Source of the DNA: Crambe crambe
Lineage: Eukaryota; Porifera; Demospongiae; Poecilosclerida; Crambeidae
Reading direction: 5' to 3'
Length of the DNA: 64,000 bases
NCBI GenBank assembly: GCA_963924555.1
Contig: OZ004594.1
Location: 4,929,563-4,993,562 of the forward strand
Below are positions 1 to 64,000 of the stretch, in pieces. The first letter of the stretch is position 1; every line of letters begins with the position of its first letter. A program made the position numbers and the translations under genes. The notes under the pieces are model-generated. The model was not told where the DNA came from and did no database searches. It worked only from the letters and a program-made list of their open reading frames with translations.

Positions 1-431
1 ATTGTTTAGATCTAGAAGGGAATATCATTGCCATATAGACTCAGCATGGGGATCTACCTTCAGTGCAAAATGCATGTAAACAGGTTACCACTATGGCTCA
101 TGCTTATGCCTTATATGGGCATAGTTATCAGTGATATCATTAACTACACAGCTGGGTGATGTCAAATTATCATTAGACTACAACATGAATAATTCCATAT
201 AATGAGGTAACTATGTGTAGTAACCACTTGCTTGGCATGCAGGTATCTAAGTCGGTTAGATCACTCCAGTGAGTGTTACTTATTGTAAACCAATAGGTGA
301 ACCTCGTAGTCACTCACTGTGGTGATCTAACCTATACATATATCACCCTCTGTACTGAAGTGAAGATAGCAGTGCTAGTAGGTTATAAATGGCTCTTATA
401 CATGCGTACATGATGTTGTAATTAATTTTAG
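1..431 (+). other. LMF1 intron 5, 3' part (unit A)
   Basis: No coding exon was found here. By comparison with unit B, where the same bases lie between exon 5 and exon 6, this is the end of LMF1 intron 5. It ends with a normal ...ttttag acceptor in front of exon 6 at 432. Confidence 0.85.
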
Positions 432-3400
432 GGGCTGATCAAGATCAGGGGGGATCAATGTTGGAGGGATTTAACTTGTATGAATTATCATTATGAGGTA
501 TATAATTATGCTAAGTTAATAATTTTCACCAATTATTTTATATGATGCATAAAAGCTAGCTAACAGTATTCTACTAGAAAGAGATGAAATGGTGACTATT
601 TGGAAAATTTTAGGACGTTATTTCTGGCATAAATTAAAGTATATAAAAGGTTTTTTTCCATTCAATATAGAACAGTTTCATTTCAGTATTAAACTTCCTC
701 CCCAAATATTAAACCTTTATTGTTCTTCACATAGTCTACAGATATACGACTCACAGTTTTCTACTGATGTCTTCTTTTTTTCTTTTCTTTTTTTTTTTTT
801 TTTTTGCCATACGAGCAGACCCAGCCTGTGCCTAATCCTCTCAGCTACTACCTCCACCAGAATCCAGAGTTCATACACAAGGCAGAAACACTTGCAAACC
901 ATGTTGTGGAGCTGATAGTTCCATTTTTTATCTTCCTTCCTCGTCCCTTTCGCTTGATCTGTGGTATTCTGCAGGTATTTTTCCAGGTAACCAAGTACCA
1001 TGCAATGATAATAATAGTGTGCAGGTATTACTTATAGCCCCACAATATCAGGTAACAATTCATTATGGATACAGTTTCATTTTCAGTAGCTCTATAGTTT
1101 AATAAGGACACTATTGTAGTGCATCTTTGTAATTTGGAAGGCAGCTACATTATATTAATTTTGACTTGAAAACACAGCCATTGATGTTAAATGTACAGTG
1201 AACCTGTTTATATAGCAACCTCTGGGGCCACCAAAAGGTGGTCAGGTGGTCTCTTTTACAGAGGTCAAATCAATGATAAAAGCACTATTGGGATAAACAA
1301 GTAGTCAGAGGTGGTCTCTAGACTTAATACAGGTTATATGGCTATCCCAGCTTGATACATCTTTCTCCCAGATTGAAATCTTGCTTAGTATACATAAATA
1401 GACAGGCTTGTAGTGGCGATCTTTGCTGAAAGCTATACTGACTCTCGTGTTACTGCCTAGCTGTGGGAAGTTCTCAATAAAGAGTGACAGATCTTACAAG
1501 GTACAAGGTACAAGGTTGAGTGGATGCTTATACTATATAGCCTCGTCCCCAGGCCCTCCTTTTTAATTATGATTGTGGAGGGCCTGGTACGCGAAAATAT
1601 CGCAAAATCATAGAAACCCCATAGCGTGGGTGTGTCCAAGGAAACGCATTCCCATCGCAACATGGCCTGGCCAGGCCTTAGAAAGAAGAGGCGTTGAGCC
1701 ATTGAGCTGCCACTGAATTCGAGTTTTGCTACGCTTTGCTAGCCTAGCAGCAGATAGTATCGGAGCTGCCTATCGTCTAGATCGAGTAGTCTAGATTTTA
1801 GGCTCAGCTGGATTATAAATAGATCGGCCTCAGAATTCTTCACGAGTTTTAGTAAGTCCTTGGTTTTATAGCCATAGCGAATTGGTCTTTTTGTTGTAGA
1901 GAAACAGCAGAAGTTCTTCTGAACACCTGGTGCCTTTAGGTCGATCCTGTCCGTAGCCCAAATGCGTGGGCATGGTCATAATGCTCTCGTGCACTGCCCA
2001 CGCCCAATTAAGACGGTTCTACCCCCCCGTGACTTCGCATACCAGGCCCTCCACATTCATAACTAAAAAGAGGACCTGGGGGGACGAGGCTATATACTAT
2101 AGGTAGCACTAAATCTTATCTAGATCTGCATTTCAGAGAACTGTTTATTTTTCTATTTGCAGCCAGTTGCATGTTGTAGTCACTGTTTGTTATTTGTGGG
2201 TACTAAAAATTATTATTCTCACTAAAATCTACAAGGTGCAAAAGACTGTGTTTTTAGTGTTATATCCAATGCTAACTAAGCTGCATCTGCTTTAAAAATC
2301 TTCCAATGGAGCTTATGCTAACAAATGACTTCTCTCTGGGTTACACAAACTGTCATTTCTTCCCGATTGCTCTGTGCTCATCTCCCGACTGTGTGCAAAG
2401 TCGTCGCTCAGAACTACATCTTTTTTTCGCCTGTGGCACCATCTTTTCAGTCCTTTTACAATCTTGATCGCTATAAATACAAACAGCACAACCTGTGGAA
2501 CAGCCAACAAAAAAGCCAGAAAGTATAATGCTGTAATAACATGAAACTCTATGGTACTTGCTGAGATGATTAACTGCATTAAGATGCTCTGTAGTCCAAA
2601 GAGAGCTAGAAGCAAGCCATCGTATGTGTTGTAATGTTCCACTTTGTACGGTCGAACTGCTAACACTGCAACTGATGAGGAAAATAAGATAAGCCCTCGG
2701 ACTAAGAACGTGATAGCATTAGGAATGTGTATATATGTTGACGTCATAATCAGAATGGGTCTGAGAATGAGATAGAGAATTGAAAACAAGCGCAGATCAT
2801 ATGAGTTATCAGTACCATCCTTATAATGACCTTGCAGTTTCTCAGTGAATACATGGATGTGCTGTAGTATCGTCCCATTACCAAAGCATGCTAGGAATCT
2901 CCTAAAACACTTGAAAGAGTAGCAGCTCAAAAGAAGAAGTATGGAAACAAGGAAGGCTAAAGCAGCCACTGCTGGTACCACATATGTGATGTGAGAAGAC
3001 CCCATAAACTTCATGGTGGGATCTACATGGACTGCCTTATATTCAATCCTTGGGGGATGTTCATTTAGATTCTTGATATGAGAATATCGAAGAATCAATG
3101 CAGAACTGACAATGATTTTAGTGCAAGATAGCAGAAATAAAGTAGCAATGACGTCAATTACAGATGCCTTCGGGTTCCATATTGATCTTATGCTACTCAT
3201 GCATGACTTGAAAGGTTTGAAGAGCTTCTGGAAAAGAGGGACTTGACATCTGAAGTCATTTAGCTTCAAGATCATGTAGGTGATGACTATCAGGAAAAGG
3301 AAGTAGATAGGTGAAACATAGTGCAGCATATTTACATGGATGCTTCTTATTGACTCACTGATGCAAAATTCTGGGAGAACATGCAGAAAGAAATCCAGAT

Positions 3401-6132
3401 TCCACGGTTCATAGAGTGTTGTGAGAGTCTTGAAAAAAAATCTTAGAAATGGAGTACCTTTCATATTTATGGTGTTCATAACAAGTTCATCGTAGTTAAG
3501 AGGTGTAACTACCATTTGACTACAAAACACAAAGCAACTCATTGTCGTGGTAGCAATTGAGATTTGTAGAGTAAAAATGATGAGATAGAATATAGTGATA
3601 GGTACAAACTGGAAGAAGATGTAGAGCAACCAACCACGCCACAGATGAGAACATTCAGCACATTTATATCCAATTGTGAGGACAGATGTCCCATAGCCTT
3701 CTTTGCAGCGCTCACAGATCAATCCTTCCCTGTTGAGAGGGTCACAAAAGAAGCTATTGATTTGCGACAGATTTGTTGGTATTTTCAGAGCCAAATAGTT
3801 ATCCAAGTGTTGATACTTGATATAAGGACACGAGGCTTCATACAGAGTAAAATTATCATAAGTCATGCAACGATTGACATCCAAATACAACTCTCCAGCA
3901 ATGCATTTCATTTCATTCGGTAGATCATCCCTGCAGATGCATTTGCTTCCGTTCTGGACTGATATTTCCCACAGCAGGCATTCTCGGTTCGAATCTCTAA
4001 ATGTAGCTTCAGTGATACAGCATAGTGATATCATCAATATGCAAAATGAAAAAAACTCGACAGAAGACATCACTATAGCTAACTGTTGCTACTTGGCTCC
4101 TGATTTCAATGTTAGCTACGTACACGATAGTTTTGATAATTGCTTTCAATTCAGTTTCCATGTGTGTGTGTTTTAAGAAGGAAATGAGTCATAATAATCA
4201 TAGCAAAGACGAATACGGCTGAGAGAAACAAATATTGATGGTTCCTTAGGTTGATTATGCACAATAATTTCAATTGGCATCGTTATATCATAGGTTGTAC
4301 TCATCTTGAGTGGAAACTTGAGTTTCTTGAATTGGCTGACCATTCTTCCCTCCATATTCTGTTTTGACGATCTCTTTCTCAAAAGCCTGTTTTCTTCTCG
4401 GAGTGTGGCAGAGGTTGGGTGCCTTCAAGAAAAGGACAAGCGTGGAGAGAAATATCCACTAGGTGAATACATGCATGCATGCAGCTATTATTGGTCTAAC
4501 ACAACTGGTGTATAATAATTTTTACATATTGTTTTATAGTTCATCATTAGGATTATGCAAAAAAATTTGTGAAATCCATGAAAATTTTACCCCACAAACA
4601 TTTCCTACTCTTTATGGTATCATTGGTGCTGTAATTATGTAGTATAAGTTGTACACACATTATTATTGCTCCTTAGGCTATTACATTAGACAAGTGTCCT
4701 CTGTGTTCCTTGGACTCCTCCTAGTCTATTTGAGTGTTCCTGTAATCCAAAATCTCTTCTCCTCCCGTCAAGTGATGAACACTTCCTTCGACTCCTTCAA
4801 AATTGTCAACACTTATGGAGCATTTGGGAGGTTAGAGGTTACTGTTATAGACTGCATGGTACTAAATTAAGTTCAAAGTTCACATTTATATGCTTGTGAA
4901 GCCATGGGCCTTGTATCAATATATTGGAATTAATCTGAAGACTTTCTTTGTAAAATTTTTGAATAGCTAATACTGTATAGCGAAAAGTTTTCGTGGGTCA
5001 AATATTTCGTGGATTTCATCGAGAATAAGGGGTCGTACATCAATATTTTGCAAAACCACGAAAAATTTGACCCACGAAAAATTGGTAGGTACACTTACTG
5101 TAATAACTAATACAGTATTCATTGGACTGTCCACTAGAGTTCATTATATGTCTTTGTGATAGCATTACTAAGCAAAGAACTGAAGTTGTTTTGGAAGGGA
5201 CCATGGATAAGCATATCTCAGCAACTACTAAGTGGAAAGAGATTGAATTTAAGTGCAAACCAGGCAGAATTGATCACAGGCCTTGTATCATCTCACCGTA
5301 TCACTACCGCCTTGACTGGCTCATGTGGTTCTCTGCTTTCCAAAACTACCAGCACAATCCATGGCTGCTCCACTTGGCAGGATAGGTGTTGGCAGGGGAT
5401 CCTGTCGTGCAATCCCTTGTGGCTGAAAACCCCTTCATGGATAAACCTCCTAGGTATATATCTCATTGAGTACTATCGTACTCTCTGATACTTATATCTG
5501 ATTACTGATTTTTTTCTCGGACACCTGCTTTAATGATGTATAAAATCAATTATGAATTAACAACCATGACTGAAAATCAGGATTCTGAATCAGTTTTCAA
5601 TGGGCTATCTTTTGATACCTAAATCATAGAACCAGATGCCAGAAAAGTGTCCGGTAATTGATCACTTACTCTAGTATAAACACTGTAACCACACACCAAG
5701 TAGCTAGTTAGAAGTAACTTCCAGATCCAGTTAGACGACAGTTGAGCTTGTATCCATGGATATGATCCCACCCCCTAGTGTAAACATAGTAAAAGCCACA
5801 GGTTAGTACTTCTACAGGATACACTCAGGAAGTTGTTTATGGATGCCTTAGCAGTATAACTTGTAGTGAAATAGTTGAAGTGCAACTTACGTTATACAGC
5901 ATAGCACTAGCCCATTCGATGCAGAGCTTTTATGATTCTCAACTTTGATTATAGATTTATTCGAGCTCAGCACTATCACTACCAATACACTGTGCTGGGG
6001 AGTGAGGCGGCTAAACAGGGCAAGTGGTGGCAGAGGGAGTTGATAGGAGAATATTTCCCTCCAGTAGCAGCAAGTCAGCTACGTCCCATTCTGGAAGGTC
6101 AAGGGTGGAAGTGGTACAAATTGAAAGAATAG
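432..6132 (+). CDS. LMF1: Lipase maturation factor 1, unit A: exons 6-11, with premature stop
   Basis: Exons are 432-497, 819-986, 4294-4462, 4677-4830, 5163-5453 and 5955-6132, all joined in frame across GT..AG introns; exons 1-5 are left of the window. The translation has LMF1 landmarks: GLIKIRGDQCWRDLTCM, TQPVPNPLSYYLH, SGNLSFLNWLTILPS, RQVMNTSF, NTYGAFGS, TEVVLEG and SPYHYRLDWLMWF. LMF1 is a multi-pass ER membrane protein needed for lipases of the lipoprotein-lipase family to fold and leave the ER. In this copy codon 487 (5383-5385) is TAG where unit D has AAG (Lys). The product would lose its last 82 residues, including the conserved KWW..R..IG.YFPP segment. His also replaces Arg451. All splice sites look normal, so a truncated protein is possible, but loss of function is more likely. 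Confidence 0.9.
1538..2092. mobile_element. Short inverted-repeat element (MITE-like), 555 bp, 9 bp target duplication
   Basis: The element begins TAGCCTCGTCC and ends with the exact reverse complement. Longer imperfect arms contain the aggccctcc / ggagggcct blocks. It is flanked on both sides by tatactata (1529-1537 and 2093-2101), a 9 bp direct repeat that looks like a target-site duplication. It lies in LMF1 intron 7, downstream of the antisense gene. I see no transposase frame. The TSD length fits Mutator-like or hAT-like elements. The same copy sits at the same site in units B, C and D. Confidence 0.8.
2313..4073 (-). CDS. Cys-rich multi-pass membrane protein nested antisense in LMF1 intron 7 (unit A)
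   Basis: A single-exon frame of 586 residues. I do not recognise a named family. Residues 1-23 look like a signal peptide. Residues 30-145 form a Cys-rich outer domain with Cys at 32, 45, 47, 57, 69, 82, 110, 120, 123, 138 and 141, including two CxxC pairs. N-glycosylation sequons lie at 41, 74 and 101. About eight or nine hydrophobic segments follow, near 147-171, 175-192, 249-270, 304-328, 362-388, 429-450, 452-474, 483-505 and 511-538. Between segments lies the motif HVFTEKLQGHYKDGTDNSYD; the last 45 residues are a polar tail. A receptor, channel or transporter at the cell surface is plausible but unproven. The start is the first Met of a signal-like N-terminus. A minus-strand AATAAA lies at 2144-2149, about 165 bp past the stop. 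Confidence 0.85.
   Translation of the reverse strand: MMSSVEFFSFCILMISLCCITEATFRDSNRECLLWEISVQNGSKCICRDDLPNEMKCIAGELYLDVNRCMTYDNFTLYEASCPYIKYQHLDNYLALKIPTNLSQINSFFCDPLNREGLICERCKEGYGTSVLTIGYKCAECSHLWRGWLLYIFFQFVPITIFYLIIFTLQISIATTTMSCFVFCSQMVVTPLNYDELVMNTINMKGTPFLRFFFKTLTTLYEPWNLDFFLHVLPEFCISESIRSIHVNMLHYVSPIYFLFLIVITYMILKLNDFRCQVPLFQKLFKPFKSCMSSIRSIWNPKASVIDVIATLFLLSCTKIIVSSALILRYSHIKNLNEHPPRIEYKAVHVDPTMKFMGSSHITYVVPAVAALAFLVSILLLLSCYSFKCFRRFLACFGNGTILQHIHVFTEKLQGHYKDGTDNSYDLRLFSILYLILRPILIMTSTYIHIPNAITFLVRGLILFSSSVAVLAVRPYKVEHYNTYDGLLLALFGLQSILMQLIISASTIEFHVITALYFLAFLLAVPQVVLFVFIAIKIVKGLKRWCHRRKKDVVLSDDFAHSREMSTEQSGRNDSLCNPERSHLLA
4976..5090. mobile_element. Small inverted-repeat element in LMF1 intron 9 (unit A)
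   Basis: The left arm is tatagcgaaaagttttcgtg followed by ggtcaaat. The right arm, atttgacccacgaaaaatt, is its complement. In units A, B and C the outermost right bases are missing; unit D and the fragment at 59654-59785 keep them. Confidence 0.6.
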
Positions 6133-7406
6133 CTATAGCTACCTGGATAATACAAACCTGCTGTTCTAAATAATTTGTACACAGTTATGATGATGTGCAT
6201 GAGCAATCAATTTCTATCTTAATGTTTTATTATTGGAAATCATACAGTATGACTTGAGGACTGGTATGCATCCTAGCTGTAATAGTGAGGCTTCTATCAA
6301 GTAATGTCACGTTAGTAGCTTTGTTATTCTGCAGGATATAATATAGTATAGATGATGGGCATGTAGCTAAGGATATTATATGACAGGCAGGCTTGCTAGT
6401 CTCACTGTAGCCAGACCCAATCCTTTATAAAAATGAAAGAATTGGGTCTGGCTACGTGAGACTACAGACTTGCATGGTTGATGAAAATGTTAATTCAGTG
6501 TTAATTTGTTATAGTGATACTTGTAATTAGTTTTCTCACTATTCTGTACTTCAATTTTTTATTGTTGAACCAAGCAACTAGTATTTGACCTTTGACCCCA
6601 AATCTTGGATTTTCTCTGAGCTATTTGTGAAAACTTTCCTTGAAAACAATCACTACAGGCATATGAAATATACAGGACATTACAGCTGAGAGTGGAAGTT
6701 CCAGTATAATTTTAAAAGTGGTTTGTGGTTTGTTCATCATGCATACAACTAGTTTGTGGTAGCTATTGTGGTTTGAAGCCATGTGTGTTGTTTTTAAAAA
6801 AAAATTATTTTTTTTTTTTTTTTCATTTTAGATATGCTTTCAGCTAGTGCTTTCATTTTTTGATACTTACTAAATGAAATGGTTGGTGATCATTCTCTTT
6901 ACCTTTAATAACTCAGTGCCCTTTCTGATGTGGCAGGGCTAACTAGTGAGATTTTGGCATTGGTACCTATCTTCAGTACATCGGACATCTCGATGCAAAA
7001 TGGATTACTTTGCATGTGGTATGAAAATCATGCAAAAAAACTAAAGTCTAGCTTGAACACACACTGAACTGCAGGACAATGAAGTGACACAGCAAACTTT
7101 CTACTCATAAAAGGTTTCTGAGATTTGAATGGAGGCTTAAATTGCCCTTTCTTTATAGTGTGGAGCAATCAGATTGCTTGTATGTTGAACGAATAAAAAG
7201 TTGTACAGGTTTTATTGGCACTACTTTTCTAACTTTCTCTAAACTGATCAACTTTAGTACACCGGACATCTCGATGTGTTCCCTAATTTTTAAGTTGCTA
7301 TCTGTAATTATATGATAAGGTATGCACAAAACATTGTCAGAAATGAAATATGACTGGATGTCACAGTGCACTGTGGGTACGTGGTTTTGTGGCTGCAGTG
7401 CTGGTG
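6133..7406. other. Region after LMF1, no gene seen (unit A)
   Basis: This joins the LMF1 stop to the membrane-protein gene fragment. It holds a hairpin at 6398-6463 (agtctcac...gccagacccaa against ttgggtctggc...gtgagact). It also has a T/A-rich low-complexity run around 6795-6830 whose length differs in every unit. No exon, RNA gene or canonical AATAAA was found soon after the LMF1 stop. The missing MED7 5' exons are not here. Confidence 0.6.
6398..6463. repeat. 66 bp hairpin element (unit A)
   Basis: A near-perfect inverted repeat with arms of about 28 bases around an A/T-rich loop; it reads agtctcac at the left and gtgagact at the right. The same hairpin lies near 23575, 39405 and 55305 in the other units. 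It resembles a minimal fold-back transposon remnant. Confidence 0.7.
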
Positions 7407-7984
7407 AGGGATGATCTACCGCATGAAATGAAGTGCATTGCTGGAGAGTTGTATTTGGATGTCAATCGCTGCATGACATGATAATTCCACTCTGTATGAA
7501 GCCTCGTGCCCTTATATCAAGTATCAACACTTGGATAACTATTCAGCTCTGAAAATACCCACAAATCTATCACATATCAACAACTTCTTTTGTGACCCTC
7601 TCAACAGGGAAGGATTGATCTGTGAGCACTGCAAAGAAGGCTATGGAATATCTATCCTCACATTTGGATACAAGTGTGCTAAATGTTCTCATCTGTGGCG
7701 TTGGATGCTCTACATCTTCTTCCAGTTTGTACCTATCACCATATTCTATCTCATCATTTTTACTCTACAAATCTCGATTGCTACTACAACAATGAATTGT
7801 TTCGTGTTTTATTGTCGAATGGTAGTTACACCTCTTAACTACAATGAACTTGTTATGAACACCATAAATATGAAAGGTACTCCATTTCTACAATTCTTTT
7901 TCAAGACCCTTGCAACACTCTATGAACCGTGGAATTTGGATTTCTTTTTTTTCCATGTTCTCCCAGAATTTTGCATCAGTCAAT
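7407..7984 (+). pseudogene. Membrane-protein gene fragment (unit A)
   Basis: This is the front part of a gene like 61911-63665, cut at both ends. On the left, the first part of the gene and its promoter region are gone: sequence that follows LMF1 in unit D is joined straight to the bases encoding DDLPHEMKC. A 2 bp deletion in the MTYDN codons (atgacatgataat in place of atgacttatgataat) breaks the frame. The rest reads in frame from 7531 to CISQ, then stops. On the right, homology ends at tcaat (7980-7984), where MED7 intron sequence begins. It cannot encode the membrane protein. Confidence 0.88.
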
Positions 7985-8016
7985 GATATGCTTGTTTGAC
8001 ATCATATGATCAACAG

Positions 8017-9605
8017 ATAGAAAGGCTGAGCTCAAAAAGTTGAATCGTTCCATCATTGTGTGCTTCCTGGAGTTATTGGACATCCTTATCTTAAATCCTG
8101 CCTCTTCTGCTGTAAGATTTGTGTGCAATACATAGATGCAAAATGTCGTGCCTAGTAAAACCATCATGATCACTGTACCAGTAGTAAATCTCACCATTAG
8201 GGTCTGGTTGCCTCATGAAGCTACTTACATATGCTGAAATGCATTACACAAATTGCAATGCAGTGGACTCCCTCTAATCTGGCCACCTTTGGGGCCAGCA
8301 GAAGTGTCCTGATTAGAGGGGTGGCCTCATTTCAGGGGTGGATTTATATTATGAAGTATACATTGGGACTTTTAAAAGTGTCCTGAATAGAGGGGTGGCC
8401 TCATTTCAGGGGTCCTGAGAGTTCACTGTACTTATGTCAGCCCTTTGTAAATTTCATTGGATAGCTCAACTTTGCTGCCTATTTTCAAACTACAGCTGCA
8501 ATCCAATAATCAGGTCCTTTCTCTTCCCTCGGGTTGGTAAAAGGTTGGCAAGTGACACTGATCGATCCTAAATGGTCCTTCTTTTTTTTTCTCAGAGGAA
8601 CCAGAAGATTGCTGATCTTAGTTGTCTCTTCATCAACATGCATCATCTCATCAATGAGTTTAGACTGCACCAGGTGTGTGTGTATGTATGTATGTATGTA
8701 TGTATGTATATGACCTTTGACCTTTACCTTAGGCTAAGGAAACTCTGAAGGTTATAATGGAGAGGCAGAAAAAGCAAAGAGAAGAAGTCATCAATCAAAT
8801 CCAAAAGTAGACCATACCATACTGTATCACAATGTGTGTGTGGTACTCCCTGGACAACACTTCTTTGTCAGGGAGAGAAGGGCCACAGTTTTTGACCTAG
8901 GCACTCTCACAGACTTTGAATGCATTTTTGAAGGTACTGTTTCTCGAGCTTTGTACACTCAAACCTAGACCGTTGATAGATCTACGTAACAAAATATTTG
9001 AGCTTGCCTGCAAAATGCTTTGGAGCTGGAGAAATAGCATATCAAAATAAGTTGAGGATTGTGAGGCATTTCACATCTACCCTTCCTACTTGCTGGTTCT
9101 TTATCCAGATGGTTGATTAGTCCAAACTCGCTTCAAAATGAACATAGTATTTTGCATGCAGGGACATGGATGAAGCACGTTCTATCCTTAAAGAATGTGG
9201 AGAATTTGTATGTCAAGCTTCTGCCAGTATCCCACATAGTATGCAGATAGCGCAAGCTTCTGGAGGTGTGGCTTCAGGGAGCGGAGATGTGGAAGAAGTC
9301 AAGGAATCACTTGATGCCAGCACTTCTAAGGTGAATGAAATGACATCAGTGATCAGGGTTCAGTTGTCCCTAGGCTTTGTGGGACACCATGTCTATAGTT
9401 CTACAATCTACTCTCTTACCACTAAGCCTTCTTTGCATCTCCTTTTAATAAAGCAAGGTTTGATACCAGTAATAATGGCACACTATTATTTTGTTTTGAT
9501 TATTTTGTTTATAAGGTATCAAGGACTGATGAAGTGTGGAGATTGGTAGAAAAGAAAAATGCTGAGCTGTGTAACTTAGTTGACTCTCTCATTCCGAATA
9601 TTTGA
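8017..9605 (+). pseudogene. MED7: Mediator subunit 7, 5'-truncated copy (unit B)
   Basis: Five exons join in frame: 8017-8111, 8596-8673, 8733-8806, 9162-9330 and 9516-9605. The translation contains KAELKKLNRSII, FLELLDILI, LFINMHHLINEFRLHQ and ETLKVIMERQKKQ, and ends in a stretch like the MED7 C-terminus (EKKNAELCNLVD). These match MED7 from about residue 72 of the human protein. MED7 belongs to the middle module of Mediator; its C-terminal half forms a hinge coiled coil with MED21 and its N-terminal part binds MED31. The N-terminal exons are absent: the first exon follows the fusion to the membrane-protein fragment by 32 bp. This copy has Lys where C and D have Arg in ARETLK. The third-exon donor (gtagac) is weak. 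Confidence 0.85.
8265..8432. mobile_element. Small repeat element in MED7 intron (unit B)
   Basis: It starts with agtggactccctctaatc and ends with gagttcactgt, which are roughly inverted. Inside, a block meaning 'aggggtggcctcatttcagg' occurs twice. The reverse-oriented relative sits in LMF1 intron 3 (around 14294-14405). It looks like a non-autonomous element. Copies lie at the same place in units C and D. Confidence 0.5.
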
Positions 9606-9728
9606 TCTTATCATTATTTTGTACATCTCACCCACCCGAACTGCGCATGTGTAGTAATTACCAGACCCGCCCTTTGGTGGGTGCTCATCATTTGGAGTAA
9701 GGCTAGTAACACTGTAACGCACTGCGGA
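9606..9728 (+). promoter_or_regulatory. Compact MED7-LMF1 intergenic gap (unit B)
   Basis: Only 123 bp separate the MED7 stop from the LMF1 start; it is 119 bp in unit C and 114 bp in unit D. The gap is richer in G+C than its surroundings and contains the imperfect hairpin acccgcc...ggtgggt. No TATA box is clear. The LMF1 core promoter should lie here or inside the last MED7 exons. Unit B has 9 extra bases (ggctagtaa), and unit C repeats a 5 bp piece. Confidence 0.4.
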
Positions 9729-12700
9729 ATGGCTGACTCCGAAATAGAAGCCAGTTCACTAAGGCAAAGAAAGCGTGTAAAAGATCAAGATAATCCTTCC
9801 AGTGGAAAAGCAGAGGCTATAACTGAAGATTCAACGGAGTCAGTTGTTGTGAAGAATGTTCCTTTGTCATCAAACACCTTTTGGTTAACAAGAATAATTT
9901 TCATCCGATCACTAGGTTTTATTTATTGTAAGTCACTATATATTAATTTCAGTACCTTTACTAGTATATGATATCTAAATTTATTGAGTGCACACACTTG
10001 GAGAGTTACAATAAGTGCACTCTTGATTTCTAGCGATAAACCTTGCACCTTCAGGGAGAGTCTTCTAGGGTGTTTTTTTTAAAGCTATAATGGGTACAGT
10101 AGATCTTCTGCATATCCTGCTCTCACTTATGCAGCTGCTGAGATTATCTGGACTCATGTACATGCTAATTTACATGCATGTTTGCAATAAGTATAGGGTA
10201 AAGTATCTACATCCTGCAGACCACAGATACAGGGCAGCTGCTGCAACATTAGTCTACAAACCATGAACCATTTACCCTGCACCCTTTCTTATTGCTTCTG
10301 AAACCTAAAGCAAATTTACCACCAGTTCTTGACTCATTGTACAATTTTAAATACTGCTTCACATATCCAGACTTTAGTCGGTCACATTGAGTTCAGATAT
10401 GTGAGGGTCTGCTGTACATACTTTTACTCATTCCGATGGAGAATAGAGCCAATCGCTGGTTTTTGTCCATAAGTCACTTGTTAGAATCAATCTCTGCTAG
10501 TTCCTAGAAGGGAAGACCACTGTTTTTGATGGCATAAGAACGAAGAAGTGATCAACCTTCGACCCTGTTCACAAGGCAATATTTGACAATGTATGCATGC
10601 ACATTTATTTAACATCATTATGTGGGGTCGAAGTTGCTTCAGCAAGGACAGCAATGTTAGCTGGCTACGTAAATAGCTGGGCAGCTGGGCACTTCGATAG
10701 TGACGGTTTCAAGCATTCTAGCAAGCTATTTCTTCAGACTGTTGTCCAAGTTCAAAAATAACATGTACTTACGTAGAAGTAACCTCCTCCTTTTCTCCTC
10801 TTCCTTCCTTCTCCTCCCCTCCTCCTCTTCCTCCCCCTTCTCCTCCTCCTCCCCTCCCTCCTCTTCCTCCTCCTTCTCCTCCTCCTCCCCTCCCTCCTCT
10901 TCCTCCTCCTCCCCTCCCTCCTCTTCCTCCTCCTTCTCCTCCTCCTCCCCTCCCTCTTCTTCCTCCTCCTTCTCCTCCTCCTCCTCCTCCCCTCCTCCTC
11001 CTCCTCCTCCTCCTCCTCCCCTTTCCCTCATCCTTCACCCCCTCTCTCCACTTGGATCCTCACTATCTCTCTTTCTCTCCATTAGTTGTGGCATTTCTGG
11101 TTGCCCTGCAACAGAACAAAGAACTGTTGGGGAAGAATGGACTGCTCCCAGTACAACTATACTTGGACAGACTAAGACACCATTTTAAGGTACATCTATT
11201 GTTAGCTTATACCTTGATTCTGTCCTGTATATACATTGCATTTGACTTTGTGGTACATTGTGTTTATTATTGCAGCATACTCTACATAGCTACATGAGGT
11301 ATAGTGGGCCACTATCCCTTCAGTTCTTCCCCCTATGCCCAATATGCCTTCAGTTCTTCCCTCTATGCCTTATGCCTTACTATTTGTATTAAGCAGTGGC
11401 TTCTCCATACCAGCTAGGAGCCATCTTGAAATCGTTCGGCCTCTCCCTTTTATGGCAATCGTGGTCTTGCCCCTATGCCTTCAGTAAATCCTGGGGAGAA
11501 CCCTGTAACAAGTACTGGTGCTACACTATTATAGCTAATTTATGTTTTACAACCCTTGTTAATTCTTCAAATCCATGAAAATCTATGAAAATGTTTGCAT
11601 TAGCTATAGCAATGAGGTGATAATGGGAATCTGATAAATTACTATGCATCACTGACCTGTGATTGTTCAGATGGCTGGTCTGCTAAGTCTAACTTCCATG
11701 ACTACCCTAAATTAAAATTTATTCTTATAAGTATTTGGATTATCAGCCGGTTAGTATAGAGTTTGATTAACCCTCAGCGCGGTAGTCAGTTGTGTCTGTG
11801 TGTGTGTGTATCTGTTACATCGACCGCTCACCTAGTAGCGATTGGAACACTTCAACTTCAGTGTCAGCGATATCTGGACAATGCGATCCTGTGTTTAAAT
11901 TGCTTCGATTTTCGAATAAGGCCTTCATTTCGAAACTAAGGCAGGATTGCCATTCATTCTATATGATGCACATCATAAGCTGCAGGAATCTTGCAAACGC
12001 CAGTCGTCAGGCGTCATCCGTAAATGGACTACTACGCATGCGTATTGTTTGAACTTTTAAAATTGCGCTTGAATTTGGAGAGAAGTAACTTCAAATAAAC
12101 CTTGAAGAGCTGGCTGGTGACTGTTCTAGTATACTTCTAACCTTTGGTGTACAATTAACTCTCTCCAGTGAGATTTTTCGAAGCTCAACGACGAGCATGC
12201 GCAAGAATGCACACTCAGCATTTTGTAAGATTCCTGCAAACCGGAGTACTGCGCGTGGTTTTATGGAATCTTGCAAAATGCTGAGTGTGCATTCTCAATG
12301 AACAACCAATAATAGTTTGCTGCGCTGAGGGTTAGCACTTCAGTGCCTTTCATTCTTATATGATTCCTTCTTCGGAGTTAAGGAAAGGAGAGCTACAAAT
12401 AAGCCCCTGAATGGCCCCATTTTTAGATGATTATAAAAGGTATACCTTATGGCTGAAATATCTGCTACTAGGAGTTCCTGACATGTCCTATGGTTGGCTT
12501 GCTCTGCCTGTAGCCAACAAGAGCAGGACCTGTGAAGGCAAACCTTCTGAAAAGGAAAGATCGTTTGGACTTTAGTGGCTTAGTAGTGCAGGCTTGTTGT
12601 ACACACTATACACGCACACACGCACACACTCATACACACACACACACACACTATTATCGGTATAGATATTCACTAGTACAAAAATCCATGATGTAGGAAA

Positions 12701-15700
12701 TTGAAAGAGAAAACTGGATTATGTAAAACTGTTATTATGTACAGTCATGATATGATGCAATTTTTGATAATGTCATAGTAAATACAATCTGGTTTATACA
12801 ATGCCTTGAGTATATACACAGAAACTTATTGTTGAAATGTACACTTGGGACTAACTCGGCGTTTAAAATTGAATTTCAACATTTCACATAAAATTATGAG
12901 TCAACAAGGACAATAACAACAGTCTGACACAGGACCAGGCAACACAATAAGAGAAAAGTTTGAAATCAGTGCTACGTAATTCAGTGCTATGTCACGTCAA
13001 CTGTGATTTGTTTAATTGCCCCTCCCACCCCCCCACCCCCCGAGTCAAAATGTAAATGCTTTACCCTATACTAAATGAGGCCAGATAATCCAAGCAGCCG
13101 TAAAAGTGAGGGCCTGATATGTGAGGGACTGAGGGTCTACTGTACCAGAATCTAAGCATACACATGCATGTATAATATGTTGTGCAATGATTAAGTTTCA
13201 TATTATGCTACTAATTTAAACTGTCGTGTTCAAATTGGTTGAACTGTTTCAGAAACTCAAAAAATATTTATTGGGCTCAACTCCCCTTCATGGTGATCAC
13301 AGTTTTGCCTATACATTGCATCAGTATCACTATTAAGCCAGTGAGTACATAATCTGCCATTTCAGGCCTTCCTCTCTCACTGTCTGCAGCTGCAGCTGAG
13401 CCATAAAATACAGGTGGTATGAAAAAATGCTTATTGGCAGAACAGTACAACACAGTGTGTAGAACTGAAGGCATGGTTTGTGTCTTGCTATGCCTAAGAT
13501 GTTGGGGTGAAAATCCTCGTAATGTGTTTAGGCCTAGAAAAATGGTAATTGCAGCTTCTAAAGACCAACTTGTTCATTCACTGAAGAAATATTTTCACTT
13601 TAAAATAATCAGGTGCCCTCGAATGTGACAACAACTTACAGTGTATTCAGTGCTGCCCCCTCCCTCTTGTGGTGGGTGCCTACAGCCTCCCTGGATCTGG
13701 GTTTAGACGCTCTGGCCTGGAGTGGCTTGGTGCTGTCAGCTCTACTCGTATTCATGGGAGCTGGAAATGCCCTGTTGTTTGGACTCCTGTGGATTCTTTA
13801 TCATTCCATTGTGAATGTTGGACAGAGATGGTGAGCATGGGCAAATAAGGTGAAAGAGCTTATATAGTGAAACCTCTGTAATGAGACCCCTCAATAGTCA
13901 GGACACTTCTTAGTGAGACCCCTCAATAATCAGGACACTTCTTAGTGAGACCTCTCAATAATCAGGACACTTCTTAGTGAGACCCCTCAATAATCAGGAC
14001 ACTTCTTAGTGAGACCCCTCAATAATCAGGACACTTCTTAGTGAGACCCCTCAATAATCAGGACACTTCTTAGTGAGACCCTTCAAAGATTCGAGGTAGA
14101 TATCATAATCAGGACACTTCTTTAGTGAGACCCCTCAAGGTGGACATTAAGTGAGACCTCAATTAAGGTGGTCTTTATGATCATGTGTGTAAGGTGGACT
14201 TTATAATCTATAATGAGACTCCTCAATGTGAACTCCCTGAAATAGATAGTCATTCCAGTAGTTATTGGCCTAAAAAAAAATTCTACATGGGAATACAGTG
14301 AACTCCCTCTAATCAGGACCCCTGAAATGAGGCCACACTTTCATAATACAAATCCACCCCTGAAATGAGGCCATCCCTCTAATCAGGACACTTCTCCTGG
14401 CCACATAGTATAATTGTTGTATCATAATAATAATCATTTATACACGTTTTGTACACTCTTAGGTACTCCTTTGGTGAGTTTTAGTGTATAACAGGAGACT
14501 CTTGTGCTACTGTTCATTATTCCAACAGGCTGGGAGTCACAGCTACTGGAAACAGGATTCCTTGCCATCTTCATGTGCCCCATCATCAGTCTTAACCCCT
14601 TTTCACATGCCACACCCACTCCTCTGGTGGTCATATGGGGCTATCGCTGGCTCTTATTCAGGATCATGCTTGGAGCTGTGAGATGATTCTGTTATACTAT
14701 AGGCTATTCCAATGCTGTACTCATCTTATAGCCTACTAGCACTGCTATGACTAGAGTTTAGTGAACACATGTACCCCGCGCAATAGCTGTGTGTATGTGT
14801 GACTAGAGCTTAGCAGCACCAGACACTGGAGCTAGCTGATAATGACCGACCAGCTAATTTGGCTGAACTAGTTCACCGATAGACACAAACTTGAGCTTAG
14901 GCAGACACTTGACCGATACACACTAAACTTGAAAGATAGTTGTAGCTTTATAGTCTAGGCAGACACACTAGTAGTAGCACAGCTCAATATCTGTTCATGT
15001 TACGTCAGCTGACTTGACCGTAATTGCCAAATTAATAATAATGGTGGGTGTGGTTTGTGAAGTGTGCTTTAATAGAAACTGCAGGATTGTTGAGTGCAGA
15101 AAGCGTTATTGAACACTGTGACTGAAGCATTAGGCTACAAAGTGGAAGAAGAAGCCTCGACCAGCGCTTTACAACATAAGTCATCCGCCAAGATGGCATT
15201 CAGAGATTTTACTTTTGTACACATATAATACTACCTATCGTGCCCACCCCAATAATTTTCCCCTTGCTGCACATGCGTGCGCAGGGTAATTATGCTTTAA
15301 TTAAATGTTTCCTGTACTCGAGGCTACAAGTCATGTACAATTAGAGCAAGGAAGAACTGAGGGAGACCTCTCTGTTCAACAAAAACCAACTAGGTCCAGA
15401 CCAAAGGACTTCCAAAATTGTTTAGATCTAGAAGGGAATATCATTGCCATATAGACTCAGCATGGGGATCTACCTTCAGTGCAAAATGCATGTAAACAGG
15501 TTACCACTATGGCTCATGCTTATGCCTTATATGGGCATAGTTATCAGTGATATCATTAACTACACAGCTGGGTGATGTCAAATTATCATTAGACTACAAC
15601 ATGAATAATTCCATATAATGAGGTAACTATGTGTAGTAACCACTTGCTTGGCATGCAGGTATCTAAGTCGGTTAGATCACTCCAGTGAGTGTTACTTATT

Positions 15701-18700
15701 GTAAACCAATAGGTGAACCTCGTAGTCACTCACTGTGGTGATCTAACCTATACATATATCACCCTCTGTACTGAAGTGAAGATAGCAGTGCTAGTAGGTT
15801 ATAAATGGCTCTTATACATGCGTACATGATGTTGTAATTAATTTTAGGGGCTGATCAAGATCAGGGGGGATCAATGTTGGAGGGATTTAACTTGTATGAA
15901 TTATCATTATGAGGTATATAATTATGCTAAGTTAATAATTTTCACCAATTATTTTATATGATGCATAAAAGCTAGCTAACAGTATTCTACTAGAAAGAGA
16001 TGAAATGGTGACTATTTGGAAAATTTTAGGACGTTATTTCTGGCATAAATTAAAGTATATAAAAGGTTTTTTTCCATTCAATATAGAACAGTTTCATTTC
16101 AGTATTAAACTTCCTCCCCAAATATTAAACCTTTATTGTTCTTCACATAGTCTACAGATATACGACTCACAGTTTTCTACTGATGTCTTCTTTTTTTCTT
16201 TTCTTTTTTTTTTTTTTTTTTGCCATACGAGCAGACCCAGCCTGTGCCTAATCCTCTCAGCTACTACCTCCACCAGAATCCAGAGTTCATACACAAGGCA
16301 GAAACACTTGCAAACCATGTTGTGGAGCTGATAGTTCCATTTTTTATCTTCCTTCCTCGTCCCTTTCGCTTGATCTGTGGTATTCTGCAGGTATTTTTCC
16401 AGGTAACCAAGTACCATGCAATGATAATAATAGTGTGCAGGTATTACTTATAGCCCCACAATATCAGGTAACAATTCATTATGGATACAGTTTCATTTTC
16501 AGTAGCTCTATAGTTTAATAAGGACACTATTGTAGTGCATCTTTGTAATTTGGAAGGCAGCTACATTATATTAATTTTGACTTGAAAACACAGCCATTGA
16601 TGTTAAATGTACAGTGAACCTGTTTATATAGCAACCTCTGGGGCCACCAAAAGGTGGTCAGGTGGTCTCTTTTACAGAGGTCAAATCAATGATAAAAGCA
16701 CTATTGGGATAAACAAGTAGTCAGAGGTGGTCTCTAGACTTAATACAGGTTATATGGCTATCCCAGCTTGATACATCTTTCTCCCAGATTGAAATCTTGC
16801 TTAGTATACATAAATAGACAGGCTTGTAGTGGCGATCTTTGCTGAAAGCTATACTGACTCTCGTGTTACTGCCTAGCTGTGGGAAGTTCTCAATAAAGAG
16901 TGACAGATCTTACAAGGTACAAGGTACAAGGTTGAGTGGATGCTTATCAGAGAGTGCGGTAGCACTCTCTAAGTAGGGATGGCAGGTCAAAGTCCATAGG
17001 ACAGTATAAACTAAAAACTCTTCTTTCTCTTCTACCCTTACTCTACAGGTTCTCAGAAGGCTACAGTGAATTATTATATCTACAAAGAAGAGAGGAGAAT
17101 GTTCAAAAGCCAAAAATTCATTCGCCAACATAAGAAAAAAACGAGTTCTAAAATTGACTTTTCGTTCTTTTTCTTTATAATAATAATAATAATAAGGATA
17201 ATAATAATAATAATAAGATCGACGTACCGACTTACTGGCTATAGTCATCAAAATTCTGCTTTGGCCATCTGTTAGAGCGGCACCTAGAGGCTGATCTTTT
17301 GCTATTAGTTTTGACTAAGGCTCTACTTCACTATTCGATAGCACTCGGAACACAGCTGCTAATCTTTCTACGCCATTTTGAAGGGGGCGGGGCTTATGGG
17401 CGGAGCCACGTAAGCTTAAGTTTAGCTATAGCCAAGGTCTTCATTCATTATCTGATGATGTTCCAGTCACTCCTTGCTGAATTACAGTACAGATGCTCAT
17501 CCTATAGTAGCATTATAGCCAGTACTTTGCTGTAGTGTAGTCAGCTCACTTCACCATGCCGTGTACATGTCATTTACATTGCTGTTGCTGTAAAGTTTTA
17601 TATCAACAAAACTTAAATAGCTAAACAAATTCTTCAACCAGAGACACTGTATGTACCTACAAAAGAGGTTTATGTAGAGCTGGCTTTGTATAGTACTGTA
17701 CTGTAGCCTCCCTCATTCAACTTCAAGCACTAAGAAAAAGGATAGAAACAAGTGAGCATAAAAAATAAAAAGGTTAAGTAGGGATAGCCTAAAATCTAGC
17801 TGGGCTATCTATAATGTGCTGCAGCCTCGTATGAAAAAAATCTTCGCGATATTACCTCATAAAAGGGGTGGGGCAATTAATAGCAGTTCTCCTCATATAA
17901 CACCTGCACAGGATGTGGCCATTTGATGGCATCCACTATTATGATCACTACACCAAATGCATAAACTCCCCATACTCCTCCCTCAAGCAAGACATACGTA
18001 CCATCTCAATAATTATTTCAGTGATCACATATGTAACAATTAGCTAATGCTGTTCACTTTTTAAAATGTTCACTCCTTTCAGTACTCCATTACACTGCAG
18101 ATGATCATCCTTCAAACTCTCCTCCCTGAACAGAATGAAATACTGATCATTAAATCAATCAAGGAAGCCTTTAGTGTCTATCAATTTTCATAATCACAAA
18201 GAAAAAGAATGCAAACAAGTGAATGCAAAAAATTTCTTCGAAATAAAAATGTGAAGTAGGGATGTTATTATAACTGCAGCTTCATTATGAAAACTAAGTA
18301 CTGCAGCATCGAAGCAGTATGGCCCAAAAATCTAGCAGGAATATGTATTATAACTGCATGCAAGAGAGTGAACTTAGTGAAGTGACCCTTACCCATCATC
18401 AAGTACAAGATACTATTCCTACTTCACTCCCATGATCAAGGGCCAATGGAGTGAAGTAGGAATAGTATCTCGTACTTGATGATGGGTAAGGGTCACTTCA
18501 CTAAGTTCACTCTCTTGCATGCAGTTATAATACATATTCCTGCTAGATTTTTGGGCCATACTGCTTCGATGCTGCAGTACTTGGTTTTCATAATGAAGCT
18601 GCAGTTATAATAACATCCCTACTTCACATTTTTATTTCGAAGAAATTTTTTGCATTCACTTGTACTATATAGCCTCGTCCCCAGGCCCTCCTTTTTAATT

Positions 18701-21700
18701 ATGATTGTGGAGGGCCTGGTACGCGAAAATATCGCAAAATCATAGAAACCCCATAGCGTGGGTGTGTCCAAGGAAACGCATTCCCATCGCAACATGGCCT
18801 GGCCAGGCCTTAGAAAGAAGAGGCGTTGAGCCATTGAGCTGCCACTGAATTCGAGTTTTGCTACGCTTTGCTAGCCTAGCAGCAGATAGTATCGGAGCTG
18901 CCTATCGTCTAGATCGAGTAGTCTAGATTTTAGGCTCAGCTGGATTATAAATAGATCGGCCTCAGAATTCTTCACGAGTTTTAGTAAGTCCTTGGTTTTA
19001 TAGCCATAGCGAATTGGTCTTTTTGTTGTAGAGAAACAGCAGAAGTTCTTCTGAACACCTGGTGCCTTTAGGTCGATCCTGTCCGTAGCCCAAATGCGTG
19101 GGCATGGTCATAATGCTCTCGTGCACTGCCCACGCCCAATTAAGACGGTTCTACCCCAGTTCTATCCCCCCGTGACTTCGCATACCAGGCCCTCCACATT
19201 CATAACTAAAAAGAGGACCTGGGGGGACGAGGCTATATACTATAGGTAGCACTAAATCTTATCTAGATCTGCATTTCAGAGAACTGTTTATTTTTCTATT
19301 TGCAGCCAGTTGCATGTTGTAGTCACTGTTTGTTATTTGTGGGTACTAAAAATTATTATTCTCACTAAAATCTACAAGGTGCAAAAGACTGTGTTTTTAG
19401 TGTTATATCCAATGCTAACTAAGCTGCATCTGCTTTAAAAATCTTCCAATGGAGCTTATGCTAACAAATGACTTCTCTCTGGGTTACACAAACTGTCATT
19501 TCTTCCCGATTGCTCTGTGCTCATCTCCCGACTGTGTGCAAAGTCGTCGCTCAGAACTACATCTTTTTTTCGCCTGTGGCACAATCTTTTCAGTCCTTTT
19601 ACAATCTTGATCGCTATAAATACAAACAGCACAACCTGTGGAACAGCCAACAAAAAAGCCAGAAAGTATAATGCTGTAATAACATGAAACTCTATGGTAC
19701 TTGCTGAGATGATTAACTGCATTAAGATGCTCTGTAGTCCAAAGAGAGCTAGAAGCAAGCCATCGTATGTGTTGTAATGTTCCACTTTGTACGGTCGAAC
19801 TGCTAACACTGCAACTGATGAGGAAAATAAGATAAGCCCTCGGACTAAGAACGTGATAGCATTAGGAATGTGTATATATGTTGACGTCATAATCAGAATG
19901 GGTCTGAGAATGAGATAGAGAATTGAAAACAAGCGCAGATCATATGAGTTATCAGTACCATCCTTATAATGACCTTGCAGTTTCTCAGTGAATACATGGA
20001 TGTGCTGTAGTATCGTCCCATTACCAAAGCATGCTAGGAATCTCCTAAAACACTTGAAAGAGTAGCAGCTCAAAAGAAGAAGTATGGAAACAAGGAAGGC
20101 TAAAGCAGCCACTGCTGGTACCACATATGTGATGTGAGAAGACCCCATAAACTTCATGGTGGGATCTACATGGACTGCCTTATATTCAATCCTTGGGGGA
20201 TGTTCATTTAGATTCTTGATATGAGAATATCGAAGAATCAATGTAGAACTGACAATGATTTTAGTGCAAGATAGCAGAAATAAAGTAGCAATGACGTCAA
20301 TTACAGATGCCTTCGGGTTCCATATTGATCTTATGCTACTCATGCATGACTTGAAAGGTTTGAAGAGCTTCTGGAAAAGAGGGACTTGACATCTGAAGTC
20401 ATTTAGCTTCAAGATAATGTAGGTGATGACTATCAGGAAAAGGAAGTAGATAGGTGAAACATAGTGCAACATATTTACATGGATGCTTCTTATTGACTCA
20501 CTGATACAAAATTCTGGGAGAACATGCAGAAAGAAATCCAGATTCCACGGTTCATAGAGTGTTGTGAGAGTCTTGAAAAAAAATCTTAGAAATGGAGTAC
20601 CTTTCATATTTATGGTGTTCATAACAAGTTCATCGTAGTTAAGAGGTGTAACTACCATTTGACTACAAAACACAAAGCAACTCATTGTCGTGGTAGCAAT
20701 TGAGACTTGTAGAGTAAAAATGATGAGATAGAATATAGTGATAGGTACAAACTGGAAGAAGATGTAGAGCAACCAACCACGCCACAGATGAGAACATTCA
20801 GCACATTTATATCCAATTGTGAGGACAGATGTCCCATAGCCTTCTTTGCAGCGCTCACAGATCAATCCTTCCCTGTTGAGAGGGTCACAAAAGAAGCTAT
20901 TGATTTGCGACAGATTTGTTGGTATTTTCAGAGCCAAATAGTTATCCAAGTGTTGATACTTGATATAAGGACACGAGGCTTCATACAGAGTAAAATTATC
21001 ATAAGTCATGCAACGATTGACATCCAAATACAACTCTCCAGCAATGCATTTCATTTCATTCGGTAGATCATCCCTGCAGATGCATTTGCTTCCGTTCTGG
21101 ACTGATATTTCCCACAGCAGGCATTCTCGGTTCGAATCTCTAAATGTAGCTTCAGTGATACAGCATAGTGATATCATCAATATGCAAAATGAAAAAAACT
21201 CGACAGAAGACATCACTTTAGCTAACTGTTGCTACTTGGCTCCTGATTTCAATGTTAGCTACGTACACGATAGTTTTGATAATTGCTTTCAATTCAGTTT
21301 CCATGTGTGTGTGTTTTAAGAAGGAAATGAGTCATAATAATCATAGCAAAGACGAATACGGCTGAGAGAAACAAATATTGATGATTCCTTAGGTTGATTA
21401 TGCACAATAATTTCAATTGGCATCGTTATATCATAGGTTGTACTCATCTTGAGTGGAAACTTGAGTTTCTTGAATTGGCTGACCATTCTTCCCTCCATAT
21501 TCTGTTTTGACGATCTCTTTCTCAAAAGCCTGTTTTCTTCTCGGAGTGTGGCAGAGGTTGGGTGCCTTCAAGAAAAGGACAAGCGTGGAGAGAAATATCC
21601 ATTAGGTGAATACATGCAAGCATGTAGCCATAATAATTGGTCTAACACAACTGGTGCATACATATTGTTTTATAGTTCATTAGGATTATGCAAAAAAAAA

Positions 21701-23309
21701 TTGGGGGGTAAAATTTTTGTGGTTTGCAAAACCCTTTTCGTGTGTCTTGAAATCCATGAAAATTTTACCCCACAAAAATTTCCTACTCTTATGGTATCAT
21801 TGGTACTGTAATTATGTAGTATAAGTTGTACACACATTATTATTGCTCCTTAGGCTATTACATTAGACAAATGTCCTCTGTGTTCCTTGGACTCCTCCTA
21901 GTCTATTTGAGTGTTCCTGTAATCCAAAATCTCTTCTCCTCCCGTCAAGTGATGAACACTTCCTTCGACTCCTTCAAAATTGTCAACACTTATGGAGCAT
22001 TTGGGAGGTTAGAGGTTACTGTTATAGACTGCATGGTACTAAATTAAGTTCAAAGTTCACATTTATATGCTTGTGAAGCCATGGGCCTTGTATCAATATA
22101 TTGGAATTAATCTGAAGACTTTCTTTGTAAAATGTTTGAATAGCTAATACTGTATAGCGAAAAGTTTTCGTGGGTCAAATATTTCGTGGATTTCATCGAG
22201 AATAAGGGGTCATACATCAATATTTTGCAAAACCACGAAAAATTTGACCCACGAAAAATTGGTAGGTACACTTACTGTAATAACTAATACAGTATTCATT
22301 GGACTGTCCACTAGAGTTCATTATATGTCTTTGTGATAGCATTACTAAGCAAAGAACTGAAGTTGTTTTGGAAGGGACCATGGATAAGCATATCTCAGCA
22401 ACTACTAAGTGGAAAGAGATTGAATTTAAGTGCAAACCAGGCAGAATTGATCACAGGCCTTGTATCATCTCACCGTATCACTACCGCCTTGACTGGCTCA
22501 TGTGGTTCTCTGCTTTCCAAAACTACCAGCACAATCCATGGCTGCTCCACTTGGCAGGATAGGTGTTGGCAGGGGATCCTGTCGTGCAATCCCTTGTGGC
22601 TGAAAACCCCTTCATGGATAAACCTCCTAGGTATATATCTCATTGAGTACTATCGTACTCTCTGATACTTATATCTGATTACTGATTTTTTTCTCGGACA
22701 CCTGCTTTAATGATGTATAAAATCAATTATGAATTAACAACCATGACTGAAAATCAGGATTCTGAATCAGTTTTCAATGGGCTATCTTTTGATACCTAAA
22801 TCATAGAACCAGATGCCAGAAAAGTGTCCGGTAATTGATCACTTACTCTAGTATAAACACTGTAACCACACACCAAGTAGCTAGTTAGAAGTAACTTCCA
22901 GATCCAGTTAGACGACAGTTGAGCTTGTATCCATGGATATGATCCCACCCCCTAGTGTAAACATAGTAAAAGCCACAGGTTAGTACTTCTACAGGATACA
23001 CTCAGGAAGTTGTTTATGGATGCCTTAGCAGTATAACTTGTAGTGAAATAGTTGAAGTGCAACTTACGTTATACAGCATAGCACTAGCCCATTCGATGCA
23101 GAGCTTTTATGATTCTCAACTTTGATTATAGATTTATTCGAGCTCAGCACTATCACTACCAATACACTGTGCTGGGGAGTGAGGCGGCTAAACAGGGCAA
23201 GTGGTGGCAGAGGGAGTTGATAGGAGAATATTTCCCTCCAGTAGCAGCAAGTCAGCTACGTCCCATTCTGGAAGGTCAAGGGTGGAAGTGGTACAAATTG
23301 AAAGAATAG
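9729..23309 (+). CDS. LMF1: Lipase maturation factor 1, unit B: full exon set, premature stop
   Basis: Eleven exons: 9729-9927, 11086-11189, 13613-13830, 14463-14473, 14529-14677, 15848-15913, 16235-16402, 21437-21605, 21854-22007, 22340-22630 and 23132-23309. Lengths sum to 569 codons and all phases agree. The start is the ATG of MADSEIEASS; in unit C this is the first ATG of the frame. Residues 51-74 (FWLTRI...VAFLVAL) are the first membrane segment, followed by QNKELLGKNGLLPVQLYL, typical of LMF1. Exon 4 is an 11-base microexon. Codon 487 is TAG (22560-22562), so the protein stops at 486 residues without its C-terminal 82. Arg451 is His and a Val in exon 9 is Met (YIRQMSS). Intron 7 holds the antisense gene 19456-21216 and the unit-specific insertion. 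Confidence 0.9.
10783..11029 (+). repeat. 247 bp pure pyrimidine tract in LMF1 intron 1 (unit B)
   Basis: An unbroken run of C and T, mostly CCT/TCC repeats, lies about 57 bp before the exon 2 acceptor. It has the same length in units C and D. Long open frames across it (poly-Ser/Pro on +, poly-Glu or poly-Gly/Arg on -) follow from the base composition and are not genes. It could act as an oversized polypyrimidine tract for exon 2 or form triplex (H-DNA) structure. Confidence 0.9.
11770..12332. mobile_element. 563 bp element with accctcagcgc ends and TA duplication (unit B)
   Basis: The ends are accctcagcgc and gcgctgagggt, each next to a TA that looks like a target duplication, as in Tc1/mariner-type MITEs. 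Inside, near the right end, there is a second inverted repeat (gcacactcagcattttg / caaaatgctgagtgtgc). It lies in LMF1 intron 2. There is no transposase frame. Confidence 0.75.
12600..12652 (+). repeat. CA microsatellite (unit B, LMF1 intron 2)
   Basis: An imperfect (CA)n run with interspersed cg and ta steps. Related runs with small length differences lie near 29753-29805 in unit C and 45591-45642 in unit D. Confidence 0.8.
13885..14080 (+). repeat. 32 bp minisatellite, about 6 copies (unit B, LMF1 intron 3)
   Basis: The repeat unit reads cctcaataatcaggacactt followed by cttagtgagacc. Units C and D have about 19 and 21 copies at the same site. The sequence resembles the small element that follows it (aatcaggac...gaggcca), so it probably arose by expansion of a piece of that element. 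Confidence 0.9.
14463..14473 (+). CDS. LMF1: 11-base LMF1 microexon 4 (unit B)
   Basis: gtactcctttg lies between a cttag acceptor and a gtgagt donor. It completes the TG of exon 3 to Trp, adds Tyr-Ser-Phe, and gives the first base of Gly. This yields QRWYSFGWESQLLETGF, the conserved LMF1 sequence, which cannot be made without it. The next intron is only 55 bp. The same 11 bases occur at 32004-32014 and 47936-47946. Confidence 0.88.
16947..18662. mobile_element. Unit B-specific insertion of about 1.7 kb in LMF1 intron 7
   Basis: Units A, C and D read ...gtggatgcttatactata; unit B has 1716 extra bases between gctta and tactata. The insert starts with a short hairpin (gagagtgc / gcactctc), contains an (ATA)n run at about 17178-17216 and unassigned AT-rich DNA, and ends with the palindrome at 18216-18662. 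Near 17745 it carries bases like the end of the fold-back element at 58800 (gtgagcataaaa...gtagggatagcc). No convincing protein-coding frame is present. It could be a composite of non-autonomous elements. Confidence 0.8.
18216..18662. mobile_element. Fold-back element: palindrome with 215 bp arms
   Basis: Left arm 18216-18430 and right arm 18448-18662 are reverse complements with only about two mismatches that I can see, around a 17-base loop. The ends read caagtgaatgcaaaaaattt and its complement. It carries no gene. Transcribed as part of LMF1 intron 7, it would fold into a long double-stranded RNA hairpin. Confidence 0.9.
18670..19235. mobile_element. TAGCCTCG inverted-repeat element (unit B)
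   Basis: The same element as 1538-2092. The left flank is now tactata next to the unit B insertion; the right flank tatactata is kept. Like unit C it contains the 11-12 extra bases (ccagttctat region) that units A and D lack. Confidence 0.8.
19456..21216 (-). CDS. Cys-rich multi-pass membrane protein nested antisense in LMF1 intron 7 (unit B)
   Basis: A 586-residue single-exon gene, the unit B copy of the gene at 2313-4073. Signal peptide, Cys pattern, sequons, membrane segments and tail are all retained. Differences from unit A are I171V, M267I, A325T and W545L; the first three lie in hydrophobic segments and are conservative or moderate. There are no stops or frameshifts. It is transcribed against LMF1, so both cannot be elongated over this stretch at once without conflict. 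Confidence 0.85.
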   Translation of the reverse strand: MMSSVEFFSFCILMISLCCITEATFRDSNRECLLWEISVQNGSKCICRDDLPNEMKCIAGELYLDVNRCMTYDNFTLYEASCPYIKYQHLDNYLALKIPTNLSQINSFFCDPLNREGLICERCKEGYGTSVLTIGYKCAECSHLWRGWLLYIFFQFVPITIFYLIIFTLQVSIATTTMSCFVFCSQMVVTPLNYDELVMNTINMKGTPFLRFFFKTLTTLYEPWNLDFFLHVLPEFCISESIRSIHVNMLHYVSPIYFLFLIVITYIILKLNDFRCQVPLFQKLFKPFKSCMSSIRSIWNPKASVIDVIATLFLLSCTKIIVSSTLILRYSHIKNLNEHPPRIEYKAVHVDPTMKFMGSSHITYVVPAVAALAFLVSILLLLSCYSFKCFRRFLACFGNGTILQHIHVFTEKLQGHYKDGTDNSYDLRLFSILYLILRPILIMTSTYIHIPNAITFLVRGLILFSSSVAVLAVRPYKVEHYNTYDGLLLALFGLQSILMQLIISASTIEFHVITALYFLAFLLAVPQVVLFVFIAIKIVKGLKRLCHRRKKDVVLSDDFAHSREMSTEQSGRNDSLCNPERSHLLA

Positions 23310-24584
23310 CTATAGCTACCTGGATAATACAAACCTGCTGTTCTAAATAATTTGTACACAGTTATGATGATGTGCATGAGCAATCAATTTCTATCTTAAT
23401 GTTTTATTATTGGAAATCATACAGTATGACTTGAGGACTGGTATGCATCCTAGCTGTAATAGTGAGGCTTCTATCAAGTAATGTCACGTTAGTAGCTTTG
23501 TTATTCTGCAGGATATAATATAGTATAGATGATGGGCATGTAGCTAAGGATATTATATGACAGGCAGGCTTGCTAGTCTCACTGTAGCCAGACCCAATTC
23601 TTTATAAAAATGAAAGAATTGGGTCTGGCTACGTGAGACTACAGACTTGCATGGTTGATGAAAATGTTAATTCAGTGTTAATTTGTTATAGTGATACTTG
23701 TAATTAGTTTTCTCACTATTCTGTACTTCAATTTTTTATTGTTGAACCAAGCAACTAGTATTTGACCTTTGACCCCAAATCTTGGATTTTCTCTGAGCTA
23801 TTTGTGAAAACTTTCCTTGAAAACAATCACTACAGGCATATGAAATATACAGGACATTACAGCTGAGAGTGGAATTTCCAGTATAATTTTAAAAGTGGTT
23901 TGTGGTTTGTTCATCATGCATACAACTAGTTTGTGGTAGCTATTGTGGTTTGAAGCCATGTGTGTTGTTTTTTAAAAAAAAAATTTTGTTTTTGTTTTTT
24001 TCATTTTAGATATGCTTTCAGCTAGTGCTTTCATTTTTTGATACTTACTAAATGAAATGGTTGGTGATCATTCTCTTTACCTTTAATAACTCAGTGCCCT
24101 TTCTGATGTGGCAGGGCTAACTAGTGAGATTTTGGCATTGGTACCTATCTTCAGTACATCGGACATCTCGATGCAAAATGGATTACTTTGCATGTGGTAT
24201 GAAAATCATGCAAAAAAACTAAAGTCTAGCTTGAACACACACTGAACTGCAGGACAATGAAGTGACACAGCAAACTTTCTACTCATAAAAGGTTTCTGAG
24301 ACTTGAATGGAGGCTTAAATTGCCCTTTCTTTATAGTGTGGAGCAATCAGATTGCTTGTATGTTGAACGAATAAAAAGTTGTACAGGTTTTATTGGCACT
24401 ACTTTTCTAACTTTCTCTAAACTGATCAACTTTAGTACACCGGACATCTCGATGTGTTCCCTAATTTTTAAGTTGCTATCTGTAATTATATGATAAGGTA
24501 TGCACAAAACATTGTCAGAAATGAAATATGACTGGATGTCACAGTGCACTGTGGGTACGTGGTTTTGTGGCTGCAGTGCTGGTG
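23310..24584. other. Region after LMF1, no gene seen (unit B)
   Basis: Same content as 6133-7406: the hairpin near 23575-23641 and a variable A/T-rich run near 23970-24000. No exon or RNA gene is seen. Confidence 0.6.
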
Positions 24585-25165
24585 AGGGATGATCTACCGC
24601 ATGAAATGAAGTGCATTGCTGGAGAGTTGTATCTGGATGTCAATCGCTGCATGACATGATAATTCCACTCTGTATGAAGCCTCGTGCCCTTATATCAAGT
24701 ATCAACACTTGGATAACTATTCAGCTCTGAAAATACCCACAAATCTATCACATATCAACAACTTCTTTTGTGACCCTCTCAACAGGGAAGGATTGATCTG
24801 TGAGCGCTGCAAAGAAGGATATGGAATATCTATCCTCACATTTGGATACAAGTGTGCTAAATGTTCTCATCTGTGGCGTGGTTGGATGCTCTACATCTTC
24901 TTCCAGTTTGTACCTATCACCATATTCTATCTCATCATTTTTACTCTACAAATCTCGATTGCTACTACAACAATGAATTGTTTCGTGTTTTATTGTCGAA
25001 TGGTAGTTACACCTCTTAACTACAATGAACTTGTTATGAACACCATAAATATGAAAGGTACTCCATTTCTACAATTCTTTTTCAAGACCCTTGCAACACT
25101 CTATGAACCGTGGAATTTGGATTTCTTTTTTTTCCATGTTCTCCCAGAATTTTGCATCAGTCAAT
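24585..25165 (+). pseudogene. Membrane-protein gene fragment (unit B)
   Basis: Same structure and lesions as the unit A fragment: 5' end missing, 2 bp deletion in the MTYDN codons, and an abrupt end at tcaat before MED7 intron sequence. It keeps the Arg-Gly-Trp codons (WRGW) of the intact gene, where unit A has lost 3 bp. Confidence 0.88.
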
Positions 25166-25197
25166 GATATGCTTGTTCGACATCATATGATCAACAG

Positions 25198-26782
25198 ATA
25201 GAAAGGCTGAGCTCAAAAAGTTGAATCGTTCCATCATTGTGTGCTTCCTGGAGTTATTGGACATCCTTATCTTAAATCCTGCCTCTTCTGCTGTAAGATT
25301 TGTGTGCAATACATAGATGCAAAATGTCGTGCCTAGTAAAACCATCATGATCACTGTACCAGTAGTAAATCTCACCATTAGGGTCTGGTTGCCTCATGAA
25401 GCTACTTACGTACATATGCTGAAATGCATTACACAAATTGCAATACAGTGGACTCCCTCTAATCTGGCCACCTTTGGGGCCAGCAGAAGTGTCCTGATTA
25501 GAGGGGTGGCCTCATTTCAGGGGTGGATTTATATTATGAAGTATACATTGGGACTTTTAAAAGTGTCCTGAATAGAGGGGTGGCCTCATTTCAGGGGTCC
25601 TGAGAGTTCACTGTACTTATGTCAGCCCTTTGTAAATTTCATTGGATAGCTCAACTTTGCTGCCTATTTTCAAACTACAGCTGCAATCCAATAATCAGGT
25701 CCTTTCTCTTCCCTCGGGTTGGTAAAAGGTTGGCAAGTGACACTGATCGATCCTAAATGGTCCTTCTTTTTTTTTCTCAGAGGAACCAGAAGATTGCTGA
25801 TCTTAGTTGTCTCTTCATCAACATGCATCATCTCATCAATGAGTTTAGACTGCACCAGGTGTGTGTGTATGTATGTATGTATGTATATGACCTTTGACCT
25901 TTACCTTAGGCTAGGGAAACTCTGAAGGTTATAATGGAGAGGCAGAAAAAGCAAAGAGAAGAAGTCATCAATCAAATCCAAAAGTAGACCATACCATACT
26001 GTATCACAATGTGTGTGTGGTACTCCCTGGACAACACTTCTTTGTCAGGGAGAGAAGGGCCACAGTTTTCGACCTAGGCACTCTCACAGACTTTGAATGC
26101 ATTTTTGAAGGTACTGTTCCTCGAGCTTTGTACACTCAAACCTAGACCGTTGATAGATCTACGTAACAAAATATTTGAGCTTGCCTGCAAAATGCTTTGG
26201 AGCTGGAGAAATAGCATATCAAAATAAGTTGAGGATTGTGAGGCATTTCACATCTACCCTTCCTACTTGCTGGTTCTTTATCCAGATGGTTGATTAGTCC
26301 AAACTCGCTTCAAAATGAACATAGTATTTTGCATGCAGGGACATGGATGAAGCACGTTCTATCCTTAAAGAATGTGGAGAATTTGTATGTCAAGCTTCTG
26401 CCAGTATCCCACATAGTATGCAGATAGCGCAAGCTTCTGGAGGTGTGGCTTCAGGGAGCGGAGATGTGGAAGAAGTCAAGGAATCACTTGATGCCAGCAC
26501 TTCTAAGGTGAATGAAATGACATCAGTGATCAGGGTTCAGTTGTCCCTAGGCTTTGTGGGACACCATGTCTATAGTTCTACAATCTACTCTCTTACCACT
26601 AAGCCTTCTTTGCATCTCCTTTTAATAAAGCAAGGTTTGATACCAGTAATAATGGCACACTATTATTTTGTTTTGATTATTTTGTTTATAAGGTATCAAG
26701 GACTGATGAAGTGTGGAGATTGGTAGAAAAGAAAAATGCTGAGCTGTGTAACTTAGTTGACTCTCTCATTCCGAATATTTGA
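25198..26782 (+). pseudogene. MED7: Mediator subunit 7, 5'-truncated copy (unit C)
   Basis: Exons 25198-25292, 25781-25858, 25910-25983, 26339-26507 and 26693-26782 join in frame to a TGA stop. The protein piece covers the MED21-binding coiled-coil half and the C-terminus. The helix reads ARETLKVIMERQKKQ, closer to the family than the unit B version. The N-terminal, MED31-binding exons are absent, and no ATG-led first exon is visible between the fusion junction and 25198. Translation would therefore need an internal Met or a foreign 5' exon. Confidence 0.85.
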
Positions 26783-26901
26783 TCTTATCATTATTTTGTA
26801 CATCTCACCCACCCGAACTGCGCATGTGTAGTAATTACCAGACCCGCCCTTTGGTGGGTGCTCATCATTTGGAGTAACACTGTAACGCACTGCACTGCGG
26901 A

Positions 26902-29900
26902 ATGGCTGACTCCGAAATAGAAGCCAGTTCACTAAGGCAAAGAAAGCGTGTAAAAGATCAAGATAATCCTTCCAGTGGAAAAGCAGAGGCTATAACTGAA
27001 GATTCAACGGAGTCAGTTGTTGTGAAGAATGTTCCTTTGTCATCAAACACCTTTTGGTTAACAAGAATAATTTTCATCCGATCACTAGGTTTTATTTATT
27101 GTAAGTCACTATATATTAATTTCAGTACCTTTACTAGTATATGATATCTAAATTTATTGAGTGCACACACTTGGAGAGTTACAATAAGTGCACTCTTGAT
27201 TTCTAGCGATAAACCTTGCACCTTCAGGGAGAGTCTTCTAGGGTTTTTTTTTAAAGCTATAATGGGTACAGTAGATCTTCTGCATATCCTGCTCTCACTT
27301 ATGCAGCTGCTGAGATTATCTGGACTCATGTACATGCTAATTTACATGCATGTTTGCATTAAGTATAGGGTAAAGTATCTACATCCTGCAGACCACAGAT
27401 ACAGGGCAGCTGCTGCAACATTAGTCTACAAACCATGAACCATTTACCCTGCACCCTTTCTTATTGCTTCTGAAACCTAAAGCAAATTTACCACCAGTTC
27501 TTGACTCATTGTACAATTTTAAATACTGCTTCACATATCCAGACTTTAGTCGGTCACATTGAGTTCAGATATGTGAGGGTCTGCTGTACATACTTTTACT
27601 CATTCCGATGGAGAATAGAGCCAATCGCTGGTTTTTGTCCATAAGTCACTTGTTAGAATCAATCTCTGCTAGTTCCTAGAAAGGAAGACCACTGTTTTTG
27701 ATGGCATAAGAACGAAGAAGTGATCAACCTTCGACCCTGTTCACAAGGCAATATTTGACAATGTATGCATGCACATTTATTTAACATCATTATGTGGGGT
27801 CGAAGTTGCTTCAGCAAGGACAGCAATGTTAGCTGGCTACGTAAATAGCTGGGCAGCTGGGCACTTCGATAGTGACGGTTTCAAGCATTCTAGCAAGCTA
27901 TTTCTTCAGACTGTTGTCCAAGTTCAAAAATAACATGTACTTACGTAGAAGTAACCTCCTCCTTTTCTCCTCTTCCTTCCTTCTCCTCCCCTCCTCCTCT
28001 TCCTCCCCCTTCTCCTCCTCCTCCCCTCCCTCCTCTTCCTCCTCCTTCTCCTCCTCCTCCCCTCCCTCCTCTTCCTCCTCCTCCCCTCCCTCCTCTTCCT
28101 CCTCCTTCTCCTCCTCCTCCCCTCCCTCTTCTTCCTCCTCCTTCTCCTCCTCCTCCTCCTCCCCTCCTCCTCCTCCTCCTCCTCCTCCTCCCCTTTCCCT
28201 CATCCTTCACCCCCTCTCTCCACTTGGATCCTCACTATCTCTCTCTCTCTCCATTAGTTGTGGCATTTCTGGTTGCCCTGCAACAGAACAAAGAACTGTT
28301 GGGGAAGAATGGACTGCTCCCAGTACAACTATACTTGGACAGACTAAGACACCATTTTAAGGTACATCTATTGTTAGCTTATACCTTGATTCTGTCCTGT
28401 ATATACATTGCATTTGACTTTGTGGTACATTGTGTTTATTATTGCAGCATACTCTACATAGCTACATGAGGTATAGTGGGCCACTATCCCTTCAGTTCTT
28501 CCCCCTATGCCCAATATGCCTTCAGTTCTTCCCTCTATGCCTTATGCCTTACTATTTGTATTAAGCAGTGGCTTCTCCATACCAGCTAGGAGCCATCTTG
28601 AAATCGTTCGGCCTCTCCCTTTTATGGCAATCGTGGTCTTGCCCCTATGCCTTCAGTAAATCCTGGGGAGAACCCTGTAACAAGTACTGGTGCTACACTA
28701 TTATAGCTAATTTATGTTTTACAACCCTTGTTAATTCTTCAAATCCATGAAAATCTATGAAAATGTTTGCATTAGCTATAGCAATGAGGTGATAATGGGA
28801 ATCTGATAAATTACTATGCATCACTGACCTGTGATTGTTCAGATGGCTGGCCTGCTAAGTCTAACTTCCATGACTACCCTAAATTAAAATTTATTCTTAT
28901 AAGTATTTGGATTATCAGCCGGTTAGTATAGAGTTTGATTAACCCTCAGCGCAGTAGTCAGTTGTGTCTCTGTGTGTGTGTATCTGTTACATCGACCGCT
29001 CACCTAGTAGCGATTGGAACACTTCAACTTCAGTGTCAGCGATATCTGGACAATGCGATCCTGTGTTTAAATTGCTTCGATTTTCAAATAAGGCCTTCAT
29101 TTCGAAACTAAGGCAGGATTGCCATTCATTCTATATGATGCACATCATAAGCTGCGGGAATCTTGCAAACGCCAGTCATCAGGTGTCATCCGCGTATTGT
29201 TTGAACTTTTAAAATTGCGCTTGAATTTGGAGAGAAGTAACTTCAAATAAACCTTGAAGAGCTGGCTGGTGACTGTTCTAGTATACTTCTAACCTTTGGT
29301 GTACAATTAACTTTCTCCAGTGAGATTTTTCGAAGCTCAACGACGAGCATGCGCAAGAATGCACACTCAGCATTTTGTAAGATTCCTGCAAACCGGAGTA
29401 CTGCGCGCGGTTTTATGGAATCTTGCAAAATGCTGAGTGTGCATTCTCGATGAACAACCAATAATAGTTTGCTGCACTGAGGGTTAGCACTTCAGTGCCT
29501 TTCATTCTTATATGATTCCTTCTTCGGAGTTAAGGAAGGGAGAGCTACAAATAAGCCCCTGAATGGCCCCATTTTTAGATGATTATAAAAGGTATACCTT
29601 ATGGCTGAAATATCTGCTACTAGGAGCTCCTGACATGTCCTATGGTTGGCTTGCTCTGCCTGTAGCCAACAAGAGCAGGACCTGTGAAGGCAAACCTTCT
29701 GAAAAGGAAAGATCGTTTGGACTTTAGTGGCTTAGTAGTGCAGGCTTGTTATACACACTATACACACGCACACACGCACACACACATACACACACACACA
29801 CACTATTATCGGTATAGATATTCACTAGTACAAAAATCGGCAATTGAAAGAGAAAACTGGATTATGTAAACTGTTATTATGTACAGTCATGATATGATGC

Positions 29901-32900
29901 AATTTTTGATAACGTCATAGTAAATACAATCTGGTTTATACAATGCCTTGAGTATATACACGGAAACGTATTGTTGAAATGTACACTTGGGACTAACTCG
30001 GCGTTTAAAATTGAATTTCAACATTTCACATAAAATTATGAGTCAACAAGGACAATAACAACAGTCTGACGCAGGACCAGGCAACACAATAAGAGAAAAG
30101 TTTGAAATCAGTGCTACGTAATTCAGTGCTATGTCACGTCAACTGTGATTTGTTTAATTGCCCCTCCCACCCCCCCACCCCCCGAGTCAAAATGTAAATG
30201 CTTTACCCTATACTAAATGAGGCCAGATAATCCGAGCAGCCGTAAAAGTGAGGGCCTGATATGTGAGGGACTGAGGGTCTACTGTACCAGAATCTAGGCA
30301 TACACATGCATGTATAATATGTGCAATATATTATGCTACTAATTTAAACTGTCGTGTTCAAATTGGTCTAACTGTCTCAGAAACTCAAAAATATTTATTG
30401 GACTCAACTCCCCTTCATGGTGATCACAGTTTTGCCTATACATTGCATCAGTATCACTATTAAGCCAGTGAGTACATAATCTGCCATTTCAGGCCTTCCT
30501 CTCTCACTGTCTGCAGCTGCAGCTGAGCCATAAAATACAGGTGGTATGAAAAAATGCTTATTGGCAGAACAGTACAACACAGTGTGTAGAACTGAAGGCA
30601 TAGTTTGTGTCTTGCTATGCCTAAGATGTTGGGGTGAAAATCCTCGTAATGTGTTTAGGCCTTCTAAAATGGTAATTGCAGCTTCTAAAGACCAACTTGT
30701 TCATGCACTGAAGAAATATTTTCACTTTAAAATAATCAGGTGCCCTCGAATGTGACAACAACTTACAGTGCATTCAGTGCTGCCCCCTCCCTCTTGTGGT
30801 GGGTGCCTACAGCCTCCCTGGATCTGGCTTTAGACGCTCTGGCCTGGAGTGGCTTGGTGCTGTCAGCTCTACTCGTATTCATGGGAGCTGGAAATGCTCT
30901 GTTGTTTGGACTCCTGTGGATTCTTTATCATTCCATTGTGAATGTTGGACAGAGATGGTGAGCATGGGCAAATAAGGTGAAAGAGCTTATATAGTGAAAC
31001 CTCTGTAATGAGACCCCTCAATAATTAGGACACTTCTTAGTGAGACCTCTCAATAATCAGGACACTTCTTAGTGAGACCCCTCAATAATTAGGACACTTC
31101 TTAGTGAGACCTCTCAATAATCAGGACACTTCTTAGTGAGACCCCTCAATAATTAGGACACTTCTTAGTGAGACCTCAATAATCAGGACACTTCTTAGTG
31201 AGACCCCTCAATAATCAGGACACTTCTTAGTGAGACCCCTCAATAATCAGGACACTTCTTAGTGAGACCCCTCAATAATCAGGACACTTCTTAGTGAGAC
31301 CCCTCAATAATTAGGACACTTCTTAGTGAGACCTCTCAATAATCAGGACACTTCTTAGTGAGACCCCTCAATAATCAGGACACTTCTTAGTGAGACCCCT
31401 CAATAATTAGGACACTTCTTAGTGAGACCTCTCAATAATCAGGACACTTCTTAGTGAGACCCCTCAATAATCAGGACACTTCTTAGTGAGACCCCTCAAT
31501 AATCAGGACACTTCTTAGTGAGACCCCTCAATAATCAGGACACTTCTTAGTGAGACCCCTCAATAATCAGGACACTTCTTAGTGAGACCCCTCAATAATC
31601 AGGACACTTCTTAGTGAGACCCTTCAAAGACTCGAGGTAGATATCATAATCAGGACACTTCTTTAGTGAGACCCCTCAAGGTGGACATTAAGTGAGACCT
31701 CAATTAAGGTGGTCTTTATGATCATATGTGTAAAGTGGACTTTATAATCTATAATGAGACTCCTCGATGTGAACTCCCTGAAATAGATAGTCATTCCAGT
31801 AGTTATTGGCCTAAAAAAAAATTCTACATGGGAATACAGTGAACTCCCTCTAATCAGGACCCCTGAAATGAGGCCACACTTTCATAATACAAATCCACCC
31901 CTGAAATGAGGCCATCCCTCTAATCAGGACACTTCTCCTGGCCACATAGTATAATTGTTGTATCATAATAATAATCATTTATACACGTTTTGTACACTCT
32001 TAGGTACTCCTTTGGTGAGTTTTAGTGTATAACAGGAGACTCTTGTGCTACTGTTCATTATTCCAACAGGCTGGGAGTCACAGCTACTGGAAACAGGATT
32101 CCTTGCCATCTTCATGTGCCCCATCATCAGTCTTAACCCCTTTTCACATGCCACACCCACTCCTCTTGTGGTCATATGGGGCTATCGCTGGCTCTTATTC
32201 AGGATCATGCTTGGAGCTGTGAGATGATTCTGTTATACTATAGGCTATTCCAATGCTGTACTCATCTTATAGCCTACTAGCACTGCTATGACTAGAGTTT
32301 AGTGAACACATGTACCCCGCGCAATAGCTGTGTGTATGTGTGACTAGAGCTTAGCAGCACCAGACACTGGAGCTAGCTGATAATGACCGACCAGCTAATT
32401 TGGCTGAACTAGTTCACCGATAGACACAAACTTGAGCTTAGGCAGACACTTGACCGATACACACTAAACTTGAAAGATAGTTGTAGCTTTATAGTCTAGG
32501 CAGACACACTAGTAGTAGCACAGCTCAATATCTGTTCATGTTACGTCAGCTGACTTGACCGTAATTGCCAAATTAATAATAATGGTGGGTGTGGTTTGTG
32601 AAGTGTGCTTTAATAGAAACTGCAGGATTGTTGAGTGCAGAAAGCGTTATTGAACACTGTGACTGAAGCATTAGGCTACAAAGTGGAAGAAGAAGCCTCG
32701 ACCAGCGCTTTACAACATAAGTCATCCGCCAAGATGGCATTCAGAGATTTTACTTTTGTACACATATAATACTACCTATCGTGCCCACCCCAATAATTTT
32801 CCCCTTGCTGCACATGCGTGCGCAGGGTAATTATGCTTTAATTAAATGTTTCCTGTACTCGAGGCTACAAGTCATGTACAATTAGAGCAAGGAAGAACTG

Positions 32901-35900
32901 AGGGAGACCTCTCTGTTCAACAAAAACCAACTAGGTCCAGACCAAAGGACTTCCAAAATTGTTTAGATCTAGAAGGGAATATCATTGCCATATAGACTCA
33001 GCATGGGGATCTACCTTCAGTGCAAAATGCATGTAAACAGGTTACCACTATGGCTCATGCTTATGCCTTATATGGGCATAGTTATCAGTGATATCATTAA
33101 CTACACAGCTGGGTGATGTCAAATTATCATTAGACTACAACATGAATAATTCCATATAATGAGGTAACTATGTGTAGTAACCACTTGCTTGGCATGCAGG
33201 TATCTAAGTCGGTTAGATCACTCCAGTGAGTGTTACTTATTGTAAACCAATAGGTGAACCTCGTAGTCACTCACTGTGGTGATCTAACCTATACATATAT
33301 CACCCTCTGTACTGAAGTGAAGATAGCAGTGCTAGTAGGTTATAAATGGCTCTTATACATGCGTACATGATGTTGTAATTAATTTTAGGGGCTGATCAAG
33401 ATCAGGGGGGATCAATGTTGGAGGGATTTAACTTGTATGAATTATCATTATGAGGTATATAATTATGCTAAGTTAATAATTTTCACCAATTATTTTATAT
33501 GATGCATAAAAGCTAGCTAACAGTATTCTACTAGAAATAGATGAAATGGTGACTATTTGGAAAATTTTAGGACGTTATTTCTGGCATAAATTAAAGTATA
33601 TAAAAGGTTTTTTTCCATTCAATATAGAACAGTTTCATTTCAGTATTAAACTTCCTCCCCAAATATTAAACCTTTATTTTTCTTCACATAGTCTACAGAT
33701 ATACGACTCACAGTTTTCTACTGATGTCTTCTTTTTTTCTTTTCTTTTTTTTTTTTTTTTTTGCCATACGAGCAGACCCAGCCTGTGCCTAATCCTCTCA
33801 GCTACTACCTCCACCAGAATCCAGAGTTCATACACAAGGCAGAAACACTTGCAAACCATGTTGTGGAGCTGATAGTTCCTTTTTTTATCTTCCTTCCTCG
33901 TCCCTTTCGCTTGATCTGTGGTATTCTACAGGTATTTTTCCAGGTAACCAAGTACCATGCAATGATAATAATAGTGTGCAGGTATTACTTATAGCCCCAC
34001 AATATCAGGTAACAATTCATTATGGATACAGTTTCATTTTCAGTAGCTCTATAGTTTAATAAGGACACTATTGTAGTGCATCTTTGTAATTTGGAAGGCA
34101 GCTACATTATATTAATTTTGACTTGAAAACACAGCCATTGATGTTAAATGTACAGTGAACCTGTTTATATAGCAACCTCTGGGGCCACCAAAAGGTGGTC
34201 AGGTGGTCTCTTTTACAGAGGTCAAATCAATGATAAAAGCACTATTGGGATAAACAAGTAGTCAGAGGTGGTCTCTAGACTTAATACAGGTTATATGGCT
34301 ATCCCAGCTTGATACATCTTTCTCCCAGATTGAAATCTTGCTTAGTATACATAAATAGACAGGCTTGTAGTGGCGATCTTTGCTGAAAGCTATACTGACT
34401 CTCGTGTTACTGCCTAGCTGTGGGAAGTTCTCAATAAAGAGTGACAGATCTTACAAGGTACAAGGTACAAGGTTGAGTGGATGCTTATACTATATAGCCT
34501 CGTCCCCAGGCCCTCCTTTTTAATTATGATTGTGGAGGGCCTGGTACGCGAAAATATCGCAAAATCATAGAAACCCCATAGCGTGGGTGTGTCCAAGGAA
34601 ACGCATTCCCATCGCAACATGGCCTGGCCAGGCCTTAGAAAGAAGAGGCGTTGAGCCATTGAGCTGCCACTGAATTCGAGTTTTGCTACGCTTTGCTAGC
34701 CTAGCAGCAGATAGTATCGGAGCTGCCTATCGTCTAGATCGAGTAGTCTAGATTTTAGGCTCAGCTGGATTATAAATAGATCGGCCTCAGAATTCTTCAC
34801 GAGTTTTAGTAAGTCCTTGGTTTTATAGCCATAGCGAATTGGTCTTTTTGTTGTAGAGAAACAGCAGAAGTTCTTCTGAACACCTGGTGCCTTTAGGTCG
34901 ATCCTGTCCGTAGCCCAAATGCGTGGGCATGGTCATAATGCTCTCGTGCACTGCCCACGCCCAATTAAGACGGTTCTACCCCAGTTCTATCCCCCCGTGA
35001 CTTCGCATACCAGGCCCTCCACATTCATAACTAAAAAGAGGACCTGGGGGGACGAGGCTATATACTATAGGTAGCACTAAATCTTATCTAGATCTGCATT
35101 TCAGAGAACTGTTTATTTTTCTATTTGCAGCCAGTTGCATGTTGTAGTCACTGTTTGTTATTTGTGGGTACTAAAAATTATTATTCTCACTAAAATCTAC
35201 AAGGTGCAAAAGACTGTGTTTTTAGTGTTATATCCAATGCTAACTAAGCTGCATCTGCTTTAAAAATCTTCCAATGGAGCTTATGCTAACAAATGACTTC
35301 TCTCTGGGTTACACAAACTGTCATTTCTTCCCGATTGCTCTGTGCTCATCTCCCGACTGTGTGCAAAGTTGTCGCTCAGAACTACATCTTTTTTTCGCCT
35401 GTGGCACCATCTTTTCAGTCCTTCTACAATCTTGATCACTATAAATACAAACAGCACAACCTGTGGAACAGCCAACAAAAAAGCCAGAAAGTATAATGCT
35501 GTAATAACATGAAACTCTATGGTACTTGCTGAGATGATTAACTGCATTAAGATGCTCTGTAGTCCAAAGAGAGCTAGAAGCAAGCCATCGTATGTGTTGT
35601 AATGTTCCACTTTGTACGGTCGAACTGCTAACACTGCAACCGATGAGGAAAATAAGATAAGCCCTCGGACTAAGAACGTGATAGCATTAGGAATGTGTAT
35701 ATATGTTGACGTCATAATCAGAATGGGTCTGAGAATGAGATAGAGAATTGAAAACAAGCGCAGATCATATGAGTTATCAGTACCATCCTTATAATGACCT
35801 TGCAGTTTCTCAGTGAATACATGGATGTGCTGTAGTATCGTCCCATTACCAAAGCATGCTAGGAATCTCCTAAAACACTTGAAAGAGTAGCAGCTCAAAA

Positions 35901-38900
35901 GAAGAAGTATGGAAACAAGGAAGGCTAAAGCAGCCACTGCTGGTACCACATATGTGATGTGAGAAGACCCCATAAACTTCATGGTGGGATCTACATGGAC
36001 TGCCTTATATTCAATCCTTGGGGGATGTTCATTTAGATTCTTGATATGAGAATATCGAAGAATCAATGCAGAACTGACAATGATTTTAGTGCAAGATAGC
36101 AGAAATAAAGTAGCAATGACGTCAATTACAGATGCCTTCGGGTTCCATATTGATCTTATGCTACTCATGCATGACTTGAAAGGTTTGAAGAGCTTCTGGA
36201 AAAGAGGGACTTGACATCTGAAGTCATTTAGCTTCAAGATCATGTAGGTGATGACTATCAGGAAAAGGAAGTAGATAGGTGAAACATAGTGCAGCATATT
36301 TACATGGATGCTTCTTATTGACTCACTGATGCAAAATTCTGGGAGAACATGCAGAAAGAAATCCAGATTCCACGGTTCATAGAGTGTTGTGAGAGTCTTG
36401 AAAAAAAATCTTAGAAATGGAGTACCTTTCATATTTATGGTGTTCATAACAAGTTCATCGTAGTTAAGAGGTGTAACTACCATTTGACTACAAAACACAA
36501 AGCAACTCATTGTCGTGGTAGCAATTGAGATTTGTAGAGTAAAAATGATGAGATAGAATATAGTGATAGGTACAAACTGGAAGAAGATGTAGAGCAACCA
36601 ACCACGCCACAGATGAGAACATTCAGCACATTTATATCCAATTGTGAGGACAGATGTCCCATAGCCTTCTTTGCAGCGCTCACAGATCAATCCTTCCCTG
36701 TTGAGAGGGTCACAAAAGAAGCTATTGATTTGCGACAGATTTGTTGGTATTTTCAGAGCCAAATAGTTATCCAAGTGTTGATACTTGATATAAGGACACG
36801 AGGCTTCATACAGAGTAAAATTATCATAAGTCATGCAACGATTGACATCCAAATACAACTCTCCAGCAATGCATTTCATTTCATTCGGTAGATCATCCCT
36901 GCAGATGCATTTGCTTCCGTTCTGGACTGATATTTCCCACAGCAGGCATTCTCGGTTCGAATCTCTAAATGTAGCTTCAGTGATACAGCATAGTGATATC
37001 ATCAATATGCAAAATGAAAAAAACTCGACAGAAGACATCACTTTAGCTAACTGTTGCTACTTGGCTCCTGATTTCAATGTTAGCTACGTACACGATAGTT
37101 TTGATAATTGCTTTCAATTCAGTTTCCATGTGTGTGTGTTTTAAGAAGGAAATGAGTCATAATAATCATAGCAAAGACGAATATGGCTGAGAGAAACAAA
37201 TATTGATGGTTCCTTAGGTTGATTATGCACAATAATTTCAATTGGCATCGTTATATCATAGGTTGTACTCATCTTGAGTGGAAACTTGAGTTTCTTGAAT
37301 TGGCTGACCATTCTTCCCTCCATATTCTGTTTTGACGATCTCTTTCTCAAAAGCCTGTTTTCTTCTCGGAGTGTTGCAGAGGTTGGGTGCCTTCAAGAAA
37401 AGGACAAGCGTGGAGAGAAATATCCATTAGGTGAATACATGCAAGCATGTAGCCATAATAATTGGTCTAACACAACTGGTGCATACATATTGTTTTATAG
37501 TTCATTAGGATTATGCAAAAAAAAATTTGGGGGTAAAATTTTTGTGGTTTGCAAAACCCTTTTCGTGTGTCTTGAAATCCATGAAAATTTTACCCCACAA
37601 AAATTTCCTACTCTTATGGTATCATTGGTACTGTAATTATGTAGTATAAGTTGTACACACATTATTATTGCTCCTTAGGCTATTACATTAGACAAGTGTC
37701 CTCTGTGTTCCTTGGACTCCTCCTAGTCTATTTGAGTGTTCCTGTAATCCAAAATCTCTTCTCCTCCCGTCAAGTGATGAACACTTCCTTCGACTCCTTC
37801 AAAATTGTCAACACTTATGGAGCATTTGGGAGGTTAGAGGTTACTGTTATAGACTGCATGGTACTAAATTAAGTTCAAAGTTCACATTTATATGCTTGTG
37901 AAGCCATGGGCCTTGTATCAATATATTGGAATTAATCTGAAGACTTTCTTTGTAAAATTTTTGAATAGCTAATACTGTATAGCGAAAAGTTTTCGTGGGT
38001 CAAATATTTCGTGGATTTCATCGAGAATAAGGGGTCGTACATCAATATTTTGCAAAACCACGAAAAATTTGACCCACGAAAAATTGGTAGGTACACTTAC
38101 TGTAATAACTAATACAGTATTCATTGGACTGTCCACTAGAGTTCATTATATGTCTTTGTGATAGCATTACTAAGCAAAGAACTGAAGTTGTTTTGGAAGG
38201 GACCATGGATAAGCATATCTCAGCAACTACTAAGTGGAAAGAGATTGAATTTAAGTGCAAACCAGGCAGAATTGATCACAGGCCTTGTATCATCTCACCG
38301 TATCACTACCGCCTTGACTGGCTCATGTGGTTCTCTGCTTTCCAAAACTACCAGCACAATCCATGGCTGCTCCACTTGGCAGGATAGGTGTTGGCAGGGG
38401 ATCCTGTCGTGCAATCCCTTGTGGCTGAAAACCCCTTCATGGATAAACCTCCTAGGTATATATCTCATTGAGTACTATCGTACTCTCTGATACTTATATC
38501 TGATTACTGATTTTTTTCTCGGACACCTGCTTTAATGATGTATAAAATCAATTATGAATTAACAACCATGACTGAAAATCAGGATTCTGAATCAGTTTTC
38601 AATGGGCTATCTTTTGATACCTAAATCATAGAACCAGATGCCAGAAAAGTGTCCGGTAATTGATCACTTACTCTAGTATAAACACTGTAACCACACACCA
38701 AGTAGCTAGTTAGAAGTAACTTCCAGATCCAGTTAGACGACAGTTGAGCTTGTATCCATGGATATGATCCCACCCCCTAGTGTAAACATAGTAAAAGCCA
38801 CAGGTTAGTACTTCTACAGGATACACTCAGGAAGTTGTTTATGGATGCCTTAGCAGTATAACTTGTAGTGAAATAGTTGAAGTGCAACTTACGTTATACA

Positions 38901-39131
38901 GCATAGCACTAGCCCATTCGATGCAGAGCTTTTATGATTCTCAACTTCGATTATAGATTTATTCGAGCTCCGCACTATCACTACCAATACACTGTGCTGG
39001 GGAGTGAGGCGGCTAAACAGGGCAAGTGGTGGCAGAGGGAGTTGATAGGAGAATATTTCCCTCCAGTAGCAAGTCAGCTACGTCCCATTCTGGAAGGTCA
39101 AGGGTGGAAGTGGTACAAATTGAAAGAATAG
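26902..39131 (+). CDS. LMF1: Lipase maturation factor 1, unit C: full exon set, premature stop
   Basis: Exons: 26902-27100, 28258-28361, 30740-30957, 32004-32014, 32070-32218, 33389-33454, 33776-33943, 37262-37430, 37679-37832, 38165-38455 and 38957-39131. It has the same exon plan as the other copies, but exon 11 is 3 bp shorter (PPVASQ in place of PPVAASQ). Codon 487 is TAG (38385-38387) and Arg451 is His, as in A and B. Exon 3 reads DLALDALAW where B has DLGLDALAW. The truncated 486-residue protein would keep most membrane segments but lose the conserved C-terminal region. In human LMF1, nonsense changes in the C-terminal part are linked to lipase deficiency, so loss of function is the likely result. 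Confidence 0.9.
27955..28201 (+). repeat. 247 bp pure pyrimidine tract in LMF1 intron 1 (unit C)
   Basis: Same length and sequence as 10783-11029. It is followed by ctctctctctctccattag, the exon 2 acceptor. Confidence 0.9.
28942..29484. mobile_element. accctcagcgc element with TA duplication (unit C)
   Basis: The unit C copy of 11770-12332, shortened to 543 bp mainly by the loss of about 20 bases near 29190. The terminal repeats and flanking TA are kept. Confidence 0.75.
31011..31622 (+). repeat. 32 bp minisatellite, about 19 copies (unit C, LMF1 intron 3)
   Basis: Same repeat unit as 13885-14080. It has variant copies (aattagg for aatcagg, cctctc for cccctc, and one 4 bp short) arranged in a higher-order pattern, so the expansion copied blocks of several repeats. 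Confidence 0.9.
34495..35060. mobile_element. TAGCCTCG inverted-repeat element (unit C)
   Basis: The unit C copy of 1538-2092, flanked by tatactata on both sides (34486-34494 and 35061-35069). It has the longer internal form shared with unit B. Confidence 0.8.
35281..37041 (-). CDS. Cys-rich multi-pass membrane protein nested antisense in LMF1 intron 7 (unit C)
   Basis: An intact 586-residue copy of the gene at 2313-4073. Differences from unit A are A535V, K540E and D558N, all at the last membrane segment or in the cytoplasmic-looking tail. The Cys-rich outer domain and the HYKDGTDNSYD motif are unchanged. Single exon, no lesions. Confidence 0.85.
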   Translation of the reverse strand: MMSSVEFFSFCILMISLCCITEATFRDSNRECLLWEISVQNGSKCICRDDLPNEMKCIAGELYLDVNRCMTYDNFTLYEASCPYIKYQHLDNYLALKIPTNLSQINSFFCDPLNREGLICERCKEGYGTSVLTIGYKCAECSHLWRGWLLYIFFQFVPITIFYLIIFTLQISIATTTMSCFVFCSQMVVTPLNYDELVMNTINMKGTPFLRFFFKTLTTLYEPWNLDFFLHVLPEFCISESIRSIHVNMLHYVSPIYFLFLIVITYMILKLNDFRCQVPLFQKLFKPFKSCMSSIRSIWNPKASVIDVIATLFLLSCTKIIVSSALILRYSHIKNLNEHPPRIEYKAVHVDPTMKFMGSSHITYVVPAVAALAFLVSILLLLSCYSFKCFRRFLACFGNGTILQHIHVFTEKLQGHYKDGTDNSYDLRLFSILYLILRPILIMTSTYIHIPNAITFLVRGLILFSSSVAVLAVRPYKVEHYNTYDGLLLALFGLQSILMQLIISASTIEFHVITALYFLAFLLAVPQVVLFVFIVIKIVEGLKRWCHRRKKDVVLSDNFAHSREMSTEQSGRNDSLCNPERSHLLA

Positions 39132-40421
39132 CTATAGCTACCTGGATAATACAAACCTGCTGTTCTAAATAATTTGTACACAGTTATGATGATGTGCATG
39201 AGCAATCAATTTCTATCTTAATGTTTTATTATTGGAAATCATACAGTATGACTTGAGGTTTGAGGACTGGTATGCATCCTAGCTGTAATAGTGAGGCTTC
39301 TATCAAGTAATGTCACGTTAATAGCTTTGTTATTCTGCAGGATATAATATAGTATAGATGATGGGCATGTAGCTAAGGATATTATATGACAGGCAGGCTT
39401 GCTAGTCTCACTGTAGCCAGACCCAATTCTTTATAAAAATGAAAGAATTGGGTCTGGCTACGTGAGACTACAGACTTGCATGGTTGATGAAAATGTTAAT
39501 TCAGTGTTAATTTGTTATAGTGATACTTGTAATTAGTTTTCTCACTATTCTGTACTTCAATTTTTTATTGTTGAACCAAGCAACTAGTATTTGACCTTTG
39601 ACCCCAAATCTTGGATTTTCTCTGAGCTATTTGTGAAAACTTTCCTTGAAAACAATCACTACAGGCATATGAAATATACAGGACATTACAGCTGAGAGTG
39701 GAATTTCCAGTATAATTTTAAAAGTGGTTTGTGGTTTGTTCATCATGCATACAACTAGTTTGTGGTAGCTATTGTGGTTTGAAGCCATGTGTGTTGTTGT
39801 TTTTTTTAATTATTTTTTATTTTTTTATTTTTTTTTTTCATTTTAGATATGCTTTCAGCTAGTGCTTTCATTTTTTGATACTTACTAAATGAAATGGTTG
39901 GTGATCATTCTCTTTACCTTTAATAACTCAGTGCCCTTTCTGATGTGGCAGGGCTAACTAGTGAGATTTTGGCATTGGTACCTATCTTCAGTACATCGGA
40001 CATCTCGATGCAAAATGGATTACTTTGCATGTGGTATGAAAATCATGCAAAAAAACTAAAGTCTAGCTTGAACACACACTGAACTGCAGGACAATGAAGT
40101 GACACAGCAAACTTTCTACTCATAAAAGGTTTCTGAGACTTGAATGGAGGCTTAAATTGCCCTTTCTTTATAGTGTGGAGCAATCAGATTGCTTGTATGT
40201 TGAACGAATAAAAGGTTGTACAGGTTTTATTGGCACTACTTTTCTAACTTTCTCTAAACTGATCAACTTTAGTACACCGGACATCTCGATGTGTTCCCTA
40301 ATTTTTAAGTTGCTATCTGTAATTATATGATAAGGTATGCACAAAACATTGTCAGAAATGAAATATGACTGGATGTCACAGTGCACTGTGGGTACGTGGT
40401 TTTGTGGCTGCAGTGCTGGTG
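39132..40421. other. Region after LMF1, no gene seen (unit C)
   Basis: Same content as 6133-7406, with the hairpin near 39406-39471 and a T-rich run near 39797-39840 that differs in sequence from the other units. A short duplication (gaggtttgag) is private to this unit. Confidence 0.6.
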
Positions 40422-41002
40422 AGGGATGATCTACCGCATGAAATGAAGTGCATTGCTGGAGAGTTGTATTTGGATGTCAATCGCTGCATGACATGATAAT
40501 TCCACTCTGTATGAAGCCTCGTGCCCTTATATCAAGTATCAACACTTGGATAACTATTCAGCTCTGAAAATACCCACAAATCTATCACATATCAACAACT
40601 TCTTTTGTGACCCTCTCAACAGGGAAGGATTGATCTGTGAGCACTGCAAAGAAGGCTATGGAATATCTATCCTCACATTTGGATACAAGTGTGCTAAATG
40701 TTCTCATCTGTGGCGTGGTTGGATGCTCTACATCTTCTTCCAGTTTGTACCTATCACCATATTCTATCTCATCATTTTTACTCTACAAATCTCGATTGCT
40801 ACTACAACAATGAATTGTTTCGTGTTTTATTGTCGAATGGTAGTTACACCTCTTAACTACAATGAACTTGTTATGAACACCATAAATATGAAAGGTACTC
40901 CATTTCTACAATTCTTTTTCAAGACCCTTGCAACACTCTATGAACCGTGGAATTTGGATTTCTTTTTTTTCCATGTTCTCCCAGAATTTTGCATCAGTCA
41001 AT
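40422..41002 (+). pseudogene. Membrane-protein gene fragment (unit C)
   Basis: Same 5' loss, 2 bp frameshift and 3' cut-off as in units A and B. It shares CEHCKEGYG with unit A, where unit B and the intact genes have CERCKEGYG. Confidence 0.88.
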
Positions 41003-41034
41003 GATATGCTTGTTCGACATCATATGATCAACAG

Positions 41035-42615
41035 ATAGAAAGGCTGAGCTCAAAAAGTTGAATCGTTCCATCATTGTGTGCTTCCTGGAGTTATTGGACA
41101 TCCTTATCTTAAATCCTGCCTCTTCTGCTGTAAGATTTGTGTGCAATACATAGATGCAAAATGTCGTGCCTAGTAAAACCATCATGATCACTGTACCAGT
41201 AGTAAATCTCACCATTAGGGTCTGGTTGCCTCATGAAGCTACTTACATATGCTGAAATGCATTACACAAATTGCAATACAGTGGACTCCCTCTAATCTGG
41301 CCACCTTTGGGGCCAGCAGAAGTGTCCTGATTAGAGGGGTGGCCTCATTTCAGGGGTGGATTTATATTATGAAGTATACATTGGGACTTTTAAAAGTGTC
41401 CTGAATAGAGGGGTGGCCTCATTTCAGGGGTCCTGAGAGTTCACTGTACTTATGTCAGCCCTTTGTAAATTTCATTGGATAGCTCAACTTTGCTGCCTAT
41501 TTTCAAACTACAGCTGCAATCCAATAATCAGGTCCTTTCTCTTCCCTCGGGTTGGTAAAAGGTTGGCAAGTGACACTGATCGATCCTAAATGGTCCTTCT
41601 TTTTTTTTCTCAGAGGAACCAGAAGATTGCTGATCTTAGTTGTCTCTTCATCAACATGCATCATCTCATCAATGAGTTTAGACTGCACCAGGTGTGTGTG
41701 TATGTATGTATGTATGTATATGACCTTTGACCTTTACCTTAGGCTAGGGAAACTCTGAAGGTTATAATGGAGAGGCAGAAAAAGCAAAGAGAAGAAGTCA
41801 TCAATCAAATCCAAAAGTAGACCATACCATACTGTATCACAATGTGTGTGTGGTACTCCCTGGACAACACTTCTTTGTCAGGGAGAGAAGGGCCACAGTT
41901 TTTGACCTAGGCACTCTCACAGACTTTGAATGCATTTTTGAAGGTACTGTTTCTCGAGCTTTGTACACTCAAACCTAGACCGTTGATAGATCTACGTAAC
42001 GAAATATTTGAGCTTGCCTGCAAAATGCTTTGGAGCTGGAGAAATAGCATATCAAAATAAGTTGAGGATTGTGAGGCATTTCACATCTACCCTTCCTACT
42101 TGCTGGTTCTTTATCCAGATGGTTGATTAGTCCAAACTCGCTTCAAAATGAACATAGTATTTTGCATGCAGGGACATGGATGAAGCACGTTCTATCCTTA
42201 AAGAATGTGGAGAATTTGTATGTCAAGCTTCTGCCAGTATCCCACATAGTATGCAGATAGCGCAAGCTTCTGGAGGTGTGGCTTCAGGGAGCGGAGATGT
42301 GGAAGAAGTCAAGGAATCACTTGATGCCAGCACTTCTAAGGTGAATGAAATGACATCAGTGATCAGGGTTCAGTTGTCCCTAGGCTTTGTGGGACACCAT
42401 GTCTATAGTTCTACAATCTACTCTCTTACCACTAAGCCTTCTTTGCATCTCCTTTTAATAAAGCAAGGTTTGATACCAGTAATAATGGCACACTATTATT
42501 TTGTTTTGATTATTTTGTTTATAAGGTATCAAGGACTGATGAAGTGTGGAGATTGGTAGAAAAGAAAAATGCTGAGCTGTGTAACTTAGTTGACTCTCTC
42601 ATTCCGAATATTTGA
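41035..42615 (+). pseudogene. MED7: Mediator subunit 7, 5'-truncated copy (unit D)
   Basis: Exons 41035-41129, 41614-41691, 41743-41816, 42172-42340 and 42526-42615 are open and in frame to TGA. As in B and C, only the part from about human residue 72 onward is present, and the first exon follows the fusion junction by 32 bp. It lies 114 bp upstream of the intact LMF1. If transcribed from a cryptic promoter it could encode a MED21-binding piece without the MED31-binding part. Confidence 0.85.
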
Positions 42616-42729
42616 TCTTATCATTATTTTGTACATCTCACCCACCCGAACTGCGCATGTGTAGTAATTACCAGACCCGCCCTTTGGTGGGTGCTCATCA
42701 TTTGGAGTAACACTGTAACGCACTGCGGA

Positions 42730-45700
42730 ATGGCTGACTCCGAAATAGAAGCCAGTTCACTAAGGCAAAGAAAGCGTGTAAAAGATCAAGATAATCCTTC
42801 CAGTGGAAAAGCAGAGGCTATAACTGAAGATTCAACGGAGTCAGTTGTTGTGAAGAATGTTCCTTTGTCATCAAACACCTTTTGGTTAACAAGAATAATT
42901 TTCATCCGATCACTAGGTTTTATTTATTGTAAGTCACTATATATTAATTTCAGTACCTTTACTAGTATATGATATCTAAATTTATTGAGTGCACACACTT
43001 GGAGAGTTACAATAAGTGCACTCTTGATTTCTAGCGATAAACCTTGCACCTTCAGGGAGAGTCTTCTAGGGTTTTTTTTTTAAAGCTATAATGGGTACAG
43101 TAGATCTTCTGCATATCCTGCTCTCACTTATGCAGCTGCTGAGATTATCTGGACTCATGTACATGCTAATTTACATGCATGTTTGCAATAAGTATATGGT
43201 AAAGTATCTACATCCTGCAGACCACAGATACAGGGCAGCTGCTGCAACATTAGTCTACAAACCATGAACCATTTACCCTGCACCCTTTCTTATTGCTTCT
43301 GAAACCTAAAGCAAATTTACCACCAGTTCTTGACTCATTGTACAATTTTAAATACTGCTTCACATATCCAGACTTTAGTCGGTCACATTGAGTTCAGATA
43401 TGTGAGGGTCTGCTGTACATACTTTTACTCATTCCGATGGAGAATAGAGCCAATCGCTGGTTTTAGTCCATAAGTCACTTGTTAGAATCAATCTCTGCTA
43501 GTTCCTAGAAGGGAAGACCACTGTTTTTGATGGCACAAGAACGAAGAAGTGATCAACCTTCGACCCTGTTCACAAGGCAATATTTGACAATGTATGCATG
43601 CACATTTATTTAATATCATTATGTGGGGTCGAAGTTGCTTCAGCAAGGACAGCAATGTTAGCTGGCTACGTAAATAGCTGGGCAGCTGGGCACTTCGATA
43701 GTGACGGTTTCAAGCATTCTAGCAAGCTATTTCTTCAGACTGTTGTCCAAGTTCAAAAATAACATGTACTTACGTAGAAGTAACCTCCTCCTTTTCTCCT
43801 CTTCCTTCCTTCTCCTCCCCTCCTCCTCTTCCTCCCCCTTCTCCTCCTCCTCCCCTCCCTCCTCTTCCTCCTCCTTCTCCTCCTCCTCCCCTCCCTCCTC
43901 TTCCTCCTCCTCCCCTCCCTCCTCTTCCTCCTCCTTCTCCTCCTCCTCCCCTCCCTCTTCTTCCTCCTCCTTCTCCTCCTCCTCCTCCTCCCCTCCTCCT
44001 CCTCCTCCTCCTCCTCCTCCCCTTTCCCTCATCCTTCACCCCCTCTCTCCACTTGGATCCTCACTATCTCTCTCTCTCTCCATTAGTTGTGGCATTTCTG
44101 GTTGCCCTGCAACAGAACAAAGAACTGTTGGGGAAGAATGGACTGCTCCCAGTACAACTATACTTGGACAGACTAAGACACCATTTTAAGGTACATCTAT
44201 TGTTAGCTTATACCTTGATTCTGTCCTGTATATACATTGCATTTGACTTTGTGGTACATTGTGTTTATTATTGCAGCATACTCTACATAGCTACATGAGG
44301 TATAGTGGGCCACTATCCCTTCAGTTCTTCCCCCTATGCCCAATATGCCTTCAGTTCTTCCCTCTATGCCTTATGCCTTACTATTTGTATTAAGCAGTGG
44401 CTTCTCCATACCAGCTAGGAGCCATCTTGAAATCGTTCGGCCTCTCCCTTTTATGGCAATCGTGGTCTTGCCCCTATGCCTTCAGTAAATCCTGGGGAGA
44501 ACCCTGTAACAAGTACTGGTGCTACACTATTATAGCTAATTTATGTTTTACAACCCTTGTTAATTCTTCAAATCCATGAAAATGTTTGCATTAGCTATAG
44601 CAATGAGGTGATAATGGGAATCTGATAAATTACTATGCATCACTGACCTGTGATTGTTCAGATGGCTGGTCTGCTAAGTCTAACTTCCATGACTACCCTA
44701 AATTAAAATTTATTCTTATAAGTATTTGGATTATCAGCCGGTTAGTATAGAGTTTGATTAACCCTCAGCGTGGTAGTCAGTTGTGTCTCTGTGTGTGTGT
44801 ATCTGTTACATCGACCGCTCACCTAGTAGCGATTGGAACACTTCAACTTCAGTGTCAGCGATATCTGGACAATGCGATCCTGTGTTTAAATTGCTTCGAT
44901 TTTCGAATAAGGCCTTCATTTCGAAACTAAGGCAGGATTGCCATTCATTCTATATGATGCACATCATAAGCTGCAGGAATCTTGCAAACGCCAGTCGTCA
45001 GGCGTCATCCGTAAATGGACTACTACGCATGCGTATTGTTTGAACTTTTAAAATTGCGCTTGAATTTGGAGAGAAGTAACTTCAAATAAACCTTGAAGAG
45101 CTGGCTGGTGACTGTTCTAGTATACTTCTAACCTTTGGTGTACAATTAACTTTCTCCAGTGAGATTTTTCGAAGCTCAACGACGAGCATGCGCAAGAATG
45201 CACACTCAGCATTTTGTAAGATTCCTGCAAACCGGAGTACTGCGCGTGGTTTTATGGAATCTTGCAAAATGCTGAGTGTGCATTCTCAATGAACAACCAA
45301 TAATAGTTTGCTGCGCTGAGGGTTAGCACTTCAGTGCCTTTCATTCTTATATGATTCCTTCTTCGGAGTTAAGGAAAGGAGAGCTACAAATAAGCCCCTG
45401 AATGGCCCCATTTTTAGATGATTATAAAAGGTATACCTTATGGCTGAAATATCTGCTACTAGGAGTTCCTGACATGTCCTATGGTTGGCTTGCTCTGCCT
45501 GTAGCCAACAAGAGCAGGACCTGTGAAGGCAAACCTTCTGAAAAGGAAAGATCGTTTGGACTTTAGTGGCTTAGTAGTGCAGGCTTGTTGTACACACTAT
45601 ACACGCACACACGCACACACTCATACACACACACACACACACTATTATCGGTATAGATATTCACTAGTACAAAAATCCATGATGTAGGAAATTGAAAGAG

Positions 45701-48700
45701 AAAACTGGATTATGTAAAACTGTTATTATGTACAGTCATGATATGATGCAATTTTTGATAATGTCATAGTAAATACAATCTGGTTTATACAATGCCTTGA
45801 GTATATACACAGAAACTTATTGTTGAAATGTACACTTGGGACTAACTTGGCGTTTAAAATTGAATTTCAACATTTCACATAAAATTATGAGTCAACAAGG
45901 ACAATAACAACAGTCTGACGCAGGACCAGGCAACACAATAAGAGAAAAGTTTGAAATCAGTGCTACGTAATTCAGTGCTATGTCACGTCAACTGTGATTT
46001 GTTTAATTGCCCCTCCCACCCCCCACCCCACCCCCCGAGTCAAAATGTAAATGCTTTACCCTATACTAAATGAGGCCAGATAATCCGAGCAGCCGTAAAA
46101 GTGAGGGCCTGATATGTGAGGGACTGAGGGTCTACTGTACCAGAATCTAAGCATACACATGCATGTATAATATGTTGTGCAATGATTAAGTTTCATATTA
46201 TGCTACTAATTTAAACTGTCGTGTTCAAATTGGTTGAACTGTTTCAGAAACTCAAAAAATATTTATTGGGCTCGACTCCCCTTCATGGTGATCACAGTTT
46301 TGCCTATACATTGCATCAGTATCACTATTAAGCCAGTGAGTACATAATCTGCCATTTCAGGCCTTCCTCTCTCACTGTCTGCAGCTGCAGCTGAGCCATA
46401 AAATACAGGTGGTATGAAAAAATGCTTATTGGCAGAACAGTACAACACAGTGTGTAGAACTGAAGGCATGGTTTGTGTCTTGCTATGCCTAAGATGTTGG
46501 GGTGAAAATCCTCGTAATGTGTTTAGGCCTAGAAAAATGGTAATTGCAGCTTCTAAAGACCAACTTGTTCATGCACTGAAGAAATATTTTCACTTTAAAA
46601 TAATCAGGTGCCCTCGAATGTGACAACAACTTACAGTGCATTCAGTGCTGCCCCCTCCCTCTTGTGGTGGGTGCCTACAGCCTCCCTGGATCTGGGTTTA
46701 GACACTCTGGCCTGGAGTGGCTTGGTGCTGTCAGCTCTACTCGTATTCATGGGAGCTGGAAATGCCCTGTTGTTTGGACTCCTGTGGATTCTTTATCATT
46801 CCATTGTGAATGTTGGACAGAGATGGTAAGCATGGGCAAATAAGGTGAAAGAGCTTATATAGTGAAACCTCTGTAATGAGACCCCTCAATAATTAGGACA
46901 CTTCTTAGTGAGACCTCTCAATAATCAGGACACTTCTTAGTGAGACCCCTCAATAATTAGGACACTTCTTAGTGAGACCTCAATAATTAGGACACTTCTT
47001 AGTGAGACCCCTCAATAATCAGGACACTTCTTAGTGAGACCCCTCAATAATCAGGACACTTCTTAGTGAGACCCCTCAATAATCAGGACACTTCTTAGTG
47101 AGACCCCTCAATAATTAGGACACTTCTTAGTGAGACCCCTCAATAATCAGGACACTTCTTAGTGAGACCCCTCAATAATCAGGACACTTCTTAGTGAGAC
47201 CCCTCAATAATCAGGACACTTCTTAGTGAGACCCCTCAATAATTAGGACACTTCTTAGTGAGACCTCTCAATAATCAGGACACTTCTTAGTGAGACCCCT
47301 CAATAATCAGGACACTTCTTAGTGAGACCCCTCAATAATCAGGACACTTCTTAGTGAGACCTCTCAATAATCAGGACACTTCTTAGTGAGACCCCTCAAT
47401 AATCAGGACACTTCTTAGTGAGACCCCTCAATAATCAGGACACTTCTTAGTGAGACCTCTCAATAATCAGGACACTTCTTAGTGAGACCCCTCAATAATC
47501 AGGACACTTCTTAGTGAGACCCCTCAATAATCAGGACACTTCTTAGTGAGACCCTTCAAAGACTCGAGGTAGATATCATAATCAGGACACTTCTTTAGTG
47601 AGACCCCTCAAGGTGGACATTAAGTGAGACCTCAATTAAGGTGGTCTTTATGATCATATGTGTAAGGTGGACTTTATAATCTATAATGAGACTCCTCGAT
47701 GTGAACTCCCTGAAATAGATAGTCATTCCAGTAGTTATTGGCCTAAAAAAAAATTCTACATGGGAATACAGTGAACTCCCTCTAATCAGGACCCCTGAAA
47801 TGAGGCCACACTTTCATAATACAAATCCACCCCTGAAATGAGGCCATCCCTCTAATCAGGACACTTCTCCTGGCCACATAGTATAATTGTTGTATCATAA
47901 TAATAATCATTTATACACGTTTTGTACACTCTTAGGTACTCCTTTGGTGAGTTTTAGTGTATAACAGGAGACTCTTGTGCTACTGTTCATTATTCCAACA
48001 GGCTGGGAGTCACAGCTACTGGAAACAGGATTCCTTGCCATCTTCATGTGCCCCATCATCAGTCTTAACCCCTTTTCACATGCCACACCCACTCCTCTGG
48101 TGGTCATATGGGGCTATCGCTGGCTCTTATTCAGGATCATGCTTGGAGCTGTGAGATGATTCTGTTATACTATAGGCTATTCCAATGCTGTACTCATCTT
48201 ATAGCCTACTAGCACTGCTATGACTAGAGTTTAGTGAACACATGTACCCCGCGCAATAGCTGTGTGTATGTGTGACTAGAGCTTAGCAGCACCAGACACT
48301 GGAGCTAGCTGATAATGACCGACCAGCTAATTTGGCTGAACTAGTTCACCGATAGACACAAACTTGAGCTTAGGCAGACACTTGACCGATACACACTAAA
48401 CTTGAAAGATAGTTGTAGCTTTATAGTCTAGACAGACACACCAGTAGTAGCACAGCTCAATATCTGTTCATGTTACGTCAGCTGACTTGACCGTAATTGC
48501 CAAATTAATAATAATGGTGGGTGTGGTTTGTGAAGTGTGCTTTAATAGAAACTGCAGGATTGTTGAGTGCAGAAAGCGTTATTGAACACTGTGACTGAAG
48601 CATTAGGCTACAAAGTGGAAGAAGAAGCCTCGACCAGCGCTTTACAACATAAGTCATCCGCCAAGATGGCATTCAGAGATTTTACTTTTGTACACATTAT

Positions 48701-51700
48701 TATAATACTACCTATCGTGCCCACCCCAATAATTTTCCCCTTGCTGCACATGCGTGCGCAGGGTAATTATGCTTTAATTAAATGTTTCCTGTACTCGAGG
48801 CTACAGGTCATGTACAATTAGAGCAAGGAAGAACTGAGGGAGACCTCTCTGTTCAACAAAAACCAACTAGGTCCAGACCAAAGGACTTCCAAAATTGTTT
48901 AGATCTAGAAGGGAATATCATTGCCATATAGACTCAGCATGGGGATCTACCTTCAGTGCAAAATGCATGTAAACAGGTTACCACTATGGCTCATGCTTAT
49001 GCCTTATATGGGCATAGTTATCAGTGATATCATTAACTACACAGCTGGGTGATGTCAAATTATCATTAGACTACAACATGAATAATTCCATATAATGAGG
49101 TAACTATGTGTAGTAACCACTTGCTTGGCATGCAGGTATCTAAGTCGGTTAGATCACTCCAGTGAGTGTTACTTATTGTAAACCAATAGGTGAACCTCGT
49201 AGTCACTCACTGTGGTGATCTAACCTATACATATATCACCCTCTGTACTGAAGTGAAGATAGCAGTGCTAGTAGGTTATAAATGGCTCTTATACATGCGT
49301 ACATGATGTTGTAATTAATTTTAGGGGCTGATCAAGATCAGGGGGGATCAATGTTGGAGGGATTTAACTTGTATGAATTATCATTATGAGGTATATAATT
49401 ATGCTAAGTTAATAATTTTCACCAATTATTTTATATGATGCATAAAAGCTAGCTAACAGTATTCTACTAGAAAGAGATGAAATGGCGACTATTTGGAAAA
49501 TTTTAGGACGTTATTTCTGGCATAAATTAAAGTATATAAAAGGTTTTTTTCCATTCAATATAGAACAGTTTCATTTCAGTATTAAACTTCCTCCCCAAAT
49601 ATTAAACCTTTATTTTTCTTCACATAGTCTACAGATATACGACTCACAGTTTTCTACTGATGTCTTCTTTTTTTCTTTTCTTTTTTTTTTTTTTTTTTTG
49701 CCATACGAGCAGACCCAGCCTGTGCCTAATCCTCTCAGCTACTACCTCCACCAGAATCCAGAGTTCATACACAAGGCAGAAACACTTGCAAACCATGTTG
49801 TGGAGCTGATAGTTCCATTTTTTATCTTCCTTCCTCGTCCCTTTCGCTTGATCTGTGGTATTCTGCAGGTATTTTTCCAGGTAACCAAGTACCATGCAAT
49901 GATAATAATAGTGTGCAGGTATTACTTATAGCCCCACAATATCAGGTAACAATTCATTATGGATACAGTTTCATTTTCAGTAGCTCTATAGTTTAATAAG
50001 GACACTATTGTAGTGCATCTTTGTAATTTGGAAGGCAGCTACATTATATTAATTTTGACTTGAAAACACAGCCATTGATGTTAAATGTACAGTGAACCTG
50101 TTTATATAGCAACCTCTGGGGCCACCAAAAGGTGGTCAGGTGGTCTCTTTTACAGAGGTCAAATCAATGATAAAAGCACTATTGGGATAAACAAGTAGTC
50201 AGAGGTGGTCTCTAGACTTAATACAGGTTATATGGCTATCCCAGCTTGATACATCTTTCTCCCAGATTGAAATCTTGCTTAGTATACATAAATAGACAGG
50301 CTTGTAGTGGCGATCTTTGCTGAAAGCTATACTGACTCTCGTGTTACTGCCTAGCTGTGGGAAGTTCTCAATAAAGAGTGACAGATCTTACAAGGTACAA
50401 GGTACAAGGTTGAGTGGATGCTTATACTATATAGCCTCGTCCCCAGGCCCTCCTTTTTAATTATGATTGTGGAGGGCCTGGTACGCGAAAATATCGCAAA
50501 ATCATAGAAACCCCATAGCGTGGGTGTGTCCAAGGAAACGCATTCCCATCGCAACATGGCCTGGCCAGGCCTTAGAAAGAAGAGGCGTTGAGCCATTGAG
50601 CTGCCACTGAATTCGAGTTTTGCTACGCTTTGCTAGCCTAGCAGCAGATAGTATCGGAGCTGCCTATCGTCTAGATCGAGTAGTCTAGATTTTAGGCTCA
50701 GCTGGATTATAAATAGATCGGCCTCAGAATTCTTCACGAGTTTTAGTAAGTCCTTGGTTTTATAGCCATAGCGAATTGGTCTTTTTGTTGTAGAGAAACA
50801 GCAGAAGTTCTTCTGAACACCTGGTGCCTTTAGGTCGATCCTGTCCGTAGCCCAAATGCGTGGGCATGGTCATAATGCTCTCGTGCACTGCCCACGCCCA
50901 ATTAAGACGGTTCTACCCCCCCGTGACTTCGCATACCAGGCCCTCCACATTCATAACTAAAAAGAGGACCTGGGGGGACGAGGCTATATACTATAGGTAG
51001 CACTAAATCTTATCTAGATCTGCATTTCAGAGAACTGTTTATTTTTCTATTTGCAGTCAGTTGCATGTTGTAGTCACTGTTTGTTATTTGTGGGTACTAA
51101 AAATTATTATTCTCACTAAAATCTACAAGGTGCAAAAGACTGTGTTTTTAGTGTTATATCCAATGCTAACTAAGCTGCATCTGCTTTAAAAATCTTCCAA
51201 TGGAGCTTATGCTAACAAATGACTTCTCTCTGGGTTACACAAACTGTCATTTCTTCCCGATTGCTCTGTGCTCATCTCCCGACTGTGTGCAAAGTCGTCG
51301 CTCAGAACTACATCTTTTTTTCGCCTGTGGCACCATCTTTTCAGTCCTTTTACAATCTTGATCGCTATAAATACAAACAGCACAACCTGTGGAACAGCCA
51401 ACAAAAAAGCCAGAAAGTATAATGCTGTAATAACATGAAACTCTATGGTACTTGCTGAGATGATTAACTGCATTAAGATGCTCTGTAGTCCAAAGAGAGC
51501 TAGAAGCAAGCCATCGTATGTGTTGTAATGTTCCACTTTGTACGGTCGAACTGCTAACACTGCAACTGATGAGGAAAATAAGATAAGCCCTCGGACTAAG
51601 AACGTGATAGCATTAGGAATGTGTATATATGTTGACGTCATAATCAGAATGGGTCTGAGAATGAGATAGAGAATTGAAAACAAGCGCAGATCATATGAGT

Positions 51701-54700
51701 TATCAGTACCATCCTTATAATGACCTTGCAGTTTCTCAGTGAATACATGGATGTGCTGTAGTATCGTCCCATTACCAAAGCATGCTAGGAATCTCCTAAA
51801 ACACTTGAAAGAGTAGCAGCTCAAAAGAAGAAGTATGGAAACAAGGAAGGCTAAAGCAGCCACTGCTGGTACCACATATGTGATGTGAGAAGACCCCATA
51901 AACTTCATGGTGGGATCTACATGGACTGCCTTATATTCAATCCTTGGGGGATGTTCATTTAGATTCTTGATATGAGAATATCGAAGAATCAATGCAGAAC
52001 TGACAATGATTTTAGTGCAAGATAGCAGAAATAAAGTAGCAATGACGTCAATTACAGATGCCTTCGGGTTCCATATTGATCTTATGCTACTCATGCATGA
52101 CTTGAAAGGTTTGAAGAGCTTCTGGAAAAGAGGGACTTGACATCTGAAGTCATTTAGCTTCAAGATCATGTAGGTGATGACTATCAGGAAAAGGAAGTAG
52201 ATAGGTGAAACATAGTGCAGCATATTTACATGGATGCTTCTTATTGACTCACTGATGCAAAATTCTGGGAGAACATGCAGAAAGAAATCCAGATTCCACG
52301 GTTCATAGAGTGTTGTGAGAGTCTTGAAAAAAAATCTTAGAAATGGAGTACCTTTCATATTTATGGTGTTCATAACAAGTTCATCGTAGTTAAGAGGTGT
52401 AACTACCATTTGACTACAAAACACAAAGCAACTCATTGTCGTGGTAGCAATTGAGATTTGTAGAGTAAAAATGATGAGATAGAATATAGTGATAGGTACA
52501 AACTGGAAGAAGATGTAGAGCAACCAACCACGCCACAGATGAGAACATTCAGCACATTTATATCCAATTGTGAGGACAGATGTCCCATAGCCTTCTTTGC
52601 AGCGCTCACAGATCAATCCTTCCCTGTTGAGAGGGTCACAAAAGAAGCTATTGATTTGCGACAGATTTGTTGGTATTTTCAGAGCCAAATAGTTATCCAA
52701 GTGTTGATACTTGATATAAGGACACGAGGCTTCATACAGAGTAAAATTATCATAAGTCATGCAACGATTGACATCCAAATACAACTCTCCAGCAATGCAT
52801 TTCATTTCATGCGGTAGATCATCCCTGCAGATGCATTTGCTTCCGTTCTGGACTGATATTTCCCACAGCAGGCATTCTCGGTTCGAATCTCTAAATGTAG
52901 CTTCAGTGATACAGCATAGTGATATCATCAATATGCAAAATGAAAAAAACTCGACAGAAGACATCACTATAGCTAACTGTTGCTACTTGGCTGCATAATG
53001 ACCTGATTTCAATGTTAGCTACATACACGATAGTTTTGATAATTGCTTTCAATTCAGTTTCCATGTGTGTGTGTTTTAAGAAGGAAATGAGTCATAATAA
53101 TCATAGCAAAGACAAATACGGCTGAAAGAAACAAATATTGATGGTTCCTTAGGTTGATTATGCACAATAATTTCAATTGGCATCGTTATATCATAGGTTG
53201 TACTCATCTTGAGTGGAAACTTGAGTTTCTTGAATTGGCTGACCATTCTTCCCTCCATATTCTGTTTTGACGATCTCTTTCTCAAAAGCCTGTTTTCTTC
53301 TCGGAGTGTGGCAGAGGTTGGGTGCCTTCAAGAAAAGGACAAGCGTGGAGAGAAATATCCATTAGGTGAATACATGCATGCATGCAGCTATTATTGGTCT
53401 AACACAACTGGTGTATAATAATTTTTACATATTGTTTTATAGTTCATCATTAGGATTATGCAAAAAAATTTGTGAAATCCATGAAAATTTTACCCCACAA
53501 AAATTTCCTACTCTTTATGGTATCATTGGTGCTGTAATTATGTAGTATAAGTTGTACACACATTATTATTGCTCCTTAGGCTATTACATTAGACAAGTGT
53601 CCTCTGTGTTCCTTGGACTCCTCCTAGTCTATTTGAGTGTTCCTGTAGTCCAAAATCTCTTCTCCTCCCGTCAAGTGATGAACACTTCCTTCGACTCCTT
53701 CAGAATTGTCAACACTTATGGAGCATTTGGGAGGTTAGAGGTTACTGTTATAGACTGCATGGTACTAAATTAAGTTCAAAGTTCACATTTATATGCTTGT
53801 GAAGCCATGGGCCTTGTATCAATATATTGGAATTAATCTGAAGACTTTCTTTGTAAAATTTTTGAATAGCTAATACTGTATAGCGAAAAATTTTCGTGGG
53901 TCAAATATTTCGTGGATTTCATCAAGAATAAGGGGTCATACATCAATATTTTGCAAAACCACGAAAAATTTGACCCACAAAAATTTGTGCTATATGGTAG
54001 GTAAACTTACTGTAATAACTAATACAGTATTCATTGGACTGTCCACTAGAGTTCATTATATGTCTTTGTAATAGCATTACTAAGCAAAGAACTGAAGTCG
54101 TTTTGGAAGGGACCATGGATAAGCATATCTCAGCAACTACTAAGTGGAGAGAGATTGAATTTAAGTGCAAACCAGGCAGAATTGATCGCAGGCCTTGTAT
54201 CATCTCACCGTATCACTACCGCCTTGACTGGCTCATGTGGTTCTCTGCTTTCCAAAACTACCAGCACAATCCATGGCTGCTCCACTTGGCAGGAAAGGTG
54301 TTGGCAGGGGATCCTGTCGTGCAATCCCTTGTGGCTGAAAACCCCTTCATGGATAAACCTCCTAGGTATATATCTCATTGAGTACTATCGTACTCTCTGA
54401 TACTTATATCTGATTACTGATTTTTTTCTCGGACACCTGCTTTAATGATGTATAAAATCAATTATGAATTAACAGCCATGACTGAAAATCAGGATTCTGA
54501 ATCAGTTTTCAATGGGCTATCTTTTGATACCTAAATCATAGAACCAGATGCCAGAAAAGTGCCTGGTAATTGATCACTTACTCTAGTATAAACACTGTAA
54601 CCACACAGCAAGTAGCTAGTTAGAAGTAACTTCCAGATCCAGCAGTTAGACGACAGTTGAGCTTGTATCAATCCCATCCCCTAGTGTAAACATAGTAAAA

Positions 54701-55038
54701 GCCACAGGTTAGTACTTCTACAGGATACACTCAGGAAGTTGTTTATGGATGCCTTAGCAGTATAACTTGTAGTGAAATAGTTGAAGTGCAACTTACATTA
54801 TACAGCATAGCACTAACCCATTCGATGCAGAGCTTTTATGATTCTCAACTTTGATTATAGATTTATTCGAGCTCAGCACTATCGCTACCAATACACTGTG
54901 CTGGGGAGTGAGGCAGCTAAACAGGGCAAGTGGTGGCAGAGGGAGTTGATAGGAGAATATTTCCCTCCAGTAGCAGCAAGTCAGCTACGTCCCATTCTGG
55001 AAGGTCAAGGGTGGAAGTGGTACAAATTGAAAGAATAG
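42730..55038 (+). CDS. LMF1: Lipase maturation factor 1, unit D: the intact copy
   Basis: Exons: 42730-42928, 44087-44190, 46608-46825, 47936-47946, 48002-48150, 49325-49390, 49713-49880, 53197-53365, 53580-53733, 54075-54365 and 54861-55038. They sum to 1707 bases: 568 residues, about the length of human LMF1 (567). A polar N-terminus faces the first membrane segment at 51-74; more hydrophobic segments lie in exons 3, 5, 7, 8 and 9. Family landmarks run in order: QNKELLGKNGLLP, WYSFGWESQLLETGF, GLIKIRGDQCWRDLTCM, TQPVPNPLSYYLH, RQVMNTSF, FKCKPG..DRRPC, SPYHYRLDWLMWF, HLAGKVLA, and KWWQRELIGEYFPP near the end. Codon 487 is AAG (54295-54297) and residue 451 is Arg, both as in the family. It is an ER multi-pass protein that helps lipoprotein-lipase-type dimers mature. 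Confidence 0.93.
43784..44030 (+). repeat. 247 bp pure pyrimidine tract in LMF1 intron 1 (unit D)
   Basis: Same length as in units B and C, about 56 bp before the exon 2 acceptor at 44086. Confidence 0.9.
44761..45323. mobile_element. accctcagcgc element with TA duplication (unit D)
   Basis: The unit D copy of 11770-12332, full length at 563 bp. Flanking TA dinucleotides lie at 44759-44760 and 45324-45325. The left inverted repeat has one change (gcgtgg for gcgcgg). Confidence 0.75.
46879..47553 (+). repeat. 32 bp minisatellite, about 21 copies (unit D, LMF1 intron 3)
   Basis: The same repeat unit as in units B and C, and the longest array of the three. It is bordered by the same degenerate copies (acccttcaaagactcgagg) at the right. 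Confidence 0.9.
50432..50986. mobile_element. TAGCCTCG inverted-repeat element (unit D)
   Basis: The unit D copy, with tatactata on both sides (50423-50431 and 50987-50995). It has the short internal form shared with unit A. Confidence 0.8.
51207..52967 (-). CDS. Cys-rich multi-pass membrane protein nested antisense in LMF1 intron 7 (unit D)
   Basis: An intact 586-residue copy of the gene at 2313-4073, with one difference from unit A: N53H, giving DLPHEMKC, which is also the form in the + strand paralogues. Upstream of its start (52986-53000) unit D carries a short change (gctgcataatgacctg) absent elsewhere. All Cys, sequons and hydrophobic segments are kept. Confidence 0.85.
   Translation of the reverse strand: MMSSVEFFSFCILMISLCCITEATFRDSNRECLLWEISVQNGSKCICRDDLPHEMKCIAGELYLDVNRCMTYDNFTLYEASCPYIKYQHLDNYLALKIPTNLSQINSFFCDPLNREGLICERCKEGYGTSVLTIGYKCAECSHLWRGWLLYIFFQFVPITIFYLIIFTLQISIATTTMSCFVFCSQMVVTPLNYDELVMNTINMKGTPFLRFFFKTLTTLYEPWNLDFFLHVLPEFCISESIRSIHVNMLHYVSPIYFLFLIVITYMILKLNDFRCQVPLFQKLFKPFKSCMSSIRSIWNPKASVIDVIATLFLLSCTKIIVSSALILRYSHIKNLNEHPPRIEYKAVHVDPTMKFMGSSHITYVVPAVAALAFLVSILLLLSCYSFKCFRRFLACFGNGTILQHIHVFTEKLQGHYKDGTDNSYDLRLFSILYLILRPILIMTSTYIHIPNAITFLVRGLILFSSSVAVLAVRPYKVEHYNTYDGLLLALFGLQSILMQLIISASTIEFHVITALYFLAFLLAVPQVVLFVFIAIKIVKGLKRWCHRRKKDVVLSDDFAHSREMSTEQSGRNDSLCNPERSHLLA
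53879..53994. mobile_element. tatagcg inverted-repeat element in LMF1 intron 9 (unit D)
   Basis: It begins tatagcgaaaaattttcgtg and ends gacccacaaaaatttgtgctata, near-complementary arms of about 28 bases. Unlike in units A-C the right end is complete. Short AT-rich ends fit a TA-targeted MITE. Confidence 0.65.
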
Positions 55039-56583
55039 CTATAGCTACCTGGATAATACAAACCTGCTATTCTAAATAATTTGTGCACAGTTATGATGAT
55101 GTGCATGAGCAATCAATTTCTATCTTAATGTTTTATTATTGGAAATCATACAGTATGACTTGAGGACTGGTATGCATCCTAGCTGTAATAGTAAGGCTTC
55201 TATCAAGTAATGTCACATTAGTAGCTTTGTTATTCTGCAGGATATAATATAGTATAGATGATGGGCATGTAGCTAAGTATATTATATGACAAGCAGGCTT
55301 GCTAGTCTCACTGTAGCCAGACCCAATTCTTTATAAAAATGAAAGAATTGGGTCTGGCTACGTGAGACTACAGACTTGCATGGTTGATGAAAATATTAAT
55401 TCAGTGTTAATTTGTTATAGTGATACTTGTAATTAGTTTTCTCACTATTCTGTACTTCAATTTTTTATTGTTGAACCAAGCAACTAGTATTTGACCTTTG
55501 ACCCCAAATCTTGGATTTTCTCTGAGCTAACCTTTTAGCTATTTGTGAAAACTTTCCTTGAAAACAATCACTACAGGCATATGAAATATACAGGACATTA
55601 CAGCTGAGAGTGGAATTTCCAGTATAATTTTAAAAGTGGTTTGTGGTTTGTTCATCATGCATACAGCTAGTTTGTGGTAGCTATTGTGGTTTGAAGCCAT
55701 GTGTGTTTTTTTTTTTTTTTTTTTTTTTTACATTACTGCATTTTAGATATGCTTTCAGCTAGTGCTTTCATTTTTTGATACTTACTAAATGAAAGGTTGG
55801 TGATCATTCTCTTTACCTTTAATAACTCAGTGCTCTTTCTGATGTGGCAGGGCTAACTAGTGAGATTTTGGCATTGATACCTATTTTCAGTACATCGGAC
55901 ATCTCGATGCAAAATGGATTACTTTGCATGTGGTATGAAATCATGCAAAAAAACTAAAGTCTAGCTTGAACACACACTGAACTGCAGGACAATGAAGTGA
56001 CACAGCAAACTTTCTACTCATAAAAGGTTTCTGAGACTTGAATGGAGGCTTAAATTGCCCTTTCTTTATAGTGTGGAGCAATCAGATTGCTTGTATGTTG
56101 AACGAATAAAAAGTTGTACAAGTTTTATTGGCACTACTTTTCTAACTTTCTCTAAACTGATCAACTTTAGTACACCGGATATCTTGATGTGCTCCCTAAT
56201 TTTTAAGTTGCTGTCTGTAATTATATGATAAGGTATGCACAAAACATTGTCAGAAATGAAATATGACTGAATGTCACAGTGCACTGTGGGTACGTGGTTT
56301 TGTGGCTGCAGTGCTGGTGAGTCATCAAGTGGTCTGTAGTGTAAGTGGTCTGTAGTGTGGTTTCATAATGTACATCCACAGTCAGGTACTTTGTATCTTA
56401 GTGCAAGCTGCTATATATTAAGGAAATAATATCACTATGGATACCCACTTCCCAGTATTGACTCCCAAAAATTACAGAGAACCTTAGTTTCAAATCTAAT
56501 GGCTTCTGAAAGCTTATGAAATAAAAGTAGCCATGCCAGCTTGATTATACTCATAGCAAAGAAAGAAAAAGGTCTAGTTTACA
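55039..56583. other. Region between LMF1 and the + strand membrane-protein pseudogene (unit D)
   Basis: It follows the same course as 6133-7406, with the hairpin near 55305-55370 and a long T run near 55708-55730, up to about 56320. It then continues through about 260 bp absent from A-C. This last part resembles the leader of the intact gene at 61911 (ggataccc, ctcatagcaaagaaagaa, then the ATG) and should contain the old promoter. Confidence 0.6.
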
Positions 56584-58354
56584 ATGTCTGCTATTGGACT
56601 CTCCCTGCTGGTATTAGTTTCCTGCAGCACTGGGGCCACTATCATGAAGAAAGAATGCCTGCCGTGGGAAGTATCAGTTCAAAATGGAAGCAAATGCATC
56701 TGCAGGGATGATCTACCGCATGAAATGAAGTGCATTGCTGGAGAGTTGTATTTGAATGTCAATCGCTGCATGACTTATGATAATTCCACTCTGTATGAAG
56801 CCTCGTGCCCTTATATCAAGTATCAACACTTGGATAACTATTCAGCTCTGAAAATACCCACAAATCTATCACTTATCAACAACTTCTTTTGTGACCCTCT
56901 CAACAGGGAAGGATTGATCTGTGAGCGCTGCAAAGAAGGCTATGGAATATCTGTTCTCACATTTGGATACAAGTGTGCTAAATGTTCTCATCTGTGGCAT
57001 GGTTGGATGCTCTACATCTTCTTCCAGTTTGTACCTATCACCATATTCTATCTCATCATTTTTACTCTACAAATCTCGATTGCTACTACAACAATGAATT
57101 GTTTCGTGTTTTATTGTCGAATGGTAGTTACACCTCTTAACTACGATGAACTTGTTATGAACACCATAAATATGAAAGGTACTCCATTTCTACAATTCTT
57201 TTTCAAGACCCTTGCAACACTCTATGAACCGTGGAATTTGGATTTCTTTCTCCATGTTCTCCCAGAATTTTGCATCAGTGAGTCAATAAGAGGCATCCAT
57301 GTGAACATGCTGCGTTATGTTTCACCTATCTACTTCCTTTTCCTGATAGTCATCACCTACATGATCTTGAAGTTAAACAACTTCACGTGTCAAGTCTCTC
57401 TTTTCCAGAAGCTCTTCAAACCTTTCAAGTCCTGCATGAGTAGCATAAGATCAATATAGAACCCGAAGGCATCTGTAATTGACGTCATTGCAACTTTATT
57501 TCTGCTCTCCTACACTAAAACCATCGTCAGTTCCATGTTAATCTTTCATCAAGAATCTAAATGAACACCCCCCAAGGATAGAATATAAGGCAGTCCACAT
57601 AGATCCTACCATGAAGTTTATGGGATCTTCTCACATCACATTTGTGGTACCAGCAGTGGCTGCTTCAGCCTTCTTTGTTTCCATACTTCTTCTATTGATC
57701 TGCTACCCTTTCAAGTGTTTTAGGAGATTTCTAGCATGCTTTGGTAATGGGACAATACTACAGCACATCCATGTATTCACTGAGAAACTGCAAGGTCATT
57801 ACAAGGACGGTACTGATAATTCGTATGATCTGCGCCTGTTTTCAATTCTCTATCTCATTCTCAGACCCATTCTTATTGTGACGTCATCATATATACACAT
57901 TCCCAGTACTATCACGTACTTAGTCCGAGGGCTTATCTTATTTGCCTCATCAGTTGCAGTGTTAGCAGTTCGACCCTACAAAGTGGAACATTACAGCATA
58001 TATGATGGCTTGCTTCTAGCTCTTATTGGACTACAGGGCATCTTAATGCACTTAATCATCTCAGCACATGCACAATCTTATGCTATTGCAGCATTATACT
58101 CACTGGCTTTCTCGTTGGCCATACCACAAATTATGTTGCTCACATTCATAGTGATCAAGATCGTACAAGGACTGAAAAGAAGATGCAAGAGACGGCATCA
58201 ATACCTGGAGAGAACTACTGTTGGTGACGACTTCTTCCCTGATCGCATGATGAACAGTGATAGATATTGCAGTGTCACACAACCAAATAGTGTGTGTAGT
58301 ACAGAAAGAAGCTATTTACTTGTACAATCCACAGATAACATCATTAACCATTAG
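56584..58354 (+). pseudogene. Membrane-protein pseudogene on the + strand (unit D)
   Basis: A paralogue of 61911-63665. The frame is open for 291 codons with a different signal peptide from the antisense copies (MSAIGLSLLVLVSCSTGATI). Then Trp in the RSIWNPKAS stretch becomes TAG (57457-57459). An 11 bp deletion after 57547 removes RYSH codons and shifts the frame. The original stop after SYLL is changed (cataat to tacaat), so the tail runs on to 58354. The part from 57611 is otherwise open. Three independent lesions make it a pseudogene, though a 291-residue N-terminal product with the Cys-rich domain and about three membrane segments could still be translated. Confidence 0.88.
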
Positions 58355-58799
58355 AAATATCATATTCATAGTTTCATCATGGTTTCCATTGCTAGTGATC
58401 TTAACAGGTTATTCGGGTTTTTCTGGTTCCATGGACTTGAGTAATTTTCATAGCTACAAAAATTTAATAATACAATTTTAGCTAACATGACTAACTAGAC
58501 CTCAAACAAAGAAAATTAAAATAAGTATTGTGTGTTTCCAGTTTGATACTGATCATCAGGGAAGTACATGCTTCTGAGACAATAATCAAATGACAGCTTC
58601 ACAAACATTGGACCCTGAAGAAAGCAAACCAACGACTGGTGCCAGGATACTTTATCCTTCTAAGGAAGTTAGCTACTTGGATCTAAAATTAACTCACCCA
58701 AATCCTAGAGTTTAAGCTCTGGTGAATAATTATAGTGTAGCTAACTAGGAAAAACAGCAGAGCAGTTTTTCAGCTGTAGCTACTCAGACTTAGCTATAA
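58355..58799. other. 3' flank of the membrane-protein pseudogene
   Basis: No gene is seen. A stretch around 58590-58620 (agcttcacaaaca...gaccctgaagaaagc) recurs after the intact gene near 63957-63990. So both genes were copied together with their 3' flanks. Confidence 0.55.
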
Positions 58800-59280
58800 A
58801 GTGAGCATAAAAAAATTTCTTCTAAATAAAAGTGAAGTAGGGATAGCCATAAAATTTAGCTGCATTCCTATCACTCCTAGCACTCCTAATTTCAATAATC
58901 ACGCCTCCCAACTTAAATCCCTACTCTTCACTCCCCGTTCAGCAATAAGTGAGTCATGTAACCCCTTACCCGTACCCATCACCAAACTCAAGAATCGCAG
59001 CAATAATATTAGTACTATTCCTACTTCACTCCTAGGCCTCCTAATTTCAATAACCACACCCATTAGGAGGCCTAGGAGTGAAGTAGGAATAGTGCTGTGA
59101 TTCTTGAGTTTGGTGATGGGTACGGGTAAAGGGTTACTTGACTCACTTGTTGCTGAAGGGGGAGTGAAGAGTAGGGATTAAAGTTGGGTGATATAGGCGT
59201 GGTTATTGAAATTAGGAGTGATAGGAATGCAGCTAAATTTTATGCTTCACTTTTTATTTAGAAGATTGTTTTGCGCTCAT
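58800..59280. mobile_element. Fold-back element, about 480 bp
   Basis: A long imperfect palindrome centred near 59050. The left half (gtgagcataaaa...gtgaagtagggata...ttaggcctcctaat...) is matched by its complement ending gcgctcat at 59280. Arms are about 200 bases or more, with several indels. Its end sequence is related to bases near 17745 in the unit B insertion. No gene is present. LMF1 homology restarts at the very next base. Confidence 0.8.
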
Positions 59281-59653
59281 TAAGTAGTATAAGTTATACA
59301 CACATTATAATTATTGCTCCTTAGGCTATTATATTAGACAAGTATCCTCTGTGTTCCTTGGACTCCTCCTAATCTATTTGAGTGTTCCTGTAGTCCAAAA
59401 TCTCTTCTCCTCCCATCAAGTGATGAACACTTCCTTCGACTCCCTCAGAATTGTCAACACTTATGGAGCATTTGAGAGGTTAGACTCAGAGGTTGTTATA
59501 GGCTGCATGGTACTAAATTTAAGTTCAAAGTTCACACCTATACCATTGTGAAACCATGGGCCTAGTATCAATATATTGGAATTAATCTGAAGACTTTCTT
59601 TGTAGCTGCTAGTTATTAATAGCTACATGAAAGTTTTTGAATAACTAATACTG

Positions 59654-59785
59654 TATAGCGAAATTTTTCGTTGGTCAAAATTTTCGATGGTTTTGTAAAA
59701 ATAATACACGAGAATAAGGGATATGGCTCATACATCAATATTTGCAAGACCACGAAAATTTGACCCACGAAAAATTCTCGCTATA
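59654..59785. mobile_element. tatagcg inverted-repeat element (LMF1 fragment)
   Basis: The counterpart of 53879-53994, with ends tatagcg and cgctata both present. The inside has diverged and gained bases. Confidence 0.65.
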
Positions 59786-60042
59786 TAGTAGGTACACATA
59801 CTTGCTAATGCAGTATTCATTGGACTGTCCACTAGAGAAGAACTGAAGTCGTTTTGGAAGGGACCATGAATAAGTATATCTCAGGAACTACTAAGTGGAA
59901 AGAGATTGAATTTAAGTGCAAGCCGGGCAGAATTGATCGCAGGCCTTGTATCATCTCACCGTATCACTACCGCCTTGACTGGCTCATGTGGTTCTCTGCT
60001 TTCCAAAATTATCAGCACAATCCATGGCTGCTCCACTATTAA

Positions 60043-60944
60043 GAATTAACAGCCATTCAGGATTCTGAATGAGTTTTCAATGGGCTATCCTTTGATCAAT
60101 CATACATAGATACTGGTATAAACCAGATGCCAGAAAAAGTGTTCGGTAATTGATCCGTCTGATAATTGATCACTTAGTCTACAGGCGAGTACAAAAATTA
60201 CTTTATGGGCCTGTCTATTAGCCATAGTATTGTGCTGATACTTCCATGGATTAGCCATAATATTGTGCTGATACGTACTTCCATGGATTAGTCATAATAT
60301 TGTGCTGATGCATCCATGGAGCTATGATATTATACTGATGCTTCCATGGGCTCTATTAATTATTGTGCTGATGTTTCCATGGGCCTGTCTATTAGCTATT
60401 GTGCTGATGCTTCCATGGGCCTATCTATTATTGTGCTGATGCTTCCATGGGCCTATCTATTATTGTGCTGATTGCTCCTATGGAAGAAATGGCCATTAAT
60501 TCATATACATCATTAAAGCAGGTATCCGAAAAAAAAATCAATATTCAGGAAAAAGTCAGACGGCTACCAGTTTATGGTAGTTACGGTTGTCAAAGTTGGA
60601 AGACAGAAAGTTCTATCCTTCCCCTGTCTGTGTCTCCATTTATAGAAGTCAAACTTTCAGGATTCTGAATCAGTTTTCAATGGGCTCTCTTTTGATAGGT
60701 ATATAAACCAAAAAAAGTGTCCGGTAATTGATAGTATAAATACTGTAACCACACAGCAGTTAGATGACAGTTGAGCTTGTATCCATGGATACTACTAAGA
60801 CAGATCCCACCAGAAAAACCACTTCCACTCAGGTGGTTATTTTCTGTAGACGTCTGAAGTGCAAGTTTCATTATACAGCTTACATAATAATACATAACAC
60901 TAATGAAATTTCCCATTAGATGCAGAACTCAACTTTGATTATAG
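60043..60944. other. Intron 10 remnant of the LMF1 fragment
   Basis: It resembles LMF1 intron 10 in patches (gattctgaat, gtgtccggtaattgat, gacagttgagcttgt), interrupted by a minisatellite and unassigned sequence. A gene on its own is not supported. Confidence 0.55.
60207..60477 (+). repeat. Degenerate minisatellite
   Basis: About eight or nine copies of an attgtgctgatgcttccatg-type repeat joined by ggcctatctatt-like bases, each about 30 bases and diverged. It occurs only in this decayed module. Confidence 0.8.
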
Positions 60945-61122
60945 ATTTATTCGAGCTCAGCACTATCGCTACCAATACACTGTGCTGGGGAGTGAGGCGG
61001 CTAAACAGGGCAAGTGGTGGCAGAGGGAGTTGATAGGAGAATATTTCCCTCCAGTAGCAGCAAGTCAGCTACGTCCCATTCTGGAAGGTCAAGGGTGGAA
61101 GTGGTACAAATTGAAAGAATAG

Positions 61123-61910
61123 CTATAGCTATAATACAAACCTGCTGTTCTAAATAATTAATGCACAGTTATGTGATGATGTGCATGTGTAATATTATAG
61201 TCAGCTACGTCCCATTCTGGAAGGTCAAGGGTGGAAATGGTACAAATCGAAAGGATAGCAATGTGGCTAGCTTGCCACCCGGATAATACAAACCTGCTGT
61301 TCTAAATAATTTGTGCACAGTTCATACATGTGATATAATGATGATGACGTGTGCGTGCATGTGCAATATCAATTCTAGCTATAATCAGAAACAATATGAA
61401 GTATATAATTTTGAGAACTGGTATGGTTCTCATGAACATGCATTTCTAGCTATAATAAGAGGCTCTTCAATTTTTGTTGCTGTTGAACCAGGGCAACTAG
61501 TATTTGACCTTTGACCCCAAATCTCGGATTTTCTCTGTAGCTACTTGCTGTATGAAAATAATCACTACAGAATTCATCCAAAGATGCAGGACATATACAT
61601 TTTGGTTCAGCTGATACAATTTCCTGTTCTGATGGTATAACTAGCTAGTTTGTGGTATTTTAGTGTCTACTTTTTGAAGCCATGTTTTTGTTCCTAAGGA
61701 AATAGCTAGCTAATATCACTATGGATACCCACTTCAAACTTTGAAAGCATGCAACTCCCAAAAGTGCTCAATTAGAACTGAGTGGTGGCAAATTCTACAG
61801 ACAATTAAATTATTCATTAGTGACAAATTTAATTGTTTCTGAAAGCTTATAAAAGTAGCCCAGCATCCCAGCTTAACTACTCATAGCAAAGAAAGAAGAA
61901 GGTCTTTACA
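61123..61910. other. Region upstream of the intact + strand membrane-protein gene
   Basis: Bases 61199-61320 are a second copy of the end of LMF1 exon 11 and its 3' flank, a small tandem duplication. The following stretch matches patches of the normal LMF1 3' flank (gacctttgaccccaaatctc near 61504). From about 61690 it resembles the leader before 56584, including ctcatagcaaagaaagaa just before the start. The promoter is expected here; no TATA box is certain. Confidence 0.6.
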
Positions 61911-63665
61911 ATGACTGCTATTGGACTCTCCCTACTGGTATTAGTTTCCTGCAGCACTGGGACAACTATCACGAAGAAGGAATGCCTGCCATGGGAAGTA
62001 TCAGTTCAAAATGGAAGTAAATGCATCTGCAGGGATGATCTACTGCATGAAATGAAGTGCATTGTTGGAGAGTTGTATTTGGATGTCAATCGCTGCATGA
62101 CTTATGATAATTCCACTCTGTACGAAGCCTCGTGTCCTTATATCAAATACCAACACTTGGGTAACTATTCGGCTCTGAAAATACCCACAAATCTATCACA
62201 TATCAATAGCTTCTTTTGTGACCCTCTCAACAGGGAAGGATTGATCTGTGAGCGCTGCAAAGAAGGCTATGGAACATCTGTCCTCACATTTGGATACAAG
62301 TGTGCTAAATGTTCTCATCTGTGGCGTGGCTGGTTGCTCTACATCTTCTTCCAGTTTGTACCTATCACTATATTCTATCTCATCATTTTTACTCTACAAA
62401 TCTCGATTGCTACTACGACAATGAATTGTTTCGTGTTTTATAGTCAAATGGTAGTTGCACCTCTTAACTATGATGAATTTGTTATGAACACCATAAATAT
62501 GAGGGGTACTCCATTTCTACAATTCTTTTTCAAGACTCTTGCAACACTCTATGAACCGTGGAATCTGGATTTCTTTCTGCATGTTCTCCCTGAGTTTTGC
62601 ATCAGTGAGTCAATAAGAGGCATCCATGTGAATATGCTGCGCTATGTTTCACCTATCTACTTCCTTTTCCTGATAGTCATCACCTACATGATCTTGAAGT
62701 TAAACAACTTCACGTGTCAAGTTCCTCTTTTCCAGAAGCTCTTCAAACCTTTCAAGTCATGCACGAGTAGCATAAGATCAATATGGAACCCGAAGGCATC
62801 TGTAATTGACGTCATTGCAACTTTATTTCTGCTCTCCTACACTAAAACCATTGTCAGTTCCATGTTAGTCTTTCGATATTCTCACATCAAGAATCTAAGT
62901 GAACACCCCCCAAGGATAGAATATAAGGCAGTCCACATAGATCCTACCATGAAGTTTATGGGGTCTTCTCACATCACATTTGTGGTACCAGCAGTGGCTG
63001 CTTCAGCCTTCCTTGTAGCCATACTTCTTCTATTGATCTGCTACCCTTTCAAGTGTTTCAGGAGATTCCTAGCATGCTTTGGTAATGGGATAATACTACA
63101 GCACATCCATGTATTCACTGAGAAGCTACAAGGTCATTACAAGGACGGTACTGATAACTCATATGATCTACGCTTGTTTTCAATTCTCTATCTCATTCTC
63201 AGACCCATTCTTATAGTGACGTCACCATATATACACATTCCCAGTACTATTATGTATTTAGTCCGAGGGCTTATCTTATTTGCCTCATCAGTTGCAGTGT
63301 TAGCAGTTCGACCGTACAAAGTGGAACATTACAGCATATACGATGGCTTGCTTCTAGCTCTTTTTGGACTACAGGGAATCTTAATGCACTTAGCAAGTAC
63401 TTCACATGCACAGTTTCATGTTATTTCAGCATTATACTCACTGGCTTTTTCAATGGCCATACCACAAATTGTGTTGCTCGTATTCATAGTGATCAAGATC
63501 GTACAAGGACTGAAAAGAAGATGCAAGAGACAGCATCAACACCTGGAGATAACTACCATTGGTGACGACTTCTTCCCTGATCGCATGATGAACAGTGATA
63601 GATATTGCAGTGTCACACAACCAAATAATGTGTGTAGTACAGAAAGAAGTTATTTACTTGCATAA
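61911..63665 (+). CDS. Cys-rich multi-pass membrane protein, intact + strand paralogue
   Basis: A 584-residue single-exon gene, the same family as the antisense nested genes. The signal peptide (MTAIGLSLLVLVSCSTGTT) is unrelated to that of the antisense group, but from ECLPWEVSVQNGSKC onward the proteins are nearly the same. The Cys pattern, two CxxC pairs, sequons and about eight to nine hydrophobic segments are kept, as is HYKDGTDNSYDLRLFSILY. The last membrane segments and the polar tail (from about residue 497) diverge again. It is the only intact + strand member in the window. It follows an LMF1 3' fragment, as its pseudogene sister follows LMF1 itself. Function is unknown; a surface receptor or transporter role is only a guess. 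Confidence 0.88.
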   Translation: MTAIGLSLLVLVSCSTGTTITKKECLPWEVSVQNGSKCICRDDLLHEMKCIVGELYLDVNRCMTYDNSTLYEASCPYIKYQHLGNYSALKIPTNLSHINSFFCDPLNREGLICERCKEGYGTSVLTFGYKCAKCSHLWRGWLLYIFFQFVPITIFYLIIFTLQISIATTTMNCFVFYSQMVVAPLNYDEFVMNTINMRGTPFLQFFFKTLATLYEPWNLDFFLHVLPEFCISESIRGIHVNMLRYVSPIYFLFLIVITYMILKLNNFTCQVPLFQKLFKPFKSCTSSIRSIWNPKASVIDVIATLFLLSYTKTIVSSMLVFRYSHIKNLSEHPPRIEYKAVHIDPTMKFMGSSHITFVVPAVAASAFLVAILLLLICYPFKCFRRFLACFGNGIILQHIHVFTEKLQGHYKDGTDNSYDLRLFSILYLILRPILIVTSPYIHIPSTIMYLVRGLILFASSVAVLAVRPYKVEHYSIYDGLLLALFGLQGILMHLASTSHAQFHVISALYSLAFSMAIPQIVLLVFIVIKIVQGLKRRCKRQHQHLEITTIGDDFFPDRMMNSDRYCSVTQPNNVCSTERSYLLA

Positions 63666-64000
63666 TCCATGGATAACATCATTAAAATTAATGAGTAAAA
63701 ATTAATGAACCAAATTTCACCATAGTCTATAAAGCTGGACTTTAAAGTGCAAGCCATTAGAGACAGGAATAAATGCTTCATGATTCATGGGTGCCACTTG
63801 TTCCATGGGTTTTGATGAGCTATGTATATGCCTCATGTACATGTTTACAAGAGAGAGTAGTTAAGGGCTGACTCAACCTCGAGGTAAAGTTCCAGAAAGT
63901 AAGCTTATCTTCAGGAAAGAACCCAATCTACACATGATATTATCAAGATTAATAACAGCTTCACAAACATAGACTATGAAGAGGAGACAGAAAGGCAAAC
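63666..64000. other. 3' flank of the intact membrane-protein gene
   Basis: No gene is seen. The flank shares patches with that of the pseudogene (58355-58799). An aataaatgctt stretch at about 63768 could be a poly(A) signal, about 100 bp after the stop. Confidence 0.45.

Follow-up and report, generated by a model that had tools for sequence, protein, structure and literature searches.

A five-unit tandem array on chromosome 14 of the sponge Crambe crambe: probable origin in one duplication with breaks inside two genes, followed by unequal crossing-over

A tandem array of five units, placed on chromosome 14 (C17, 6,798,520 bp) of the sponge Crambe crambe (assembly odCraCram1.1, GCA_963924555.1; genome of 143,139,886 bp in 119 contigs), very probably began as one tandem duplication of about 15 kb and was then brought to its present number by unequal crossing-over. 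The window under analysis is a stretch of 64,000 nucleotides (C17:4929563-4993562); 50 kb to its left and 30 kb to its right were added, and the resulting 144 kb were compared with themselves using BLAST, negative positions being window coordinates leftward of the window start. This self-comparison gave five units in one phase (U0, U1, U2, U3 and U4), every one of them carrying exons 3-7 of MED7, LMF1, a membrane-protein gene (M-) located on the opposite strand in an LMF1 intron, and a second copy of that same membrane-protein gene (M+), which is scrap in U0-U3. The first-pass annotation, whose units A, B, C and D correspond to U1, U2, U3 and U4, had proposed one founding tandem duplication with its left end in a MED7 intron and its right end in M+, and the two outer units bear this out: U0 keeps MED7 exons 1-2 and U4 continues into M+. 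The signature of one founding event is thus present, but the units as found today are not simple copies, U1-U3 being recombinants of U0 and U4; the view that all units are equal copies was rejected on the divergence pattern together with a scan of informative sites.

Leftward of the break, a 4.4-kb flank with TANGO6 and the 5' end of MED7 is single-copy apart from short repeat matches. TANGO6, recognised by Pfam, lies on the - strand at -27153 to -23106 (L010:2847-6894), in head-to-head orientation to the whole MED7; the TANGO6 frame stops 38 bp from the MED7 start codon, and the promoter region may be common to both genes. On the other side of the array we rejected U5 as a member, a copy without the MED7 part that begins inside LMF1; its well-aligned blocks are mostly some 2-12% diverged, with one block beside M- far nearer to U1 and U4. 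Regarding features of single units, the insertion private to U2 (16948-18658) has a palindromic stretch of ~450 bp at its right end and is probably a mobile or fold-back element, since parts of its sequence are met again at other places of the region. A 32-bp minisatellite in an LMF1 intron differs in copy number, with 6.4 in U2 (13882-14086), 19.4 in U3 (31009-31627) and 21.4 in U4 (46877-47559).

Table 1. Coordinates of the units, genes, joints and switch points of the array, in window positions.
Feature	Position	Strand	Description	Basis
U0, leftmost unit	-22598..-7445		begins 22.6 kb left of the window	self-comparison
U1	-7444..7971	+	right half in the window (1..7971)	self-BLAST
U2	7972..25152	+	17.2 kb, carries a private 1.7-kb insertion	
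U3	25153..40989	+	15.8 kb	
U4, rightmost unit	40990..57270	+	M+ homology goes on beyond its end	
U5, older partial neighbour copy	~65700-77260			
Junction U0/U1, fourth, outside the window	-7440..-7436 (C17:4922122-4922126)		15.4 kb left of the first	
Junction U1/U2	7976..7980		5-bp microhomology TCAGT, M+ (left) / MED7 intron 2 (right)	alignment with intact intron and continuing M+ copies
Junction U2/U3	25157..25161		sequence identical to the U1/U2 junction	
Junction U3/U4	40994..40998		sequence identical to the U1/U2 junction	
U0 MED7 exon 1	-23068..-22913			
U0 MED7 exon 2	-22683..-22617			
U2 MED7, exons 3-7 only	8017..9605	+	8017-8111, 8596-8673, 8733-8806, 9162-9330, 9516-9605	U0 exon model and Pfam Med7
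U3 MED7, exons 3-7 only	25198..26782	+		U0 exon model, Med7 profile
U4 MED7, exons 3-7 only	41035..42615	+		U0 exon model, Med7 profile
LMF1 (lipase maturation factor), U2	9729..23309	+	in-frame TAG at 22560-22562, C-terminal domain	Pfam LMF1, exon and codon comparison
M- of U1	2316..4037	-	open (aligned part), nested in LMF1 intron	
M- of U2	19456..21231	-	open over 591 codons from stop to stop, antisense within an LMF1 intron	
M- of U3	35284..37005	-	open (aligned part)	
M- of U4	51210..52931	-	open (aligned part)	
M+ fragment, end of U1	7407..7980	+	start codon and signal peptide missing, frame shifted by 2 bp and closed by TGA at the joint	
M+ fragment, end of U2	24585..25161	+	truncated	
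M+ fragment, end of U3	40422..40998	+	truncated	
382 bp found only in U4, with the M+ start	56322..56703	+	absent from U0-U3	
M+ copy D, right edge	56578..58354	+	homology complete, frame broken	
Switch from U4-like to U0-like, U2 (and U3, by alignment)	21355..21618		spans LMF1 exon L7	
Switch of U1	equivalent of 21748-21921			

The four internal joints all have one sequence, in which a 3'-truncated M+ at the right end of one unit is joined to MED7 intron 2 at the left end of the next (...GAATTTTGCATCAGTCAATGATATGC at all four boundaries). The M+ of U4 and that of its neighbour E both continue as ...TTTTGCATCAGTGAGTCAATAAGAGG, and the intact MED7 intron reads TGCAGTCAGTCAATGGCATGC, the bases common to it and M+ being TCAGT. 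Few bases are shared at the breakpoint (these 5 bp) and no long homology, and a microhomology of at least 5 bp between the two genes is expected by chance with a frequency of about 0.006 (0.6% of 200,000 random joints); since the donors are known only via diverged copies, the breakpoint carries an uncertainty of 1-2 bases. The joints are not a product of chance matching, because both flanking blocks align, the left one with the rightmost M+ copy (579 columns, 97.4-97.8%) and the right one with the intact MED7 locus (~2.5 kb, 88.5-88.6%); base changes of individual copies are located immediately beside the four joints. Judged from the sequence of the scar, either microhomology-mediated end joining or replication template switching would give such a joint.

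A single junction had been claimed at three places in the window, and the alignment returned the same M+/MED7-intron sequence in all three; what follows it is indeed a MED7 intron, identified as intron 2 by alignment with the intact locus, and the 32 bp said to precede the first MED7 exon are exact (7985-8016, the exon beginning at 8017). The end of M+ homology had to be corrected: it had been put at the tcaat ending at 7984, 25165 and 41002 (7980-7984 at the U1/U2 junction), a match with M+ that holds when a 4-bp gap is allowed, but ungapped homology stops at 7980, 25161 and 40998 (...TTTTGCATCAGT), and the caat reaching 7984, 25165 and 41002 is MED7 intron in the intact locus (TCAGTCAATGG).

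The M+ pieces of U0-U3 are without start codon and signal peptide, because a 382-bp stretch is missing; all four also carry a 2-bp frameshift, and in all four the frame ends with the TGA at the joint. Direct read-through across the joint was accordingly not found, the M+ frame stopping at that TGA, and for this reason no chimeric protein is expected. At the right edge of the array, the membrane-protein gene of unit D had been described as running on normally past 57287; homology does continue there, but the frame is broken by a TGG to TAG change and then by an 11-bp deletion, on account of which copy D was rejected as an intact gene. M+ is thus open in none of the five copies (U0-U3 and D). 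Copies D (broken, 56484-58347 in this comparison) and E (open, 61817-63685) are neighbours, 93% alike, with LMF1-3'-like sequence between them, and this pair is an older duplication of the same neighbourhood.

The scan of informative sites revealed that U1-U3 are hybrids whose left part matches U4 and whose right part matches U0. To the left of the switch, all three units are U4-like at 708 of 906 sites that distinguish U0 from U4, and at 12 all three are U0-like. A minisatellite stretch that aligns poorly (alignment columns 6500-9000) holds 324 of those 906 sites, and when it is left out 540 of 582 are U4-like in U1-U3. To the right, the three units are jointly U0-like at 47 of 54 sites and jointly U4-like at none. 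Nine sites lie between the switches, eight of them U4-like in U1 only and U0-like in U2 and U3, and the switches of the three units are within about 0.6 kb of one another. In agreement with the hybrid model, U0-U3 have in common the loss of 382 bp, the 2-bp frameshift and the LMF1 stop, and U4 has none of the three. Distances, calculated on chosen columns that leave out poorly aligned stretches such as the minisatellite, are 0.10% (U1-U2), 0.33% (U1-U4), 0.65% (U1-U3) and 5.6% (U0 to any other) in the left part; in the right part, U0 and U1 differ at 0 of 3194 sites, U1 and U2 by 0.25%, and U0 and U4 by 1.6%. An ungapped alignment of 12,378 bp shows 99.96% identity between the stretches -10846..1531 (from U0 into U1) and 4570..16947 (from U1 into U2), and the youngest step, in the simplest reading, is the 15,416-bp block defined by these two stretches; its ends lie off the MED7 joint, which fits homologous exchange between units.

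The left part of U0 and the old neighbour copy U5 stand at similar distances from U1-U4. Because this part is 5.6% diverged and the right part equals that of U1, a second diverged allele or copy would have taken part, and a single duplication of one chromosome does not account for such a U5-level divergence unless an allele or conversion step is added, a point against our best explanation. In U3, a stretch at 29538-30898 (equivalent of 12386-13771) has 12 sites equal to U0 and U5 and not to U1, U2 and U4; it would be a conversion tract or an older allele, and a history blurred by conversion in this manner also counts against that explanation.

The following series of events would produce the present array. 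The founding duplication would have joined a break in M+ to a break in MED7 intron 2 via the 5 common bp, the left unit (U0) keeping the whole MED7 and the right unit (U4) keeping the M+ continuation; U0 and U4 would then have crossed over unequally, in a conserved LMF1 exon or close to it, which would have generated a hybrid unit, U4-like on its left and U0-like on its right, and repeated unequal exchange would have raised the count to five. In addition, the founding event would have joined, or the array later met, a diverged allele. We infer both this order and the diverged-allele step, the latter because the MED7 exons diverged mostly under constraint, as described below.

An alternative that we consider unlikely is that errors of assembly account for part of the extra units, haplotypes having been placed end to end (two, or more if the specimen was chimeric, as sponges can be), in which case the true array would be shorter and the left part of U0 would belong to the other haplotype. 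In line with this, the assembly is described as not fully phased, with 18 haplotypic duplications removed by hand, in the part of its report available to us (PMC12166358), the two 12,378-bp stretches from U0 into U1 and from U1 into U2 are 99.96% alike, and the divergence of U0 switches abruptly. A false join, however, would not readily give four identical 5-bp joints with copy-specific changes beside them, and the private insertion of U2 and the differing minisatellite lengths mark the units of the window as distinct. Moreover, the longest exact stretch common to two different units is 3,990 bp, shorter than the mean HiFi read of 6.9 kb that the same part of the report gives (67.94 Gb in 9.82 million reads, microbial reads included; PMC12166358), and there is no N in the 144 kb; for these two reasons the array is not an obvious assembly error. 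In a protein collection, where rows giving equal contig size were taken as one contig, proteins identical throughout the compared length were found for four of the M- copies: those of U0 and of a copy situated 127 kb leftward of the window are on a contig of 154,579 bp, and those of U3 and U5 on a contig of 327,834 bp. Another assembly, which may stem from the same reads, seems to tie each end of the array to its flank and to break within. Unit number and phase are those of one assembled haplotype, and the unit number is what is least certain, most of all in the U0-U1-U2 part with the 99.96% block.

Extension to the left also confirmed that the leftmost unit, outside the window, still has a whole MED7, as had been predicted: in U0 the gene is complete, with exons 1-2 upstream of the point where unit homology begins. 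This MED7 has 7 exons and 242 aa (C17:4906494-4908611), splice sites of GT-AG form and its stop at -20951, the break falling in the 67-bp intron 2. It matches Pfam Med7 (PF05983) at positions 1-189 of 189 (E 7.6e-49) and human MED7 at residues 6-193 of 242 (E 2.1e-50). MED7 is whole in only this one of the five units, the other four keeping exons 3-7 only. A search of the sponge's own genome with the Med7 profile gave 15 matches, 12 of them all in U0-U4 (10 passing the cut-off alone and 2 jointly with neighbours in frame) and three weak ones, namely U0 exon 1 (found once), a U0 3' piece and one stray on C19; no match above the cut-off was found outside U0-U4 in this search, the one on C19 being weak and under it. 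Two gene models were discarded, one a MED7 of five exons and 157 aa closed by a TAG that follows exon 5, as this TAG is just inside the next intron and exons 6-7 restore the C-terminal end, and the other a separate small gene at 9148-9605, which corresponds to MED7 exons 6 and 7.

The truncated MED7 copies bear on a second alternative, according to which they are not passengers: read-on transcription from LMF1 through the M+ scrap would give a transcript of exons 3-7 that selection keeps. We regard this as very unlikely, even with LMF1 placed upstream on the same strand and with frame and splice signals of exons 3-7 retained in all four truncated units. Between U4 and U0 these exons show 5 nonsynonymous changes vs 14.3 expected if the MED7 of U4 had been neutral for half of the 7.2% intron divergence (P=0.0045), and 7 synonymous changes vs 7.6 expected from the introns; nonsynonymous changes being this few and synonymous ones as in introns, most of the divergence would have arisen with both copies constrained. 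Selection on live truncated copies would explain such a count, but so would divergence that mostly predates the truncation. Against live copies, furthermore, TGA ends the M+ frame at the joint, exons 1-2 and the start codon are absent, and the proline of the RPHQAR motif, as present in U0 and human MED7, is changed in all four copies, those of U1 and U2 having also changed an arginine of it. Two readings are left, a meeting of two diverged alleles (at the founding of the array or afterwards in U0) and continued use of the truncated copies, and the former is likelier, because all four copies lost the RPHQAR proline. Under our best explanation, MED7 dosage would be unchanged.

The break between exons 2 and 3 corresponds to about residue 75, and there is only a slim chance that the four truncated copies are living genes in which C-terminal residues 75-242 have been multiplied, expressed from the upstream LMF1 promoters. 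Residues 77-157 of the U0 MED7, used as query, align with the solved fragment 1yke, which we take to be yeast MED7 paired with MED21. Were the truncated copies live, the sponge would have several partial Mediator subunits, which could compete with the whole MED7.

Finally, an independent or ancestral joint, with M+ beside the MED7 3' exons as an old separate gene and the MED7 of U0 rearranged, would agree with the left part of U0 being the most diverged of U0-U4, but is already disfavoured and hardly credible, given that only U0 matches the full Med7 profile and human MED7 from its start, that M+ homology passes the joint point in U4 and E, and that both genes look cut short at the joint.

If the array was founded by one duplication and enlarged by unequal crossing-over, the internal units would gain only M- intact, the MED7 3' pieces, the stop-bearing LMF1 and the M+ scrap being passengers. 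LMF1 was recognised by the domains PF06762 (LMF1) and PF25179 (LMF1_C, on the U4 copy). Its in-frame TAG is common to U0, U1, U2 and U3 (4 of 6 copies), with AAG in U4 and U5; the U0 copy is additionally without 15 bp, and that of U5 is without the first exons and carries a stop. Only U4, out of six copies, has all recognised LMF1 exons open, and at this locus it is apparently the only one to retain LMF1 full, in the sense that all recognised exons are open, the model being incomplete at the joint between exon L3 and the next exon. Other LMF1-like exons are located on C3.

M-, in turn, is open in six of six copies (U0-U4 and U5). Its Ka/Ks values are 0.24-0.31 between U0, U1-U4 and U5, and codon comparison indicates that the gene is under purifying selection between diverged copies; within U1-U4 the values range from 0.56 to 1.12 where defined, on 1 to 10 changes, which are too few to judge. 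M- would thus be the only gene that each extra unit adds intact. Counted from the first methionine used, the protein has 573 residues, with conserved cysteines towards the N-terminus, and the predicted model shows a beta-rich N-terminal part and a helix bundle (pLDDT 87). A Pfam search gave no name for M-, and among solved structures a fold search with the M-/M+ protein found no usable counterpart. The family is very large in this genome: 75 of 878 candidates were scored, and they gave at least 76 matches among those listed.

Tandem duplication with intragenic breakpoints is of a kind already known and is ordinary as such; here it is unusually legible. A similar case is Sdic in Drosophila melanogaster, an array derived from the sw-AnxB10 segmental duplication, with six units in about 46 kb in the reference strain, as far as the available part of its description goes (PMC7475035): a duplication across neighbouring genes makes a chimeric entity, which is then repeated in tandem, and expansion and contraction by unequal crossing-over, with gene conversion, are expected. 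Sdic, in contrast, encodes protein variants and affects sperm competition according to the same text (PMC7475035), whereas in the sponge the joint closes the M+ frame, so that a chimeric protein is not predicted. In Drosophila yakuba and D. simulans, tandem duplications that give rise to chimeric genes likewise have their breaks inside genes; in the portion of that report at hand (PMC4503668) they are recently derived and segregate in population samples, whereas the sponge array has five units, recombinant ones included. The 5 bp found here can also be compared with the junction microhomology of 5 to 10 bp given, in the accessible part of the source (PMC2518615), for yeast duplications that arise by microhomology/microsatellite-induced replication, although the yeast pathway was demonstrated by genetics (PMC2518615) and the one in the sponge is known from its scar alone. 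Among the papers listed on sponge or Crambe crambe genomes and tandem duplication, none, judged by title and the start of the abstract, describes this locus.

A single chromosome thus displays the breakpoints of the founding event, the two parental ends, the recombinant units between them and what became of each gene carried, and what had been predicted from one part of the array proved true in sequence beyond it. In the extra copies, a gene nested in an intron has been multiplied intact while its host LMF1 and the edge genes MED7 and M+ are broken.
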